From Flammeovirga pectinis (lineage in GTDB: Bacteria; Bacteroidota; Bacteroidia; Cytophagales; Flammeovirgaceae): 64,000 bases of DNA. The position numbers were made by a program, and so were the translations under genes. Below are positions 1-64,000 of this stretch, in pieces (within the stretch, counting starts at the first letter, position 1; every line of letters starts with the position of its first letter). Location of the stretch: positions 124,001 to 188,000 of the forward strand of contig NZ_CP034563.1 of assembly GCF_003970675.1 (NCBI RefSeq). Reading direction: 5' to 3'. The notes under the pieces are model-generated. The model did no database searches. It saw only the letters and a list, made by a program, of their open reading frames with translations, and was not told where the DNA came from.

Positions 1-1032
1 CTGTACATGTACCAAAACAATATTTTTTACACCAGACTCATCATATACCCTTTTTAATCGAGCTGGGAACATATGATATGTCCCAATAACTTCAACTTTT
101 TCTTTTTCGGTTTCTCCACCCCAAGAGGCATACTTCACATTTTTACGAGTAATACCCTCAACAAATAATATATCAGCTCCCTTAGCTGCCTCAACCAAGC
201 CCTTTGAATATGTGCCATCACCACCAAATACTATTATACGACCATCACTTTTTGCAGTAAATCTATATGCATATGTATGTTCTAAATAACCATGTTTTGT
301 TGGAAAAGCCTCAACAATAACTCTTTCATCTTCAAAAATTTGTCTACCCTCTGATGATGTTTCAGGCCAAACAGGAACCCCTGTTGCAGTTGAACCTTCA
401 GGTTTATAAGCAAGAGAACCTTGCGCTACTTCATGACGATCAATACTCCAAGCAGCATTAATATGAGCCATCATTTCATCAACGCCCTCAGGTCCAAATA
501 CTTTTTTGTCGGCTCCTGAACCAAACTTATATGAATTATTAATAAAAGAAGGTAATCCTACAGTATGGTCTTCATGGAGGTGTGTGAGAAACATATATTT
601 TAGATTTTTTAATGCAAAAATCGAGCTTAGATCAAGAGAATTTTGAGTAAGAACAGAATGAGCTAATGCCCTCCACCAGCCTTCTCCACAATCTATAAAA
701 TAAGGGTATCCATCTATAATAACTGCCATTGCAGGTCCATATCTGTATGGATTTGGAGTTGGAGTTCCAGTCCCCAATACTAATACTTTTGTAGTTTTAT
801 CTTTAGGTGACCGGTCAATTGGACCGCGATTTTCAGATATTGGCCAAATATCAGGTGTAGTATAGATTGTTTTCCAGTTCTCTGGCCTTTCAAATGGATT
901 GTTCATGTAATTTTTTTCAGTTGTAGTTGCTCCTTTTTTCAGGTTTTCTTCCCATGTCTGAGCACTTGAGATTGAAGGGAATGCAAAAATTAGTAGAGCA
1001 ATTAAGATGAATTTTGAAATACGTTTTTTCAT
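1..1032 (-). CDS. Secreted MBL-fold hydrolase (partial, 3' end outside window)
   Basis: The reading frame is open from an ATG at 1032 to the window edge, giving 344 codons with the C-terminus missing. The product starts with a signal peptide (MKKRISKFILIALL..., cleavage near residue 24, SAQ). The metallo-beta-lactamase motif THLHEDH lies at residues 150-156 (H151, H153, D155, H156). A further metal-ligand candidate is D272 in VFGGDG, and there is a TKHG histidine near 247. The GTGTPTPNP segment before the fold resembles the RNase Z/arylsulfatase-like (AtsA) branch of the superfamily, which suggests a periplasmic hydrolase; the substrate is unknown. It lies outside the cassette boxes recognised from 1188 onward. 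Confident on fold, not on reaction. Confidence 0.85.
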   Translation of the reverse strand, partial: MKKRISKFILIALLIFAFPSISSAQTWEENLKKGATTTEKNYMNNPFERPENWKTIYTTPDIWPISENRGPIDRSPKDKTTKVLVLGTGTPTPNPYRYGPAMAVIIDGYPYFIDCGEGWWRALAHSVLTQNSLDLSSIFALKNLKYMFLTHLHEDHTVGLPSFINNSYKFGSGADKKVFGPEGVDEMMAHINAAWSIDRHEVAQGSLAYKPEGSTATGVPVWPETSSEGRQIFEDERVIVEAFPTKHGYLEHTYAYRFTAKSDGRIIVFGGDGTYSKGLVEAAKGADILFVEGITRKNVKYASWGGETEKEKVEVIGTYHMFPARLKRVYDESGVKNIVLVHVQ

Positions 1033-1213
1033 GTTCTCTGATTTATAGTATTATTAATACACTCCAATTTAAGTGTTTATATTTAGTTTTTTCGTTTAAA
1101 AACTCTAATTTTATTTTCAGCGGATTTTATAAATATGTACAGAACTTTCGGTTAAGCAGAATCGTATTTTTTTTGATAGTAAAACTTGTTACCAAATTCA
1201 GTATAGTTTTTTG

Positions 1214-1560
1214 TCATTTTGGATTTCTATCAATTGCGATTTTGAATGTTTCAACCGCTTTATCATATTTTTGGTCATATCTAAGCGAAAGTCCTTTTTA
1301 TAGATAAATATTGTCATCATCTAAACCTTTGGAAATCGCTTTGTCATAAATTTCAATAGCCTTTTTTATCACTTTCAAGTTTAAAAAAGGTATACCCAAT
1401 ACAATACACTTGCTCTTTAGTTAATTGTTTCGATTTGTCTGTAAACTTTATCAGTTTCTTAAAATCTCTTGTATTGTATAATTCCTCAACAGTTTAAGCA
1501 TTTAACATTCCAAACAGAAATGTTAGGATAATTGTTAATTATATTTTTCTTTTTAATGTG
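1214..1560 (-). pseudogene. Decayed TPR-repeat protein in a cassette
   Basis: Reading the minus strand gives a broken protein. A hydrophobic start (LTIILTFLFGMLNA) is followed by a stop, then TVEELYNTRDFKKLIKFTD, then a frameshift. In another frame come AIEIYDKAISKGLDDDNIYL, a stop, and KGLSLRYDQKYDKAVETFK with AIDRNP, which is a clear tetratricopeptide pattern. At least two stops and one or two frameshifts are present and there is no intact start. The fragment lies between boxes GTTACCAAA (1188-1196) and TGTGGTAAC (1559-1567), which are reverse complements at 8 of 9 positions, so it occupies one cassette. It was probably a secreted TPR protein. Confidence 0.6.
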
Positions 1561-1613
1561 TGGTAACGTTTAGTATAAATGGGCATTTTAATGCCATTTA
1601 TACAGTGTTTTAT
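1561..1613. other. attC-like site, short form
   Basis: The boxes TGGTAAC and GTTTTAT flank a palindrome, GTATAAATGGGCATT...AATGCCATTTATAC, with a small loop. The right box GTTTTATGC (1607-1615) matches as reverse complement, at 8 of 9 positions, the GCATATAAC box at 2410-2418 beyond the next gene. This is the arrangement of an integron cassette. The sequence shows the palindrome and boxes; recombination activity is inferred. Confidence 0.65.
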
Positions 1614-1619
1614 GCTTTT

Positions 1620-2399
1620 TTATCCTGTATAAACATCTGTTCCTATGTATAAGTATTTATTTTCATACTTGATTAAATACTCATTGTAATCCCAATCTTT
1701 AGAGGTTCTGATTATTGATTCTGGTTTCTTATTCTGAAATAGTTCATAATCCTTTCTTTCTAGTCCCTTCCAATAATCCGTAAAATCGCCAACTTCCTTT
1801 TGATATTCATTTACCGTCAAGGGTAAAAACTCTGCTGTCGTCATATCCCATCCGTCATAATCAAGTTTGGAGGAAAATGAATACCACGCATGCTCAATTG
1901 TTATTGGATTTTTGGCAATTAATAAACCTTTAGTCAATTTAATATTACCAATTTCTTTAAAATCAATTTTTATTGGTAATACCTCTATTGAATCTTTTTC
2001 TAGAAATTTACACATTGATTTTCTAGAGATTAACCTTTGATGGAATCGTTCCTCAATTATCTTGAAGTTTCGTTCTTCAAATAATTCAATATCTGAATAA
2101 GAAATATTCCAATTTTGAATTAACATATCCCATATCAATTTAATAAAACCTTGAGAAACTGACTGTGGGTGTGTTTTATAGTCAGTTTGTAATTTAATTG
2201 TATAACTGAAATGTTTGTTTTTGTCTATTGTTAATCTGAAAGAATTCCCCTGATAATTAGTCAGAAAGAACAAATCTATATTTAAATTACCCTGATGCTT
2301 TACGTTTCTATGGAAAAAGTAATTGGAAATGCTTTTTAGCAATTCTAAGGAAGGTATGTTCTCCGATAAGTTGAATGCTATGATGTAACAATATTCCAT
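1620..2399 (-). CDS. Cassette-borne hypothetical protein, 259 aa
   Basis: Not recognised. It is a soluble acidic/aromatic protein without signal peptide or membrane segment, starting MEYCYIIAFNLSENIPSLE and ending YIGTDVYTG. It fills one cassette almost exactly: stop codon 5 bp after the GTTTTATGC box, start codon about 10 bp before the GCATATAAC box. No promoter of its own is evident, as usual for cassette genes. The C-terminal half has WYSFSSKLDYDGWDMTTAEF and EYQKEVGDFTDYWKGLE, which could serve as search seeds. Function unknown. Confidence 0.75.
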   Translation of the reverse strand: MEYCYIIAFNLSENIPSLELLKSISNYFFHRNVKHQGNLNIDLFFLTNYQGNSFRLTIDKNKHFSYTIKLQTDYKTHPQSVSQGFIKLIWDMLIQNWNISYSDIELFEERNFKIIEERFHQRLISRKSMCKFLEKDSIEVLPIKIDFKEIGNIKLTKGLLIAKNPITIEHAWYSFSSKLDYDGWDMTTAEFLPLTVNEYQKEVGDFTDYWKGLERKDYELFQNKKPESIIRTSKDWDYNEYLIKYENKYLYIGTDVYTG

Positions 2400-2453
2400 G
2401 ATTTCTTTTGCATATAACGAAATTGCTAAACTGCGAGCGAGGGTGCGTCACCC

Positions 2454-3832
2454 AATGCTCTAAACTTAAGGATTTAACATTTCATTTTTCAACGATTTCA
2501 ATGTTTCTCCTCTCTTTACAATTATACTAATATAATTTGTAAGACTGAAATGAAAAATAGAACAATATCCCAATTTATAAACTATCTGAACACTTTAATT
2601 AAATCAGATGAAGTACTCAATAATTTTAAAGTAGAAGCAAAAGACTTTACACGGAATAGAGTGATTAGTTTCGTCGATATAATTTTCATTTTAATCGGTA
2701 GAGTTACAAAAACAACTATGGTTGAATTGGTCCAATTTTTCTCGAATAACGGTACCTTAAAAATATGTTCTCCTCAGGCATTTAGTAAGGCTAAACTAAA
2801 AATTAATCCTGCTGTATTTCAATTTCTAAATCAAGAAATTTTAGACTTTTATTATGAAAAAAAAAGAAACACGTTTTATAAAAATAAATACCAATTACTT
2901 GCTGTTGATGGAAGTATGATTCAACTACCAGATAGTAATGAGTTGGGTCAAGTATTTTTGAGAGCAAAAAATAATAATGGGGCTGGAATGCCACTTGCAA
3001 GAGCTTCTGTTTTATATGATTTAAATAATGATTTAGCTTTAGATGCATTAATAACACATAATAAACATAGTGAAGTATCTCTTTTTTATGAACATATTGA
3101 TAATTCATCACATCTTATTGATAATCAAATTATTAATCCTGTAATAATATTAGACAGAGGATACGCAAACATCAATATAATTGAGTCTATTTTAAAAAAT
3201 AAGATGTTGTTTTTAATTCGAATAAAAGCATCCTTAAATAAAGAAGTTATCGAGTTTGTAAATTCAAATGTAATTGAAAATACAATTATTTTTAAGAGGA
3301 AAGACAGAGACAATATTTCATGTAGAATCGTAAAAGTAAAATTGAAAAGTGGAGAAATAGAATATCTATTGACAAACACGGAATTCTCCATAAAAGAACT
3401 CAAAGAACTATATTATAAAAGATGGGGTATTGAAACTTATTATGGATATATCAAATCTAGTTTACAACTCGAAAATTTCTCTTCAAAATCAGCAAATGGT
3501 GTACTATTAGAATTTTATGCAACTATATTTTCAGCCAATTTGAATCAGGTTTTAATTATTGAAACGGCATTGAAAAACGATCCAAAAAACAAGTACGAAT
3601 ACAAGGTAAATAGAAATATTGCAACGGGTATTTTTAAAAGTTTTTACATTAAAATGAGAATGTATAAACGTGTTCCTAAAAAGATAATTGACGATACACT
3701 GACACTTATCAGACGATCAAAAATTCCAATAAAAATGGAGAGGACTTTTGAAAGAATTAAAAATAAAAGAAGTCGAAGAAAGTACCATTTTAATAGGAAA
3801 TTGGCTATTTAACATCTTAAGTTTAGAGCATT
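2454..3832 (+). mobile_element. IS4-family insertion sequence, copy 1 (intact)
   Basis: The element is 1379 bp with perfect 17-bp terminal inverted repeats AATGCTCTAAACTTAAG. It is flanked by 13-bp direct repeats GGGTGCGTCACCC at 2441-2453 and 3833-3845. The repeat itself is a mini-palindrome (GGGTG/CACCC), the tip of an attC hairpin. It contains one transposase gene. Its right flank is also the left flank of copy 2. Confidence 0.92.
2550..3812 (+). CDS. IS4-family DDE transposase, 420 aa
   Basis: This cut-and-paste transposase carries the IS4 signature. The first catalytic Asp is in VDGS (D120), the second in ILDRGYAN (D202), and the YREK motif is exactly spaced: Y288-x2-R291-x3-E295-x6-K302 (YYKRWGIETYYGYIK). 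The N-terminus (residues 1-110) is the DNA-binding region and the basic tail (KNKRSRRKYHFNRKL) is typical. Length is normal for the family. The gene is intact and nearly identical to the copy at 24512-25774 (about five residue differences), which suggests recent transposition. Confidence 0.95.
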   Translation: MKNRTISQFINYLNTLIKSDEVLNNFKVEAKDFTRNRVISFVDIIFILIGRVTKTTMVELVQFFSNNGTLKICSPQAFSKAKLKINPAVFQFLNQEILDFYYEKKRNTFYKNKYQLLAVDGSMIQLPDSNELGQVFLRAKNNNGAGMPLARASVLYDLNNDLALDALITHNKHSEVSLFYEHIDNSSHLIDNQIINPVIILDRGYANINIIESILKNKMLFLIRIKASLNKEVIEFVNSNVIENTIIFKRKDRDNISCRIVKVKLKSGEIEYLLTNTEFSIKELKELYYKRWGIETYYGYIKSSLQLENFSSKSANGVLLEFYATIFSANLNQVLIIETALKNDPKNKYEYKVNRNIATGIFKSFYIKMRMYKRVPKKIIDDTLTLIRRSKIPIKMERTFERIKNKRSRRKYHFNRKLAI

Positions 3833-3845
3833 GGGTGCGTCACCC

Positions 3846-5223
3846 AATGCTCTAAACTTAAGGATTTAACATTTCATTTTTCAACGATTTCAATGTTTCT
3901 CCTCTCTTTACAATTATACTAATATAATTTGTAAGACTGAAATGAAAAATAGAACAATATCCCAATTTATAAACTATCTGAACACTTTAATTAAATCAGA
4001 TGAAGTACTCAATAATTTTAAAATAGAAGCAAAAGACTTTACACGGAATAGAGTGATTAGTTTCGTCGATATAATTTTCATTTTAATCGGTAGAGTTACA
4101 AAAACAACTATGGTTGAATTGGTCCAATTTTTCTCGAATAACGGTACCTTAAAAATATGTTCTCCTCAGGCATTTAGTAAGGCTAAACTAAAAATTAATC
4201 CTGCTGTATTTCAATTTCTAAATCAAGAAATTTTAGACTTTTATTATGAAAAAAAAGAAACACGTTTTATAAAAATAAATACCAATTACTTGCTGTTGAT
4301 GGAAGTATGATTCAACTACCAGATAGTAATGAGTTGGGTCAAGTATTTTTGAGAGCAAAAAATAATAATGGGGCTGGAATGCCACTTGCAAGAGCTTCTG
4401 TTTTATATGATTTAAATAATGATTTAGCTTTAGATGCATTAATAACACATAATAAACATAGTAAAGTATCTCTTTTTTATGAACATATTGATAATTCATT
4501 GCATCTTATTGATAATCAGGTTATTAATCCTGTAATAATATTAGACAGAGGATACGCAAACATCAATATAATTGAGTCTACTTTAAAAAATAAAATGTTG
4601 TTTTTAATTCGAACAAAAGCATCCTTAAATAAAGAAGTTATCGAGTTTGTAAATTCAAATGTAATTGAAAATATAATTATTTTTAAGAGGAAAGACAGAG
4701 ACAATATTTCATGTAGAATCGTAAAAGTAAAATTGAAAAGTGGAGAAATAGAATATCTATTGACAAACACGGAATTCTCCATAAAAGAACTCAAAGAACT
4801 ATATTATAAAAGATGGGGTATTGAAACTTATTATGGATATATCAAATCTAGTTTATAACTCGAAAACTTCTCTTCAAAATCAGCAAATGGTGTACTATTA
4901 GAATTTTATGCAACTATATTTTCAGCCAATTTGAATCAGGTTTTAATTATTGAAACGGCATTGAAAAACGATCCAAAAAACAAGTACGAATACAAGGTAA
5001 ATAGAAATATTGCAACGGGTATTTTTAAAAGTTTTTACATTAAAATGAGAATGTATAAACGTGTTCCTAAAAAGATAATTGACGATACACTGACACTTAT
5101 CAGACGATCAAAAATTCCAATAAAAATGGAGAGGACTTTTGAAAGAATTAAAAATAAAAGAAGTCGAAGAAAGTACCATTTTAATAGGAAATTGGCTATT
5201 TAACATCTTAAGTTTAGAGCATT
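3846..5223 (+). mobile_element. IS4-family insertion sequence, copy 2 (defective)
   Basis: The element is 1378 bp with the same 17-bp inverted repeats as copy 1. It lies in tandem with copy 1, sharing the 13-bp target repeat at 3833-3845, and its right flank repeat is at 5224-5236. So the same attC loop was hit twice, leaving three copies of GGGTGCGTCACCC. Confidence 0.9.
3942..5203 (+). pseudogene. IS4-family transposase, broken
   Basis: This is a near-identical copy of the 420-aa transposase with two lesions. A run of eight A is shortened to seven after codon ~104 (GAAAAAAAAGAAAC in copy 1), shifting the frame so that translation stops after 122 residues. A C-to-T change also turns the CAA codon after KSSL into TAA near 4855. 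Three open pieces remain (3942-4310, 4307-4858, 4931-5203). No active transposase is expected, although the ends could still be mobilised in trans. Confidence 0.92.
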
Positions 5224-5282
5224 GGGTGCGTCACCCGAGACTTGCTGTTTGAGCTGATGTTGGGCAACGTACTTATTTTAAA

Positions 5283-5858
5283 CTAATTTTTTAAAGCCAT
5301 TATATGACTATTTAATAGTTTCGTTTCTTGTGCTACATCGGAAACAAGTCTTTTACAACGATCTGTCCAATATGTATTTTCTTTTTTCATTAACCGTAAT
5401 CGATCTACATAATCCCCGTACATAAAATACATCATGTTACTTTCTTTTGTTGTATAAATAATTGTTTCTTCCCTTTCCCTAAAACGAATACCACATGCAC
5501 TACTAGTTAGGCTTGTATAAATTGTCAATTGTTTACCTAAATATTCACCTTTAAAAATTTTTGAAACTTCTAATGTTACTTTATATAATGAATATCCTTC
5601 TAAATATCTTGATAGCCTTTCATTATCCCCTATTAACGTTTGTAATGATGCAATACTATCTACATTAATTGTTTCTAAAGTGTTTACCATCTCAACTTTC
5701 AGAATCTTTCCTTTAACAATTAAATTTGCTTTCTTATATCCGTTTTCTACTGAAGTTGAGTCACATTTACAACCAAAAGAATTTAAAGGGTTTACTAAGA
5801 TCAATAATATTACAAATAAAAGATGAGTCAGATTTCTATTAGCTAAAATTTTATTCAT
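5283..5858 (-). CDS. Secreted netrin/TIMP-like (NTR fold) protein, 191 aa
   Basis: The N-terminal signal sequence (hydrophobic residues 12-29) runs into the CKC motif (GCKCDSTSVENGYKKANLIVKG), the typical start of TIMP/netrin-like OB-fold domains. Later cysteines in TSSACGIRF and WTDRCKRL fit disulfides of that fold. In bacteria such proteins are exported and have no assigned reaction. The gene fills a cassette bounded by GTTGGGCAAC (5259-5268) and its exact complement at 5886-5895. No terminator or promoter of its own is obvious. Family assignment rests on the CxC start and cysteine spacing. Confidence 0.7.
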   Translation of the reverse strand: MNKILANRNLTHLLFVILLILVNPLNSFGCKCDSTSVENGYKKANLIVKGKILKVEMVNTLETINVDSIASLQTLIGDNERLSRYLEGYSLYKVTLEVSKIFKGEYLGKQLTIYTSLTSSACGIRFREREETIIYTTKESNMMYFMYGDYVDRLRLMKKENTYWTDRCKRLVSDVAQETKLLNSHIMALKN

Positions 5859-5888
5859 TTTATTGAAAGTTTGCTATGACTATATGTT

Positions 5889-5957
5889 GCCCAACGTGAT
5901 GACTAAACTACGTGAGCGGTTGCGTCAACCGCGATTGGAGTTTAGTTACTGTTGGGT
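5889..5957. other. attC site, canonical boxes
   Basis: R'' GCCCAAC and R' GTTGGGT fit the RYYYAAC/GTTRRRY consensus. Between them ACTAAACT pairs with AGTTTAGT and GGTTG with CAACC around a CGT loop; unpaired bases break the stems, as in attC sites. It is the uninterrupted relative of the attC sites struck by the IS4 copies. The right box GTTGGGTAC (5951-5959) recurs as reverse complement at 7071-7079. Confidence 0.8.
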
Positions 5958-5968
5958 ACTGTAAATAT

Positions 5969-7048
5969 TTACTTTAGCTGTAAAGGACAATAACTTTCAG
6001 CTTGTGAGTTAATGATAACAGTTTGATCATTTATCTTTAATATTTCATTATATTTTGATATTGATTCAAATTTTGAAAAAAAATCCACTTTAATAGATTT
6101 CATCTGATTTTTTCTTGTTATCATTGGTCTAAATTTAAATTCCCAGCTACAAAACTCGATTTCATTATAATGAATATTTTTAGGATCACCTTCATTATAA
6201 ATACGTTTTCCGTTATAATATAAATATTCATCAAATTGATATTTTTTTGAACGTGATTCTATCATTTTGGTAAATGGTGTATTTGATAGATGACGAGCCC
6301 CCACTTGACCGTAAAAGTTACTAAAGTCTCTGATATTATAATATTCAATTATTTCATCAAAGTTAGCTACCCATTCTTGATCATTATTTCTATTTGTTAC
6401 ACTTTTGTTTCTTATTGTTTTTAATGATAATAATCTGAGTAAATTAAAATCATTTTCTGAAAGGTTTTCTTTATATAAGGTTTCATATTTAGTGAAGTTC
6501 TCATACATTTCATTATAGTAGTTGTATTCTGAAAGTGGGGGTTTTGTATTTGGTGAACCAAATACCCTATCTGCATTGATAAATTTTTGAGTAATTTCAT
6601 CTAACTCATTTGGTATAATTTCTATGGTTTTAAATATGTCACTAATTACATGTATAAAGGGATATCTGGTTTCATAATCAACACCAATAATTACGAACTT
6701 TTAATTCTCAGGTAAAGAATCATAAAGAACTTTTAATTCTTGTATTAAAGACCTAAAACCTTCAAAAGCATAATATCCATAAATACGTTTTATTGGCTCT
6801 TCATTACCATCAATTAAGTATTTTGTATACAAAAAAGAGTTTGCAAAACCCATTTCAAGAACTAAATTTGTTTTACCATTCTTTTTAATCTGGTTTTTAA
6901 AGTTTTGTAATAATGCTTTTTCTGAACCTTTAGTAAGGTGTACTTCCCCAGATAATTTAAATGAATTAATTGATTTTTCTTGACCATACGAAAAATGAAC
7001 AATCAACCAGAAAAAAATAATTGATAGTAGCTTTATTGAAGATTTCAT
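5969..7048 (-). pseudogene. ChaN/erythromycin-esterase-like secreted protein, one in-frame stop
   Basis: A single 359-residue reading frame starts at 7048 (signal peptide MKSSIKLLSIIFFWLIVHFSYGQ) and ends at 5969. It is interrupted only by one TAA near 6701, after LYDSLPEN; downstream KFVIIGVDYETRYPF continues in the same frame. The N-terminal part (LSGEVHLTKGSEKALLQNF, NLVLEMGFANSFLYTKYL) matches the style of the ChaN/TraB/erythromycin-esterase-like fold and resembles the N-terminus of the protein at 42642-44927. The stop could be a real inactivating mutation or a sequencing error. It fills a cassette bounded by the 9-bp boxes GTTGGGTAC and GTACCCAAC. Confidence 0.75.
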
Positions 7049-7072
7049 TTTTTGTTCTTAAATGTCTATAGT

Positions 7073-7203
7073 ACCCAACGGTTGGTGTAAGTTTATTAGC
7101 GGATTTACGTGCGGTTATCCGTCCGATAGGAACGGATAATTGGGCGTGAATCCAACGTTGGAACACCCACCGAACCCGCTGTTAAATTTACACTTTGTTA
7201 CCA
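7073..7203. other. attC-like site, long form
   Basis: R'' ACCCAAC (extended GTACCCAAC 7071-7079) and R' GTTACCA (extended GTTACCACC 7197-7205) bound 131 bp with nested complementarity. GTGTAA...TTTACAC is the outer stem, AGCGG/CCGAACCCGCT lies further in, and GGTTATCCGT/ACGGATAATTGGG is the inner stem. The size is that of long Vibrio-type attC sites. The right box is the exact reverse complement of GGTGGTAAC at 7944-7952. Confidence 0.7.
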
Positions 7204-7211
7204 CCTTTTTT

Positions 7212-7925
7212 TTATTCACAATTAATATTTATCTCCTTGCAGTCAGATAACTTTCTCAATTCTTTTCCTTTCACATCGTCCGTTCTTAAATCAAGTTGCA
7301 TAATCCTATCCATTTCAAATTCGATTTCCCATATTGACTCATTATCTGTTTCATCATTACTTGCTTTATACAGAAAACGGTTATTTGAATATTTATAAAA
7401 TTCTTGTGGTCTGTCTTCTATATCAGTCATTTTAAAAATTTCTTTGTCTTTATTTAGGTCAAATATGCTAAATCCAGCTAAGTCGGAATTGTAGATAGAG
7501 AATAGAAGTCCATTATCATTATCAACTGAAACACAACCTCCAATTGTCAGGAATTTTTCTCCTTTGCCATTTATAATGATTGTTTGTCCATCATAGTCCC
7601 CAAACTTTGAAATGACAATATGGTCTTTTATAATTTCATTGTAAACCAATAATCCATAATGTCCTCCAACTGGTTCTATCTCCGAAAATTCAATAGAATC
7701 AATTTTTTTTCCACTTTCTAATATTTCAATTCTCGCTCTACAGTATGGAATATTAGGCGACTCAATTAATGATTTGTATTGTGTGATTATTACATCAATA
7801 TTTTCAATTGACTTTTTAATTTGAGTTTCCTTTGTCTCGGAGTTTTTTTGTTGACCAAATGAATAGAAAACTACTAACAAAAGCAGATAGATAGTTAATG
7901 ATATTTTTGGGTTTATATGTCTCAT
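7212..7925 (-). CDS. Cassette-borne secreted hypothetical protein, 237 aa
   Basis: The signal peptide (MRHINPKISLTIYLLLLVVFYSFGQQ) is followed by a short charged linker and a mixed beta-rich domain: PVGGHYGLLVYNEIIKDHIVISKFGDYDGQTIIINGKGEKFLTIGG and later ESIWEIEFEMDRIMQLDLRTDD. No family recognised. The repeated GG/NGKG turns and alternating hydrophobics suggest a propeller or sandwich fold, which is only a guess. Its cassette is bounded by GTTACCACC (7197-7205) and GGTGGTAAC (7944-7952), a 9/9 match. Confidence 0.75.
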   Translation of the reverse strand: MRHINPKISLTIYLLLLVVFYSFGQQKNSETKETQIKKSIENIDVIITQYKSLIESPNIPYCRARIEILESGKKIDSIEFSEIEPVGGHYGLLVYNEIIKDHIVISKFGDYDGQTIIINGKGEKFLTIGGCVSVDNDNGLLFSIYNSDLAGFSIFDLNKDKEIFKMTDIEDRPQEFYKYSNNRFLYKASNDETDNESIWEIEFEMDRIMQLDLRTDDVKGKELRKLSDCKEININCE

Positions 7926-7945
7926 TTTCGGTCTTTTAAAATTGG

Positions 7946-8138
7946 TGGTAACGTTCTTAATAAGTGGCGTGGGCTATTTGAAAAATAAAACTCCCAAGAC
8001 CCCACAAAGCCAAAGCTTTTGTTTTGGTTATAAATTTATTCCTTTTCCTAGCCAAAACAAAAGCTTTGGCGACCTAATTTAATGAGCAAAACTGCCTAAT
8101 TTATGCTGACAGCCCATGCCATTTATTTATTGTTGCCA
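7946..8138. other. attC-like site, very long with nested perfect palindrome
   Basis: Boxes TGGTAAC and GTTGCCA enclose 193 bp. The outer stem pairs AATAAGTGGCGTGGGCT with AGCCCATGCCATTTATT. Inside is a perfect 19-bp inverted repeat, GCCAAAGCTTTTGTTTTGG (8010-8028) and its complement at 8052-8070. The right box GTTGCCAGC (8132-8140) is the exact reverse complement of GCTGGCAAC at 8906-8914. Confidence 0.7.
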
Positions 8139-8145
8139 GCTGGTT

Positions 8146-8871
8146 TTATTTCCCAAAGAGCCTTCCGAAAAATCCTCTTTTCTTTTTCTTAATCACCCAT
8201 ATCAAATCTTTCGAATGTCTTTTAGTCAGATTATTTGGTCCAAATTTACCCCAAGCAAATCCATCTTTATCTTTAGGATTTCTTAAATCAGCAATAACCC
8301 AATCTTCGCCGTCAAATTCATTAAGAAAATCTACATATTCTTTATTATTCAATGAGAAATCGGCTTTATCAGTCAGTTTACCACCGTTTTCCCATACCTC
8401 AAAAACAACGTTATCGTGAATCTCGTTTAGATAGTTTTCCGAAGGTGATTCATAAAACTCAAACAATCTCATTAAGAAACCATTCAAATTATCAGAGTAT
8501 TTTACAAATACTGCAGGGTCATGGCACACATAATAGACGTGCCCTAGTGAACCGTTTTTTAAAATGTCAAGAATCCAAACGTTTCCTAATCCGTCATGCC
8601 CAAGAGTTATTGAATTGGGAGACAACTCAAGAAAACCAAATTCTTCAATTGAAGAAAAATCAACCTGTTCCACTCCGTAACCTTCCCAACCAATAGTCTC
8701 TTGAAGAATTTCTTTAATCTCAGAATCTATTGTATTATTAGGGAATGATTTTGAAAGTTCCGCAATCTCAGAATTCGTTAATCCTTCTTGAAAATTAAGA
8801 GTGTAAGCTTCTCCATCTTCATTAGTAAATGTCGATTCCTTTAGTTTATTAATAATCTCAGTATTTTTCAT
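8146..8871 (-). CDS. SMI1/KNR4 (SUKH) family protein, probable immunity protein
   Basis: Residues of the SUKH fold are visible: FPNNTIDSEIKEILQETIGWEGYGVEQVDFSSIEEFGF, then ITLGHDGLGNVWILDI, then GHVYYVCHDPAVFVKYSDNLNGFL. SUKH proteins are known as immunity partners of contact-dependent and polymorphic toxins, and are common cargo of integron cassettes. I chose the ATG at 8871 (MKNTEIINKLKE, about 241 aa). The upstream TTG extension to 8913 runs into the recombination box GCTGGCAAC and is unlikely. The C-terminus is basic (KKKKRGFFGRLFGK). No toxin gene is adjacent, so the target is unknown. Confidence 0.8.
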   Translation of the reverse strand: MKNTEIINKLKESTFTNEDGEAYTLNFQEGLTNSEIAELSKSFPNNTIDSEIKEILQETIGWEGYGVEQVDFSSIEEFGFLELSPNSITLGHDGLGNVWILDILKNGSLGHVYYVCHDPAVFVKYSDNLNGFLMRLFEFYESPSENYLNEIHDNVVFEVWENGGKLTDKADFSLNNKEYVDFLNEFDGEDWVIADLRNPKDKDGFAWGKFGPNNLTKRHSKDLIWVIKKKKRGFFGRLFGK

Positions 8872-8907
8872 GTCGGTTTTTTTCTGCGGGTCTGTTCTTT
8901 GACTTGC

Positions 8908-9038
8908 TGGCAACGTTTTGAATATGGTGCGTTTGGCATTTCAACGCTCAAAATTTTCAAATTGCTACTATGTTTATCAACTGCTATCACTTTCAATATT
9001 AGCACTATCTGCCAAATGCACTATATTTTTTGTTGGCT
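8908..9038. other. attC-like site, long form
   Basis: Boxes TGGCAAC and GTTGGCT bound 131 bp. AATATGGTGCGTTTGGCA at the left pairs imperfectly with TGCCAAATGCACTATATT at the right. The right box GTTGGCTGC (9032-9040) is the exact reverse complement of GCAGCCAAC at 12377-12385, on the far side of the IS21-interrupted cassette. Confidence 0.75.
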
Positions 9039-9045
9039 GCTGGTT

Positions 9046-9432
9046 TTATTCCCACCATTTCTCATTTTCAGCTTTTTGTGCCTCTTCAATATTCATATGT
9101 TCTGGACTGGCTCCATTTGCAATTTTAAGTCCAATCCAGCCATTTGATACATATTTGTCACAAGGACTAAATCTTGCTGCTCCACAATCAAATCCTGTTA
9201 CATTTGGAACTCTATAGTCTCCCCAATTACAGTTTTTGGAAGTCCCTGTGGAATAACTAGTCCAAGTACCAACAAATTGATTATTGGTCATATCATCCGC
9301 GCTACTTCTCAAATCATTGTATGTTAATGTATCATTGTTTATATAGAAATCAGTCGCTGAAATTCCTTGAAAAATACCAGTATGTTTCTCATTTGAATTT
9401 TCGGTCAATATGTAATCACTGTATATATTAAT
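9046..9432 (-). pseudogene. 3' part of a cassette gene cut by an IS21 element
   Basis: The open frame runs from inside the IS21 end (TAG) through NIYSDYILTENSNEKHTGIF to the C-terminus EEAQKAENEKWWE at 9046. It has no credible start codon. A cysteine-bearing segment (NCNWGDYRVPN, FDCGAARFSPCDKYVSNGW) is distinctive, but I cannot name the family. Together with 11899-12336 it lies in one cassette. Joining the two flanks across one TTAAT repeat leaves a one-base frame offset, so the original was either one gene already frameshifted or two overlapping genes. Confidence 0.6.
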
Positions 9433-9493
9433 CGAAAACTACACCACTTATTACTTCAAAAGTGCAGCACTTTCAAACCAAAAATAATGGCTT

Positions 9494-10261
9494 TTATTCA
9501 GTATTTGCAAGTAAATTTTCTTTTGTTTTTTTCATTCTGTAGGATTCTCCATTCATGTTGATATAAATTGATTGGTGATTTAACCTGTCTACCATTGCAG
9601 CCGTTAATACTTTATCATGAAAAATTTCAGTCCATCTATCGAAGCCTAAATTTGTAGTAATGATGGTTGATTTATTATCTGTTCTGATAGAAAGTAATGA
9701 AAATAACATTTCTGCCGAAGCCTTATCGAAGGAGATATATCCAAATTCATCACAGATGACAAGGTCATATTTTTCGAATCTATTTTCAAAAACTGTTTGA
9801 CTTCTACTTTCTTTAGCTTCTCTGAGCTGAGTGACTAATCTTGGCACAGAAGTGAAAAGAACAGAGTAGCCTTCCATGCATGCTTTTACGCCTAACCCTA
9901 TTGCCATATGCGTCTTTCCAGTACCAGGATTACCCGCTAAAATTACATTCTGCTTTTCTTCTAAAAAAGAAAGTTCATTTAACAAGGGTAATTTGGCTTG
10001 AGCATCTTGGGGTAAGTCATTTAGCACAAGATCATGGAGGTATTTCATGGAAGGAAAATGAGCTCTTTTGAGTCGTTCCTTATGTCTTCTTTCAATTCGA
10101 TGATGATACTCTAACTCTAACAGCTCTAATAAAAAATCTTCGTATGTTTTATTTTCAATAATAGCTTGCTTCGCTATTTTCGAAAACTCTTTATTGATAA
10201 TAGACAACCGTAAATCTTTAGTCAGTAATGCGATACGGTCTTTGTGATGTATTGATTTCAT
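9494..10261 (-). CDS. istB: IS21 transposition helper ATPase IstB, 255 aa
   Basis: This AAA+ ATPase assists IstA in target capture. The Walker A motif GNPGTGKTHMA is near residues 110-120, Walker B is in YDLVICDEFGYI near 170, and a sensor-type segment STIITTNLGFDRW follows. Length (255 aa) is standard for IstB. It lies 9 bp downstream of istA, so the two are co-transcribed on the minus strand. Confidence 0.95.
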   Translation of the reverse strand: MKSIHHKDRIALLTKDLRLSIINKEFSKIAKQAIIENKTYEDFLLELLELEYHHRIERRHKERLKRAHFPSMKYLHDLVLNDLPQDAQAKLPLLNELSFLEEKQNVILAGNPGTGKTHMAIGLGVKACMEGYSVLFTSVPRLVTQLREAKESRSQTVFENRFEKYDLVICDEFGYISFDKASAEMLFSLLSIRTDNKSTIITTNLGFDRWTEIFHDKVLTAAMVDRLNHQSIYINMNGESYRMKKTKENLLANTE

Positions 10262-10270
10262 CTTTTTATT

Positions 10271-11809
10271 TTAGTTTTGTAATGAAGAAGTATTCATTTG
10301 AGAATGTGCTAATAATAGCCGTTCACTATACTGTTCTATTTCATCCTCTTTAGAAGTGACAGCAGATGGGGTTTCTGCACTATAAAGCATTTGTAAAAGA
10401 GCATAATCGATTTTACTTTGAGGTGCTTTCTGCTGGTAAAACTCTATTTTCTCTTCCAACTCTTTAATGCTAATCTTCTCTGTACGCATCCATTGGAGTA
10501 CTTGTATGTATTCCTTTTCATTTCCTTTAAAAAACTGATGATAAAGTGTTTTAAAACCTGTTTGTACTTGTTGTAATGCACTTGAGTGAGCCAAAGCCCC
10601 TGGTTTTTTAGAGAAGGTATTCAAGTAGTCATAAATATCAATATACCATTGATTTTTAGTGTGATGCCTCATTTTAGTGACAATGATTTGCTCTTTGTCA
10701 TCTAAAACATGAAATCTTGACGTTTCTATTTTTAAAGTGACGTACTTTCTTTTTAGCTTTTCGGGAATGGAATAATGATTACTATCCAAATAAACACAAT
10801 GGTATTTATTGATCGCTAACTTCTTTAAAATAGCAGTTTGGTAAGCTGTTACAGGAACTGATCGCATATAGTTTAGTTCTTCTTTTAAGAGAACTTCTGC
10901 TACTTCTTTTTGTGCTTTAGGGGGCTTATTATTAAGTAGAATAAGTTGTTGTTCTAAATGGAGATTCGCCTTCTCTAAATCATCAAATTTTGTTGACAGA
11001 CTAAACGATTTTCTACGGATATACTCAACACTACGTTCTACATTTCCTTTTTCATTACCACTATAAGCATTACAAAAGCGATATTGAAACTGATAATAAG
11101 CAGATAGTTTCAAGAGCTCATCTGTGGCAATTTTCTCTTTAGGATTATAGGAATATTTCTTAACAGCAACTCTCATATTATCGTAAACAATTTCTTTCGG
11201 AACACCTCCAATATGATAAAGAAACAGATTATGACTTTCTAGAAAGCTCTGCATATCCTGACGGTAGAATAAGTAAGCCCAACGGTAATTGCTATACTTA
11301 TTCGTAAATACAGCCATCTGTAGCCTTCTTTCCTGCCCACCTAGTTCAAGACGAACTTCACCCCAATCAAACTCAATATTTTCTCCTGCCTGATAAGACT
11401 GTTTAAGGTAGATTTTCTGGTGGTTGGATTGCTCTTGTTTACGAACATAATTACAAACAGTAGTATACCCAATGAGGTGCCCTTTTTGCTGTAAATACTC
11501 ATAAATGTCATGCTTATTCATGAGTTGTTTAGAACGCCCTTTCTGTCTATTCTCTTTGTTTCTATTCAAACAATCTGCAATATCTTCAACTACTTCTACT
11601 GTTAATCTTTTCTTGGGACGAGAGGTGATTTCCCGATATTGAGGAGCACTTAATATATTGGTTCCTGATTGTTGAAGAACTTCATGTTCATCAATATATT
11701 TTTTGACTGTTCTAAAGTTAAGACCCAGCTCACGAGCTAAGCTTCTTTTTGATTTTCCATTGGTGTAGTAACCTACGATTACTGCAGCTTTTTTATTCAT
11801 ACTAATCAC
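10271..11809 (-). CDS. istA: IS21 transposase IstA, 512 aa
   Basis: The N-terminal helix-turn-helix (KAAVIVGYYTNGKSKRSLARELGLNFRTVKKYI) is followed by a retroviral-type integrase core. The DDE residues are visible in EFDWGEVRLEL, KEIVYDNMRVAV and NEKGNVERSVEYIRRK. A C-terminal Mu-type beta-barrel region (YHCVYLDSNHYSIPEKLKRKYVTL) follows. Intact and of normal length. The start MNKKAA (codon 4) is an equally possible initiator. Confidence 0.95.
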   Translation of the reverse strand: MISMNKKAAVIVGYYTNGKSKRSLARELGLNFRTVKKYIDEHEVLQQSGTNILSAPQYREITSRPKKRLTVEVVEDIADCLNRNKENRQKGRSKQLMNKHDIYEYLQQKGHLIGYTTVCNYVRKQEQSNHQKIYLKQSYQAGENIEFDWGEVRLELGGQERRLQMAVFTNKYSNYRWAYLFYRQDMQSFLESHNLFLYHIGGVPKEIVYDNMRVAVKKYSYNPKEKIATDELLKLSAYYQFQYRFCNAYSGNEKGNVERSVEYIRRKSFSLSTKFDDLEKANLHLEQQLILLNNKPPKAQKEVAEVLLKEELNYMRSVPVTAYQTAILKKLAINKYHCVYLDSNHYSIPEKLKRKYVTLKIETSRFHVLDDKEQIIVTKMRHHTKNQWYIDIYDYLNTFSKKPGALAHSSALQQVQTGFKTLYHQFFKGNEKEYIQVLQWMRTEKISIKELEEKIEFYQQKAPQSKIDYALLQMLYSAETPSAVTSKEDEIEQYSERLLLAHSQMNTSSLQN

Positions 11810-11898
11810 ATTTAAGTATCTACAAAAAGTAAATACTATTCAAATTTAATTTCGATTAGTGCTGCACTTTTTAAGTAATAGGGTGTTGCAGTTTTGGG

Positions 11899-12336
11899 TT
11901 AATACTTACAATCACAAAACAATACACCAATCTTTTCTGGTTTTACTTTGCTACGATACGGCATATCATAAATTCCATCAGGATAAAGTCTAATCGTTTT
12001 GATTTCGATTACTCCCGTAAATCCGCACACATTAGATTTAACTCTCGTTTTTCCGTATACGTAATACTTTTCAGGATTATTGATGTCCTTATTTATTGAA
12101 ATCCATTTAATTTGAATTCTTTGCATTTTGTCTCCTATTATCCCAAAAATTTCAGTTGAAGAAGTTTTTAAAAACAGTTCTGAAAAATCATATCCAATCA
12201 ATTCCGATTTTGATTCTTTACTATCCAATCCATAATTTGAAATAAAGTCATTGTACCATTGATTTGGACTTCTATTTTCTTGTCCGATTACTTGGCCACA
12301 AAAAACTGTTAATGCTATTATAAATATTTTTCTCAT
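11899..12336 (-). CDS. Secreted hypothetical protein, first gene of array A (5' piece of IS21-split cassette)
   Basis: I start it at the ATG of MRKIFIIALTVFCGQVIGQENR (12336), a clean signal peptide. The longer TTG-initiated frame to 12387 runs through the GCAGCCAAC box at the attI junction and is unlikely. The mature part (NQWYNDFISNYGLDSKESK...IGVLFCDCKY) is about 127 aa and unknown. Its TAA stop falls within the TTAAT target duplication of the IS21. It is the attI-proximal cassette gene of array A, the best-expressed position in an integron. It may be the N-terminal piece of a longer protein continued at 9432-9046. Confidence 0.6.
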   Translation of the reverse strand: MRKIFIIALTVFCGQVIGQENRSPNQWYNDFISNYGLDSKESKSELIGYDFSELFLKTSSTEIFGIIGDKMQRIQIKWISINKDINNPEKYYVYGKTRVKSNVCGFTGVIEIKTIRLYPDGIYDMPYRSKVKPEKIGVLFCDCKY

Positions 12337-12382
12337 AATCAAATGCTTATTTTTTGCAATACGGTTCTTTAAACTTGCAGCC

Positions 12383-12613
12383 AACAATATACAAACATAT
12401 TACCGTTTATATTTTTTGCGTTTATTTTTATTTTATTTCTTTGAATAAGGCGATAAATCCAAGTTTGCATTGATACCTTACAATAAAAGTTGTAGGATAT
12501 TTTTTTTGCACATTATATTTTTTGCGTTTATCCAATTGTTAACACACTACTATTAATGGAGATATAAGTTTGCTTTGTTTTAGTTTTAGTCGCCAGAAAG
12601 AAGAAGTTCATTA
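12383..12613. other. attI-like site A (end of cassette array)
   Basis: About 230 bp here and at 28976-29205 are nearly identical, and the match begins exactly at the AAC (complement of GTT) of the cassette box and stops being shared to its left. It contains two 18-bp direct repeats TATATTTTTTGCGTTTAT (12408-12425, 12514-12531) rather than a hairpin. This fits an integron attI with integrase-binding direct repeats. On the minus strand TATGTTTG, a TAnnTTTG-type Bacteroidota -7 box, sits about 10 bp before the GTT and could be the cassette promoter. Function is inferred; the shared boundary is seen. Confidence 0.65.
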
Positions 12614-12922
12614 ACCTTACGTAAGGTCTTAATAAAGTAATTGAATTACAAGTCTTACACGTCAATTAACAAACATTATTACATAACCTTCTACCCACTG
12701 TTATCATAAAAATTAAAACACTTCAATCGGTTACTAAAAAATAAATTTTCAAAACCTATTCGTGAGCAAATGCAATTCTTCTCCATCCTCAACTCAAAAT
12801 GAAAACAAAGCAGTCGGCTTAGAAAATTTGGACATAAAAAAATCCCTTAAAGAGACGTAGACTATAAAAACAGAGAGACAGTTGAGGGAGATTTTTGGTG
12901 TAAAGAAGCAAATAAGAAAGGG
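12614..12922. repeat. Conserved downstream segment of the HTH module, copy 1
   Basis: This gene-free stretch recurs at about 14570-14848 and 29206-29513. Shared landmarks include CACTGTTATCATAAAAATT, ACACTTCAATCGGTTACT, TCGTGAGCAAATGCAATT and CTCAACTCAAAATGAAAAC. Here the terminator hairpin seen in the other copies (ATCCCT...AGGGAT) has decayed to AAATCCCTTAAAGAGACG. No open frame of note lies within it. Confidence 0.7.
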
Positions 12923-13350
12923 TTAGACGCACTTCTTCTGTTCCATTGCTGTTGATGGATTCTTCCAGAGTGTAAATGTTGTTTGGTTTTTGATTAAGGC
13001 ACGCATCCAATAATATTTTGGGGTGGATGCTGATCTTTGTTCTTTTTGGAATTTTATATGTTCCAGCCATAGGTCGAAAAGTTCCCAATCGTTGATGTAA
13101 TGGAAATACTTTTTACCGAGACGGTAAGCATATCTTTTGGGAACGTCGAAATCGTTTTTCCTCCTGTTGGGTAATTTTAGTTTATAATACTGATCTGAAT
13201 ACCAATAGATAAATCTTCTTTGGGCGTAGAGTTGGTAATTGTCTTTTCTTCTAGGGTGATGCTGAAAGGGGTTCTTTTTCTTAGACCCTGCGTACTTTTT
13301 TCTGGCTAAGTATAATTTTTGGGCATAGTCGGCATTGTACTTTTTAGTTT
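12923..13350 (-). pseudogene. HTH-module gene, N-terminally truncated copy
   Basis: The minus strand encodes the C-terminal ~140 residues of the IS30-type-HTH protein family seen at 14849-15421 and 29514-30083: TKKYNADYAQKLYLARKKYA, then KNPFQHHPRRKDNYQLYAQRRF, ending KNPSTAMEQKKCV. The start and HTH (about 50 residues) are missing because sequence from 13351 onward belongs to an unrelated lipoprotein gene. It is closer to the 29514 copy than to the neighbouring 14849 copy, which indicates recombination between modules. Confidence 0.8.
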
Positions 13351-14349
13351 CTACTTTGTTGATATATATTCAAAATTTCCATTAGGCGGAATTGTTAACA
13401 ATTTTCTTTTATTCAAAATATTTGTTGTGTTTGTATAAATAAAATGATACCACCAAATAAAAAACTCATCAAATGTAATCTCTTTGTCGTAATTCATTTG
13501 GGTATATACTTTTTCAAAATAAGTTTGATTATTTTCTAGAATGCTTAATAATTTTGGTAAATATTGATTTGCTATATCAGAAAAAATATCATAGTCTTTT
13601 TCATTAATAACAACATCACAATTTTTTATCAATTCATCAAGTTTATTAAAATCTACCAAAGTTTGTCTATTTCCATAAATATTGTAAGAAATCGTATCAT
13701 TGGAATCCATCATATTACCATAAATTCCAAAAACATCTTGAGAAGTATTTTTATTTTCCATTATGCTGTAATAGTAGTGTTTTCCATTTCTAAAAGGGCG
13801 CTGTTTCTTTTTCAAAAATTTCCTTTCTACATTTTCAATTTGCCAAGAATCTAGTAATACATCGCTTAATATTAAAAAGGACATTTCTTTAAAATCAAGT
13901 TTATTAGAAATATCCGTTTTTAAATATTCTGTTTTAATTTCAGGAATTTCTTGTTCTATTGAGTTTGCTATTTGTTCAGATACTTTATTTGAAAACTCAT
14001 ACAACTGCAAGCCCTCTATATGCGAAGCAATAAAAATTGATGGATATAATTTGTTATTTCTTTTATTTACCCAATTTTTCTCAAGTAATAACTCTATTCT
14101 TTTATTAAGAATAGAGTCATTCCAATTTACTTTGTTTTTAAACGAGTTCGTAGGAATACCTTTATGAAGCGATATTAAGAATAAATCAACATTATCTTTA
14201 TAAGGGTTAAAATCAGGAAAATTATTCCCCCGAGAAATTAAACTGTGTTCCAAATGTGAATTGAGAATTGAGTTTAATTCTTGATTTTTTGTTTCGTTAT
14301 TACATGAAATTATTAAAATGATTATTAATAGAGATAATTTTGATTTCAT
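13351..14349 (-). CDS. Predicted lipoprotein, 332 aa, unknown function
   Basis: The lipoprotein signal MKSKLSLLIIILIISCNNE has its lipobox at residues 13-16 (IISC). The rest is a soluble, mainly helical protein (NSFKNKVNWNDSILNKRIELL, SEQIANSIEQEIPEIKTEYLKTD, KITFDEFFIWWYHFIYTN near the C-terminus). No family recognised. The last codons merge with the truncated HTH gene: the stop lies exactly where homology to the HTH family ends. The gene therefore appears to be an insertion between two copies of the module, and its original C-terminus may be altered. Confidence 0.7.
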   Translation of the reverse strand: MKSKLSLLIIILIISCNNETKNQELNSILNSHLEHSLISRGNNFPDFNPYKDNVDLFLISLHKGIPTNSFKNKVNWNDSILNKRIELLLEKNWVNKRNNKLYPSIFIASHIEGLQLYEFSNKVSEQIANSIEQEIPEIKTEYLKTDISNKLDFKEMSFLILSDVLLDSWQIENVERKFLKKKQRPFRNGKHYYYSIMENKNTSQDVFGIYGNMMDSNDTISYNIYGNRQTLVDFNKLDELIKNCDVVINEKDYDIFSDIANQYLPKLLSILENNQTYFEKVYTQMNYDKEITFDEFFIWWYHFIYTNTTNILNKRKLLTIPPNGNFEYISTK

Positions 14350-14569
14350 TATTTTGATTTCTTAAGTCAATTTGAGTTTACTAGTTTAAGACATTTAATA
14401 AACTACATTGTCATAGTTTTGGAATAGAGTGGTATTGTCATATATAAATTTTCAAAAAAATCTTCTTTTTCCCTCCCCAAAAAATAGTTTGCTGTCAGAT
14501 AGTTGAATTGTTCTTACAATTTAATTTTAAAATCATCACTAAACAATCAAAAAATTACATAAGGTATTT

Positions 14570-14848
14570 CGAATACCAAATCTCACACGTCAATTAACAA
14601 ACATTACCACTTGCTATTCTATCCACTGTTATCATAAAAATTTAAACACTTCAATCGGTTACTAAAAAATAATTTTCAAAACCAATTCGTGAGCAAATGC
14701 AATTATTTTCCATCCTCAACTCAAAATGAAAACAAAACAGTCCATCAAGAAAATTTAGACATAAAAAAATCCCTTAGAGGGATATCAATTTCAAAAAGTT
14801 GTAAGAAGTGAGGGAGATTTTTGGTGTAAAGAAGCAAATAAGAAAGCG
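14570..14848. repeat. Conserved downstream segment of the HTH module, copy 2
   Basis: Homologous to 12640-12922 and 29206-29513, with blocks such as CACACGTCAATTAACAAACA and TTCGTGAGCAAATGCAATTA. It holds the terminator of the HTH gene near its right end. The stretch 14350-14569 to its left shows no gene or recognisable site. Confidence 0.7.
14769..14783 (-). terminator. Rho-independent terminator of HTH gene
   Basis: ATCCCT-TAG-AGGGAT hairpin followed on the minus strand by seven T. It lies 66 bp after the stop of the 14849-15421 gene. Confidence 0.8.
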
Positions 14849-15421
14849 TTAAACGCACTTCTTCTGTTCCATTGCTGTTGATGGATTCTTCCAGAGTGTA
14901 AATGTTGTTTGGTTTTTGATTAAGGCACGCATCCAATAATATTTTGGGATGGATGCTGATCTTTGTTCTTTTTGGAATTTTATATGTTCCAGCCATAGGT
15001 CGAAAAGTTCCCAATCATCATGAAACGTTACATCCTTTATTCCTAGACGAAAAGCATACATTTTTGGGAATGGGGTAAACTTAAATCTGCTAGAATTAAA
15101 TTTCACTTTATAATGTCTGTCAGAATACCACAGTAAAAACCTTCTTTCTGTGTGTAACTCGTAATCATTTTTTCTTATTGGGTTTGGGTAAAGAGGTCTT
15201 GTTTTTATACTTCCACCTGATAACTTCTTACGGGCTAAGTATAATTTATGGGCATAGTCTGCATTGTATTTTTTAGTTAGTGGGTGGGTATTACGTTTTA
15301 GTTCACGATAAATAGTTGAAGGAGATACTTCTAGTCCTTCTGCTATTTCGGGAACACTAAATATTTTTTCTTTTATCAGTCGTTGGATGACTTTTCTATG
15401 GTAGAGTTGAAGGTTTTTCAT
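14849..15421 (-). CDS. IS30-type helix-turn-helix protein, 190 aa
   Basis: Residues 1-45 (LYHRKVIQRLIKEKIFSVPEIAEGLEVSPSTIYRELKRN) are an HTH_38-type domain, and KKYNADYAHKLYLARKK resembles the segment after the HTH in IS30 transposases. The catalytic DDE core of IS30 is absent. Instead there is an aromatic C-terminal domain (ELHTERRFLLWYSDRHYKV, DDWELFDLWLEHIKFQKEQRSASIPKYYWMRALIKNQTTFTLWKNPSTAMEQKKCV) conserved in all three copies in this window. It is probably a DNA-binding regulator derived from a transposase. It lies downstream of, and possibly co-transcribed with, the 15587-16078 gene, next to an attI-like site. Confidence 0.75.
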   Translation of the reverse strand: MKNLQLYHRKVIQRLIKEKIFSVPEIAEGLEVSPSTIYRELKRNTHPLTKKYNADYAHKLYLARKKLSGGSIKTRPLYPNPIRKNDYELHTERRFLLWYSDRHYKVKFNSSRFKFTPFPKMYAFRLGIKDVTFHDDWELFDLWLEHIKFQKEQRSASIPKYYWMRALIKNQTTFTLWKNPSTAMEQKKCV

Positions 15422-15586
15422 ATTTGGAAAGGATTAAGTATGTCAAATAAAGAGTGTTATTAAGTGAACGCTCTTTATTTGACTACATTAAGAGATTCTA
15501 TTGTCCTAGATGTATCTAAAACTTACTTGGTTTATTTAATTGACATATAGAAATCTCTTATTTTTAAGAGCAATGATATAGCAATA

Positions 15587-16078
15587 TTATACTGTTACAG
15601 TTGCTGTAAATAATTCATAATCATTGACTGTCCAACCTTGTAGGTTAGCGTAATCAACCACTACTTTAATACTTTCAATTAGTTCATGCTTAAAAGCGAT
15701 TTCAATTGCAGTTTCAAAGCTATTTTCAATATAGCCATAACCACATTTAGCTTCGTATCTAATAAGTAATTCTCTTACTTTTACAAAGGCTTTGTCTCTT
15801 TCCAGTTGTGTTTTATCTTTCAGCGGTCCATTAGATTGAGTTGCTAACACTTCATCAAGATTAGAGATGTTATTTTGCAATAAAGTTATCTGACTTGACA
15901 ATAATTGACGTGTTGTTTCCCCTTTATCCGCAGCATATTCTCCTTTACTAGCTTCCATGCTATATTTCTTATGCTTCGCGTACATTTGATCTATAAAGTT
16001 CTGAGCTTCTTCTTGAGAGCTGACATAAATTGATACGTTTTGATCGTTAAGCGTATCGTTGAAATTAATCGTTTGCAT
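15587..16078 (-). CDS. Unknown 163-aa protein of the HTH module
   Basis: No family recognised. It begins MQTINFNDTLNDQNVSIYVSSQEEAQ, has a helical middle (residues 60-115, TTRQLLSSQITLLQNNISNLDEVL) that may form a coiled coil, and ends KVVVDYANLQGWTVNDYELFTATVTV. No signal peptide or membrane segment. A 56-aa version with the middle deleted sits at the same place in the second module (30109-30279). The two share the upstream sequence (TAAATACTTTTTATT and flanks) and a structured element further upstream. Always paired with the HTH gene, so a functional partner is likely. Confidence 0.65.
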   Translation of the reverse strand: MQTINFNDTLNDQNVSIYVSSQEEAQNFIDQMYAKHKKYSMEASKGEYAADKGETTRQLLSSQITLLQNNISNLDEVLATQSNGPLKDKTQLERDKAFVKVRELLIRYEAKCGYGYIENSFETAIEIAFKHELIESIKVVVDYANLQGWTVNDYELFTATVTV

Positions 16079-16427
16079 TTTGAGTACAATAGTTTTTTGT
16101 AAGTCTTAGATGAACAAATCTTGCAAAACTTTCTTTTATAATTCACAATTTAGATAGAAATATATTTCATTTTCTTTAATGGTAAATACTTTTTATTGAA
16201 AAAATAATAATATAGGCACAGTGTTTTATTATTTACAACATTCATTAAAAGTGAAGAGAAGAGATTGAAATTAGGGTTTTTGGGAAATGATTTTTAACGG
16301 ATACATATAAGGTATATCTTCTTAATTATTGTATTTGTAGCGGTTAGTTATTGTGGAAATTGGTGAAGTATATTTTTATTCTAAAGTCTGTTATCGTTAT
16401 AAATTGAAAACTATAATAATAATAAAG

Positions 16428-16461
16428 TTCGTAGTAACGCCTTACGGCTTGATACTACGAA
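16428..16461. terminator. Perfect hairpin, likely terminator or small repeat
   Basis: TTCGTAGTA and TACTACGAA form a 9-bp stem with an inner GCC/GGC pair. It stands alone between the DyP gene end (16718, minus) and the 163-aa gene. No strong T run follows on either strand, so a terminator role is uncertain. The rest of 16079-16717 holds only the structured element below. Confidence 0.4.
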
Positions 16462-16544
16462 CAGTATAGGCTAATTGTTCTCTTTAAAAATTACAACTCT
16501 ACAACTATTAGCGCTAATGATTCTTTTCCGAAAATAAGGCTAGA

Positions 16545-16608
16545 AGCCGAGAGACTTCTTCCATGTACTAATGCCAAGTGAAGCCTACCGGTTTAACACT
16601 TGGAACAG
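16545..16608. ncRNA. Repeated structured element, divergent copy
   Basis: The pattern is GAGAGACTTCTTCC, then a stem CCAAGTG/CACTTGG enclosing AAGCCTACCGGTTTAA. It aligns with the better conserved copies at 30511-30574 and 32341-32404 (AAGT-A-GCCTA-...-AACACTTG). The stem is kept by compensating changes (CACAAGT/ACTTGTG there, GCCAAGT/ACTTGGA here), which argues for RNA structure. Strand and role are unknown. Confidence 0.4.
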
Positions 16609-16717
16609 GAAAGAGAGTGAATATTTCTTCTCACGTTAAATCACTAATTTCTTTTGTTCGAAGAAAGTACAGAATTATAACGCCAGATATATATTAAAAT
16701 ACCGTAATCACCTTTGT

Positions 16718-17647
16718 TTAATTACTCATATTATCTAAGAAGCTTTTCGGTGGAATAAAATACAGTGTTCCTGTTTTTGCAGTTACAAAATCTAATAATT
16801 TATCGTGATGTCCATTTTCTCCTGGCTCTATCATTTGTTTTAGTGATATTTCGATAATGCTTGCCGATTTAGCAAAACCAATAAACATCGTTCCATGTTC
16901 CATTGCATTACCAAAAGGTCTATTTTGTCTTAACATTTTAATTTCTACCCCGTCAATCTCAACTTTAGATTTTACATTATGCGCATAGGGCTTTTTTTTA
17001 TCGTCTTCAATTTCAATATCATCCATTTTTGTTCTACCAATCACCCCCTCCTGATATTCGGTTGTCAATGAATCCCATTCTTCTTGTTTGTCAAAATATT
17101 GTTGTACAATAAGATAGCTTCCCCCAACATAAGGCTCTTGATCTATAATTACAGCCTTGGCTCTCTCATTACTTTTTGGGTTTTCTGTTCCATCCACAAA
17201 ATCAATTAAATCTCTATCATCCAGATATTTGTATCCTTGAATATCCTGAATTGCATTTGCTATTGGCTTAAATGTAGAAAGAATATATTTTGTTGCCTGA
17301 TAGTTTAAATCCATCCGCATAGATTTTACCATAAAAAAGATATCTCCAGGGGTTGAAGGAAAGTGTCTATCTCCAGACTTTAGCTCAATAAATGGGTGTA
17401 ATTCATTTGGCATTGGCTCATTTGGGAATAAAGAAGCCCACCCTTTAGATGAAAAACCAATGGTTATAGTCAATTGAGCAGTGGTATCTTTTTGGCCAAT
17501 AGATTTTGATATTTTTGAAAAATTATCAAATACGGCTAAAATTGTTTCTACTTCATATTTATCCTGCTTTAACTCTAAAGTCAAGTACTCTACAAATGGT
17601 GTAGGGTCTGAAAGTAACCCTTCTTGAGTTTTGCTTACTAAATTCAT
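16718..17647 (-). CDS. Dye-decolorising (DyP-type) heme peroxidase, 309 aa
   Basis: This heme peroxidase oxidises bulky substrates with hydrogen peroxide. The family GxxDG motif is present as FVDGTENP (catalytic D152). The proximal His is probably H223 in PYAHNVKSKV, and R240 in KMLRQNRPFGNA is the distal arginine region. No signal or Tat peptide, so cytoplasmic, like the YfeX-type (class P) branch. Length is typical. Monocistronic by appearance. Confidence 0.92.
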   Translation of the reverse strand: MNLVSKTQEGLLSDPTPFVEYLTLELKQDKYEVETILAVFDNFSKISKSIGQKDTTAQLTITIGFSSKGWASLFPNEPMPNELHPFIELKSGDRHFPSTPGDIFFMVKSMRMDLNYQATKYILSTFKPIANAIQDIQGYKYLDDRDLIDFVDGTENPKSNERAKAVIIDQEPYVGGSYLIVQQYFDKQEEWDSLTTEYQEGVIGRTKMDDIEIEDDKKKPYAHNVKSKVEIDGVEIKMLRQNRPFGNAMEHGTMFIGFAKSASIIEISLKQMIEPGENGHHDKLLDFVTAKTGTLYFIPPKSFLDNMSN

Positions 17648-17811
17648 CGTTATTTATTTAGAATTTTATTTATTACAAAATTACTTACAACGTTTAGTTA
17701 CCTCTAGAGTATTTGACGTCTATTTTGCTTTAGTTACAAAATAGGAAAATATTCGATTTTCATCACTATCTTTTTACCTGAGTTATGCACTACACCCATA
17801 ATAGCCTTTCG

Positions 17812-19068
17812 TTATTTTATATTTAGAGCTTCAATTCTTTCTTTATAATACTCTTTACCACTTATTTCATAGGCCTTTTGTAAGTATTTCAAGGCATTCA
17901 CATTATCGTTTTGAGATTCATAATACTCAGCCATAGAGTCATAAGCATTGTCACTCGTTGGGTTATACTTAATATTCATTTCAAAAAACATGAACGCCTT
18001 CTCAGGTTGTCCCATTTGCATATTCATATAGCCATAGCCATTTAACATTTCATCTATCATTGGTGCTGTGGGAACACCAAAATGTTTGGTATAAATTTGT
18101 TCTTGTTGTTTTAATAATACCACTAATTCTTCTATAGGAGTTGCTGGATTATTATATTTTTGTGGTGATTTGAACTGATACCATTCAAAAAGGAAAATTA
18201 GTCCATCTCTCATCGTTGGCAATGGAACTGTACCATGTAAATCTTCATTATACACCTTCCATGCAAAGTTTAACCCGTTCTGTTTTTGCACTTGAGTATA
18301 ATTTGAAAACTCAATGATTGAACGTGCAAACAAAGTAAATTCTGAAGAGTCTTCCATAATATTCTCCATGGTAATTTCTTCATTCCACATATGTAGTTGT
18401 TCTGCTGCTAAAGACACATAAAGGGATTTCCCTTCATAACTTTCTGTACTCAGCTTTTCTTTTGCCTCCTTCAATAATTTTTGATTGTCCCAATCCAAAC
18501 TTGGGTCTATGGCTATATAGTTTTGAAAGATGTGTTTATGATTCATCAACATATTTATTGTAAACAAACCGGCATAAGAATGACCAATTAAGGTACGATA
18601 GGCCAAGGTTGGGTACTTACTGTCAATATATGGGATGAGTTCCTTTTCCATAAATTTGGTAAAGTTTTCAGCACCTCCAGTTTCATCATCCATTTCACTA
18701 CCTCGTCTCATTTTGATCTGAGAAGTTGTTAAATCTCTTACTCTGTTGCTACGATTAGAAATCCCTACAAGTATCATATGTGGTAGATAATGCCCCCAAT
18801 AATTACCATAAACGGCTTCCAAAGTACTCTCTAGAGAAAATCCATCCATTAGATAAATGACGGCATATTTTTCTTCATTCTCTGGATTGTAATTATCTGG
18901 TAATTTCACCCAGAAGTCACGTTTTTCACCTAAAGTTTCAGAATAAATGGAATCCACTATTCTGTTTTGAAATTCTTCTGTTGGGGAAGTATTTGTTTGT
19001 GCAATTGTTTGGTGATCAATCATTAAAATTGATCCGACAAGTAATAATAGAATGTTGTAATATTTCAT
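17812..19068 (-). CDS. Secreted alpha/beta-hydrolase (esterase D/Fes type) with C-terminal TPR
   Basis: Signal peptide (MKYYNILLLLVGSILMIDHQTIAQ), then a putative-esterase domain at residues ~30-300. The nucleophile elbow is GHSYAGL (S164). DFWVKLPDNYNPENEEKYAVIYLMDG is the typical first strand, and His near EDLHGTVP is a candidate catalytic residue. Residues ~340-415 carry tetratricopeptide-like helices (AFMFFEMNIKYNPTSDNAYDSMAEYYESQNDNVNALKYLQKAYEISG). Probable periplasmic esterase of unknown substrate. Its upstream 78 bp are duplicated before the gene at 19357-20331. Confidence 0.85.
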   Translation of the reverse strand: MKYYNILLLLVGSILMIDHQTIAQTNTSPTEEFQNRIVDSIYSETLGEKRDFWVKLPDNYNPENEEKYAVIYLMDGFSLESTLEAVYGNYWGHYLPHMILVGISNRSNRVRDLTTSQIKMRRGSEMDDETGGAENFTKFMEKELIPYIDSKYPTLAYRTLIGHSYAGLFTINMLMNHKHIFQNYIAIDPSLDWDNQKLLKEAKEKLSTESYEGKSLYVSLAAEQLHMWNEEITMENIMEDSSEFTLFARSIIEFSNYTQVQKQNGLNFAWKVYNEDLHGTVPLPTMRDGLIFLFEWYQFKSPQKYNNPATPIEELVVLLKQQEQIYTKHFGVPTAPMIDEMLNGYGYMNMQMGQPEKAFMFFEMNIKYNPTSDNAYDSMAEYYESQNDNVNALKYLQKAYEISGKEYYKERIEALNIK

Positions 19069-19139
19069 TTCAAATGTATCTAAGTAGAAAGTTTAAACTA
19101 ATAAATTTGTTTGGTTATAAGTTGATCATAGTAAAGGTT
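19062..19139 (-). repeat. Duplicated 5' region, copy a
   Basis: The segment TTTCATTTCAAATGTATC...GTTGATCATAGTAAAGG is almost identical to 20326-20402. It covers the first codons (MKYY) and upstream region of two unrelated secreted-protein genes, so it probably carries a shared promoter and leader. The remaining gap to 19356 shows nothing recognisable. Confidence 0.7.
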
Positions 19140-19356
19140 GACATTCAATAAACACAATGACCCATTATTTCCATTTTCGGTAGTATTAGGGATGGCGTTT
19201 ATACAATAGTATAAAATGCTTTCAACATATTTAAAAAAAAATTTGTTGTTAGATTATTGAAAGACGTTTACAATTTAAATGTTATTGTATTACAGAACAA
19301 TTAAATTTCTTTAGATATACTGTGGACATCTGTAGAGTCACCCGATGACTAAAGTT

Positions 19357-20331
19357 TCAGTTTTTGTTGTGGATTGTATACTTTTTAAGTTTCCTATATA
19401 AATAAGATTTTTTACAATTCTTAATTACTTTTCTTCCTATGTCTTCATAGTTTATTGCAGTATTATCATCTTCTTTTAAAAAGAACTTTTTGTATTCTTC
19501 TTCACCATCAAAAATATCTAGATCAAGATATTCTTCTTTATCCATAAATGTAATTTTAAGTTCAAACCAATCTAATGATTTTTTTATACTTAAGTCTTTA
19601 ATAGGTTTCAGTATACCTGTATAAATTTCTTCTTTTGTATAGTTATTTATTATCGTTTTATAAGTTATTTCATCTTTCTCTTTAGGTATAAAAAATGAAG
19701 ATAAATAAGCGTCTTTGAATATGATATTTAATTTTTTAAAATCCTTTAAAGCATAAAGTATTGTAGTCCTCTCTTTATAATGAGGGTATTCATCTGAAAA
19801 ACATCCCCCTATATTTTGCGGATAATTTCTGGTTGAATCTAATAGAACTAATGCACTCCGATAATTATTTCTCAAAATTTCTATTCTTGATAGATTGAGG
19901 AATGAATCATGTTTAAGTGTAGATACATTATCAATAGTAAAAGATTCGAAAAAAGATTCATTAAAAAAACTGCATAGTACTCTAAGTCTATATTCCCAAC
20001 TAAATTGACCCTTATATTTTGTAACTCGTTTATAATACATTTCAGAGCTTGATAAATCATTTTGATATTTATATAGTGTACCAAGCTTATTAAATATATA
20101 GGGTTTGAAATAAGTATTTGGAAATTTTTCAAGAATATCATCATACACTAAAATTAATCTATTAGTAAGTATTTTTTCTTGGTTTTTGGATAAATCTAAG
20201 GAACAATCTCTATATAATTGTTCTTCTATTGATTGTGCATAATAAATTCCTAATGTATCAGAATCAAATGATTGTCCAAATAAAATACTAGTTGGAATTA
20301 TAGTTAAAAAAAGAATGATATAATATTTCAT
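19357..20331 (-). CDS. Secreted TPR-like hypothetical protein, 324 aa
   Basis: Signal peptide MKYYIILFLTIIPTSILFGQ. The mature part has tandem helical hairpins of TPR type in its first half (NRLILVYDDILEKFPNTYFKPYIFNKLGTLYKYQNDLSSSEMYYKRV, YRSALVLLDSTRNYP), then an unassigned C-terminal domain rich in charged residues. No enzyme motif seen; a periplasmic scaffold or cargo-type protein is a guess. Start chosen at the ATG that the duplicated leader shares with 17812-19068. Confidence 0.7.
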   Translation of the reverse strand: MKYYIILFLTIIPTSILFGQSFDSDTLGIYYAQSIEEQLYRDCSLDLSKNQEKILTNRLILVYDDILEKFPNTYFKPYIFNKLGTLYKYQNDLSSSEMYYKRVTKYKGQFSWEYRLRVLCSFFNESFFESFTIDNVSTLKHDSFLNLSRIEILRNNYRSALVLLDSTRNYPQNIGGCFSDEYPHYKERTTILYALKDFKKLNIIFKDAYLSSFFIPKEKDEITYKTIINNYTKEEIYTGILKPIKDLSIKKSLDWFELKITFMDKEEYLDLDIFDGEEEYKKFFLKEDDNTAINYEDIGRKVIKNCKKSYLYRKLKKYTIHNKN

Positions 20332-20402
20332 TTCAAATGTATCTAAGTAGAACGTTTAAAATAATAGATTTGTTTGGTTATAAGTTGATCATAGTAAAGG
20401 TT
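20326..20402 (-). repeat. Duplicated 5' region, copy b
   Basis: Partner of 19062-19139 with only a few substitutions. It ends where a partial attC-like palindrome begins. Confidence 0.7.
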
Positions 20403-20411
20403 TATGTTTTG

Positions 20412-20467
20412 GCTAAATTCTTGAAGGGTTGCGTCAACCGTGATTGGAGTTTCAGCGATTGTTGAAC
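20412..20467. other. Partial attC-like site
   Basis: GGTTGCGTCAACC with flanks TGATTGGAGTTTCAGCGATT and box GTTGAAC (20461-20467) closely match the right part of the attC at 5889-5957. The left box is not recognisable; the left half seems replaced by the duplicated leader. It marks the left edge of array B. Confidence 0.55.
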
Positions 20468-20613
20468 AAAAGCTTCGCTAGCTAAAGCCCACAATCTCTT
20501 ACCTTTATAACTTAATTGAGTTTGTTTTATTATAGTTTTAGACGCCAGAAAGAAGAAGTTCATTAACCATTCTAAGGTGTTGATACCCTTTGAGTTCTAT
20601 TCGTTTTTAAATT
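20461..20613. repeat. Mosaic of IS91-cassette left end and post-attI sequence
   Basis: 20461-20522 (GTTGAACAAAAGCTTCGC...) is the same as 25830-25892, the left end of the IS91-like unit. It switches at about 20523 to TAGTTTTAGACGCCAGAAAG, the sequence found right of both attI-like sites (12580-12613, 29172-29205). The junction is a rearrangement scar. 20614-20715 shows nothing else. Confidence 0.6.
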
Positions 20614-20715
20614 ATGTTTATTGTATAATCAACTTTATGAATTAACAGTACAGAAATATTTTTTGAATTACGGTTGCACTTACTTCAGTATATTAATTCT
20701 TGATAACGTGGATTG

Positions 20716-21813
20716 CTAGTCTTCAATATCAATAGTTATATTCGGATTTAAAGATTTTAGTTTTTGAACCTGTTTATCTGGAATATTAGAACTTAATTCT
20801 ACTCTTATGAGTTTTTCGCATTTAAACAAAGGTGAAATTTCCTGAATAGGAGTTTCCGATATTTCGAGATATTCCAAATCTTGACATTTTTTCAAGAAAG
20901 AAATATTTTTCACATTCGTTTCAGAAATATCAACATCAACAAGCGTAGTTATTTTCTTAAGCATATCTAAGTGCTCCAATTTAGTTTCTGTGAATTCTAA
21001 TTCTTTCAAACTTCTCATCCCTGAAAGTGCAGAAAAATCAATTAGTTTATTGCACCAATTTGCATGAATTTCTTCTATATTGGTATTGTTTTTAAGAAAA
21101 TTAAGTGATGTGACTTCTTTACTGTTAGCCATTTCAATCTTTCTGAGATTAGTGAGAGATTCTAAGACCCTTAATGCATTATCAGTTGCTTGTGGATTCA
21201 TATAAATATTCAAATATTGAAGCTCTTTAAGACTGGCCACAGGCTCATAATTTTCAAATGTATGATCAGTACCATAAAGAGATAGTCCCTTAACATTTGG
21301 AGTCTTATAAAGAAAGGAAATCGAATTTACTGCACTCATATAAAAACTAACATCTTCTAATTTAGTTAGATTGCCCAATGCATCAGTATTTGTTACATGA
21401 GTATTATAACAATCTAATTCAATTAGATTAATTAAGTTACGCAATGGTTCTAGATCGATTGGTTTTTCTTGAGAAGCTTCTAACCATCTTAAATTAAGAA
21501 CTTTAAGTGATTTTAAATTTGAAATTGCAGAAATATTATTAATGTGTTCATTTCTATTTGCGAATTCTAACTCAAGAATCCATGGGAATTTCTCACATGT
21601 TAAATCAAAATCTGATTGGGTTGCAATATTACCGACAATTACAGTAAGTTTTTCTTTATTTTCTGTGCTATTGATTGCTTCAATAGCTTCAGTTGTTAAA
21701 TGATTTATAGTAATATTGAATGGACTAATATTAAAACTCTTTGTTTCTTTTTGAGCATTTACCGAAATATTTACTAGGATAAACAGAAATGTAATTAGTG
21801 TTATTTTTTTCAT
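20716..21813 (-). CDS. Secreted leucine-rich-repeat protein, 365 aa
   Basis: Signal peptide (MKKITLITFLFILVNISVNAQ) followed from about residue 85 by 22-24-residue leucine-rich repeats of the internalin type: ISNLKSLKVLNLRWLEAS, LRNLINLIELDCYNTHVTN, LGNLTKLEDVSFYMSAVNS, LKELQYLNIYM, LTNLRKIEMANSKEV, MRSLKELEFTETKLEHL, ITTLVDVDISETNVKN, CQDLEYLEISETPIQE. It should form a curved solenoid for protein binding outside the cytoplasm. No T9SS tail or membrane anchor. Confidence 0.88.
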   Translation of the reverse strand: MKKITLITFLFILVNISVNAQKETKSFNISPFNITINHLTTEAIEAINSTENKEKLTVIVGNIATQSDFDLTCEKFPWILELEFANRNEHINNISAISNLKSLKVLNLRWLEASQEKPIDLEPLRNLINLIELDCYNTHVTNTDALGNLTKLEDVSFYMSAVNSISFLYKTPNVKGLSLYGTDHTFENYEPVASLKELQYLNIYMNPQATDNALRVLESLTNLRKIEMANSKEVTSLNFLKNNTNIEEIHANWCNKLIDFSALSGMRSLKELEFTETKLEHLDMLKKITTLVDVDISETNVKNISFLKKCQDLEYLEISETPIQEISPLFKCEKLIRVELSSNIPDKQVQKLKSLNPNITIDIED

Positions 21814-21898
21814 ATTTTGAAGATAAGTATTTACTAATGGTTTTTATAATTTATATTTTAGTCAGAGGGTTCTATTTTTTCTGATTAAATATTATTGC

Positions 21899-22021
21899 TT
21901 AGAATACAAATTTTAGTGTGCCATCACCTTCTACATTTGCAAATTTCTGTACATTAGTCATTCCAAATGTCAGCAACAATGTTGCCATTAAAAGTGCGGA
22001 ATAGACAAGCTTTTTTAGTGT
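21899..22021 (-). pseudogene. Remnant of a small secreted protein
   Basis: Minus-strand frame LKKLVYSALLMATLLLTFGM followed by TNVQKFANVEGDGTLKFVF and a stop. It looks like a signal peptide plus a short tail, but there is no in-frame ATG before it (a TAG precedes). Probably the end of a decayed gene. The remainder of 21814-22105 is featureless. Confidence 0.4.
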
Positions 22022-22105
22022 CTAATGATCACTTTTGTGTGAGTTTCTTTGATTTATATAGTCTGGTATTTCTTTCTCTTAAGAGCAATTAAAAGAGAAT
22101 ATATA

Positions 22106-22774
22106 TTATAATTCTTTGTATTCAGTTTCAATTTTGTGAAAATCTTTATACAAAGATTCTATACTTCTTTTTGCTAGTTCTGTAAAATTTAAATCCTTGT
22201 TATATTCATAGTTATAATCTAAACCATAAGCCTCAGGAAAGTAAATATTATCATATACCACATCAATAGACTTATACATAGCATTCATATGTTTTGGGTT
22301 TAAGATATCTGTAGCTTGAGTATGTATTAAGTTCCTATTATTATAACAAACAGAGCCATTAAAATTATAGTACTTAACCTTCAAATTATTTCCTAAATCT
22401 ATATAAAATTTAGTAGTTGTAGAAGAAGTATCATTAAACTCTTTATCGCTGCATTCAGTAAGTCCAGCAATGTAGTAAATTTTAGATTTTAAGATTTTTC
22501 TTTCATTAATAATATCATAATTGCCGGAAAAGATGGAAATGACAAAAGTAGAGAATACATTTTCATTCGTTTCGCGGTATACACCTATAAACTTATAATT
22601 TTTAGCACATACAGCTAAATTATTATTATTAATGTAATGATAGATATTATTCAAATTAACCTTATACATATCGTTAATCATATCTTTTGAGTTTTGAGCA
22701 ATAGTTTGTCCTATGAATCCGAAAAAAAATAAAAGAAGAAGTGCTTTTATCATAATGTATTTTATTTTTTCCAT
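22106..22774 (-). CDS. Secreted hypothetical protein, 222 aa
   Basis: N-terminal signal (a second Met at codon 8, MIKALLLLFFFGFIGQTIAQ, is the better start). The mature protein is tyrosine- and asparagine-rich and beta-like (FIGVYRETNENVFSTFVISIFSG, NLKVKYYNFNGSVCYNNRN), ending in a helical stretch (FTELAKRSIESLYKDFHKIETEYKEL). No family recognised. It lies next to the repeat protein gene 22824-23297 on the same strand with a 49-bp gap. Confidence 0.7.
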   Translation of the reverse strand: MEKIKYIMIKALLLLFFFGFIGQTIAQNSKDMINDMYKVNLNNIYHYINNNNLAVCAKNYKFIGVYRETNENVFSTFVISIFSGNYDIINERKILKSKIYYIAGLTECSDKEFNDTSSTTTKFYIDLGNNLKVKYYNFNGSVCYNNRNLIHTQATDILNPKHMNAMYKSIDVVYDNIYFPEAYGLDYNYEYNKDLNFTELAKRSIESLYKDFHKIETEYKEL

Positions 22775-22823
22775 ATAAATTCTTTACGTTATAGATTTTG
22801 TATACGTATACTTTAATAGCCTA

Positions 22824-23297
22824 TTATTTATTCAAACTATACCAAATGGAAACAAATTCTTGTACTGTGTAATGCCCTTTAATATTAAAAAGAATATCAC
22901 TAGAAAAAGTTGACTCTCCTTTATAGACTTTTCCATCTTTAATAGTTAGAATAATATCACTAGAAAAAGTTGATTCTCCTTTATAAACTTTTCCATCTTC
23001 AATAGTTAGAATAATATCACCAGAAAAAGTTGATTCTCCTTTATAGACTTTTCCATCTTTAATAGTTAGAATAATATCACCAGAAAAAGTTGATTCTCCT
23101 TTATAGACTTTTCCATCTTCAACCGTTAAAATTATATCACTAGAAAAAGTTGATTCTCCTTTATAAACTTTTCCATCTTCAATAGTTAGAATAATATCAC
23201 CAGAAAAAGTTGATTCTCCTTTATAAACATAAGATTGGGCAAATGATATGTTCGATGCAATAAAAACGCTAATTAATGTAAATAATATTTTTTTCAT
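22824..23297 (-). CDS. Secreted protein made of six 20-residue tandem repeats
   Basis: Signal peptide MKKILFTLISVFIASNISFAQ, then near-identical 20-residue units YKGESTFSGDIILTIEDGKV, varying only at G/S, I/V and E/K positions, and a short cap (GHYTVQEFVSIWYSLNK). Each unit is one 60-bp DNA repeat. The alternating pattern and invariant GK(V/I)YKG turn suggest a repeated beta-hairpin (beta-flower or beta-solenoid like). No catalytic motif. The very low divergence of the DNA repeats implies recent expansion and likely copy-number variation. Confidence 0.85.
   Translation of the reverse strand: MKKILFTLISVFIASNISFAQSYVYKGESTFSGDIILTIEDGKVYKGESTFSSDIILTVEDGKVYKGESTFSGDIILTIKDGKVYKGESTFSGDIILTIEDGKVYKGESTFSSDIILTIKDGKVYKGESTFSSDILFNIKGHYTVQEFVSIWYSLNK
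22896..23229. repeat. 60-bp tandem repeat array inside the gene
   Basis: Each unit contains CCTTTATAGACTTTTCCATC and TCACTAGAAAAAGTTGATTC with few substitutions. It is in frame and coding, not a CRISPR array: there are no unique spacers. Confidence 0.85.
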
Positions 23298-23339
23298 TTT
23301 GTTTCTTTTATTTTAATTTAATCCTAACAGTTCCACTTT

Positions 23340-23537
23340 CTATACCTTTAAAAAGATTCTTTTTTTATGCATTACCCTTACTATTAAGAACAGGAGAATT
23401 AAGAATATTATTGCAAACGACATTGAACTCCATTCTTTATGATCTATAAATGAACTAAGAAAATCAAAGCATAAACTTCGTGTTGATTTACCACCAGCTA
23501 CTGGTTTGTAAAAAATAGGGACTAACATATTAACCAT
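23340..23537 (-). CDS. Small membrane protein, 65 aa (uncertain)
   Basis: One hydrophobic helix (SMSFAIIFLILLFLIVRVMH, residues ~39-58) with a basic tail. The N-terminal codons lie at the edge of the 326-bp IS91-type repeat, so the start may be artificial. No family recognised. Confidence 0.35.
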   Translation of the reverse strand: MVNMLVPIFYKPVAGGKSTRSLCFDFLSSFIDHKEWSSMSFAIIFLILLFLIVRVMHKKRIFLKV

Positions 23538-23863
23538 ATCAACAGAATGTAACCAAAAACAATTTAAAGTAATACATTTTACTTCATTTTTTTGCTTATG
23601 AAGGTAAGCCCAGAGGCATACACCCCAAACTTGATGAAAATACTAATTTCTCATTAAGTTGGGGAATCTAATCTTCTTGAAAAAGTAATAAATGAAGAAG
23701 AAAATGAGAGTATCGTTATCTCAAAAAAACTATTCATTAAAAAAGACCTCTCATGAAAATGAAAAGTCTATCCTAACTCCCTCCTACAGGAAATGTATTT
23801 CAATCAAACAACGCCTTTGTTCAACTAGGGCTTAAATATTGGCCTTTCAAGCCAATCTAAGCG
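23538..23863. repeat. Second copy of the IS91-like element's right end
   Basis: This segment repeats 27026-27358 almost base for base, from ATCAACAGAATGTAACC through GCCTTTGTTCAAC (23813-23825) to TCTAAGCGCTAATTATTAG. No transposase gene is attached here. It indicates one-ended transposition or a recombination event. The last 40 bp form an attC-like palindrome (GGGCTTAAATATTGGC/GCCAATCTAAGCGC). Confidence 0.75.
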
Positions 23864-24367
23864 CTAATTATTAGCATTAGTGATTTTTATTCGAGTTTCG
23901 GATTTTCCGTTATTCGAAATCAAAGTCAGTTCTTTATTATTGTCTTTTTCGATTTTCCAGTGAAATGATTTTATTCCAGTTTCTATGATTTCTCTTTGGT
24001 TTTTAATTCGGTCATAAAAAATCAAATCATTATTTGCTCGTGTATGAACTCCACTTTTTATAGGGTTAGAATTCCATTGTTGAAGATAGATTCCATTTTC
24101 AATTCTATAAAACCAATCTCCGTAAAATTCTTCTCCAAATACATTTTTGGGTTCCGTTTTTATATGAATATAAGCGGGTCCGAATCTTAATTCTCCAGCG
24201 TATTTGCTCAGGATTTTTAATTCTGAAAATGAAGTCAAAATTGACCACTCATTTTTTTCATCAGAATATGAGTCATATTCCGCATTTTTATCAATCCATT
24301 TTTTTTGAAAAAGTAATAAAAAGACTGAAATTCCAAGAATAATATATAAAATTGTTGATGTCTCCAT
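23864..24367 (-). CDS. Cassette-borne membrane-anchored hypothetical protein, 167 aa
   Basis: An N-terminal hydrophobic helix (STILYIILGISVFLLLFQKKW) anchors a soluble domain (SILTSFSELKILSKYAGELRFGPAYIHIKTEPKNVFGEEFYGDWFYRIENGIYLQQW) ending IKITNANN. Not recognised. The stop codon lies within the shared repeat end. Upstream of the start is the box region ATTAATACTAAC followed by an attC interrupted by IS4 copy 3. Confidence 0.7.
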   Translation of the reverse strand: METSTILYIILGISVFLLLFQKKWIDKNAEYDSYSDEKNEWSILTSFSELKILSKYAGELRFGPAYIHIKTEPKNVFGEEFYGDWFYRIENGIYLQQWNSNPIKSGVHTRANNDLIFYDRIKNQREIIETGIKSFHWKIEKDNNKELTLISNNGKSETRIKITNANN

Positions 24368-24415
24368 TATTAATACTAACGATTTTGCTAAACTGCGAGC
24401 GAGGGTGTATCACCC

Positions 24416-25794
24416 AATGCTCTAAACTTAAGGATTTAACATTTCATTTTTCAACGATTTCAATGTTTCTCCTCTCTTTACAATTATACTAATATAATTT
24501 GTAAGACTGAAATGAAAAATAGAACAATATCCCAATTTATAAACTATCTGAACACTTTAATTAAATCAGATGAAGTACTCAATAATTTTAAAGTAGAAGC
24601 AAAAGACTTTACACGGAATAGAGTGATTAGTTTCGTCGATATAATTTTCATTTTAATCGGTAGAGTTACAAAAACAACTATGGTTGAATTGGTCCAATTT
24701 TTCTCGAATAACGGTACCTTAAAAATATGTTCTCCTCAGGCATTTAGTAAGGCTAGACTAAAAATTAATCCTGCTGCATTTCAATTTCTAAATCAAGAAA
24801 TTTTAGACTTTTATTATGAAAAAAAAAGAAACACATTTTATAAAAATAAATACCAATTACTTGCTGTTGATGGAAGTATGATTCAACTACCAGATAGTAA
24901 TGAATTAGGTCAAGTATTTTTGAGAGCAAAAAATAATAATGGGGCTGGAATGCCACTTGCAAGAGCTTCTGTTTTATATGATTTAAATAATGATTTAGCT
25001 TTAGATGCATTAATAACACATAATAAACATAGTGAAGTATCTCTTTTTTATGAACATATTGATAATTCATCACATCTTATTGATAATCATATTATTAATC
25101 CTATAATAATATTAGACAGAGGATATGCAAACATCAATATAATTGAGTCTATTTTAAAAAATAAAATGTTGTTTTTAATTCGAACAAAAGCATCCTTAAA
25201 TAAAGAAGTTATCGAGTTTGTAAATTCAAATGTAATTGAAAATACAATTATTTTTAAGAGGAAAGACAGAGACAATATTTCATGTAGAATCGTAAAAGTA
25301 AAATTGAAAAGTGGAGAAATAGAATATCTATTGACAAACACGGAATTCTCCATAAAAGAACTCAAAGAACTATATTATAAAAGATGGGGTATTGAAACTT
25401 ATTATGGATATATCAAATCTAGTTTACAACTCGAAAACTTCTCTTCAAAATCAGCAAATGGTGTACTATTAGAATTTTATGCAACTATATTTTCAGCCAA
25501 TTTGAATCAGGTTTTAATTATTGAAACGGCATTGAAAAACGATCCAAAAAACAAGTACGAATACAAGGTAAATAGAAATATTGCAACGGGTATTTTTAAA
25601 AGTTTTTACATTAAAATGAGAATGTATAAACGTGTTCCTAAAAAGATAATTGACGATACACTGACACTTATCAGACGATCAAAAATTCCAATAAAAATGG
25701 AGAGGACTTTTGAAAGAATTAAAAATAAAAGAAGTCGAAGAAAGTACCATTTTAATAGGAAATTGGCTATTTAACATCTTAAGTTTAGAGCATT
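24416..25794 (+). mobile_element. IS4-family insertion sequence, copy 3 (intact)
   Basis: 1379 bp, same 17-bp inverted repeats as copy 1. Target duplication GGGTGTATCACCC at 24403-24415 and 25795-25807. The TAT loop differs from the CGT loop at the other site, so this is an independent insertion into a homologous attC at the same position. Confidence 0.92.
24512..25774 (+). CDS. IS4-family DDE transposase, 420 aa (copy 3)
   Basis: Differs from the 2550-3812 protein at a few residues (for example R for K in FSKARLKINPAAF, H for Q in DNHIINPI, T for I in LIRTKAS). D120, D202 and the Y288/R291/E295/K302 motif are intact, so it is probably functional. Confidence 0.95.
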   Translation: MKNRTISQFINYLNTLIKSDEVLNNFKVEAKDFTRNRVISFVDIIFILIGRVTKTTMVELVQFFSNNGTLKICSPQAFSKARLKINPAAFQFLNQEILDFYYEKKRNTFYKNKYQLLAVDGSMIQLPDSNELGQVFLRAKNNNGAGMPLARASVLYDLNNDLALDALITHNKHSEVSLFYEHIDNSSHLIDNHIINPIIILDRGYANINIIESILKNKMLFLIRTKASLNKEVIEFVNSNVIENTIIFKRKDRDNISCRIVKVKLKSGEIEYLLTNTEFSIKELKELYYKRWGIETYYGYIKSSLQLENFSSKSANGVLLEFYATIFSANLNQVLIIETALKNDPKNKYEYKVNRNIATGIFKSFYIKMRMYKRVPKKIIDDTLTLIRRSKIPIKMERTFERIKNKRSRRKYHFNRKLAI

Positions 25795-25912
25795 GGGTGT
25801 ATCACCCGAGACTTGCTGTTTAAGCTGATGTTGAACAAAAGCTTCGCTAGCTAAAGCCCACAATCTCTTACCTTTAGAACTTAATTGAGTTTTTAAATTA
25901 TAGTTTACTAAG

Positions 25913-26288
25913 ATGAAAAAAAAGAGACAATAGTCGAAAAAGCGAAACGTGTTGTTCCTGATTTCAAAAACATGTTTGATCAAGTGTATCAAAACATGAC
26001 ACTCAGTGGGAAATCTTCTTCTACTTTTCAAAACTACATCCGTACTATCGCTAGTATTTCATTGTATTTTAAAAAGATTCCACTTGAACTTTCCGACGAT
26101 CAAATTAATGATTATCTGCTTCTTCTCAAAGAAAAACAAAACACTTCTTACACAATCTTTAAACATTATGTCTATGCTTTAAGATATGTATTTAGATTAA
26201 GTGACAGAGATGATCGGGCCATACAATTACCCTATTTGAAACGAAAAGATGTATACTCTTCTTTTCAAGGCGACTTGGAATACCCTTA
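25913..26288 (+). pseudogene. IS91-associated tyrosine recombinase, N-terminal fragment
   Basis: MKKK.ETIVEKAKRVVPDFKNMFDQVYQ... requires a one-base slip in the A run after the ATG at 25913; the open part starts at 25972. The segment STFQNYIRTIASISLYFKKIPLEL with DDQINDYLLLLKEKQNTSYTIFKHYVYALRYVF is a phage-integrase SAM-like N-terminal domain. Homology stops after YLKRKD, so the catalytic R-H-R-Y domain is gone. It is not an integron integrase. Confidence 0.75.
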
Positions 26289-27055
26289 AAACTTTTGGAG
26301 AAAGTACACTCAAGGGTGAAATGGGCATGATTGCAGTACTGCATACTTGGGGACAAAACTTAAGTTTGCACCCTCACCTGCATTGCATTATTCCAGGTGG
26401 TGCATTAGTAAAAGGAAAACATTGGAAAGGAAGTGACAAAACAGGGAAATACCTTTTCAGTGCTAAAGGACTTGCTAAAATGTTTAGAGCGAAACTTTTA
26501 GCATTAATACGAAAAGATACTCATTTATATTCATTTTTTTCGACTGAAATAGCTAGAAAATGTATTGAAAAAGAATGGGTCGTCTATGCAAAAAGACCTT
26601 TTGGCGGTGCAAAAAAAATCATTGAATACTTAGGGAGATATACCCATAAAACTGCCATCTCTAACCATAGATTATTGCACTATTCTGACAAGAAAGTCAC
26701 CTTCTCTTATAAAGATTACAGAAATGGAGCGAAGAAAAATGAAATGACGCTTTCGGATGTAGAATTCATTAGAAGATATACGCAACATCTACTTCCAAAA
26801 GGGTTTAGAAGAATCAGACATTTTGGCTTTTACAATGGAGCAATCAAGAAAGTAAAGATTGAAAAAATAAGAAAATCAATCGGACAAGAAACTCCGAAAA
26901 TAAAAGAATGGGATTGGATTAAACTGTCAAAAGAAAAACTTGGGTATGATCCTCTTTTGTGTACTTGTTGTGGTAAAAGAGAGATGGTTATAATGCCTCG
27001 ATTTCCTTCTCAAAGAGCTCCACCAAATCAACAGAATGTAACCAAAAAAATTTAA
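26249..27055 (+). pseudogene. IS91-family Y2 transposase, N-terminally truncated
   Basis: The rolling-circle transposase core shows HUH-type HPHLHCIIPGG and the paired tyrosines in YLGRYTHKTA (Y-x3-Y). A CxxC pair (LLCTCCGKRE) lies near the C-terminus. The normal N-terminal zinc-binding region is missing because of fusion to the recombinase fragment. Translation from an internal ATG at 26249 could give 268 residues, but activity is unlikely. Confidence 0.8.
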
Positions 27056-27306
27056 AGTAATACATTTTACTTCATTTTTTTGCTTATGAAAGTAAGCCCA
27101 GAGGCATACACCCCAAACTTGATGAAAATACTAATTTCTCATTAAGTTGGGGAATCTAATCTTCTTGAAAAAGTAATAAATGAAGAAGAAAATGAGATTA
27201 TAGTTATCTCAAAAAAACTATGCATTAAAAAAGACCTCTCATGAAAATGAAAAGTCTATCCTAACTTCCTCCTACAGGAAATGTATTTCAAGCAAACAAC
27301 GCCTTT

Positions 27307-27361
27307 GTTCAACTAGGGCTTAAATTTTGGCCTTTCAAGCCAATCTAAGCGCTAATTATTA
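27307..27361. other. attC-like site after the IS91-like unit
   Basis: R'' GTTCAAC is followed by a palindrome GGGCTTAAATTTTGGC/GCCAATCTAAGCGC around CTTTCAA. No good GTT box is found at the right; the next gene's stop follows at once, so this boundary may be eroded. Confidence 0.5.
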
Positions 27362-28291
27362 GTTTAAGATATTCTTCTCTTTTAACCAATGTGCCTGATA
27401 TAATAATTTTGTTTTATAATTAATGGTTGTATCTACTTCTGTAAAATCTCCTTTAAATGGAAGTCTGATAAGATAATCTATTAAACTATTAAATGAATGT
27501 TCCTCAAAACCTTCCCAAAATATCTTTTCGTTATATCTATAACCTCTATCATATAAAGATATATAATGACTATAAATTCTTGGCCAACAATTCTCTCTAT
27601 AAAAATTATTTTGATAGAAAGTTCGCTCCCTAAGGATATTAGCGTTCCATATTTTCCAATTAAGAGTATCTTGTTCTAATTGAGTAAGATGCTTCTTGTA
27701 AGTTTTAAATTCTTTTTTACTATTTTCTCTATATGAATAATACATTAATTTGTTTTCTCTAATTTCTAGATGTATGTCACCTCTAAGGTTATTTTTATAA
27801 TAACGATGGGATAATGAGATTTTTTTTCTTAAATATTCAGAAGGAATGTATTCATTACCAATTTTATTTTTATAAAAATATAAATTGGTATTTATTGGTT
27901 GATTTATTTCAAGCCAATTTAAAACATATATAGAAGATGACTTATTTAAAGTTACTATTAATGTATCTTCATTAAAGTAATTTATTCTAGTGTCAATTTT
28001 ATAATCAAGTTTTTGGCTATCCTCAATATTTTCTTTTGTTATTCCTTCAATAATAACTTGGTTAGAATTATAATGGATAAAATGCCCTAAACCATTTTTA
28101 TCAAATTTTAAAATTGCTCCATCTAAATATAGTTTAAATTTAGAAAGATCATTTTCCCCTGAAGGATCATAAATCCATTCATTATTGATGATATTATTTA
28201 TTTCTTCAGAATTTAAAACTACTACTTCCTTGTTTTTACTTTTACATCCTATAAGAAGATACAGAAGTACTATTAATTTTAGATATTTCAT
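27359..28291 (-). CDS. Cassette-borne lipoprotein, 310 aa
   Basis: Lipoprotein signal MKYLKLIVLLYLLIGCKSKN (lipobox LIGC, residues 13-16). The mature part begins with a calycin- or lipocalin-like segment (NNEWIYDPSGENDLSKFKLYLDGAILKFDKNGLGHFIHYNSNQVIIEGI), often seen in Bacteroidota lipoproteins of unknown role. It is followed by an unassigned C-terminal half. The right-hand box GAAGCTAAC is at 28308-28316, 17 bp before the start. Confidence 0.75.
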   Translation of the reverse strand: MKYLKLIVLLYLLIGCKSKNKEVVVLNSEEINNIINNEWIYDPSGENDLSKFKLYLDGAILKFDKNGLGHFIHYNSNQVIIEGITKENIEDSQKLDYKIDTRINYFNEDTLIVTLNKSSSIYVLNWLEINQPINTNLYFYKNKIGNEYIPSEYLRKKISLSHRYYKNNLRGDIHLEIRENKLMYYSYRENSKKEFKTYKKHLTQLEQDTLNWKIWNANILRERTFYQNNFYRENCWPRIYSHYISLYDRGYRYNEKIFWEGFEEHSFNSLIDYLIRLPFKGDFTEVDTTINYKTKLLYQAHWLKEKNILN

Positions 28292-28309
28292 TTATTAAGG
28301 ATTAATGGA

Positions 28310-28362
28310 AGCTAACGTTTAGTGTAAAATGCGTTTTAATGCATTTTTACATAGTGTTGTGG
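28310..28362. other. attC-like site, short form
   Basis: Boxes AGCTAAC and GTTGTGG flank GTGTAAAATGCGTTTTAATGCATTTTTACAT, a simple hairpin resembling the site at 1561-1613 (both start AACGTTTAGT). The right box GTTGTGGTG (28356-28364) is the exact complement of CACCACAAC at 28970-28978. Confidence 0.7.
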
Positions 28363-28380
28363 TGTCGTTTTTCTTCTTAT

Positions 28381-28677
28381 TCATAATAATTTTCCAGCAT
28401 ACAGCAGTAAAGCAAAATTTTTCCAATTCGGTTCCTCTTTTATAAGGTCACTGTCTTCTCCATATGCTTCAACAGATTCTAAAAAAGTCGAGATTGTTCC
28501 ATTTTCTCATCCATTTGTTCCAGAACAATATGGGGATGAAGGATCAATTTTTTCTTTTTCATCTTCATCTATTTTATCCTCTTTAAGTGCCTTCAAGAAC
28601 TTTAAAAAAGTTTTCTTAGAATTTACCTGATTTAACAGTTTATCTAGGTCCATATTGTCATTTATTAAATCATCCAT
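28381..28677 (-). pseudogene. Small immunity-like protein with one in-frame TGA
   Basis: 99 codons from ATG (MDDLINDNMDLDKLLNQVN) to TGA at 28381 with a single internal TGA after SPYCSGTNG. Restoring TGG there would give NGWENGTISTFLESVEAYGED, a DUF7660-type pattern found in small proteins near toxin-immunity loci. The ATG overlaps the stop of the upstream gene (ATGATTTAA), implying translational coupling. One point mutation separates it from a whole gene. Confidence 0.65.
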
Positions 28678-28958
28678 TTCCAAATATCTAAATAGGTCAG
28701 AGATATTGACAGAATGGCTAATAAAATAGCTAGAGCTATAAGTAACGGTCTCTCTTTTTTTCTTATCGCTATTAGACCAAAGGTTAACCCTATGAATCCA
28801 ATACCGCCATAGTAAAGTCTATCCAAATGCCTAAGTCCCATAAAAGCTCTGGATTTCCCATCAATTGCATGGTACTCGACAGAGATTTCGTAATTGATTT
28901 CCAGAGCAACTACGATGCAAATTAGACTCAATAATATGCCAGTTAAACTATATTTCAT
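28665..28958 (-). CDS. Small membrane protein, 97 aa, attI-proximal cassette gene of array B
   Basis: Three hydrophobic segments: an N-terminal one (SLTGILLSLICIVVAL), a central one (LYYGGIGFIGLTFGLIAI) and a C-terminal one (LLIALAILLAILSISLTYL). No family recognised. It shares a cassette and overlapping codons with the small immunity-like pseudogene downstream. As first cassette gene it would sit closest to the cassette promoter. Confidence 0.7.
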   Translation of the reverse strand: MKYSLTGILLSLICIVVALEINYEISVEYHAIDGKSRAFMGLRHLDRLYYGGIGFIGLTFGLIAIRKKERPLLIALAILLAILSISLTYLDIWKWMI

Positions 28959-28975
28959 TCTTTATTATGCACCAC

Positions 28976-29205
28976 AACAATATATAAACGTATTACCGTT
29001 TATATTTTTTGCGTTTATTTCTGTTTTATTTCTTTGAATAAGGCGATAAATACAAGCATATATTAATATCTTACAATAAAAGTTGTAGGATATTTTTTTT
29101 GCACATTATATTTTTTGCGTTTATCCAATTGTTAACACACTACTATTAATGGAGATATAAGTTTGCTTTATTGAAGTTTTAGTCGCCAGAAAGAAGAAGT
29201 TTATT
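28976..29205. other. attI-like site B (end of second array)
   Basis: Nearly identical to 12383-12613, the match starting exactly at AAC of the cassette box CACCACAAC. Direct repeats TATATTTTTTGCGTTTAT lie at 29001-29018 and 29107-29124. The promoter-like box here is TACGTTTA, weaker than the TATGTTTG of site A. 29206-29513 is the third copy of the HTH module's downstream segment. Confidence 0.65.
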
Positions 29206-29433
29206 AACCATAAGTAAGTTGTTGATAATAGAATTGAAATACAAATTTTATACATAAATTAACAATCATAAGTGTTTTAAGTTTCTACTCCCGACACTAT
29301 TAAAATTAAAATGTTTTAATCGCTTACTGAAAATGAAAATTTTAAACCAATTCGTGAGCAAATGCAATTCTTCCCTTTCATCTACTCAAAATGAAAACAA
29401 AACAGTTGATTAAGGAAATTTGGGCATAAAAAA

Positions 29434-29448
29434 ATCCCTTTAAGGGAT
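29434..29448 (-). terminator. Rho-independent terminator of HTH gene, copy 3
   Basis: ATCCCTT/AAGGGAT hairpin followed on the minus strand by a T run, 66 bp after the stop of the gene at 29514. Confidence 0.8.
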
Positions 29449-29513
29449 ATCAACTTGAAAAAATTGTAAGAAGTGAGGAGATTTTTAGGTGTAAAGAAGC
29501 AATTAAGAAAGGG

Positions 29514-30083
29514 TTAGACGCACTGCTTCTGTTCCATTGCTGTTGATGGATTTTTCCAGAGGGTAAATGTTGTTTCGTTTTTGATTAAGGCACGCATCCA
29601 ATAATATTTTGGTGTGGATGCTGATCTTTGTTCTTTCAGTAGTTTTAGATGTTCCATCCAAAGATCATAGAGTTCCCAATCGTTGTTGTGGTCGAAATAC
29701 TTTTTACCGAGACGGTAAGCATATCTTTTGGGAACGTGGAAATCGTTTTTCCTCCTGTTGGGTAATTTTAGTTTATAATACTGATCAGAATACCAGTAGA
29801 TAAATCGTCTTTGGGCGTAAAGCTGATAATTGTCTTTTCTTCTTGGGTGATGTTGGAAGGGATTCTTTTTCTTAGACCCTGCATACTTCTTTCTTGCTAA
29901 GTATAATTTTTGGGCATAGTCGGCATTGTATTTTTTTGTCTTTGGGTTCGTATTTCTTTTCAACTCACGATAGATGGTAGAAGGAGACACTTCTAAACCT
30001 TCGGCAATTTCTGCAACGGTAAACATCTTGTCTTCTATCAAGCTTTGAATAACTTTTCTATGGTAGAGTTGAAGGTTTTTCAT
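29514..30083 (-). CDS. IS30-type helix-turn-helix protein, 189 aa (second module)
   Basis: Paralogue of 14849-15421. The HTH (VIQSLIEDKMFTVAEIAEGLEVSPSTIYRELKRN) and C-terminal KNPSTAMEQKQCV are conserved. The middle differs (KNPFQHHPRRKDNYQLYAQRRFIYWYSDQYYKLKL) and matches the truncated copy at 12923-13350. No transposase catalytic core. The position relative to the attI-like site is the same as in array A. Confidence 0.75.
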   Translation of the reverse strand: MKNLQLYHRKVIQSLIEDKMFTVAEIAEGLEVSPSTIYRELKRNTNPKTKKYNADYAQKLYLARKKYAGSKKKNPFQHHPRRKDNYQLYAQRRFIYWYSDQYYKLKLPNRRKNDFHVPKRYAYRLGKKYFDHNNDWELYDLWMEHLKLLKEQRSASTPKYYWMRALIKNETTFTLWKNPSTAMEQKQCV

Positions 30084-30108
30084 GGTAATTTAGTCTTAGG
30101 GAAAAGTA

Positions 30109-30279
30109 TTATACTTTAACTACGTTAGAGATAAGTTTGTAAGATTTTACTGTCCAACCATAGTCTACTACTACTTTTGCACTCTCAACTAATTCTAATT
30201 TGTGTGTTTCTTTTTGTGAGCTTACAAATGTTGATACGTTTTGATCGTTAAGCGTATCTTTAAAATTAATAGTTTGCAT
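30109..30279 (-). CDS. 56-aa internally deleted relative of the 163-aa module protein
   Basis: The frame from ATG 30279 reads MQTINFKDTLNDQNVSTFVS...KLELVESAKVVVDYGWTVKS...VVKV. It keeps the first ~22 and last ~30 residues of the 15587-16078 protein and lacks about 105 middle residues without losing frame. Upstream sequence is homologous too. Either a non-functional deletion product or a minimal version; it precedes the HTH gene by 25 bp. Confidence 0.6.
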   Translation of the reverse strand: MQTINFKDTLNDQNVSTFVSSQKETHKLELVESAKVVVDYGWTVKSYKLISNVVKV

Positions 30280-30510
30280 TATTGCTTTTAGTTTTTCCAG
30301 TTATCGTTGCAGTTTTTAAGTCTATAAATTTTACAAAATATTCTTTTCTAATTCATAATTTAGGTTGGATAATTTTCACATTTCTTTGATAGTAAATACT
30401 TTTTATTAAGATAGTTATGAATTAAGTACTGAGAATGATAAGCGGGATTTGTAGAGTATGCATTTATACAGTCTACAATTTTCTACACCATAGTTTTTTA
30501 TATTTTTTCG

Positions 30511-30574
30511 AAATCGGGAGACTGCTCCGGTGGGTAATCACAAGTAATGCCTAGCAAGTAAACACTTGTGATAG
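30511..30574. ncRNA. Repeated structured element, copy 2
   Basis: The hairpin GGAG-ACTG-CTCC, linker GGTGGGTAAT, and stem CACAAGT/ACTTGTG with loop AATGCCTAGCAAGTAAAC are identical, apart from one or two bases, to 32341-32404. Diverged relative at 16545-16608. Possible cis-acting RNA or small RNA; strand unresolved. The remaining sequence of 30280-30766 shows only homology to the 16079-16200 leader. Confidence 0.5.
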
Positions 30575-30766
30575 TGATAATTGTTTAGAAAAATAGAATT
30601 CATACTATCGCAAGTCTTGTGCAGAAAATAGAAATTCCACGACCAAACAAAATGCTATTTTGTAAGCATAACTATTGTCCAATGGATAGATATAAGCATT
30701 AAAGCAAAAATGACTAGAATTTACATCCTAATCATTTTTACTTTTCTATCTTTTTAGTTTCTCTAA

Positions 30767-31324
30767 TTATTTTTTGTCTCTTTTATAATAGGTAACAATG
30801 CTTGCTTTTGCCAATGTATTATTCCATAGATAATAACCGACAACAGCGGGATTTGTATTTCCATCTAAACCAAGCTTATCTGTTTTAAGAGCGTAAACTG
30901 TAATAATATACTGATGTAAACCATGCCCTTCTGGAGGACAAGGGCCTCCGTAACCTTTTGCTCCATAATCTGTACTACTTTGAATTACTCCTTTCGGTGC
31001 TAAGTTTGCAGCAACATCTCCTGCCCCAGCAACTAATTCATTTGTGTTGGAAGGTATATCAAAAACCACCCAATGCCACCACCCACTACCCGTTGGTGCA
31101 TCAGGGTCGTACATCGTTACCGCAAAACTTTTTGTTCCTTCTGGAGCATTTTTCCAAGATAACTGTGGCGATTGATTTTCGCCAGTGCAGCCAAAACCAT
31201 TAAACTCTTCATTGATTGTTGCTTCTCCGCCTAAATCATTACTAGATAATGTAAATGTATTTTGACCAAAAATAGACGTTGAAAGAGTTATGAGTACTGC
31301 TAAAATTTGAATTGACTTAATCAT
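30767..31324 (-). CDS. YbhB/YbcL-family PEBP protein, secreted, 185 aa
   Basis: Phosphatidylethanolamine-binding-protein fold. The signal peptide MIKSIQILAVLITLSTSIFGQ is followed by NQSPQLSWKNAPEGTKSFAVTMYDPDAPTGSGWWHWVVFDIP, the CR1-type ligand-site motif DPDAP...HW. GGPCPPEGHGLHQYIITVYAL is the second conserved block. Bacterial members have no firm role. Intact and of usual length. A single gene flanked by unrelated regulators. Confidence 0.93.
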   Translation of the reverse strand: MIKSIQILAVLITLSTSIFGQNTFTLSSNDLGGEATINEEFNGFGCTGENQSPQLSWKNAPEGTKSFAVTMYDPDAPTGSGWWHWVVFDIPSNTNELVAGAGDVAANLAPKGVIQSSTDYGAKGYGGPCPPEGHGLHQYIITVYALKTDKLGLDGNTNPAVVGYYLWNNTLAKASIVTYYKRDKK

Positions 31325-31417
31325 AATATCTGCTTTTAATATATTTTATAATGCAAATCTATGGAGGAAAATAAGCCTTTTGTTAATCAAAATAGTTCAA
31401 AAAGTATTGCTAAAAGT

Positions 31418-32254
31418 TCAACTTGATTGGTGCTGTTTTGGTGTTATTCCAAACTTTGCTTTAAACGCTTGAATAAAATTTGATAGATTCTCATAACCAA
31501 TTTCTTCGAATATATCGGATGGTCTTTTAGCCTCATTTTTTAATAAATAAGCTGAATGTTCAAGTCTTTTATCTTGAAACCATTTGCTTGGCGAACTATT
31601 AAAGTGCTTCTCAAACTCTCGTTTAAACGTAGAAACACTCATATTAGAAAGAAATGAAAGTTCTTTTATCGTTAATTTATTGAGCCTGTTACTTTCAATA
31701 GTCTGTATAAATTTCTGATTATCATTTGTATTACTAATTAACGAATAAAGAAAACCACCTCCTTTTGCATCCATTAAATAGAGCATAATTTCTTCAAACT
31801 TAGTTTTTAAAAGTTTTTGTTGTAGGGAGATCGTAAGCGTAGATATATCAACAAGACTATCCACAAATCTTTTTATGAACGTATCGTAACCGAAAGAATA
31901 CGTAGAATAGTTTTGTACTGGTTTTCTAGTATTCAGTTCAAACTTTCTTAAAAAATTGAACACATCTTCTGTAGAAAAGAAGAATAAAATGCTTTTATAA
32001 TATTTCACATCATTAGACAGCTTTTCTGTCATTAAACAATGTCCTGATTTCATTAATAAAAACTGAGTATTATCTATTTCGTATGTAGAATTGTCGAAAA
32101 ATACTTCTTTAGTTCCTTCTTGCAAAAAACTAAACGTGTGTTTGTTTAGTAAGATTTGCTGCTTAGAGATTTCCTTTCTGCTTTCATAGTTAAATACAGA
32201 GATAGATAAAGAGGAATTCAATGGTAGTTCTTCTGGTAATGTAATTGTATTCAT
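31418..32254 (-). CDS. AraC-family transcriptional regulator, 278 aa
   Basis: The C-terminal AraC/XylS double HTH spans about residues 178-278 (LTIKELSFLSNMSVSTFKREFEKHFNSSPSKWFQDKRLEHSAYLLKNEAKRPSDIFEEIGYENLSNFIQAFKAKFGITPKQ). The N-terminal region (FLQEGTKEVFFDNSTYEIDNTQFLLMKSGHCLM) looks like the cupin-type sensor of ExsA-like regulators. Target unknown; divergent from the next regulator gene, with the structured element between them. Confidence 0.92.
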   Translation of the reverse strand: MNTITLPEELPLNSSLSISVFNYESRKEISKQQILLNKHTFSFLQEGTKEVFFDNSTYEIDNTQFLLMKSGHCLMTEKLSNDVKYYKSILFFFSTEDVFNFLRKFELNTRKPVQNYSTYSFGYDTFIKRFVDSLVDISTLTISLQQKLLKTKFEEIMLYLMDAKGGGFLYSLISNTNDNQKFIQTIESNRLNKLTIKELSFLSNMSVSTFKREFEKHFNSSPSKWFQDKRLEHSAYLLKNEAKRPSDIFEEIGYENLSNFIQAFKAKFGITPKQHQSS

Positions 32255-32340
32255 TGATATCTAACTTTTATTAAAAAATACTCTCGACAGCTAAAATGAT
32301 CATTATATTCTGAATAGTTCTATTTTTTTAAAAAAAATAG

Positions 32341-32404
32341 AAATCGGGAGACTGCTCCGGTGGGTAACCACAAGTAATGCCTAGCAAGTAAACACTTGTG
32401 ATAG
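32341..32404. ncRNA. Repeated structured element, copy 3
   Basis: Near-identical to 30511-30574 and sited between two divergent AraC-type genes. On the minus strand GGAGCAGTCTCC is followed by CGATTTCTATTTTTTTT, so here it could act as a terminator or attenuator 87 bp before the 32254 start. The rest of 32255-32644 has no other visible feature. Confidence 0.5.
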
Positions 32405-32644
32405 CCAAACTTATGATTGAAAACTGGAGAAGATACGAACTTCTACTTCTGTAAAGTTTTATGAAAAAGCCGTGTAGAGGTCAAATAAATTCTTACATAC
32501 TATTAAAATTATCGTTAATTTAATATGTAAAAGATATTTGGCTTTCTAATGTTGGAGAATAAATCTTTGAAGAGTTCGATTAATTAAAAGCATTGGTTTA
32601 GTATCTTCCCTATCAACCTACTGTAATATTCTAAAATAAAGAAG

Positions 32645-33601
32645 ATGAAGAAGTTTCATTTCCAGAAAAAAAGAGGCGAAAATTATAAAAAATTCTTGAC
32701 AAATTTATTTGGAGGAGAGATTATTAATGAACACCTAATTGCTATTGATAATGAAAATGCAAAGGGTGAAATTATCGTATTTGAGAGAGAAAATATGCGC
32801 TCTTTAGTTTTGAACTATAAGGCGAATATAAACTTTACAACAATATTAGAGCATGATGATAATTTTGATTATACTATCCGTTGTTATCAACCTACAGCTT
32901 CTTATAAAGGACAGGATAATACTACTATAGACTTAAAGTGTCCTCTTGGTTTTATTATTAATCAAAGAAATGATGTGCTTACGCTTTCTAAAAAAGAAGG
33001 AGACGATGTACAGGCTGTTGCCTTCTTTTTTAATCAAGAAAAGTTGACCAAAGAAACTATTCCTATTATAAATAAGATCAAATCTTTCTCTTTTAATATG
33101 GGTGATGAAAGGTTTATTAGATGGAACAAGAATTTTTTTAATAATGACCGTTCTTTCGTAAATAATAGCTTATATACCAAATGGGCTGAGCATAAATTGA
33201 ACGAACTTTATGTTATTATTGAAAATATCATTTTAGAAAATGAAGAAGAGGAATCGGAAAAGATGTATCATGATTATGAAATAGATATTGCATTGCAAGT
33301 AAAAAATAGAATTGCGAATGAGCTAAATTACAAACCCAATATTGAAGAGATTTCTAAAGAATTTGGGATTAACAAAACTAAGATTGGTGTAGTATATAAG
33401 TTTATTTACGGACAAACAATCTATCAAGATTATAAAAAAGTAAGGATCTTTAGGGCAAAGGATATGATTAGTAGTACGACTAGAAAAATTTCGGATATAG
33501 CTTACGAACTTGGCTATACAGATTTACACCATTTATCTAAAGATTTTAAAAAGACTTTTGATATCACCCCTTCTGAATTAAGAGAATCTGTAAAAGAATA
33601 A
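32645..33601 (+). CDS. AraC-family transcriptional regulator, 318 aa
   Basis: The C-terminal double HTH spans about residues 218-318 (IEEISKEFGINKTKIGVVYKFIYGQTIYQDYKKVRIFRAKDMISSTTRKISDIAYELGYTDLHHLSKDFKKTFDITPSELRE). The N-terminal 210 residues are unassigned. It is followed after 96 bp by the ThDP-dependent decarboxylase on the same strand and is a plausible regulator of it. Confidence 0.92.
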   Translation: MKKFHFQKKRGENYKKFLTNLFGGEIINEHLIAIDNENAKGEIIVFERENMRSLVLNYKANINFTTILEHDDNFDYTIRCYQPTASYKGQDNTTIDLKCPLGFIINQRNDVLTLSKKEGDDVQAVAFFFNQEKLTKETIPIINKIKSFSFNMGDERFIRWNKNFFNNDRSFVNNSLYTKWAEHKLNELYVIIENIILENEEEESEKMYHDYEIDIALQVKNRIANELNYKPNIEEISKEFGINKTKIGVVYKFIYGQTIYQDYKKVRIFRAKDMISSTTRKISDIAYELGYTDLHHLSKDFKKTFDITPSELRESVKE

Positions 33602-33697
33602 AAAGTTTTTTTTACCACCTGCATAGTTTTTTTTACGTATTAGTACCTCTCAAAAACCTGACATTTGTATTCATCATTTAAACAAAAAAAGTATATA

Positions 33698-35317
33698 ATG
33701 AAAAATACATCTCTATTTCATCAATTCTTAACTGACAATAAAATTCAATATATCTTTGGTAACCCAGGTACTACAGAAACACCAATAATGAATGCATTAG
33801 AAGGTGAAAAAGAGGTAGAATATATTTTAGGGTTACAAGAAAATTCCGTTATTGGTATTGCTGCGGGTTATGCTTTGGCATCAGAAAATATTGCAATGGT
33901 AAACATCCACACTTACCCTGGTTTAGCCAATGCCATGTGTAATTTATATTCTGCTTATAGATCAAAAATTCCATTACTCATAACCGCTGGCCAGCAAGAT
34001 AGAAAACACCTTAGCATAGACCCAATATTGTCTGGTCCGCTTACAGACTTAGCTAGTACTGCTACTAAATCGGCAAAAGAAATCCATTTTGAAGGGGATT
34101 TTCAATTTGAATTACAAAGAGCAATTAACATTGCAAAAAAGGCTCCTGAGGGGCCAACTTTTGTAAGTATTCCTATGGATACCGTTAATGCTGAAGTAGG
34201 TACAAACTACAGAACTTTAACGCCCATTAAAACAACCTTTAAAAATGAAGTAGCTGTTGAAAGTATAAGAGAATTATTACTTACAGAAAAACAGAAACTA
34301 GGTAAAGTTGTATTACTTGTAGACGGCATTGCTACTAACGCAAATAAAGCATTAATTGCCTTTGCAGAAAACATTCAGGCAGACATTTACTCCACTCCTT
34401 TTCCTGTAAAAATACCTGTCCCGTCTACACATTATCTATACAAAGGGGCATTCCCTGCTTTCGCTTCTAAGCAACAGAATACACTAGAACACTACGATTT
34501 AATTTTTGTTATTGGTGATGCTCTTGATAGTTTCCTTTTTGATGATTTTACGGTTATACCTAAGGGGAAAACAGTAGTGCAAATCAATACAAATAATGAT
34601 AAAGTTGGGGAATACTTCCCTGTAAATTATAGCCTTATTGGGGCTATAAAACCTATTTTCGAAAACTTAAATCAAGTACTTAAAACATTGCACCTAATTA
34701 AAACAGTAGATCCAGAGAAAGAAAAGAAACATTATAAAGTTCTTTTAGAAAATCAGCATACAATTTTAAATAGAAAGGATACAGCATTTAAAATTGATCG
34801 TGTTGCACTCGAAGTCGTCAGTAAAATTAAGGAAGAAAATGATATTGTATTAGAGGCCAGTTCTTATGAAGGAGATTTGAAATCTAGTATTAAAAGAGAA
34901 AAAGCCGGTAATGTTTATACTGCTCCTAGAGGTGGTGGTTTAGGTTGGGGTATGCCTGTAGCAATTGGTTTAAGTTTAGCGACCAAAAAGCATAGCGTTT
35001 GTTTTGTTGGTGATGGTGGTTTTCAGTATTCTTTACAAGCTATTTATACGGCAAAAAAATATAGTATTCCTGTTGTTTTTATTGTATTAAACAATGGTGC
35101 TTATAAGGTACTTAAAGAGCTTTGGAAATACCAATTCCCAAAAACAACAGAAGAGGATTATCATGAATTAGACCTTAAACCAGAGGTAGATATTTTAGCT
35201 ATTTCGAAAGGATATGGAGCAGCTACTTTTAATCCAAAAGATTACAAAGAACTTAACAAAATGATGGAAGAGGCCTTAAAAATTCAAGGTCCTTCTGTTA
35301 TTAATGTGAAGATGTAG
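33698..35317 (+). CDS. ThDP-dependent decarboxylase (benzoylformate decarboxylase-like), 539 aa
   Basis: Three-domain ThDP enzyme. The N-terminal pyrimidine-binding domain has FGNPGTTETP and the catalytic Glu in LQENSVIGIAAGYA. The C-terminal cofactor motif is GDGGFQYSLQAIYTAKKYSIPVVFIVLNN (GDG...NN). The style matches benzoylformate decarboxylase/acetolactate-synthase-like enzymes, which decarboxylate 2-oxo acids; the substrate is not shown. I prefer the start MKNTSLFHQFL at 33698, since the 11 upstream codons from 33665 lack family similarity. Cytoplasmic. Confidence 0.88.
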   Translation: MKNTSLFHQFLTDNKIQYIFGNPGTTETPIMNALEGEKEVEYILGLQENSVIGIAAGYALASENIAMVNIHTYPGLANAMCNLYSAYRSKIPLLITAGQQDRKHLSIDPILSGPLTDLASTATKSAKEIHFEGDFQFELQRAINIAKKAPEGPTFVSIPMDTVNAEVGTNYRTLTPIKTTFKNEVAVESIRELLLTEKQKLGKVVLLVDGIATNANKALIAFAENIQADIYSTPFPVKIPVPSTHYLYKGAFPAFASKQQNTLEHYDLIFVIGDALDSFLFDDFTVIPKGKTVVQINTNNDKVGEYFPVNYSLIGAIKPIFENLNQVLKTLHLIKTVDPEKEKKHYKVLLENQHTILNRKDTAFKIDRVALEVVSKIKEENDIVLEASSYEGDLKSSIKREKAGNVYTAPRGGGLGWGMPVAIGLSLATKKHSVCFVGDGGFQYSLQAIYTAKKYSIPVVFIVLNNGAYKVLKELWKYQFPKTTEEDYHELDLKPEVDILAISKGYGAATFNPKDYKELNKMMEEALKIQGPSVINVKM

Positions 35318-35388
35318 TATTTAAAGTAAAGTATAGATTTAGCATAGGTATTTAGTGATAAAAATGCACTCGATCTTTAAAATAAAAA

Positions 35389-35417
35389 CACCCCCCAATA
35401 ATTAATACTGGGAGGTG
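35389..35417 (-). terminator. Terminator after the GH gene
   Basis: CACCCCCCA/TGGGAGGTG stem (one mismatch); on the minus strand it is followed by TTTTTATTTT. Confidence 0.75.
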
Positions 35418-35444
35418 AATAAACGTTAGTAGTAGATAGTAAAA

Positions 35445-38400
35445 TTATTTTATCAATAACTTACTTGTTGCTTTATTACCAGAAATATCTGATACCACAA
35501 CAATGTATGTTCCTTTTTGTAATGTTGAGACTGGTAATCTAAGCACACCCTCAAAAGAAGTGTCTAGTACAGACTGACCTACAACATTTAGAATTGAAAG
35601 TGATTTTACACGTTCCATGTGTTCCGCTTTAATAGTTACAAAATCAGTAGCAGGATTTGGATAGATTTCAATATCAATATTTAGGTCTTGAATTTGACCT
35701 ATAGATCTAAATCTTGCACTACTTGTAATTTCACTAATCACAACATCATCTAAAAAAGAAGCTCCAACGGCATCATTTCCTCTCCAAAATCCAATCTTGG
35801 CCTCTTCTCCTTCATTATCAGTTGTAAAGTTGATAGTGAACTGTGTATAATTGCTTTCGACTATATTTTGTTCAAAATATTTTGCTCCTAGAGCATTTTT
35901 TATATGAAACTTAGCCATGACAGAAGGATCTTCTACTTTAGCATAAAAAGAGACTTGGTAGTCTGTATTTTTCTTTAAACTTATGATCTGACTAGCACCA
36001 CCCCTAGCATTAATTTTTAAAGAAGTACTACCATTATGAGGATTTAATGTTTCTGTAGTTGTTCCTCCATAATAATCCCATGAGTTTAACCCTAGTTCAA
36101 AATCTGCATTCAGAACCGTTGCCGTTATGGATACATCAACAGTACCATTTTCTAAATCTTGCCAATTGGCATCTTGGAAAATATAACGGTAAGTAACATC
36201 ACCGGTAGCAGTTGGTGTATACGAGAATGTTAAATTTGGTGTGGTAAGTGAAGAAATCAAATTCCAATCCATATCATAAACATAAATATACTTAGTTTCT
36301 GGAGCAGTACTAAAAGAGAATTCAAGCCCCGAAGCTATATCATATGTATTGCCTTGAATAGGAGAAATGATTCCATTTACCTGAGCTGCAATTACCGTAA
36401 TAGTTGTATTTGCTGTAAACCCACCATCATTTGTTGTTGCTGTAATAGTAGCTGTTCCGGGCGTTAGAGCAGTTACCAATCCGTTTGCATTTACTGTTGC
36501 AGTAGAAGTATTATCACTCTCCCAAACTACACTTTTATCTGATGCGTTTGTAGGAAGAACAGTGGCAGATAACTGTAAGGCTGTATTTGAAAATACCGTT
36601 TCATTCTCATGAGAAAGTGAAAGACTTGTAACAGGTTCGTTACTTACTTCTTCTACTTTTGTTAAAGACATATTATCTGCATAAGCACTCGTACCATTAC
36701 TTTCTGGCAACCAAACCCAAGCCTGAACAGACGTTGTATTTGCATTTGTAGTAAATACTACCTCATGTTCTTTATAAGAAGTAGAATAAATATCCTTAGT
36801 AGCAATATTACCCCCACTATTACCAACACCCAACACTACTTTTTTTGCTGAATTATCCGTTTTCACAAAAGCAGTTAGTTTATATGTTGTAGATGGTTCT
36901 ACCGTTACCCATTGATTAAATGATCCTGAAGTTTCAATTTTAATGGCAGAATTTCCATTCTGAGCATCAGAAGTTACCGTTGGTGAATTCCAAGAATCCC
37001 AACTGCTTAATCCATTTTCAAAATCGCCATTAAAGAGTAATTCTGTGTTTGCTTCATAATTAAAAGAAACCATTGTTAATGAATTTGCTTTTATACTTGC
37101 CACATAATTACCTGAGGTTGTAGAATTCCATAGTGAAATAGTAGACAATTCACCCGGATCACTAAAACGTAGTGCTTGATCTACAGAAGTGACGTTTAAA
37201 TTATTAAAATTGAACTCTACAGATTTATTCTCATCATTTTTATTAAGGAGATATACATACGTTTTGTTTCCTTTTACAACAGTTGTTGTCATGATATTAT
37301 TATCCGATACAGAAGATGTTGTAACCTGACCTCCAATAGCATGATGGTACAGTTCAAACATAGCAGCAGAAGCACTTGGTGCATGGTCATTATCAGAATT
37401 GATTAAAGTTAGAAATTCTGACTTTGAGCTCTCTTTCCAATGCGAAGTCCACATAGAAGCATATTCAATACCCGCTTGCATAAATTGCATTTGCATTTCA
37501 GATTGCATTAATGCGGTCATATATTCCGTATGATCTGGATTAGAATTATGATCTCCAGGAGCAATATTCCATTCTAAAACAGCCACCTTAATATGAGATT
37601 TTCCTAAAGAAGCTGCCAAGTTATTAAAGTAAGCTACTTCTTCTACATAAGAACCACCATCATATGATGCTGTCTCGTATTCCATAGGTGTTTTGGCTTT
37701 CCAGTCTGCCCAGTTCGATACTCCCCATTTCCAATACCAATGCACGTCTACATAATCAATATTGTGACCTGCTACGGTAAGTAAAGTTTCATAATCAGAT
37801 ACATTATTACTGAATTGATCTCTCCAATTGATGAAAAATTTAGCATCAGGAACGTATTTTTTTATAGAATCTGCATACAAATTAATTTGTTGTGCATAGT
37901 TAGCGGCAGTCCAATGTCCGCCATCACCTCTCATGTCTTTATTATAACCGTTACCGTGGTGATAAGTTTCGTTATCTAAGAAAAAGCATTTAGCATCGAA
38001 GTTGTTATCAATACAATATTTCACTAAAGCTACAGCCTCAGCAACACCATCATCTACGCGACCCCATTCCATACCAGAACTCATATTAATACCTACCATT
38101 GGTTGAGTACCAGCGGCACGAGTTAATGTCATGTATTCATCCAAATCCATAAATTCAGAAGTATGTGGCGTCCATTCTTCGGGATATTCAGGGTTCCAAT
38201 TATCCACCCAACCAGCACCTAAATCATTCCAATGGTACATAGAAGTAGGTGTTCCGCCCGGCCAACGTAAAAAACCAGCTCCAACATCTTTAAATAGTTG
38301 TGCCATTGCTCCATCTTCATAAATAGAATCTGTTTCTACAGAGTAAGATAACCCCTGCCCTTGTATCATGGGGTGTATTGTGTGGCTTCTTTGTGTTCCA

Positions 38401-38477
38401 TTAACTGTTAACTGTACTTGTGCAGATGCAGTTAAAGTTGCAAACAGAAAGACTAAATAGGTTAGTTTTAAATTCAT
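35445..38477 (-). CDS. Multidomain clan GH-A (GH51-like) glycoside hydrolase with T9SS tail, 1010 aa
   Basis: Signal peptide 1-19, then a TIM barrel (~20-385). FLRWPGGTPTSMYHWND is typical of GH51-type enzymes. The acid/base Glu is probably in FFLDNETYHHGN and the nucleophile in VAVLEWNIAPG. A beta-sandwich (~390-475), a CBM4/9-like domain (LLFNGDFENGLSSWDSW, ~480-615), a BIG2 Ig-like domain (~620-705), a second CBM-like domain (NADFELGLNSWDYYGG, ~795-910) and a type IX sorting domain (IEIYPNPATDFV...SKLLIK) follow. Cell-surface or secreted enzyme for algal or plant polysaccharide; arabinofuranosidase is the closest guess. Exact GH family is unconfirmed. Confidence 0.8.
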   Translation of the reverse strand: MNLKLTYLVFLFATLTASAQVQLTVNGTQRSHTIHPMIQGQGLSYSVETDSIYEDGAMAQLFKDVGAGFLRWPGGTPTSMYHWNDLGAGWVDNWNPEYPEEWTPHTSEFMDLDEYMTLTRAAGTQPMVGINMSSGMEWGRVDDGVAEAVALVKYCIDNNFDAKCFFLDNETYHHGNGYNKDMRGDGGHWTAANYAQQINLYADSIKKYVPDAKFFINWRDQFSNNVSDYETLLTVAGHNIDYVDVHWYWKWGVSNWADWKAKTPMEYETASYDGGSYVEEVAYFNNLAASLGKSHIKVAVLEWNIAPGDHNSNPDHTEYMTALMQSEMQMQFMQAGIEYASMWTSHWKESSKSEFLTLINSDNDHAPSASAAMFELYHHAIGGQVTTSSVSDNNIMTTTVVKGNKTYVYLLNKNDENKSVEFNFNNLNVTSVDQALRFSDPGELSTISLWNSTTSGNYVASIKANSLTMVSFNYEANTELLFNGDFENGLSSWDSWNSPTVTSDAQNGNSAIKIETSGSFNQWVTVEPSTTYKLTAFVKTDNSAKKVVLGVGNSGGNIATKDIYSTSYKEHEVVFTTNANTTSVQAWVWLPESNGTSAYADNMSLTKVEEVSNEPVTSLSLSHENETVFSNTALQLSATVLPTNASDKSVVWESDNTSTATVNANGLVTALTPGTATITATTNDGGFTANTTITVIAAQVNGIISPIQGNTYDIASGLEFSFSTAPETKYIYVYDMDWNLISSLTTPNLTFSYTPTATGDVTYRYIFQDANWQDLENGTVDVSITATVLNADFELGLNSWDYYGGTTTETLNPHNGSTSLKINARGGASQIISLKKNTDYQVSFYAKVEDPSVMAKFHIKNALGAKYFEQNIVESNYTQFTINFTTDNEGEEAKIGFWRGNDAVGASFLDDVVISEITSSARFRSIGQIQDLNIDIEIYPNPATDFVTIKAEHMERVKSLSILNVVGQSVLDTSFEGVLRLPVSTLQKGTYIVVVSDISGNKATSKLLIK

Positions 38478-38498
38478 AGATTTTATTATTTAAATCAA

Positions 38499-38531
38499 GC
38501 AACCCTTTCATCAAAATGACGAAAGGGTTGC
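38499..38531 (-). terminator. Hairpin after the first beta-helix gene
   Basis: Perfect 11-bp stem GCAACCCTTTC/GAAAGGGTTGC. The T tract on the minus strand is weak (TTGATTTAAAT). Confidence 0.6.
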
Positions 38532-38545
38532 TTTGAAATCAGTTG

Positions 38546-41500
38546 TTATTTTATTAATAATTTACTTGTTGCTCTATTTCCTTTTTCATCAGAAATAAGC
38601 ACAATGTATGTCCCTTTTTGTAGTGTTGAGACCGGTAATTTTAATACCTCTTCAAAAGTTGTATTGACTACAGATTGGCCTACAATGTTTAGGATTGAAA
38701 TAGATTTTAACCCTTCCATTTTCGTTGTTTTGAATGTTACAAAATCAGACGCTGGATTTGGGTAAACCAATACACTTGTTAACTCTTCTTCTAATTCAAT
38801 AGTAGTAGTTTTTCTTGCTGATGATGATGGAACTTCAATCAACATTGCATTATCAAGGTATGCATAGCCACTAGAACCGCTTGGTCGCCAGAAATAAACT
38901 GTAATAGTAGTTTCGTTATTACCAGTTTCAAAAGCTACTTCATGGTACGTATAAAATTCATTTGTGATATCCTTGAAAGCAATACCGTCACTATTTGCAT
39001 CATTTACACCCATCACTACTCTAGCACTTGATGGATTATCCACTTTAACATACCCAGAGAAAATATAAGATGTGTTTGCTTTAACGGTAATTGTTTGGTT
39101 ACACGATCCTACTCCATTTAATCGTAAAGAAGACCCCTCATAAGCTCCATCTGTTGTTGTAACAATATCTTGCCAAATGCTCCAATGGTTTAAACCATCC
39201 TCAAAGTCGCCATTTTTAAATGTCGCAATACTAGATGGACTAACTGTTACTACAGTAGAAGCCGTTAAATTGCTATCAACAGATTGTACCGTAATATTTG
39301 CTGTTCCTGCACTTACTGCAGTTACAACACCATTAGATACAGTTGCCACTGCACTATTATCACTACTCCATGTTACAGATTTGTCAGATGCATTAGAAGG
39401 TGCAATAGTTTCTGCTAAACTAATTGATCCGCCTGCTTGTAAAGCTCCATTTTGAGCAGATACACTTATTGTAGCTACTGGTACATAAACCGCAGATTTT
39501 TTCACTACTTTTATGTTGTCAATTGTTGCAGTAGCCCCATCACTTGGAGGTAACCAAGAGAATACTTTTACCGTAGTATTACTTCCTGTTTCAAATTCAA
39601 CCTCATGTAATTTATATACTCCAGTGTAAATATCTTTACTATCAATACGGTTATTATCTGCATCATTTACTCCTAAAACAATACGTTTGGCTGTATTGCT
39701 AATTTTAATGTATGCTGATAAAATATATGTACTGTTTTGTTCTACAGTAATCCATTGGTTGGCAGATCCTTTTTCTGTAATAGTAATTGCAGTTGTGCCT
39801 TGGTAAGCATCTGTAGTTTCTTGCGGTGAGTTCCATGTATTCCAATCGCTATTTAAGCCATTTTCAAAACCGCCATTGATTACTAAATCTACTTCTACAT
39901 CTGCACCAACTGTAACATTAGCAGACGATGTAAAACCACCATCTTCTGTTGTTGCCGTAATAGCTGCATTACCATTGCTTACTGCAGTTACTAAACCAGT
40001 GCTACTATTTACCGTTGCCACAGCCGTGTTACTACTCGACCATGTTACTGTTTTATAAGTAGCGTTACTTGGTGCTACAGTTGCAGTTAATTGCACTGTT
40101 TCTCCAGCTTCAATTGCTCCACCCGCAGCCGCTACAGTTACGCCCGTAGTTCTAATTGCATCTTTATGGATTTGGCTATTGAAGTTGTTATCTGCACCAA
40201 TGTTTGGAATTAAATTCTTAACATCTACTGCATTACCGTAAATATCAGTTGCTGTGTGTAGAGAGATATTGGCAAAAATACCTTTACCTGCCATTGGGAA
40301 AGAAGGCTCTGGGAAAGCTGTTCCGTTATCTACCGCAGGGCTACCTTCTTGTAATTGGAAGCCTTCGATATCACTTGCAGACTCATCTACAAAAAGTGGA
40401 TCTTGACCCGTAATTTTGTTATTATCAAGGTTTGTGAACCCACTTGCAACGTTACCATAAAAAAGGTTATTGCTAACAACTAGATCACTACCATTTGCAA
40501 TATCAATCATTACCTCATCAGCACCAATTGCCGCACCATCAACTACTTTGAAGATGTTGTTATAGATAAATGTATTTTTAGCATAGATAGAGATATCTGG
40601 CTTACAAGCACTGTTATTTAATAATACCGTATTGTTATACACAAAGTTACTATCCGAACGAATAGGCGTTTTATCAGAACCAACATATCCTGATACCCAA
40701 ATAGAATACCCATGGTGATCTCTGAAACCATCGTTCTTACTTACATTGTAACGGAATGTACTGTTTACACAATCACCAAGAATTTCTACAAATCCACCCT
40801 CTGTATCTTCGCTATAATTATATTGATAAATGGCATTCTTACAGTAAAAATCAATATGTCCTGCAGAACCATAAGTATCTCCAAAACCTCTTGCTCTTAA
40901 TTGTTTGTTGTATTGTACAATCACGTTTCTAGAATCCCAAATCCAGCAGCCTTCACCTCTACCAAAATACCTATCTGTAGAAGATTGGTGATTACCCCAT
41001 CCTAAATCTACAAAAGTATTTTTTTCTACAATAGAATTACAAACAGATGCCAAAACAACACCATCACCACCTAGCTTTTCGAAGTGGTTATTTCTTACTA
41101 CAAAGTTGAGGTTTCTTTCCTCTTCATCTATAGGATTATTGTATGATGCTAAGTTAGATAAATGACGAATACTGATAGCTGTAGACCCTAAATTATAGAA
41201 ATAACAGTTTTCAATTAAAACATCATCAATACCCACTTCATTAGTTGGTGTAACAGTGATATCGTCTCTGTCAGAATCAAAAAAGATACCTTTTGCAGAG
41301 TAATAATCTAAAGTAAAAAGACCTTGGTAATCAATCATGTTGATGCCAAAAACGTCTGTAATTTTTAAGTTACGGAAAGTAAGTCCTTTACTAATACCAC
41401 CCCACTTATTTGCTATTACTTTAATACCATAAGAAGTGTTTGTTCCCCATGTGATATTCCCCATATTCTGACGGTCATTCTTTACCCAAATACCATCTAA

Positions 41501-42280
41501 TGTGATATAACTTGTGTTCGTCATTTTAATTGCCTCGATAAAATCACCAGTAGCAATATTACCTGAACCAGAAATAATTGGTAATTCTCCTGTCCCGTAG
41601 CTACCAATCTCAATTGGTTTGCTTTCCGTACCAGAACAAAGAATTACAAACTGTCCTTCAAAAGTGTCTCCTTTTCTAAAAAGAAGTTTATCACCCGGGT
41701 TTAAAAGTCCACCTTTAGCCACCGTTTTTACTGCTTCAGTAGCTTTCGTTAGTGTTTTCCATGGTGAATCAATACTACCAGAATTAGAATCATTACCGTC
41801 AGCACTAACATAGTAAATGTTGTACACTCCTCTAACCACAATATTGTCTACAGAAATTGTACTAGTAGATGACGATAAAGTGATTATGTTTTCAATCCCT
41901 GCTTGTAAAGTTACATCAAGAATTGTTGCTTTTGCAGTTCCTTCGTAAGCCCAATTAGAAGCAGCCAAAGTAATCGCAGAAGTTACCCCATTTACCGTTA
42001 AATCTGCATCGGTAGTGTTTCCTCCATTGAACGTGAAAATTTCTAATTTGTAATTACCATCCGTGGCAACATCAGAAATAGACAACTGTAAAGAACCACT
42101 TGGGTCTGCTTGTTTTAGTTTAAGATAAGTACCACCACTTGCGTAAGTACCTGTTGCTGTTTCGGTAGTTCCTGTTAAGGTTGCTGCTTCTGCTTCCAGT
42201 ATCTCGTCTAACTCTGTAGCATAGAGTAGTTGTGTGAACGAGATAAAAATAAGCCAGAAAAATAAGTATGCTTTCTTCAT
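38546..42280 (-). CDS. Right-handed beta-helix polysaccharide-active protein, 1244 aa, CBM/BIG2/T9SS
   Basis: Signal peptide 1-21, then a CBM6/35-like domain (EAEAATLTGTTETATGTYASGGTYLKLKQ, to ~150). A parallel beta-helix starts at YYVSADGNDSNSGSIDSPWKTLTKA and extends to ~690 (VRNNHFEKLGGDGVVLASV, YNYSEDTEGGFVEILGDC, YNNTVLLNNS). BIG2 domains lie at ~710-790 and ~935-1015, CBM4/9-like domains at ~795-935 and ~1015-1150, and a T9SS sorting domain ends SKLLIK. Beta-helix enzymes of this layout include polysaccharide lyases and some glycoside hydrolases; I cannot pick the family. Paralogue of 45231-47513, so the two likely act on related linkages. Confidence 0.8.
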   Translation of the reverse strand: MKKAYLFFWLIFISFTQLLYATELDEILEAEAATLTGTTETATGTYASGGTYLKLKQADPSGSLQLSISDVATDGNYKLEIFTFNGGNTTDADLTVNGVTSAITLAASNWAYEGTAKATILDVTLQAGIENIITLSSSTSTISVDNIVVRGVYNIYYVSADGNDSNSGSIDSPWKTLTKATEAVKTVAKGGLLNPGDKLLFRKGDTFEGQFVILCSGTESKPIEIGSYGTGELPIISGSGNIATGDFIEAIKMTNTSYITLDGIWVKNDRQNMGNITWGTNTSYGIKVIANKWGGISKGLTFRNLKITDVFGINMIDYQGLFTLDYYSAKGIFFDSDRDDITVTPTNEVGIDDVLIENCYFYNLGSTAISIRHLSNLASYNNPIDEEERNLNFVVRNNHFEKLGGDGVVLASVCNSIVEKNTFVDLGWGNHQSSTDRYFGRGEGCWIWDSRNVIVQYNKQLRARGFGDTYGSAGHIDFYCKNAIYQYNYSEDTEGGFVEILGDCVNSTFRYNVSKNDGFRDHHGYSIWVSGYVGSDKTPIRSDSNFVYNNTVLLNNSACKPDISIYAKNTFIYNNIFKVVDGAAIGADEVMIDIANGSDLVVSNNLFYGNVASGFTNLDNNKITGQDPLFVDESASDIEGFQLQEGSPAVDNGTAFPEPSFPMAGKGIFANISLHTATDIYGNAVDVKNLIPNIGADNNFNSQIHKDAIRTTGVTVAAAGGAIEAGETVQLTATVAPSNATYKTVTWSSSNTAVATVNSSTGLVTAVSNGNAAITATTEDGGFTSSANVTVGADVEVDLVINGGFENGLNSDWNTWNSPQETTDAYQGTTAITITEKGSANQWITVEQNSTYILSAYIKISNTAKRIVLGVNDADNNRIDSKDIYTGVYKLHEVEFETGSNTTVKVFSWLPPSDGATATIDNIKVVKKSAVYVPVATISVSAQNGALQAGGSISLAETIAPSNASDKSVTWSSDNSAVATVSNGVVTAVSAGTANITVQSVDSNLTASTVVTVSPSSIATFKNGDFEDGLNHWSIWQDIVTTTDGAYEGSSLRLNGVGSCNQTITVKANTSYIFSGYVKVDNPSSARVVMGVNDANSDGIAFKDITNEFYTYHEVAFETGNNETTITVYFWRPSGSSGYAYLDNAMLIEVPSSSARKTTTIELEEELTSVLVYPNPASDFVTFKTTKMEGLKSISILNIVGQSVVNTTFEEVLKLPVSTLQKGTYIVLISDEKGNRATSKLLIK

Positions 42281-42584
42281 AGCGCTTAGTAATTAAATGA
42301 TTAAAATTGACGGGAGATATTCTATTCATTCATTTCATGATAATTTAGAATAAGGGTTGGATTCCTAACTCAAATAGTAACTATTCCCGCCTTTAAATAA
42401 GGTTATAGCAATACAAAATATTGATATACCTATAGTTGAATAAGTGTAAGTAACAGGAATGCGCAGAAGAAATTGTACACAAAACAACCTTCACAATAAC
42501 ATAAATTCGAATTTTTTAACAACGAGAACTCTATTAGCGTATATATTACACTAACATTATCTATTTGTGTTAGCACAACGAAAA

Positions 42585-42615
42585 AAACTCCCCACATTTA
42601 CTGTAAGGAGTTTTG
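42585..42615 (-). terminator. Terminator after the ChaN-like gene
   Basis: ACTCC/GGAGT stem followed on the minus strand by TTTTTTTCG. The remaining gap 42281-42584 holds only the putative promoter region of the beta-helix gene. Confidence 0.75.
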
Positions 42616-42641
42616 ATTAATGAAAAGAAAATGAATACTAT

Positions 42642-44927
42642 TTATTCGACAATTTCTTCAACGGTATAAAATTTCTTGTCTATTTTTTTTAAATCTATCA
42701 AGTGGTTTAAATGATAATCAATGACCTTCATTTCATAGAAAGATCCCCCTTTTGTAAAATTATTAACGCTCGAATTGAAATAGAGTTTATAATACCCATT
42801 TATCTTCTTGTATTTTAAAATATCCTTTCTGTATTTAATACTATCATTTAAATGAAAAAAGTACTCTGGGTTTGGTTTTATATTTTTATCTAAAAAAGTA
42901 ATGCATTCTATTTCTTCTACAGCATAATCTTTCTTGTTAATTACATACTTTACCATCAATAAATTTCCTGAATCAGGCCAAGAAAATGTTTTATTAAAAT
43001 GATCATTTTTTATAGCTCCAATAATTTCAAATTTATCTTCAGACTCATAATAAATTTCTGATTGGTATTTATTTAATTTCCGTTTATTCAATACCGTATA
43101 CCGTCTATATTCTATCAAATCTGCCTCGGTAAATAGACTTAATACTTTAAATTTATTATAAGTATTGTAGTGACAACCACCCACCTTTATTTTAAAATCT
43201 ACTTTTTCAGTTTCATATTTTTGTAAGCCATTTTCACCAATACTATTAATTGAAGACGCTACTATATTATAATTTTCTACTAGGAGGTAATTCCTTTTAG
43301 AAGTATAACCATCTTTATCATTTCTCTTTATCGTCGTTTTAAATTGTAAAAGTTTATCATTAATACTATCGTATTTAATTAACTTTGTAGCCACTGTTTC
43401 AGAATAAGGAAGCGTACTATAATTCTTAGTAAGGTTTGCATTTACTTTTTTAAACACATCTTTTGGCGTGTATTTTTTTTCTCTAATTACAACTCCCGAT
43501 AATTCTCTTGTAGTAGGTTGTAAATAATATTCTTCTGTATTCAGATCTTCAATTTTATAGTACAACTTTTCATACCCTAAAGAAGAAAATATGACTTGAT
43601 TTTTTGATGTAAAATATTCTGAAGGAATTTTTAAAACAAATATCCCATCTTCATTTGTAGAAGTTGCAAAGTTATATTCTGGGTTACCAATTGTAGTATA
43701 TGAAATAGGTTCTCCTGTTTCTTTATCTTTAACTACACCCCTCACCTCTGTATAATCTACGCTGTGTTTTAACTTCTTATAAATATGTGTTTCTCGCTCT
43801 ATATTATCTAGTGTATCATCAAAAACAACTCTTTCAAATTTAATAGAAGTATCTGTAAAATCTTCTTCCATATCATGGTATGGAGCCAAAGTATTTAAGC
43901 AAACAATTGCATCTGACATAGTACTCCAATTTGCCTCTTCTATTGCATTAAAATTTAAGGCACTAGATATAGGATAGGTTGCATAAGGAATTTCACTAGT
44001 ATATAAAGAATCAATCAGATTATTAGTAGAAAAGAAATTTTCAACAGATTGAACAGCACTAGAATCAGTATGTCCTGTTAATAGAATTGATTTCACATTA
44101 AAATCGGTTTTTATCTTTTCTATTGGTGATTGATACTTATTCTTTTCTAAATCACCAATAAAACTACTCTTTAATAAACCTGAATAATTCATACCTAAAA
44201 TAACAACCTTTTTATTTGGGTATTTATTTATGTGATACCTAATATTATCTGCCATCTGATTTGCTTTAATAGCCGATCCATTCATATTATCGGCATCCCT
44301 TAAATACAATACATAAGCAGTGGTATTTTTTAATATTTGAATAAGATCTGCTCTACTTTTCTCTGTAAGAGATGTATTACTTTCTATTTCCTTATTTAAC
44401 CTAGTTGTTAACCTCAAGAAGGTGCTTACTTTCATTTTGTTAGATAGCCCCCACGATTGTTTACAATCAGCATAGTACTCTTTCCATAAATCAAAGGCTT
44501 CAATTGTTTTTTCTGTCAGTAATCCTTCTTCAATTAATTCAAAAAATTTAGTTTCAAGAGCAAACCCTCTAATATCAAAGCCTCCAAGTAGTATATTTCT
44601 CTCTTGAATTATTTTAAACAATTCGTGAAATTCCCTAGTGTAACCTTGGTATATTTCATCTTTTAAATTCTCTACATTATCATTAATATGTATCATATCA
44701 GAAAACCCTGCCTCAAACAGAATCATATCACACCTGTTTAATTCTGATAGGTAGTCGACATACTTTGTTTTGGTTTCCATGAAATTTGAATAATCACCTG
44801 GATACGGTTCCCCAATAAAGATTATTTCTGTAGAATCAGAAAGTGATTTTAAAGTTACTTGATTTTGAGCCTGCAGCAGGCAAGGCAACAGCATTGTAAA
44901 AAGAAATGTAAGTGTAATTTTAACCAT
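42642..44927 (-). CDS. ChaN/erythromycin-esterase-like protein fused to a CarboxypepD_reg domain, 761 aa
   Basis: Signal peptide 1-20 (MVKITLTFLFTMLLPCLLQAQ). Residues ~25-300 show the ChaN/TraB-like fold (IIFIGEPYPGDYSNFMETKTKYVDYL, RCDMILFEAGFSDMIHIN, LGGFDIRGFALETKFFELIEEGL, NKKVVILGMNYSGLL). At ~390-470 is a carboxypeptidase-regulatory-like beta-sandwich (VRGVVKDKETGEPISYTTIGNPEYNFATSTNEDGIFVLKIP). The C-terminal ~280 residues are unassigned and of the type that follows this domain in Bacteroidota surface proteins. Likely periplasmic or outer-membrane associated. Its position inside the polysaccharide cluster may be incidental. Confidence 0.7.
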   Translation of the reverse strand: MVKITLTFLFTMLLPCLLQAQNQVTLKSLSDSTEIIFIGEPYPGDYSNFMETKTKYVDYLSELNRCDMILFEAGFSDMIHINDNVENLKDEIYQGYTREFHELFKIIQERNILLGGFDIRGFALETKFFELIEEGLLTEKTIEAFDLWKEYYADCKQSWGLSNKMKVSTFLRLTTRLNKEIESNTSLTEKSRADLIQILKNTTAYVLYLRDADNMNGSAIKANQMADNIRYHINKYPNKKVVILGMNYSGLLKSSFIGDLEKNKYQSPIEKIKTDFNVKSILLTGHTDSSAVQSVENFFSTNNLIDSLYTSEIPYATYPISSALNFNAIEEANWSTMSDAIVCLNTLAPYHDMEEDFTDTSIKFERVVFDDTLDNIERETHIYKKLKHSVDYTEVRGVVKDKETGEPISYTTIGNPEYNFATSTNEDGIFVLKIPSEYFTSKNQVIFSSLGYEKLYYKIEDLNTEEYYLQPTTRELSGVVIREKKYTPKDVFKKVNANLTKNYSTLPYSETVATKLIKYDSINDKLLQFKTTIKRNDKDGYTSKRNYLLVENYNIVASSINSIGENGLQKYETEKVDFKIKVGGCHYNTYNKFKVLSLFTEADLIEYRRYTVLNKRKLNKYQSEIYYESEDKFEIIGAIKNDHFNKTFSWPDSGNLLMVKYVINKKDYAVEEIECITFLDKNIKPNPEYFFHLNDSIKYRKDILKYKKINGYYKLYFNSSVNNFTKGGSFYEMKVIDYHLNHLIDLKKIDKKFYTVEEIVE

Positions 44928-45065
44928 TAGTTTTTGATAGTTTATTAAAATTCAAGTATACTTTAAATACAAAATAAAAACACCTATTTAACATAAATTA
45001 CATTACTACATTAATACACACTTTATTCATTTTGTAGTACATTTATAAAATCATTCTAAATAAAA

Positions 45066-45097
45066 AAGCCCTCCCATTTTTTACAATGGAAAGGCTT
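45066..45097 (-). terminator. Terminator downstream of the second beta-helix gene
   Basis: AAGCCCTCCCATT/AATGGAAAGGCTT stem followed on the minus strand by TTTTTTA. It lies about 130 bp after the beta-helix stop, beyond a short remnant frame. Confidence 0.75.
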
Positions 45098-45117
45098 ACT
45101 ATGAAGAGTTAGATATT

Positions 45118-45231
45118 CTAATTGATTATTAATTTTTGACTAGAAATTACTTGATCATTATTTGTGATTATTTCCGGTTCTAATGCAATATTTTCATAAG
45201 TAATAATATAAGGTTTACTGATATCTCCTAT
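45118..45231 (-). pseudogene. Short frame ending SSQKLIIN, possible sorting-domain remnant
   Basis: A 38-codon frame without ATG (VIGDISKPYIITYENIALEP, ending QVISSQKLIIN) follows the stop of the beta-helix gene in another frame. Its end resembles the KLIIK terminus of T9SS domains. Could be chance. Confidence 0.25.
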
Positions 45232-47513
45232 TACTTTATGATCAGTTTTTCAGAATATGTTTGTCCTGATACATTCGTTAAAACAACCACGTAAGTGCCT
45301 TTGTTTAAATGATTTACAGGCATTTTATAACGTTCTGTAAACGATGTAGAAAACACAGCTTTTCCAAGTGCAGAACAAATAGTTATGTGCTGTTTACCTA
45401 CTAATTGATTTCCCTCAAAAATTACATAATCTGATGTTGGATTTGGATACATTTTAAACAATGCTTTTGTGATAGGTTGTGTGCTTAAAATCGCTTCTTT
45501 CTTTACTGTAATTGTTGTCGAAGCTATAAAATTACCTTCTTCTGTAGTTGCCGTTATTTTCACTACGCCTTCCGTTAAACCTTCTACAAGTCCTTCCTGA
45601 TTTACAGTTGCAATTGCTGAGTTATCAGATGCCCATTTTACAGTAGTATTTGTTGCGTTTAAAGGCACTACGGTTGCCACCACTTTAAACGATTCTCCAA
45701 TACCCATTTCAGTAATATCATTTTCAATAATAATACCCGTAACACTTAGATCTTCTTGTTTACTATTATAGTTATTATCTGCTCCAATATTTGAAATTAA
45801 GTTGGTAATATCCACTTCGTTTCCGTAAATATCTGTAGCTGTATTTAGCGTTATATTTTTAAAAATTCCTTTCCCCGCCATTGGAAATATTGGCTCTGGA
45901 AACTTTTTACCAGCATCTATTGCGGCACTAGTTTCTTTTAATTGGTAACCTTCAATTCCACTTGTTCCTTCATTTACAAATTCTGGATCTTCATCAATTA
46001 TTTTATTGTTATCCAAATTGGTAAAATCCGAAGAGATATCTCCGTAAAAAAGGTTGTTATCTACTATTAATTCACTTCCTTCTTCAATATCAATTTCAAC
46101 ACCATCTGCACCAATTGCAGCACCATTCATCACTTTAAAAATATTGTTGTAGATATAAGTGTTTTTTGCCCAAATTAAGATGTCGGGTGTATTGCCCTCC
46201 TTATTAATATACACCGTGTTATTATAGATAAAACTACTATCCGAACGAATAGGATCTTTGTCTGTTCCAACATAGCCCGCAATCCAAAGTGAATATCCAT
46301 GAAAATCTCTGAAACCATCGTTCACACTCACATTATAGCGGAACGTACTGTTTAAACAATCGCCTAGAATTTCGACAAAACCACCTTCTGTATCTTCACT
46401 ATAATTGTATTGGAAAATGGCATTTTTACAATAAAAGTCAATATGTCCGGCTGCTCCATAGGTATCGCCAAAACCTCTTGCTCTTAATTGTTTATTGTAT
46501 TGCACTAAAATATTTCGTGAATCCCAAATCCAACAACCTTCTCCTCTACCATAATATCTATCTGTTGATGATTTGTGATTGCCCCAACCTAAATCTATAA
46601 AATCGTTTTTCTCTACAATTGCATTACAAATTGAAGCCAATACGACACCATCTCCACCTAATTTTTCGAAATGATTATTTCGTACTACAAAATTAAGGTT
46701 TCTCTCTTCCTCATCTACAGGGTTATTGTAAGACGGTAAATTAGATAAATGGCGAATACTAATAGCTGTTGAGCCAAGATTATAAAAATAGCAATCCTCA
46801 ATAAGTACATTATCTATACCTACTTCTTTTATTGGTGTAACTGTAATATCGTCTTTATCAGCATCAAAAAATATGCCTTTGGCAGTATAATAATCTAAGG
46901 TAAATTTCCCTTCCCAATCTATCATATCAATAGCAAAAACATCTGTAATTTTTAGGTTTCTAAAAGTAAGTCCTGTGAGTACACCACCCCACTTATTTGC
47001 AATTACTTTTATCCCAAATGCAGAGTTTGTATTCCAAGTTATGTTCCCTTTGTTTTTCCTGTCATTTTTTATCCAAAGCCCATCCATAGTAATATAACTT
47101 GTGTTGGTTAATTTTACTGCTTCGATAAAATCTCCTGTAGGAATATTTCCAGCACCTGATAAAATTGGTAATTCTGATGCTGTTCCGTAATTACTTATTT
47201 CAATAGGGTTTTCTTCTGTTCCAGAACATAAAATTACCAACTGACCTTCAAAAGTATCTCCTCTTCTAAATAATAGTTTATCACCTGCCTTTAGAATACC
47301 TCCTTTGTTAGAAAGTTTAGCTATTTCGGATGCTTTAGTTAGTGTTTTCCAAGGAGTGTCAATACTCCCATCGTTACTATCATCACCTTGGTTACTAAAA
47401 TAGTAAGAGGTTGATGTAGTTTGAGTATGCATTGCTTTGCTAGTATTTTTTGCCACTATTATGTTGGAAAATAATAAGAAAAGCACTGCTAAGTAAACGT
47501 AATATTTGTTCAT
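45231..47513 (-). CDS. Right-handed beta-helix polysaccharide-active protein, 760 aa, BIG2/T9SS
   Basis: Signal peptide (MNKYYVYLAVLFLLFSNIIVA), beta-helix ~35-590 opening with YYFSNQGDDSNDGSIDTPWKTLTKA, one BIG2 domain (~595-670, VTGIIIENDITEMGIGESFKVVATVVPLNATNTTVKWASDNSAIATV) and a T9SS sorting domain (FKMYPNPTSDYVIFEG...SEKLIIK). It is a close paralogue of the beta-helix part of 38546-42280 (shared GRGEGCWIWDSRN, YNYSEDTEGGFVEILGDC) but lacks the CBM domains. Secreted or cell-surface lyase or hydrolase; reaction unassigned. Confidence 0.8.
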   Translation of the reverse strand: MNKYYVYLAVLFLLFSNIIVAKNTSKAMHTQTTSTSYYFSNQGDDSNDGSIDTPWKTLTKASEIAKLSNKGGILKAGDKLLFRRGDTFEGQLVILCSGTEENPIEISNYGTASELPILSGAGNIPTGDFIEAVKLTNTSYITMDGLWIKNDRKNKGNITWNTNSAFGIKVIANKWGGVLTGLTFRNLKITDVFAIDMIDWEGKFTLDYYTAKGIFFDADKDDITVTPIKEVGIDNVLIEDCYFYNLGSTAISIRHLSNLPSYNNPVDEEERNLNFVVRNNHFEKLGGDGVVLASICNAIVEKNDFIDLGWGNHKSSTDRYYGRGEGCWIWDSRNILVQYNKQLRARGFGDTYGAAGHIDFYCKNAIFQYNYSEDTEGGFVEILGDCLNSTFRYNVSVNDGFRDFHGYSLWIAGYVGTDKDPIRSDSSFIYNNTVYINKEGNTPDILIWAKNTYIYNNIFKVMNGAAIGADGVEIDIEEGSELIVDNNLFYGDISSDFTNLDNNKIIDEDPEFVNEGTSGIEGYQLKETSAAIDAGKKFPEPIFPMAGKGIFKNITLNTATDIYGNEVDITNLISNIGADNNYNSKQEDLSVTGIIIENDITEMGIGESFKVVATVVPLNATNTTVKWASDNSAIATVNQEGLVEGLTEGVVKITATTEEGNFIASTTITVKKEAILSTQPITKALFKMYPNPTSDYVIFEGNQLVGKQHITICSALGKAVFSTSFTERYKMPVNHLNKGTYVVVLTNVSGQTYSEKLIIK

Positions 47514-47647
47514 AAGTGTAGTCAGATTTTAATAATAAGAAGTCTAAAAAATGATTTTTTATAATCAATTAATCACTAATCAATTTCATTAAAAATGACT
47601 AGATCAATGGATGGTAAATCTTCAGATTTTTAACACAAAACAAAAAA

Positions 47648-47677
47648 ATACCCCTTTCATATCTATGAAAAGGGTAT
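47648..47677 (-). terminator. Terminator after the sulfatase gene
   Basis: 13-bp stem ATACCCCTTTCAT/ATGAAAAGGGTAT (one mismatch); on the minus strand followed by TTTTTTTG. Confidence 0.85.
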
Positions 47678-47698
47678 TCCACTCTATTTATCTAACGA

Positions 47699-49342
47699 TT
47701 ATATCTTCTGCGCATTAATGTCGCTTTTAAGTCTTTGATTCCATCCTCTACCATCAAGAGGTAAAACATTATTATCCGTAGCCCAGTTATCCCATTGCTT
47801 CTTTAATTTTTCTGCAATTTCTGGGTGCTCATCAATTAAATTATGTTCTTCTGCTCTATCTTTTGATAAATTATAAAGCTTCCATTTTCCTTTATAAGGA
47901 GGCTTATTCGCCTTTAAGGCAACTAATTTCCAATTCCCATCAATAATTGCTCTATCTGCCTGATGCTCAAAATACATTGGACCTCTAGCTGCAGTTGTGC
48001 CTTCTAATGCACTTACAAAGCTTTTTCCTTGATAAGGTTTAATATAATTTCCTTCAACATTTTTAGGGTACTCTGCTCCTGCCAGTTCCATAAATGTGGG
48101 CATTAAATCTAGTACATGGCCTTGTTGATCTGTAATACCTGCCTGTTTTATTTTTTCTGGCCAATGTACAATCAATGGTGTGCTAATTCCTCCTTCATGG
48201 TTAGAACTTTTGTATAACCTGAAAGGAGTATTACTCATGTTTGCCCAATTTTTTCTGTAGCTCTGGTTAAATGTTTTTCCACCAATATCTGTCATTTTAT
48301 CAAAAGGGATATCTTTACCCTGAGGTTCTGCATTTCCTCCATTATCAGATAAGAACATAATAATTGTATTATCTAGCTCTCCTTTCTCCTCTAAGTAATT
48401 GACAATCTGACCAATTCCTTGATCCATTCTATCAATTTGTGCGGCATAGACTTCCATGTACACCTCCCATTTTGCTTTCTCCTCATCAGATAACGAATCC
48501 CATGCAGGAATATCTTTTGGACGATCGCTTAAAGCCCAAGCATCTGCAAGGCCACTTTCTTTCATTACATCATAACGTTGCTTACGGAAATGATCCCATC
48601 CTTTACTAAATTTTCCTTTGTACTTTTTTATATCTTCTTTTAAAGCATGTAACGGTCTATGCGGTGCATAATGTGCTACATAAAAGAAATATGGTTGGTC
48701 TTTTTTAGTAGCGTAATGATTATCTAGAATATCTATAGTTGATGTATTGATTGCTTCAGTAAGATAAAAATTGTCTGAAGGAGCAATAATTTCGTTTCCT
48801 TTTGTTAGTGTATTTGGATCATAATATCCGCCACCACCAGCAAGAATACCATAGTAATCATCAAATCCTCTTTGCAATGGCCAATTTGAATTATCTGCAT
48901 TGGCTGTCATATTATTATCGTAAGTAACATGCCACTTTCCTGTGATATAATTGGCATATCCAGCACTTTTTAGAACCTGTGCAATTGTTACACTATTTTT
49001 ACTGATGGCACCTCTATAACCTGGTCTCCCAAAATCTGAAGCAGTCATCCAACCAAGGTCGGCATTATGTGCATACAAACCTGTTAGTAAAGTTGCTCTT
49101 GTAGGGCAACATCTTCCGGCATTATAAAAGTTATTAAACACCATTCCGTTATTTGCTAATCGGTCTATGTTCGGTGTGTTAATACCCGACCCCATAAAAC
49201 CAAGATCAGAAAAACCCATATCGTCTGCCATAATCAAAATGATATTCGGCTGACTAATTTTCTCGTTTTTAGTCGTCTCATTTTTTGATGTTTTACAAGA
49301 GACTAAAAATGCTAATAGGCTAAAAAGTAATAATCGTTTCAT
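47699..49342 (-). CDS. S1-family sulfatase (arylsulfatase A type), lipoprotein, 547 aa
   Basis: Hydrolyses sulfate esters, here probably on a sulfated polysaccharide. Lipoprotein signal MKRLLLFSLLAFLVSCKTSK (lipobox VSC). NIILIMADDMGFSDLGFMG holds the calcium-binding Asp pair. The formylglycine site is GRCCPTRATLLTG (C-x-P-x-R, Cys type, needing a formylglycine-generating enzyme). GKWHVTYDN and FLSDNGGNAE are further active-site blocks. Style and length fit subfamily S1_4. First gene of the cluster on its strand, upstream of the beta-helix and GH genes. Confidence 0.92.
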   Translation of the reverse strand: MKRLLLFSLLAFLVSCKTSKNETTKNEKISQPNIILIMADDMGFSDLGFMGSGINTPNIDRLANNGMVFNNFYNAGRCCPTRATLLTGLYAHNADLGWMTASDFGRPGYRGAISKNSVTIAQVLKSAGYANYITGKWHVTYDNNMTANADNSNWPLQRGFDDYYGILAGGGGYYDPNTLTKGNEIIAPSDNFYLTEAINTSTIDILDNHYATKKDQPYFFYVAHYAPHRPLHALKEDIKKYKGKFSKGWDHFRKQRYDVMKESGLADAWALSDRPKDIPAWDSLSDEEKAKWEVYMEVYAAQIDRMDQGIGQIVNYLEEKGELDNTIIMFLSDNGGNAEPQGKDIPFDKMTDIGGKTFNQSYRKNWANMSNTPFRLYKSSNHEGGISTPLIVHWPEKIKQAGITDQQGHVLDLMPTFMELAGAEYPKNVEGNYIKPYQGKSFVSALEGTTAARGPMYFEHQADRAIIDGNWKLVALKANKPPYKGKWKLYNLSKDRAEEHNLIDEHPEIAEKLKKQWDNWATDNNVLPLDGRGWNQRLKSDINAQKI

Positions 49343-49479
49343 AAAAAATCTATGTTGCTGTTTAATACAAGTACAATATTAGCAATTGTATAAAAATACA
49401 TAGAGGATAAATTCGTCGATTAGTAGCACGAAACTGACAAATTGGTCAGAATGGGGGGATTTATGGAGAAGTAAGTCTT

Positions 49480-49653
49480 TTAAAAGTTCTTTTTCTTGAA
49501 AACAAAAAACACATAAAACGACTGCAATGCAATGTATATATAACTCAATGCTAGTAAATATTTATTCTCGAATATCTGAAATAAATCAAGAAATATAATT
49601 ACTATACAGACAATACTAAGTAGTATAATAGGTACTATTATAAGTGGTTTCAT
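49480..49653 (-). CDS. Small two-helix membrane protein, 57 aa
   Basis: ATG at 49653; reads MKPLIIVPIILLSIVCIVII... with two hydrophobic helices and a basic end (VFKKKNF). It follows the TolC gene on the same strand by 51 bp and could be the last gene of the peptide-export operon. No family recognised. 49343-49479 is otherwise empty. Confidence 0.5.
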   Translation of the reverse strand: MKPLIIVPIILLSIVCIVIIFLDLFQIFENKYLLALSYIYIALQSFYVFFVFKKKNF

Positions 49654-49704
49654 AAGTTTGCTCTTTTAATTTACAAGTTGACTTTTTTAAAAATAGATAA
49701 TTTT

Positions 49705-51036
49705 TTACTTGATATCTAATAAACTCCCAGAGATTCTAAGCAAAGTAATTTGGGATTGAATTAAACTTAGCTGTGAATTAAATAAATTTAATGAAGAATT
49801 AAGGTAACTATTTTGAACTTGTCTAAATTCAAATGTTGTTATCGTTCCTTGCTCTAATTGTTCTTTACTTAACAATAAATTTTTATCTGCTGAAGCTAAA
49901 CTTTTTTTACTTAACTCTACTTTCTTTATCTCATTATGATAAGCTAAAAATGCTTTTGTAAATTCATTTTTCAGATAAATTTCTATTTTTTTCCTTTCTG
50001 TAAAAGCTTTTTCTCTTTGTAAAATAGCAGATTGAATTTGTCTATTATTTTTCCCTCCATTATATATTGGCAAGGATAATGTAACTCCTATATTTGGCCC
50101 AAACCCTAAACCTCTATTCGTTTCTTGTTTAAAACCACCTTCTAACTGAGGCATATCAGCTGTATACCAATTTGTGTTTCCTGAATATCCAAAATCGGCT
50201 GCTAACAAAGGTGCTTTTAAATTCTTCTTTTGTCTAATAGTATTTTCCTGAATATATTCAACAATCTTTTGCCTGTTTAAAGACGTATTATTTTTTAAAG
50301 CAGTAGAATATAATTGTTCAAAATTAAAGTTTTTTGGGGTTATATTCAATGAGTCTAACAAATCATACTGTATATCAATATTTTCAACACCCATAAAATA
50401 GTTTAAATCTCTTTGTGAATTTTCCCAAATTAATAATTGATCTATATAGTTTGTAGAATCAGTATAAAAGGTTGTTTCATCTCTTGCTAATTCAAAGCTA
50501 CTTCCAGAGCCTACTTTATTTTGTAAACGTGAATTTTCTAATTTATCCTTAGATAGAGATAAAATACGATTTAAAACTTTTAGTTTCTGTTTCTCATATT
50601 GAACTATATAGTATGCTTGAATAACAAGTTCAATTTGTTCTTCCATCTGATATGTTAATTGCCAACTTGCCTGTTTCTCTAACATATTCAGTTGTTCTTT
50701 CTTAAAAGAAACATTAAAGCCGTTAAATAATACCCATTGTAAATTTAAACCTGCATTTAATGTGTTATTACTACTTTTTCCTTCTAAAGCAAAAGGAGAT
50801 GCTGGATCTGTATATTGAAACTGTGCAGAATTACCGATTTGCAATTGAGCTTGAGGGTACCTCCCTGCATTACCCCAAGTATTTAATTGAGATGCATCCT
50901 CAACATTCAAACGTTCAATGTTTATATCAAAATTACTTTTTAAAGCTTTTTGAACCGCATCATTTAAAGAAAGATTTTGAGCTTGTAATTTTAAGATTGA
51001 AAGAATTATAAAAATAGTAGTACTAAAATATTTCAT
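49705..51036 (-). CDS. TolC-family outer-membrane efflux protein, 443 aa
   Basis: Signal peptide MKYFSTTIFIILSILKLQAQ, then two outer-membrane-efflux repeats with long helices (LSLNDAVQKALKSNFDINIERLNVEDA, and NIGVTLSLPIYNGGKNNRQIQSAILQREKAF in the second half). It forms the outer-membrane channel for the HlyD/MacB partners encoded just upstream. 4-bp gap to the ATPase gene. Confidence 0.93.
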   Translation of the reverse strand: MKYFSTTIFIILSILKLQAQNLSLNDAVQKALKSNFDINIERLNVEDASQLNTWGNAGRYPQAQLQIGNSAQFQYTDPASPFALEGKSSNNTLNAGLNLQWVLFNGFNVSFKKEQLNMLEKQASWQLTYQMEEQIELVIQAYYIVQYEKQKLKVLNRILSLSKDKLENSRLQNKVGSGSSFELARDETTFYTDSTNYIDQLLIWENSQRDLNYFMGVENIDIQYDLLDSLNITPKNFNFEQLYSTALKNNTSLNRQKIVEYIQENTIRQKKNLKAPLLAADFGYSGNTNWYTADMPQLEGGFKQETNRGLGFGPNIGVTLSLPIYNGGKNNRQIQSAILQREKAFTERKKIEIYLKNEFTKAFLAYHNEIKKVELSKKSLASADKNLLLSKEQLEQGTITTFEFRQVQNSYLNSSLNLFNSQLSLIQSQITLLRISGSLLDIK

Positions 51037-51040
51037 TATA

Positions 51041-51703
51041 TTATATTAAAATATGACCATCTGCTAAGTGAATTATTTTATCAGCATACCCCGCTACTGT
51101 TTTATCATGTGTGATCATTAAAATAGTTTTACCATTAGCATTAATTCCCTTGAAAAGATTCATAATTTCGTGAGATGTTTTAGAATCCAAAGCACCTGTT
51201 GGTTCATCTGCAAAAATAATTGGAGGATTTGTAACTAAAGCTCTAGCAATTGCCACTCTCTGTTTTTGACCTCCTGATAATTCATTTGGTAATGAATCTG
51301 CTTTTTCTAATAGACCTACTTTTTGTAAAACATCTTTTGCTTTTAGCGTTCTTTCCTTGCTTTTTACTTTTTGATAAAATAATGCTAATTCGATATTTTT
51401 AAGAACTGTTTTATTGGGTAATAAATGAAATGATTGAAACACAAACCCCATTAATTCATTTCTCAGTTTTGCTTTTTCTGTTTCGTTTAAATTCATACAT
51501 TCCAAACCATTTAATGATAAATAGCCTGAGTCTAAGTTATCTAATAAGCCAATGATATTTAAAAGAGTTGATTTTCCAGAACCAGAAGAACCCATAATAG
51601 CAACAAATTCAGATCGACCTACTTTAAGTGAAATGTTTTTTAACACTTCATTCTTATTATCATTAGTTTGATAAGACTTATAAACACCATCTAGAATAAT
51701 CAT
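51041..51703 (-). CDS. MacB/LolD-type ABC transporter ATPase, 220 aa
   Basis: Walker A GSSGSGKSTLL (~38-48), Q-loop FVFQSFHLLPNKT, signature LSGGQKQRVAIARAL, Walker B PIIFADEPTGALD, H-loop ITHD. The LPNKTVLKNIELAL and DEPTGALD context is that of MacB/LolD/FtsE ATPases. Its start overlaps the end of the HlyD gene by 4 bp. Energises the permease at 52773-54014. Confidence 0.95.
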   Translation of the reverse strand: MIILDGVYKSYQTNDNKNEVLKNISLKVGRSEFVAIMGSSGSGKSTLLNIIGLLDNLDSGYLSLNGLECMNLNETEKAKLRNELMGFVFQSFHLLPNKTVLKNIELALFYQKVKSKERTLKAKDVLQKVGLLEKADSLPNELSGGQKQRVAIARALVTNPPIIFADEPTGALDSKTSHEIMNLFKGINANGKTILMITHDKTVAGYADKIIHLADGHILI

Positions 51704-52767
51704 AATTTTAATAATGACGTTTCAGTTAATCCATTCTTTATTTCTATTTCTGTTCCATTAGATACTCCTATTTCAACATATCTTTTTTCTTTTTCACCTT
51801 CTTTGTTTAAGTATACAAAAGTTTGATCTTTTTCATCGAAGAATAACATTTCTTCCTTAATTGCTAAAACCGAATCAGTTTCTTCAATTAAGATATTGGC
51901 AATAGCAGAATAGCCAGATCTAATGACAAGTTTTTGATTTTGTTCATATTGGATTAAAGCTTCGAATTCAAATTTAGAAATACCATTTATTAATTTACCT
52001 TTTGGTGATATATAAGTTAAAATGGCATCAAATACTTGGTTTCCAGTAGCACCTATAAAAATTGGAAAATGCATTCCTTCTTTTAGATATTGAATATCAT
52101 TTTCTGAAATTAACCCTTTAAATAGCATTTTATTCATATCTGCTACAGTAGCTATAGTACTTCCTTCATTGAACGTATTTGTTTCAATTACATAACTTCC
52201 CTCCTTAAATGGAATATCTAACACTACTCCTGAAATTGTAGAATACACATGGTTTGAAACTTGCTTTTCACCATCAATATGTCCCTTCTTAATTAATTGT
52301 ATTTTCCTTTTAATTGAATAAAGCTCTTGTCTATATTTTTTTTCCTCATTTTCAATTTTTTGAAAAGTACTTTCTGATATAGCTCCAGCTTGAAATAACT
52401 TCTTATTTCTTTCTAAATCTGCTTTGGCTAGATTATAATTATCTTTGACAAGTTTCATTCTATTTTCTGCATCTTCCAATGATAGTGGATCTATAATAAC
52501 TTTTAGAGTTGCCACTAAATCTCCTACCTTTACATGATGACCAGGACGTATATATATTTTTTCTATTACACCCGAAATTTGTGGTTTAAGATGTATTTCT
52601 TTCATCGGTTCAATATATCCAGAAAGTTTTCTTTCATGTTTAATAATTGCATAATAAGGATGAATGCCTTTATTTTTCAACCTATCTTCTTTCTGATTTT
52701 TTTTAAATGCAAAAGCAGATAATACCCCAATAAATACAATTAAAAAAATTATTGCTTTACTTTTCAT
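51700..52767 (-). CDS. HlyD/MacA-type periplasmic adaptor, 355 aa
   Basis: N-terminal membrane anchor (KAIIFLIVFIGVLSAFAF), lipoyl/biotin-like half (EIHLKPQISGVIEKIYIRPGHHVKVGDLVATL), helical hairpin (DAENRMKLVKDNYNLAKADLERNKKLFQAGAISESTFQKIENEEKKY), second lipoyl half (STISGVVLDIPFKEGSYV) and beta-barrel domain. Links the inner-membrane permease to TolC. 5-bp gap after the permease gene. Confidence 0.93.
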   Translation of the reverse strand: MKSKAIIFLIVFIGVLSAFAFKKNQKEDRLKNKGIHPYYAIIKHERKLSGYIEPMKEIHLKPQISGVIEKIYIRPGHHVKVGDLVATLKVIIDPLSLEDAENRMKLVKDNYNLAKADLERNKKLFQAGAISESTFQKIENEEKKYRQELYSIKRKIQLIKKGHIDGEKQVSNHVYSTISGVVLDIPFKEGSYVIETNTFNEGSTIATVADMNKMLFKGLISENDIQYLKEGMHFPIFIGATGNQVFDAILTYISPKGKLINGISKFEFEALIQYEQNQKLVIRSGYSAIANILIEETDSVLAIKEEMLFFDEKDQTFVYLNKEGEKEKRYVEIGVSNGTEIEIKNGLTETSLLKL

Positions 52768-52772
52768 ACTAA

Positions 52773-54014
52773 TTAATTTTCTTCATCTAATGCATTCACT
52801 ACTGTTAAATCCATAGCCTTTTTTGCAGGAATAAACCCGGCAAAAACACCTGAAATAAGTAACAATATAAAAGCTAAAAATATAATTAATGGGTTCACTT
52901 CTAACCCTTCTATAATCTTACTTTCAGTAGAATGAAAAATGAAATAATTTAAAATTTCAATTATAATAACCCCTAACAATATCCCAATTACACCAGAAAA
53001 AAGTGTAAGTAAAGTGGATTCTGTCACAATCATTATCAACAATTCTCTTGGTGATGCTCCCAATGCTTTTCGTATTCCTAATTCCTTTGTACGTTCTTTG
53101 ATAGCTAATACCATCATATTACAAATACTTATCATTCCACTTAATAGTAATGATATTCCTACTCCCCATAAAAAAAAGTTAAGGTATTTAAAAAGGTCAT
53201 CAAAAGATTTTTTTTGTTCTTTAGCTTCTAGTAAGAAGAGAGCATTGGTATCTTTTTCATCAAACCTTAAAGTCTTAGAAAAATGAGATTTTAATTCTTT
53301 ATCAACAAAATCACTTTCAACAGCACTTGATAATGAAATACCAAATGAAAAAAATGCTTCTTTTTTTTCAAAAATACTTTGAAAAGTTTCTAAAGGAATA
53401 AAGATATTTCTTGTTTCATTTTGAGAAAATAAATTATCATTATCCAATTCACCTATAATTACAAAAGGAACATTGTCTATATAGATTTCTTTTCCTATTC
53501 CTTTTTCATTTTTGAATAACGATTCTTGAGAATACCCTCCAACAATGCAAACATTTCGTTTTTGTGTTTCATCTAACGGATTGAAAAACCTACCTCTTTT
53601 TAATGGTAGGTTTTTAAGATCAAAGAAATCATTGTTTACACCTTTCAAATTACATTGTATATGCTTATTGAGATATGATATTTTTGTAAATCCGTTTTTA
53701 TTTACTTCTAAAGCAAGTTGTTCTATTTCATTGTATTTTAATTGGAGTGATGTTAAATATGCATCTGTAAAAGTGATATTTTTACCTTCCGGTTCTCCAT
53801 TATAAGCCATAGAAGTTTGTCCGCCATATACCCAAACAGAATTCTTAGAATAACCTGAAAAGAGTTTTTGTATACCTTTATACAACCCTTCTCCACCGCC
53901 TAAAAGTAATATTAATATCAACAACCCCCAGGATACACCTAAGCCAGTTGTTACATTACGTACTTTATGTGAAGAAAGGTTTTCTAAAGGTTCTTGTAAG
54001 AATGATATAAACAT
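52773..54014 (-). CDS. MacB/FtsX-type ABC permease, 413 aa
   Basis: One N-terminal helix (GLGVSWGLLILILLLGGGEGLYKG), a MacB periplasmic core (~55-270), and three C-terminal helices (FFLWGVGISLLLSGMISICNMMVLAI, LLIMIVTESTLLTLFSGVIGILLGVIII, IFLAFILLLISGVFAGFIPAKKAM). The sequence KERTKELGIRKALGASPRELL is the FtsX family signature. In this context it may export the locus peptides or confer self-resistance. Confidence 0.93.
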   Translation of the reverse strand: MFISFLQEPLENLSSHKVRNVTTGLGVSWGLLILILLLGGGEGLYKGIQKLFSGYSKNSVWVYGGQTSMAYNGEPEGKNITFTDAYLTSLQLKYNEIEQLALEVNKNGFTKISYLNKHIQCNLKGVNNDFFDLKNLPLKRGRFFNPLDETQKRNVCIVGGYSQESLFKNEKGIGKEIYIDNVPFVIIGELDNDNLFSQNETRNIFIPLETFQSIFEKKEAFFSFGISLSSAVESDFVDKELKSHFSKTLRFDEKDTNALFLLEAKEQKKSFDDLFKYLNFFLWGVGISLLLSGMISICNMMVLAIKERTKELGIRKALGASPRELLIMIVTESTLLTLFSGVIGILLGVIIIEILNYFIFHSTESKIIEGLEVNPLIIFLAFILLLISGVFAGFIPAKKAMDLTVVNALDEEN

Positions 54015-54029
54015 TTTAAAACTAGAGAG

Positions 54030-54956
54030 TTAATCTAATGAATAGCAAGCATGTCCTTCTTTAACAACAGACAATGAATTAATAACCATTGGGATAGTCA
54101 TCTCTTGCCCTTGAGCTTGAAGGATTGTAACTCCTTTCATTTCTTGATTAATTGTTGCAGAGGTAATCCATCCTATTTTTTTATCCAAATTAAAGGTAGA
54201 TGTCATTGTTCCGCCTCCTTCAAAACGAGAGGGCATACCATTCACTACGGTAAATTCTTTATTTTCAGGGTTAGTACTAATTTTTGAAGTACCTTTTATA
54301 ATTACACTCTCTTTTGATAATTTCTCTAATACAAAAGATCTAGAAATGTCAGCAGACATAGCACCCACTAGCTTAGAATTGATTTCCCATTTTTCGTTTC
54401 TTTTCACTGGTTTGGAAGGATAAATTGAAAAAATCTTCTCATAATTAGATTTCAATTGTTCCTTGCCATAGGATTGTTTCAATTGACTAATGACCTGATT
54501 TCTTTGCATTTCTGGAATATCTTGAGTCTCTTTAGTGACCCCTTCCCAAAAGTCATCCATATTGTCAATACCGATAACTTCTCCTCTATTACTGATAGTC
54601 ATTATAAAAGATTGATGGGTCAATGCTTTAAGAATTTTAGAAAATGGATCTTCTCCTCCTTCCGATGTAAAAGTCTGGAGTTGTGGCCCCATTTCTAACC
54701 CTACTTCAAGAGAGGTGAATTTAATCTCAAATATATAATTATTCCCTTCAACCTCTTTAAGGAAAAAAGTGTTTTGACTTTCATTATCCATATTAATAGA
54801 CATTGGTTGACCATTGACAGTCTGCTCTATTGATACAGAATTTGACGTATTTTGATCATATGTTTCTCCTTGTTGAAGATTTAGTTTTATACTTGTTTGT
54901 GCCATTAATGAAAATGGGAAGACAAGAAATAATAAGATTAAAAATTTATTTGTCAT
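54030..54956 (-). CDS. DUF6263-family secreted protein, 308 aa
   Basis: Signal peptide MTNKFLILLFLVFPFSLMAQ. IKLNLQQGETYDQNTSNSVSIEQTVNGQPMSINMDNESQNTFFLKEVEGNNYIFEIKFTSLEV and VKRNEKWEINSKLVG with GWITSATINQEMKG follow the DUF6263 pattern, a beta-rich periplasmic protein of unknown role. Located between the immunity-like gene and the efflux genes of the operon. No catalytic motif. Confidence 0.75.
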   Translation of the reverse strand: MTNKFLILLFLVFPFSLMAQTSIKLNLQQGETYDQNTSNSVSIEQTVNGQPMSINMDNESQNTFFLKEVEGNNYIFEIKFTSLEVGLEMGPQLQTFTSEGGEDPFSKILKALTHQSFIMTISNRGEVIGIDNMDDFWEGVTKETQDIPEMQRNQVISQLKQSYGKEQLKSNYEKIFSIYPSKPVKRNEKWEINSKLVGAMSADISRSFVLEKLSKESVIIKGTSKISTNPENKEFTVVNGMPSRFEGGGTMTSTFNLDKKIGWITSATINQEMKGVTILQAQGQEMTIPMVINSLSVVKEGHACYSLD

Positions 54957-54985
54957 GTTATTTTCTCAATAATTTAGTGAATCTT

Positions 54986-55432
54986 TTAAAGCCCTAAACC
55001 TAATTTATTAAACATCCCTAAAATAATAATATAGGCAACTAAGGTTATCTTATATAAAAGGCTAGCCCGCTTAATAAAATTAGACAAAACTGATTTAGAT
55101 AAATCTAAAACTATTACATTCTTAGTCTTCGAATGCAAAAAATATATCAATAAATATGCAATTACAATCGGAATTAGTAAAAAATAATTAATGCTGTAAG
55201 TATATAATATTGATAAAGCCACGTAAGGAGTGACTCCAATAATTCGACTTCTGGTCTCATCAAAATAATTACTTAAAAAAAATATTAAACAAAAACATAG
55301 AGTGATAACACCACAATAAATGATACCATGAAACCAAATACTAGTAAAACTCCTATTTATAAAGCCAAAATAGGTTAGCAATACCGCTGAAAGCGGCATT
55401 GCAAACAAGTTTATAAAATAGTTTTTATACAT
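54986..55432 (-). CDS. Multi-pass membrane protein, probable bacteriocin immunity protein
   Basis: I start it at ATG 55432 (MYKNYFINLFAMPLSAVLL), which overlaps the last codons of the peptide gene (ATGTATAA), giving 148 aa. The longer frame to 55480 lies inside the peptide gene. It has four to five hydrophobic helices (IWFHGIIYCGVITLCFCLIFFL, YTYSINYFLLIPIVIAYLLIYFL, ITLVAYIIILGMF). Small multi-helix membrane proteins translationally coupled to a bacteriocin gene are usually immunity proteins; that role is inferred from position. Confidence 0.65.
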   Translation of the reverse strand: MYKNYFINLFAMPLSAVLLTYFGFINRSFTSIWFHGIIYCGVITLCFCLIFFLSNYFDETRSRIIGVTPYVALSILYTYSINYFLLIPIVIAYLLIYFLHSKTKNVIVLDLSKSVLSNFIKRASLLYKITLVAYIIILGMFNKLGLGL

Positions 55433-55646
55433 AATTCCCAATGATTCCAGCAATTCCACAACCAGCTCCTGCCATACCAAATGAAATACCTCCTGATAAA
55501 GCTGCTGCTCCTACAACTCCTGTTACAAGATTAGTTAAAGAAACAATTACTAGAACTCCTCCAACTACACTCATTATATCTCCAGCAACACCGCATCCAA
55601 CACCACCTTCAATAATTACCATTTCATTTAAATTAAGATTTTCCAT
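55425..55646 (-). CDS. Double-glycine-leader bacteriocin-like peptide 2, 73 aa
   Basis: The leader MENLNLNEMVIIEGG ends in GG, the cleavage site for a C39 peptidase. The 58-residue core (starting VGCGVAGDIMSVVGGVLVIVS) is Gly/Ala/Val-rich with two cysteines and several GxxxG-type steps, like class IIb two-peptide bacteriocins (Blp-type). The same leader occurs in the peptide at 57869-58057. Processing and export by the C39 ABC transporter at 58138-60261 is the natural inference. Confidence 0.85.
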   Translation of the reverse strand: MENLNLNEMVIIEGGVGCGVAGDIMSVVGGVLVIVSLTNLVTGVVGAAALSGGISFGMAGAGCGIAGIIGNYV

Positions 55647-55715
55647 TATTTATAAAAGTTTATTTTCAAGTGTCTAACTTATTAAAAGCTTACTTACGCT
55701 TACTATTTTTACAAA
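55606..55715 (-). repeat. Shared 5' region and leader codons of peptide 2
   Basis: Leader codons plus upstream TATTTATAAAAGTTTATTTT and CAAGTGTCTA match 58021-58125 before peptide 1. The two precursor genes have a common origin and probably common translation signals. Confidence 0.75.
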
Positions 55716-55773
55716 TACAACTTATTAACCATATAACTATTTTTTTAAACTAAAATCCACTAAACAATAGTTT

Positions 55774-57060
55774 TTAATTCTTAGAAAGTAATTTATATTT
55801 TCCTTTTTTATACATAGTTTTTGATATGGTTAAGATTAATCCTCCAATTAAAACTATAATAACAACTAACAAATATAGAGGAGTTGTTTTTGTTAAATAA
55901 TAGATTGAAAATGTGCTTATTATTAAAAAAAGAGAAGCAACTTTGGAAGTTGTACCATTTAACTGAAATACTCTTTTGATAGATAATGGCATTGTAATAC
56001 TCCAAAAAAAACTACTAGAATATGCTAGTATTAAAGAGAATAAATAAAAGCTACTTATTTTAACCAAGTTAATTTTGAAAAATAAAATTGCTAATAAAGT
56101 TAATGATAAATCTATAAATAATGGGAAAATAAGAAGTCTAGAACCAATTTGAATAATATGATTAAATTGACCATTTGATAAGTACGATCTAAACAATAGG
56201 TCTTTAAAAAACATTAAAAAGTTATTATGGAGATAATTAAATATAAAAATAGGTGAAAGTATAACCCACAATAACGCTTCACTATCGCCAAAATATTTCC
56301 CTGTTTTTCTATACAAAACAATATTGATAGTGATTAGTAAACTTTTCATAAAAAACGCAACTAATATAGTATTTAATCTTGTTTTATTTTTTATTAAAAT
56401 TGTAATAAAAAATGGAAAATGATAATTATTATTTTGGACAATAAGAGAATAATTTTCTGCTATAGATTCCTTGTAATAACCATCTAGAAATGAAAGTATT
56501 ATTAAACACCAATAAAAATTATCTTTCAAAAAGAAGATAAGAAATACTATAATTACTGTTATTAGGTAACTTAATAAGTTATTTTTAAAATCAATTAAAT
56601 ACTGAATATTTCGAAATATGAATATTACATTCATTATTAGAATTAAGCTTTTTAAGATATATTCATTTTCTGCACCTAAAAGCCAGATACACATATAAAA
56701 AAGAGTTATTATGAGGATTAGAGGCGTGAAAAAATAGACAACTAAAGAATATAAATATTTCACAAAAATAGATATTGGATAATAAGAAGGGAATTCTTTT
56801 TTTAATGATGAATAGTTTGGAAAAACTTTAAAAAAAACAAAAAAAACTACTATTAATGTGTTAACAAAAATATTGAATTCATTTAAACTAATAAATTCAG
56901 TATTTCCATTAATTATTAATTTTGTTAAAAGGCTATACAAACCTCCGTATATTATAGTCGTAAATATTGCTATTATGGTAATTAATACTATGCCCACATC
57001 TTTTAATTGATGAGTCAATAACTTCAATCTTATACTAATCAATGTCTTAATCATAACCAA
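55774..57060 (-). CDS. ABC-2-like membrane permease, 428 aa
   Basis: Ten or more hydrophobic segments (LITIIAIFTTIIYGGLYSLLTKLII, IFVNTLIVVFFVFFKVF, LLSYLITVIIVFLIFFL, LTLLAILFFKINLVKI, LLVVIIVLIGGLILTIS). Start overlaps the ATPase gene end by 10 bp, so it is the permease partner of 57051-57803. No clear family beyond polytopic ABC permease. Role probably peptide export or self-resistance. Confidence 0.75.
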   Translation of the reverse strand: MVMIKTLISIRLKLLTHQLKDVGIVLITIIAIFTTIIYGGLYSLLTKLIINGNTEFISLNEFNIFVNTLIVVFFVFFKVFPNYSSLKKEFPSYYPISIFVKYLYSLVVYFFTPLILIITLFYMCIWLLGAENEYILKSLILIMNVIFIFRNIQYLIDFKNNLLSYLITVIIVFLIFFLKDNFYWCLIILSFLDGYYKESIAENYSLIVQNNNYHFPFFITILIKNKTRLNTILVAFFMKSLLITINIVLYRKTGKYFGDSEALLWVILSPIFIFNYLHNNFLMFFKDLLFRSYLSNGQFNHIIQIGSRLLIFPLFIDLSLTLLAILFFKINLVKISSFYLFSLILAYSSSFFWSITMPLSIKRVFQLNGTTSKVASLFLIISTFSIYYLTKTTPLYLLVVIIVLIGGLILTISKTMYKKGKYKLLSKN

Positions 57061-57803
57061 TCCAAGTTTAATTGAGTTTCTTCTACATCAATATTTAACC
57101 ATTTTAATAATTCATCATAGAGTGATTGATTTGTGATAAATTGTCTATATTCTCCTGAAAATGTAATTTTACTATCAATTAATATTCCTATATCTGTACT
57201 TATTTTTTCAATATAATTGATATTGTGAGAAGAGATAAATATGCAACGTTCATTATTGATATATTTCTTTAAAAATAAGCACAGATTATTGGCTGAAACT
57301 AAATCTAACCCCGTAAAAGGTTCATCTAGTATCAATAAATCAGGTGTATGAATGACAGCTGCACAAAAAGCTATTTTCTTTTTCATACCAGTGGAATAAG
57401 TTAAGATTGGTTGATTTAATGATGACTTGTTTTTGTCTTCAAAAAATAAGTCTAACAAATCTTGTATTCTCTTATCAATAACTTCTTTAGGTACTTTATA
57501 AATCTGAGCTATATATTTTAGAAATGTGTAGGCATCTACTTCTTCTATTAAATTTAATTGATCTTGAAGTACACCTATATTTCTTTTCTCTATAGTTGTT
57601 AATTTCGTAACAGGTTTACCATTAATAGTAATAAGACCTTCATCTATTGTAATTAAATCCAATATCGCATTTAATAAAGTTGACTTTCCTTCACCATTTT
57701 TGCCTATCAAAGTATATATAGACCCAGGATTTATATGAATATCTAATATATCTAGTACCTTATGTGAATTATATACTTTCTTTAAATTCTTTATTTTTAT
57801 CAT
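57051..57803 (-). CDS. ABC transporter ATPase, 250 aa
   Basis: Walker A GKNGEGKSTLL (~35-45), Q-loop NIGVLQDQLNLIEEVDAY, signature-like TYSTGMKKKIAFCAA, Walker B LLILDEPFTGLD, H-loop ISSHNINYIE. The S-T-G-M signature is that of the CcmA/bacitracin-resistance (BcrA) type of ATPases. Paired with the overlapping permease gene. Lies between the two peptide genes. Confidence 0.93.
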   Translation of the reverse strand: MIKIKNLKKVYNSHKVLDILDIHINPGSIYTLIGKNGEGKSTLLNAILDLITIDEGLITINGKPVTKLTTIEKRNIGVLQDQLNLIEEVDAYTFLKYIAQIYKVPKEVIDKRIQDLLDLFFEDKNKSSLNQPILTYSTGMKKKIAFCAAVIHTPDLLILDEPFTGLDLVSANNLCLFLKKYINNERCIFISSHNINYIEKISTDIGILIDSKITFSGEYRQFITNQSLYDELLKWLNIDVEETQLNLDWL

Positions 57804-57831
57804 AAAAACAATTAATTATTATAAAAAATTA

Positions 57832-57860
57832 TAAACCCTACTTATTTAAAGTAGGGTTTA
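57832..57860 (-). terminator. Hairpin between peptide 1 and the ABC genes
   Basis: Perfect 12-bp stem TAAACCCTACTT/AAGTAGGGTTTA with a 5-nt loop, 9 bp after the peptide stop; the minus strand continues TAATTTTTTATAA. It probably acts as a partial terminator or mRNA stabiliser that keeps precursor transcript above that of downstream genes. Confidence 0.75.
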
Positions 57861-57868
57861 ATTTCCTA

Positions 57869-58057
57869 TTAACTATATGCACAGTAAACTGAAGCTATTC
57901 CCATACCAATAGCAGTTGGACCTGCTATTAATGCTCCTACAGGACCAGCAAAAGCTGCTACACCCGCAACAAGCCCGGCTGTTGCAATTACCTTATTAGT
58001 TGTTGAAGAACAACCACCTTCAATAATTACCATTTCATTTAAATTAAGGTTTTCCAT
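57869..58057 (-). CDS. Double-glycine-leader bacteriocin-like peptide 1, 62 aa
   Basis: Leader MENLNLNEMVIIEGG identical to peptide 2. Core of 47 residues beginning CSSTTNKVIATAGLVAGVAA, Gly/Ala-rich with cysteines at core position 1 and near the C-terminus (VYCAYS). Ser/Thr and Cys could allow a disulfide or thioether, but no LanB/LanM dehydratase is complete in this window. Likely exported with peptide 2 as a two-component bacteriocin. Confidence 0.85.
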   Translation of the reverse strand: MENLNLNEMVIIEGGCSSTTNKVIATAGLVAGVAAFAGPVGALIAGPTAIGMGIASVYCAYS

Positions 58058-58137
58058 TATTTATAAAAGTTTGTTTTCAAGTGTCTACTCTTTTCAAGCT
58101 TTTCGACTTCCGCTTATTATTTGTGCACAATAATATC

Positions 58138-60261
58138 TTATACCAATGCTAAAGTCTGCATTTTATTATTTTCTATTTTATATGTCTTATCAACATAGTG
58201 AAGTAATTCATCATGGTGAGAAACTAGGATAGTGATTCTATTTTTAGCTTCCTTTTTTAGAATCTCTAAAACTTCTTTCTCAATAGAAGAGTCCATTGCA
58301 GATGTAAATTCATCAAGTAATAACACTTTTGGTTTTTTAAATAAAGCTCTTGCTAATGCTACTAATTGCTTCTGTCCACCAGATAAGTTTATCCCATTTT
58401 CACCAACAATAGTTAAATAATCTTGAGGGAGTTTCATGATTAGTTGATGTAACCCAATTTTTTGACAAAAGTTTACTGCTGCTTCATAATTCTCAGGTTC
58501 AGAACTTAGTGTAATATTTTCAATAACAGTACCTGGAAATAACATTATATTTTGGTCTACTACGCCAATATATTGCCTCCAATTCTTATTAGAAATTAAA
58601 TCTAAAGAAGTTTCATTTACCACAATTTCACCACTTGATATTGTTTGAAATTTTTGAAGTATATTAAATAAAGTACTTTTTCCTGAACCACTATCTCCTG
58701 TCACAGCAATCATTTCTCCTTTCTTTACTTTGAAATTCAGCTTTGACAACAATTCTTTTTTACCTGGATATCTAAAACTAACCTCTTTGAAATCAATTTC
58801 ATCAATTTCATCTATTTTTAAATTTGAATTTTGTTTTTCCTCTTCAACCTTTACAAATTCATACATTCTATCAAACGCTACCTTTGCTTCATTCCATTCT
58901 ATATTTGATAAAGAAACTCTGATAACAGAAGGTGTAATATTCATAGCTACTGTAAGAATTGCCATCATTTCTCCAGTTGTCAAACCTTCTTTAAATACTA
59001 TAGTAGCCCCCAAACCAAGTAGTGCGACAGAAAATACAGTATTCCAACTTTCCATAAAACTTCCTATTTTTAACTGAAGTTTAGAAAAATCAAAAATTCT
59101 AGATTGATACTCGTCGTATATTTGTTTTGTCTGAGCTGTAAAAAATGCCTCTTTTTGGTTCACTTTTACCGTTTTTATTCCTTGAACAGTACTAATATAT
59201 TGACTTTCCGTATGAGCATACAATTCCATGACTTCTTGCTGTGCATCCATTACCTTTTTATTATATTTAAAAGCAACAAAAACATATACCGGAATAAATA
59301 CTACAACAGTTAATCCTATCCAAATATTAAAAAAGCATAGATAAACTAAGGATATAAATACAAGTAAGACGTCAATTACCACACTTGTCATAAAATACGT
59401 AACGACTTGTTGTAAACGCTGCGAATCATTTAATCTTGCTACCATTTCTCCTGTTTTTCTTTGTTGAAAAAAGGAGAATGGCAAATACATTAATTTACTA
59501 AAAAAAGAGTGAATTACTTTTGAGTTAAATTTCTTTGAATGTTTTGATAATAGAACACCTCTAACATATGTAAACAAAACCCTTACTGAAAGTAATATGA
59601 ATAACAGCCCTATTGATAATATTAATTTTGTTAGATCATTAGAAGGGAGTATATAATCAATTAATCTTTGTGAAAAGATACTCATTGACAGTCCTAATAC
59701 TGCGATGATTACTCCTAAAAAACCACCTGAAATTAAATAATTCTTGTCTTCATCAATAATATCTAAAAACCATTTCTTCCTATTCTCCTTCTTATTTTTA
59801 TTTAGTTGAAATTTATCTGTCTTTTCAAGCACTAAAATTGTTTTAGATATCCAAACTTCACTTAATTCTTCTTCTGTATAAACTTTAATACCACGAGCTG
59901 GGTCACCTATAATGAAACTATTATTTTCAGAATTATAACCATAAAAAACAATATAATGTTGTAGCTGTTGGTTTAGAATAACATGTAAAATAGCAGGACT
60001 TTTATGTTCTTTTAAACTTTCAATCTTTGCCTTACACCCATTGGCATTAAAGCCTAATTTATTTGCCGCCTCATAAAGACCTAGTAAGGATGTTCCCGTT
60101 ACTGTCGTTCCACTTAAGGCTCTTAGTTCTTCTAAAGGTATAGAAACTCCATCATAATAATTTATTATACTAAGTAAACAGGCTATTCCACAGTCAGATT
60201 CGCCTTGTTGCGTTACCTGATACTTTTCAAACAATTTATATTTTTCCTTCATTATCTTCAA
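58138..60261 (-). CDS. C39-peptidase ABC transporter (PCAT), 707 aa
   Basis: Cleaves GG leaders and exports the peptide. The N-terminal C39 domain (1-140) has QQGESDCGIACLLSIINYY (catalytic Cys in DCG), LQHYIVFYGYN (His) and FIIGDPARG (Asp). Six-helix membrane domain ~165-445. The nucleotide-binding domain has GDSGSGKSTLF, LSGGQKQLVALARAL, VLLLDEFTSAMD and VSHHDE. The first 26 bp overlap the thioredoxin gene; MKEKYKLFEK (codon 4) is an equal start. 80 bp upstream of peptide 1. Confidence 0.95.
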   Translation of the reverse strand: MKIMKEKYKLFEKYQVTQQGESDCGIACLLSIINYYDGVSIPLEELRALSGTTVTGTSLLGLYEAANKLGFNANGCKAKIESLKEHKSPAILHVILNQQLQHYIVFYGYNSENNSFIIGDPARGIKVYTEEELSEVWISKTILVLEKTDKFQLNKNKKENRKKWFLDIIDEDKNYLISGGFLGVIIAVLGLSMSIFSQRLIDYILPSNDLTKLILSIGLLFILLSVRVLFTYVRGVLLSKHSKKFNSKVIHSFFSKLMYLPFSFFQQRKTGEMVARLNDSQRLQQVVTYFMTSVVIDVLLVFISLVYLCFFNIWIGLTVVVFIPVYVFVAFKYNKKVMDAQQEVMELYAHTESQYISTVQGIKTVKVNQKEAFFTAQTKQIYDEYQSRIFDFSKLQLKIGSFMESWNTVFSVALLGLGATIVFKEGLTTGEMMAILTVAMNITPSVIRVSLSNIEWNEAKVAFDRMYEFVKVEEEKQNSNLKIDEIDEIDFKEVSFRYPGKKELLSKLNFKVKKGEMIAVTGDSGSGKSTLFNILQKFQTISSGEIVVNETSLDLISNKNWRQYIGVVDQNIMLFPGTVIENITLSSEPENYEAAVNFCQKIGLHQLIMKLPQDYLTIVGENGINLSGGQKQLVALARALFKKPKVLLLDEFTSAMDSSIEKEVLEILKKEAKNRITILVSHHDELLHYVDKTYKIENNKMQTLALV

Positions 60262-60772
60262 AACTTTTTGTAATCATCGTGAATTTTGACAACCCTTTAA
60301 TATTTTTTTTGAGCTTCCCTTCTTTATTGTATAAAAATGAATTAGGTACTGAACTAGACCCAAAAATTTGAAAAAACATATTTTCTCTTGCCCTTAAAAA
60401 TTTAAAATTAAGATGATCCAATTCACTTTTTTCAATAAACTCCAGAACTACTTCAACAGGTTCTTCAGAGACCAACACAACTTGAATCTTTTCTTTTTCT
60501 AATATTTGTTGATTCTTTTGAAATAAGAATATCTCATCAATACAGAAATGACATGTAGAATTAAAAAATGTAATCATCACTTTTTTATTGACATACATTT
60601 CAGAAGTAATTACTTCTGTTGTATCTAGATATGATTGAAAAGAAAAGTCAGGTAACTTTTTAATAGTATTTTCTACTTCTCCTTTTTGTTTTAATGTTTT
60701 GATTATGCTATAAGTCAAGAAGGAAATAATCCCTAAAAAAGAAACAATTATTATAAGTTTTCTATTTTTCAT
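60236..60772 (-). CDS. Membrane-anchored thioredoxin-like protein, 178 aa
   Basis: N-terminal helix (KLIIIVSFLGIISFLTYSIIK) anchors a TlpA/AhpC-type thioredoxin domain. MITFFNSTCHFCIDEIFLFQKN carries the CHFC redox motif, and SSVPNSFLYNKEGKL the cis-Pro loop. It faces the periplasm and could form or isomerise the disulfide possible in both peptides. Overlaps the PCAT start and follows the Yip1-like gene by 1 bp. Confidence 0.88.
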   Translation of the reverse strand: MKNRKLIIIVSFLGIISFLTYSIIKTLKQKGEVENTIKKLPDFSFQSYLDTTEVITSEMYVNKKVMITFFNSTCHFCIDEIFLFQKNQQILEKEKIQVVLVSEEPVEVVLEFIEKSELDHLNFKFLRARENMFFQIFGSSSVPNSFLYNKEGKLKKNIKGLSKFTMITKSFEDNEGKI

Positions 60773-60773
60773 A

Positions 60774-61421
60774 TTAACTATATTGGATCGATAAAAAAGA
60801 AATAAAAATAGCCCAAGTTAAAAGTCCACTGCCGTAACCATATAATACAATTTTATAAGCATTTTGATCTTCTTCTACCAAGAATTTTTTCGTGAAAAAT
60901 GTCAAGGAAATAATAAAAAACAACTCAAACAGATTAACCAAATTTAGAGGGTAATTTACCCATTGCATCAGTTCTTCATGATCCAAATAATACCATAATG
61001 TCCATGGTGTAAATGAAACCATATCGGTAATAGTTGTAACATTTGTAATCGTTGAAAACCAAAACAATTGAAAAAAACTGGGAATTAGAAAGATATATTC
61101 AGCAATTATCACCACTCCCATAGTTTTACTAAAGGAGAGTGAAATATCAAATAAAACTGCTCCAATTATTAAGGCTAAAGTGATCAGTATAACTTTAATA
61201 CCCAATATTATTGGTACTAATACATATGCAAACCACCAATACTCTAAATTCCATTCCAATAGTCCGTCAATTTGTTCAATTGTCAATTGTTCTCCATAAG
61301 TGGAATACCAAACATCTTCTGTGAAAAGAAACTCACTAGATATAAATTGAATGAGCCAAGACAGAAAAACGAGTAGTATAAAGAAAGTAAGTTTGTTCGA
61401 TTTTAAGATTGAATTTATCAT
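60774..61421 (-). CDS. Yip1-like polytopic membrane protein, 215 aa
   Basis: Five hydrophobic segments (LTFFILLVFLSWLIQFI, WWFAYVLVPIILGIKVILITLALIIGAVLF, VVIIAEYIFLIPSFFQLFWF, LFELFFIISLTFF, YGSGLLTWAIFISFLSI). The overall pattern resembles Yip1-domain proteins that accompany peptide-maturation loci in Bacteroidota. Role unknown. 12-bp gap to the glycosyltransferase gene. Confidence 0.65.
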   Translation of the reverse strand: MINSILKSNKLTFFILLVFLSWLIQFISSEFLFTEDVWYSTYGEQLTIEQIDGLLEWNLEYWWFAYVLVPIILGIKVILITLALIIGAVLFDISLSFSKTMGVVIIAEYIFLIPSFFQLFWFSTITNVTTITDMVSFTPWTLWYYLDHEELMQWVNYPLNLVNLFELFFIISLTFFTKKFLVEEDQNAYKIVLYGYGSGLLTWAIFISFLSIQYS

Positions 61422-61433
61422 TGTTTTATTAAT

Positions 61434-62789
61434 TCAATTTGATGGTATTAGCTTAGAAATTAATTCATTTCCAGAAGTATATTGATTACTTGTACTAATA
61501 TTCTTATTAAGATTTTTTAAACTATAAGAGAACGATTTATCACTTAGTAAGTGATTTATTTTATTTATTATTTTTTTAACGCTATCAGAATATGTCCCTC
61601 TCATTCCTAACCCATGGTAAACAACTCTCGATGCATTTCCAATTTGATCTAATTCTTTACTTCCAGGATAGATAAGCATTGGTGTGTTGGTTAAAATACA
61701 TTCATTTATAGAATTCACACCGCCATGACCTATCATAAGATCGATTCCCTTTTCTAATAAGTCTACCTGTGGTACACGTCTAAAGAAATAAATTGATTCG
61801 TTATCTATCATTTCCCTTAATTTTAATCTTTGATTTTCATCTTCAACACAAACTAAGAAAGTTACTTCCTTTATTTTTTTAAAAGCTTGAGTGAGTTTCT
61901 CTAAAAACTGCTCATGCCCATAATACCTCCATGCCATCGTACCAAAAGAACAAAAGACAAGTTTATTATTTGTTTTACAATGCATTTCTATCACATTATC
62001 AAACATATAATCATAAATGAGATTTTTTCTTTTCATTAATTGATTTGGAGCAACATAGAAGTGATTTTCTTTCTTTTGATGTGGAAAATCAAATTCAAAA
62101 AAGGTAGTATTAATCTCTGGTACAGTATGAAATCCAAGAAATTTATAGCGTTTCTTATCTAAAATATTTTCATCTAAAGAACTTCTATCTATATATTCCT
62201 TAATTGATTTCTCAAAAGAAGTCATTAATAAATTCATTCTTTTCTGTCTTATATTATGTAAGATCCAGCTACAACTAACCTTTACATTCGACCATTTATT
62301 ATTAATTTTTGGAACTATAGAAGAAGATAAAGGTGGTTTATTCTTTGCTCTAATAGTAGAAACTGTAGTCTCCACTAAAGCTACTGGCATATTTTTTTCC
62401 AATAATGGTAATATATTGGCTTTATAAACCGAATCTACTAAATAAAGATCTGGGTTTAAATCTTCATTTATTTTTTCAAAAAAATCTTTACTTAATATTT
62501 CATTACCAACCTTTTTCATTGATTCACGCTCAATAGACAAAGTAGATAACAACTTGCGATAATATCTATATTTATTTTTTTCAGCTTTTCGATTCACTGG
62601 TTTTTCTATTATATCTTCCTTTTGATCTATTTCATAAAATTCAAAATCATTTTCAATAATTAAATTTTTAATATGTTTAGTCCCTACATAAATCAATTTA
62701 TGCCCCATCTTTTGTAATTCTTCAGCGAATTTGAATGTTGCATTAAGGTGACTCTCTTGAGGGAAAATTCTTAGTATAATAGTTAACAT
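61434..62789 (-). CDS. GT1-type (UGT/MGT-like) glycosyltransferase, 451 aa
   Basis: GT-B fold. N-terminal LRIFPQESHLNATFKFAEELQKMGHKLIYVG with the HLN acceptor-side His, linker, then the donor-binding signature LMIGHGGVNSINECILTNTPMLIYPGSKELDQIGNASRVVYHGLGMRG (~355-400). NKLVFCSFGTMAWRYYGHEQF is the second GT1 block. It transfers a sugar to a small molecule or peptide; here the peptide core is a candidate acceptor. 2-bp gap to the LanC-like gene, so co-transcribed. Confidence 0.88.
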   Translation of the reverse strand: MLTIILRIFPQESHLNATFKFAEELQKMGHKLIYVGTKHIKNLIIENDFEFYEIDQKEDIIEKPVNRKAEKNKYRYYRKLLSTLSIERESMKKVGNEILSKDFFEKINEDLNPDLYLVDSVYKANILPLLEKNMPVALVETTVSTIRAKNKPPLSSSIVPKINNKWSNVKVSCSWILHNIRQKRMNLLMTSFEKSIKEYIDRSSLDENILDKKRYKFLGFHTVPEINTTFFEFDFPHQKKENHFYVAPNQLMKRKNLIYDYMFDNVIEMHCKTNNKLVFCSFGTMAWRYYGHEQFLEKLTQAFKKIKEVTFLVCVEDENQRLKLREMIDNESIYFFRRVPQVDLLEKGIDLMIGHGGVNSINECILTNTPMLIYPGSKELDQIGNASRVVYHGLGMRGTYSDSVKKIINKINHLLSDKSFSYSLKNLNKNISTSNQYTSGNELISKLIPSN

Positions 62790-62791
62790 AA

Positions 62792-64000
62792 TTAGTTTAC
62801 TTTTTCAATAAATCCATTTTTAAGGAGTTCTTGGATTCTATTTTCAAGATGTTCTTTTTCCATCTTTTGAAAAGAATTATTAGATTGTAACATCACTTCT
62901 AATAAATGATGGTAGTCAATTGCATTATTGCGTACTTCATTGAGAAGAAATGAATCTATTGATGATATTTCTTTTTTTAGAATACTGCCCTTTGGGTGAG
63001 GGAAAAGTATATAATTTTTATTATCAATTTTATCAAAAAAAGTAAATAAATTATCTTTTCTTTTTATCTTCTCGTTACTCTTAAGCTTAAAATTTTGTTG
63101 ACTATTTTTTTTATAATTTGCCATTACATAAAGCCAATTTTCTTCCTTTGACCTTAATCTAAACTTTATTTTCTCCTCTATTAAACTAGCCTGTAAAAAT
63201 TGATTTTCAATAAATTCTTGTTTAAAGAAAACATCAAATAAATCATAGAACAACTCTAATTTTGGTTTATTAATCTTAAAATTTATCGATAATTTATTTA
63301 ATTGACACTTCAAAATCTCAGCCCAAACATCAATATCTAGAAATTCTTTTTGCTCTTTCCTTTCACCTGTAAAAGGTGTGAGTACCGAGGATATATTTCT
63401 TTCTTTTAACTTTAAGATTAAATATCCCTTACCTACTATACCTTTGAAAAAAGATAAATCAGAAATATGTTCATTTAGATAATGACTTGATGCTGTATCC
63501 GATTTTGATATTGTGTCTATTATCAAATCTAGATTATAATCAACACTTAGTTCTCCTAAAGCATATAACGAAATTATAACTCCCCCTATTTTATTTAATT
63601 CAATTTGTGAATGTGTGTGTGTTTGTTGTAGATAATTTTCTACTAAAGTATTAAGCGAATCAATTACTAATTTATATTCATTACTGTCTTTACTCCTAGA
63701 AATCAAAAAGCCAACATCTCCTAAATCCCAAAAAGGAGAATTAATTCCTTTTTTAAAAGAAAATTCATTTGTAGAATTAAAAATTTTTTCTGTTTTATAT
63801 ATATCACCGAAGTAATAATCACAATTCAACGTATTGACCCAACTTCCTTTTTCTGTTGAAAAATAAGTATTTTCAAATAAAATAGCTTCAGTAATTATTT
63901 TTTTATAAAGTTTATCTTCAATCACAAATTGCTTCTGAACTTCTAATAAAGTAAATATAATACCTGAATTTCCTTTTAAAAAACCCATTACGGGAGCAAA
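62792..64000 (-). CDS. LanC-like cyclase-fold protein with extra C-terminal domain (5' end outside window)
   Basis: The frame is open through the window edge (FAPV precedes MGFLKGNSG), so the N-terminus is missing. LanC-type alpha-barrel repeats are visible: GFLKGNSGIIFTLLEV, SPFWDLGDVGFLI (position of WCYGDPG), ELNKIGGVIISLYALGE (position of CHG) and DLSFFKGIVGKGYLILKL. The zinc-binding Cys, Cys-His residues of classical LanC are all replaced. After ~225 comes an unassigned segment, and ~345-398 (IDSFLLNEVRNNAIDYHHLLEVML...LENRIQELLKNGFIEKVN) looks like a winged-helix or PqqD-type peptide-binding unit. The whole may be a lanthipeptide-synthetase-like enzyme. Confidence 0.6.
   Translation of the reverse strand, partial: FAPVMGFLKGNSGIIFTLLEVQKQFVIEDKLYKKIITEAILFENTYFSTEKGSWVNTLNCDYYFGDIYKTEKIFNSTNEFSFKKGINSPFWDLGDVGFLISRSKDSNEYKLVIDSLNTLVENYLQQTHTHSQIELNKIGGVIISLYALGELSVDYNLDLIIDTISKSDTASSHYLNEHISDLSFFKGIVGKGYLILKLKERNISSVLTPFTGERKEQKEFLDIDVWAEILKCQLNKLSINFKINKPKLELFYDLFDVFFKQEFIENQFLQASLIEEKIKFRLRSKEENWLYVMANYKKNSQQNFKLKSNEKIKRKDNLFTFFDKIDNKNYILFPHPKGSILKKEISSIDSFLLNEVRNNAIDYHHLLEVMLQSNNSFQKMEKEHLENRIQELLKNGFIEKVN

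What the first reader, a model, noticed from the sequence alone, without database searches (positions are those of the whole stretch)
1188..12385. Integron-type cassette array recognised from matched recombination boxes
Each of at least six consecutive gene blocks on the minus strand is bracketed by a GTTnnn box and its reverse complement, often over 9-10 bp: 5259/5886, 5951/7071, 7197/7944, 8132/8906 and 9032/12377 exactly, and 1188/1559 and 1607/2410 with one mismatch. Box sequence changes from cassette to cassette while the match within each is kept, and imperfect palindromes of variable length lie between cassettes. That is the signature of integron cassettes with attC sites. Cassette integrons are well described in Gammaproteobacteria and much less so in Bacteroidota.
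Basis: partly seen in the sequence, partly recalled or inferred. Interest (0 to 1): 0.9.

Follow-up and report, generated by a model that had tools for sequence, protein, structure and literature searches.

The report
Integron run by an unusual integrase
The stretch holds rows of swappable gene cassettes of the integron kind, and related genomes suggest that they are moved by a widespread recombinase that lacks the domain thought to be essential for integrons.

Summary
Window 1188-12385 is a cassette array: five consecutive blocks have exact 9-10 nt matched GTT/AAC boxes, chained by hairpin sites (score 93.9; 200 shuffles reach at most 47.6). An orthologous locus in a related genome matches the window at 84-93% up to the AAC junction, then carries other cassettes (nine chained sites). 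A window cassette recurs in a large array of that genome among other neighbours.
No canonical integron integrase was found (0 of 18 family genomes over the cut-off). Arrays lie instead downstream of a 345-683 aa tyrosine recombinase that lacks the roughly 42-residue IntI insertion and has an extra N-terminal, perhaps HARP-like, region. Arrays over the threshold: downstream 17 of 23 loci, upstream 0 of 45. Cassette genes run with the integrase (70 to 1), the reverse of canonical integrons. Cassette starts carry A at position 10 (99 of 101), which almost never pairs (2 of 101).
The window's arrays are satellites at attI-like sites, without an integrase. Recombinase activity is inferred, not shown.

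The parts
12386..12424 (-). attI-like site at the head of the array. Fixed sequence, 6 copies in the genome; cassettes lie on its low-coordinate side.
   Evidence: 6 copies within 3 mismatches; reversed control pattern 0; similarity to the G005 locus ends here.
8914..12384 (-). Cassette 1 (ORF 11899-12387 as listed, an internal ATG start is likely; IS21-type istA/istB inserted at about 9449-11880; attC 8914-9032)
   Evidence: Matched box GTTGGCTGC; IS21 proteins named by NCBIfam; IS ends from inverted repeat
7952..8913 (-). Cassette 2 (ORF 8146-8913, SMI1/KNR4 SUKH-1 domain; attC 7952-8132)
   Evidence: Matched box GTTGCCAGC; Pfam PF09346 E 3.5e-7
7079..7951 (-). Cassette 3 (ORF 7212-7925, no Pfam match at E 0.1; attC 7079-7197)
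   Evidence: Matched box GTTACCACC
5895..7078 (-). Cassette 4 (ORFs 6701-7048 and 5969-6508, possibly one broken gene; attC 5895-5951)
   Evidence: Matched box GTTGGGTACT. Same cassette in G005:C2:193035-194227 at 94% with other neighbours.
2418..5894 (-). Cassette 5 (ORF 5283-5858, weak TIMP match below the Pfam cut-off; its attC 2418-5259 is split by two tandem IS4-type copies)
   Evidence: Matched box GTTGGGCAAC. Same gene block in G003:C26:2402-3104 at 89%, with an attC that has no IS.
1567..2417 (-). Cassette 6 (ORF 1620-2399; attC 1567-1607)
   Evidence: Box GTTATATGC against GTTTTATGC, one mismatch
1188..1566 (-). Cassette 7, degenerate (no minus-strand ORF of 60 aa or more listed); left edge of the array unsure
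   Evidence: Box with one mismatch
28979..29017 (-). Second attI-like site in the window
28316..28977 (-). Cassette of the second array (attC 28316-28356)
   Evidence: Matched box GTTGTGGTG; chain score of this pair alone 31.7, not above the reversed control
20394..20472 (+). Further attC-type site
   Evidence: Covariance model R1, E 0.0033
24369..25836 (+). attC-type site split by the third IS4-type copy
14849..15421 (-). ORF-B (HTH_38 protein) flanking the attI-like site; conserved flank, not a core part
15587..16078 (-). ORF-A, conserved flank upstream of ORF-B

Best explanation
Window 1188-12385 and the smaller array ending at 28978 are mobile gene-cassette arrays of an integron-type system. 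Each cassette is a gene followed by a hairpin attC site; units join and leave at the G/TT of the boxes. The recombinase is most likely not a canonical IntI but a tyrosine recombinase family widespread in Bacteroidota. In this genome it is the 390-aa protein at C2:1162839-1164011. It lacks the IntI insertion, carries an extra N-terminal, HARP-like region, sits upstream of attI and is transcribed with the cassettes. It would act in trans on the satellite arrays seen in the window. Shown by sequence: matched boxes, hairpins, cassette exchange between genomes, integrase-array linkage, orientation, the missing insertion. Inferred: that this enzyme does the recombination, that it uses one folded strand, and that the N-terminal region takes the insertion's role in reading folded DNA.
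For: Boxes and chain against shuffles. Same locus, different cassettes. Same cassettes in other genomes and arrays. Arrays beside the integrase (flank of 2 kb or more, score 40 or more): downstream 17 of 23, upstream 0 of 45, reversed-sequence control 0 of 23 and 0 of 45; a set of other short tyrosine recombinases 0 of 15 downstream and 0 of 19 upstream. Co-orientation 70 to 1. A first-cassette box (score 6 or more) 57-141 bp after the integrase stop in 8 of 18 loci. No IntI over the cut-off in 18 family genomes. Stretch holding the insertion: 47-52 aa in 39 non-canonical rows against 89-90 aa in 20 canonical IntI. Six residues that I take for the catalytic set (R247 K272 H336 R339 H362 Y371) are invariant in 28 relatives. 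Covariance model: 19 sites found in the own genome, in four regions. HARP.
Against: No recombination was assayed. Six of 23 loci with enough downstream sequence show no array over the threshold. A short recombinase without the N-terminal extension (L143, 277 aa) has an array upstream (95.0), and another (L106, G015) has a chain of 54.1 that ends at its start; both were left out of the groups. The integrase group is not a clean clade: short IS91-type and other recombinases fall among it, and holding it together is borderline (p-AU 0.0499). HARP similarity is weak in single sequences (3 of 32 members; none in the window genome's own integrase). No structure could be predicted (tool off). Published work calls the insertion essential for integron function (passage in PMC8138268). 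In two of the eight attI assignments (own and G005) another box further down scores as high or higher.
Confidence: 0.85

Rival explanations
1. The arrays are ordinary integron cassettes (CALINs) moved by a canonical IntI supplied in trans by plasmids or other strains; the neighbouring recombinase is an unrelated Xer-like gene.
For: Boxes and hairpins look like canonical attC; canonical IntI is over the cut-off in 84 of 296 genomes of the wider phylum sample; CALINs are common (passages in PMC9024848 and PMC9668308).
Against: No canonical IntI over the cut-off in 18 family genomes. Arrays lie downstream of the recombinase in 17 of 23 loci and never upstream. Cassette ends differ from those of canonical arrays at position 10 (2 of 101 paired against 27 of 36).
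Confidence: 0.09
2. The recombinase is a passenger or one of several array-associated genes, and another enzyme moves the cassettes.
For: Satellite arrays exist without it (six attI-like copies). ORF-B flanks five of the six. IS91-type elements with their own short tyrosine recombinase sit at attC sites inside arrays. L143, a short recombinase, has an array upstream.
Against: Of 20 further ORF-B loci fetched, only three show a chain over 40 (L232 54.3, L233 171, L234 44.9), and none of the eight from G004 and G008 does. A set of other short recombinases shows no arrays (0 of 15 and 0 of 19).
Confidence: 0.05
3. The boxes are chance matches among intergenic repeats or terminators.
For: The genome holds other palindromic repeats, and the hairpin-only scan is noisy.
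Against: Shuffle tests, and exchange of units at the boxes between genomes.
Confidence: 0.01

Closest known systems
Canonical chromosomal integron (IntI, attI, attC cassettes)
   Same: GTT/AAC boxes matched within each cassette, hairpin attC, cassette genes in one direction, exchange at G/TT, attI-like site next to the integrase
   Different: Integrase lacks the IntI insertion and adds an N-terminal region; integrase gene runs with the cassettes instead of away from them (an inverted integron is recalled for Treponema denticola, not checked here); near-invariant, unpaired A at position 10 of the box; outside the canonical clade (100/99 support)
CALIN (cluster of attC sites lacking an integron integrase)
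   Same: The window's arrays have no integrase beside them
   Different: They sit at repeated attI-like sites, and an integrase of the non-canonical family with its own array lies elsewhere on the same contig
'Integron-like' tyrosine recombinase subgroup of Smyshlyaev 2021 (PMC8138268, passages)
   Different: The passages seen do not link insertion-less members to cassette arrays, attI, orientation or an N-terminal region
IS91-type and XerA/XerC-like tyrosine recombinases
   Same: Near in sequence; no insertion; SPLD-like C-terminus in many
   Different: No N-terminal extension; the set tested shows no arrays beside it, though IS91-type elements of this genome sit inside arrays
HARP domain (SMARCAL1; PF07443)
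   Same: N-terminal profile hits SMARCAL1 HARP 4o66 (E 0.013); five of the seven best hits of the HARP model in 291 genomes fall on N-termini of these integrases
   Different: Found here on a recombinase; the own integrase gives no match by itself. Structure-specific DNA binding is recalled for SMARCAL1, not tested here.

Membership tests
Canonical integron | Cassettes bounded by complementary GTT/AAC core boxes | tested here: met
Canonical integron | attC sites that fold as single strands | tested here: met
   four sites, both strands, z -0.7 to -5.8; one strand of one site not significant; 9 consensus pairs, 2 with compensatory change
Canonical integron | Gain, loss or exchange of cassettes at G/TT | tested here: met
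   By comparison of genomes:
Canonical integron | attI next to the integrase gene | tested here: inconclusive
   First-cassette box 57-141 bp after the stop in 8 of 18 loci; function not assayed
Canonical integron | IntI-specific additional domain in the integrase | tested here: not met
   47-52 aa against 89-90 aa; 2a3v aligns in two pieces with chain residues 197-237 unmatched; 0 of 18 genomes over the TIGR02249 cut-off
Canonical integron | intI divergent from the cassette array | tested here: not met
   Array downstream 17 of 23, upstream 0 of 45; canonical controls upstream 10 of 20, downstream 2 of 21; gene direction
Canonical integron | Integrase recombines attI x attC | not testable with these tools
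   Needs a bench assay
Canonical integron | Pc promoter driving the cassettes | not tested
   -
CALIN | Cluster of attC sites without an integrase nearby | tested here: met
   No TIGR02249 hit at E 0.001 lies in the window's stretch C2:124001-188000
HARP domain (PF07443) | Profile match over the curated cut-off | tested here: inconclusive
   One genome of 291 over the cut-off, at the N-terminus of such an integrase; 3 of 32 N-termini match, best E 0.0011; own integrase no match

The most novel reading that the evidence does not exclude
A second integron lineage, separate from IntI, works across much of Bacteroidota: its integrase reads folded attC DNA with an N-terminal HARP-like region instead of the IntI insertion, and surveys that require the insertion have missed it.
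Probability: 0.5. Interest if true: 0.95.

Novelty: new variant of a known kind. Interest (0 to 1): 0.86.

Why it matters
Published surveys pick integron integrases by the additional domain (PMC2426708, PMC9668308, passages) and report few integrons in Bacteroidetes (PMC9024848, passages). If this family is an integron integrase, then a large store of mobile cassettes has been overlooked: 152 of 295 genomes sampled from the window's class hold a relative of it (not every one need be an integron). It would also show that the domain held essential for integron recombination can be dispensed with, and would offer a natural comparison for how an integrase recognises folded single-stranded sites. 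It may bear on how some genes left Bacteroidota: a fragment of a relative of this integrase lies just upstream of tet(X3) on an Acinetobacter plasmid.

Tried and rejected
ORF-A/ORF-B as a new recombinase: rejected, because ORF-B occurs without arrays in the eight loci fetched from G004 and G008 and in four of five further own loci. Against that rejection: in G008 (L090) ORF-B lies 0.8 kb upstream of the integrase, and in G005 three ORF-B loci have attI-like sites. Hairpin-only attC scan: too noisy. Chance matches: rejected. Canonical IntI in the own genome or family: none over the cut-off. tet(X3) as a complete cassette: the start behind the integrase fragment fits GTT-N7-ATT, but no matching 3' box was found at up to 2 mismatches, so not claimed. 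Structure prediction was asked for thirteen times and never ran. The Rfam scan found nothing in the array.

Rows dropped before counts; of the 80 loci, 30 were put in the non-canonical set, 7 in the canonical, 20 in the other set and 23 in none (L117, L121, L127, L129, L132, L133, L135, L143, L148, L153, L154, L155, L158, L164, L165, L166, L170, L173, L176, L177, L182, L183, L185: broken, cut, partial or unclear);'s, L095, L096 and L100-L107 were left out. Among those dropped, for the reading: L100 (broken integrase) 106.1 and L095 53.3, both downstream; against it: L143 95.0 upstream, L106 54.1 upstream. Flanks under 2 kb were not scored. Integrase ends of L216-L219 and of the other set were approximate. 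One search left out OTH_L129, REF_L185 and CAN_L209. One search used 19 non-canonical and 10 canonical loci that have arrays. One search kept unique end pairs with box score 5.5 or more in chains of 40 or more; this favours matching near the box core but does not favour a mismatch at position 10. One search took boxes of score 6 or more within 150 bp.
Full report
Check of the observation. The matched boxes are there. Five consecutive blocks on the minus strand have exact 9-10 nt pairs; two more match with one mismatch. A chain finder that requires a GTT box, its reverse complement at the other end of the block, and a hairpin between neighbouring blocks gives 93.9 for the window; the reversed sequence of window 1-34000 gives at most 38.3 and 200 dinucleotide shuffles of 1-16000 at most 47.6. 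An ordered chain of five exact 9-mers is reached by none of 500 shuffles. The second small array (28316-28978) scores 31.7 alone, which is not above the control; it rests on its 9-nt box and on the attI-like site next to it.

The cassettes are mobile. Part of the array, window 5260-9032, was searched in the 18 genomes of the family. The block at 5260-5951 recurs in G003 at 89% and the cassette 5895-7078 in G005 at 94%. In G005 the match runs from one AAC to just past the next, and the sequence differs from the window's on both sides of it. A cassette of G005 (L088 18632-19475) recurs in an own-genome satellite (L036) at 93%: its left edge is at G/TT, its gene part runs to the AAC box, and its attC differs in the middle. 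A 460-bp cassette occurs five times in the own main array and, at about 79-84%, in G005. Most telling, G005:C2:803001-818000 is the orthologous locus of the window: window 12383-13349 and 14559-19315 match it at 84% and 92.5%, the match ends at the AAC of the junction, and beyond it G005 has a chain of nine sites (score 171; eight attC plus the attI-like site) whose cassettes show no match to the window beyond one attC. The far (left) end of the two arrays was not compared.

Array heads. The sequence right of the last box occurs six times in the genome within 3 mismatches, each with variable sequence ending in AAC on one side. I call these attI-like. Five of six have ORF-B beside them. Two lie in the window. 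No integrase hit lies beside any of them.

The integrase. The TIGR02249 integron-integrase model is over its cut-off in none of 18 family genomes. Its best own hit is a 390-aa recombinase at C2:1162839-1164011, 218 bits as a protein against a cut-off of 265. Against the solved Vibrio integrase 2a3v it aligns in two pieces that leave out chain residues 197-237. In an alignment the stretch up to the histidine of the HxLRH motif is 89-90 residues in 20 canonical IntI, 47-52 in 39 non-canonical rows and 47-55 in the remaining short recombinases. Six residues that I take for the catalytic set are invariant in 28 relatives. This integrase stands at the head of the own main array (about C2:1153432-1162778), and relatives stand at the head of arrays in other genomes. 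A box of score 6 or more follows the stop codon by 57-141 bp in 8 of 18 loci; in the own and the G005 locus another box further down scores as high or higher; three of the 18 have under 300 bp of downstream sequence.

Linkage and orientation with controls (flanks of at least 2 kb, score 40 or more): non-canonical integrase, downstream 17 of 23, upstream 0 of 45, reversed sequence 0 of 23 and 0 of 45. Canonical IntI: upstream 10 of 20, downstream 2 of 21, reversed 0 of 20 and 0 of 21. Other short recombinases: 0 of 15 and 0 of 19. Six non-canonical loci fail (L090 35.5, L118 27.7, L125 0, L140 18.8, L144 0, L219 0). Left out of these groups but against the reading: L143, a 277-aa recombinase without the N-terminal extension, with an array upstream (95.0), and L106 with a chain of 54.1 that ends at its start. 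The longest ORF of a cassette is co-oriented with the non-canonical integrase 70 times and opposite once (13 with no ORF of 60 aa; 19 loci); for canonical IntI 7 and 31 (1 without; 10 loci).

The site. For 101 cassettes of 25 loci, oriented with the genes, the two ends of one cassette match at positions 0-8 in 97% or more, position 9 in 66%, position 10 in 2 of 101, positions 11-12 in 80%, 13 in 55%, then near background. The start base at position 10 is A in 99 of 101; its partner is C in 71, which is a G-T wobble on the other strand, G in 15 and A in 12. In 36 cassettes of 10 canonical loci position 10 pairs in 27. The five exact window cassettes all carry the A. The cassettes are not independent: related ones, and those of the window, are included.

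Whole-genome site count. A covariance model of 29 short sites finds 19 places in the 6.68 Mb genome, in four regions: the main array, two C1 satellites, and C2:122743-148444, which holds the window array and its neighbourhood. The tool scored 150 of 2925 first-look candidates, and the model covers short sites only, so this is a lower bound.

N-terminal region. Six whole integrases show no Pfam match there that stands out. As a profile of 32 members its best PDB hit is the SMARCAL1 HARP domain (4o66, E 0.013; next E 0.53). Pfam HARP matches 3 of 32 members, best E 0.0011, and not the own integrase. Searching 291 genomes of the class with the HARP model, the one hit over the cut-off and five of the seven best hits fall on N-termini of integrases listed; hits near E 0.1-1 occur in most genomes and look like noise. 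That HARP binds structured DNA is recalled; the paper was not held. So a HARP-like region is likely but not shown.

Relationship. On a tree of 73 recombinases the canonical IntI form one clade (99 SH-aLRT; 100/99). The non-canonical integrases lie outside it, mixed with short IS91-type and other recombinases; holding all 39 together is borderline (p-AU 0.0499). The data do not say whether the insertion was gained by IntI or lost here, beyond that these are not nested inside the IntI sampled.

Spread. 152 of 295 genomes sampled from the class have a relative at E 1e-60 or better (the tool scored at most six candidates a genome); not all need be integrons. The tool does not name the class; I infer Bacteroidia because most of the best named matches are Bacteroidota (exceptions among the best 31 are MAGs filed as Deltaproteobacteria, Undinarchaeales, Firmicutes and an unnamed bacterium). 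A named plasmid example is Pontibacter kalidii NZ_CP111080.1: integrase followed by a five-site chain of 83.1, control 22.6. A second named plasmid, of Persicobacter sp. JZB09, holds a 52% relative but no chain.

Literature. In the listings of ten searches (one search listed 20 of 49) I saw no report of integrons with insertion-less integrases. Of PMC9024848, PMC9668308, PMC8618304, PMC2426708 and PMC8138268 I saw passages only. The library lacks preprints and most subscription papers, so prior work may exist.

Verdict. The array and its mobility are firmly supported. That the non-canonical recombinase is its integrase is very likely from position, orientation and conservation. The role of the N-terminal region is a hypothesis.

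Noticed in passing
window 2441-5236 and about 24404-25809: All three full copies of an IS4-type element found in the genome sit in the hairpin top of attC sites, with the stem GGGTGCGTCACCC or GGGTGTATCACCC repeated on both sides: an insertion sequence that appears to target attC.
   Followed up: partly
L021 16138-18244; window 25830-27313 and 20461-23825; L037 from 7524: An IS91-type element with its own short tyrosine recombinase begins GTTGAACAAAAGC and lies right at an attC G/TT; attC-like matches lie near such recombinases in other genomes too. The content of window 20461-23825 was not examined.
   Followed up: partly
window 12643-16078: ORF-B is present as a full and a partial copy in tandem with an unrelated 332-aa gene between them.
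   Followed up: no
L252 3043-5064 (NZ_CP041297.1): A fragment of a relative of the integrase (57.7% identity over residues 157-390) lies about 190 bp upstream of tet(X3) in the same direction, and the gap holds a box that fits the first-cassette pattern; no matching 3' box was found. 50 of the 67 plasmid records with a match are Acinetobacter.
   Followed up: partly
L143 (Ichthyenterobacterium magnum contig), upstream of 3143: A short recombinase of 277 aa without the N-terminal extension has a chain of five sites upstream (95.0); it may be a different arrangement of the same system.
   Followed up: no
L104 (G011:C28), about 4607-14280: Four C-terminal integrase fragments in frames of 62-78 aa lie in a row within 10 kb.
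   Followed up: no
window 58082-58116 (-): Rfam DUF805b RNA motif, 41.8 bits.
   Followed up: no
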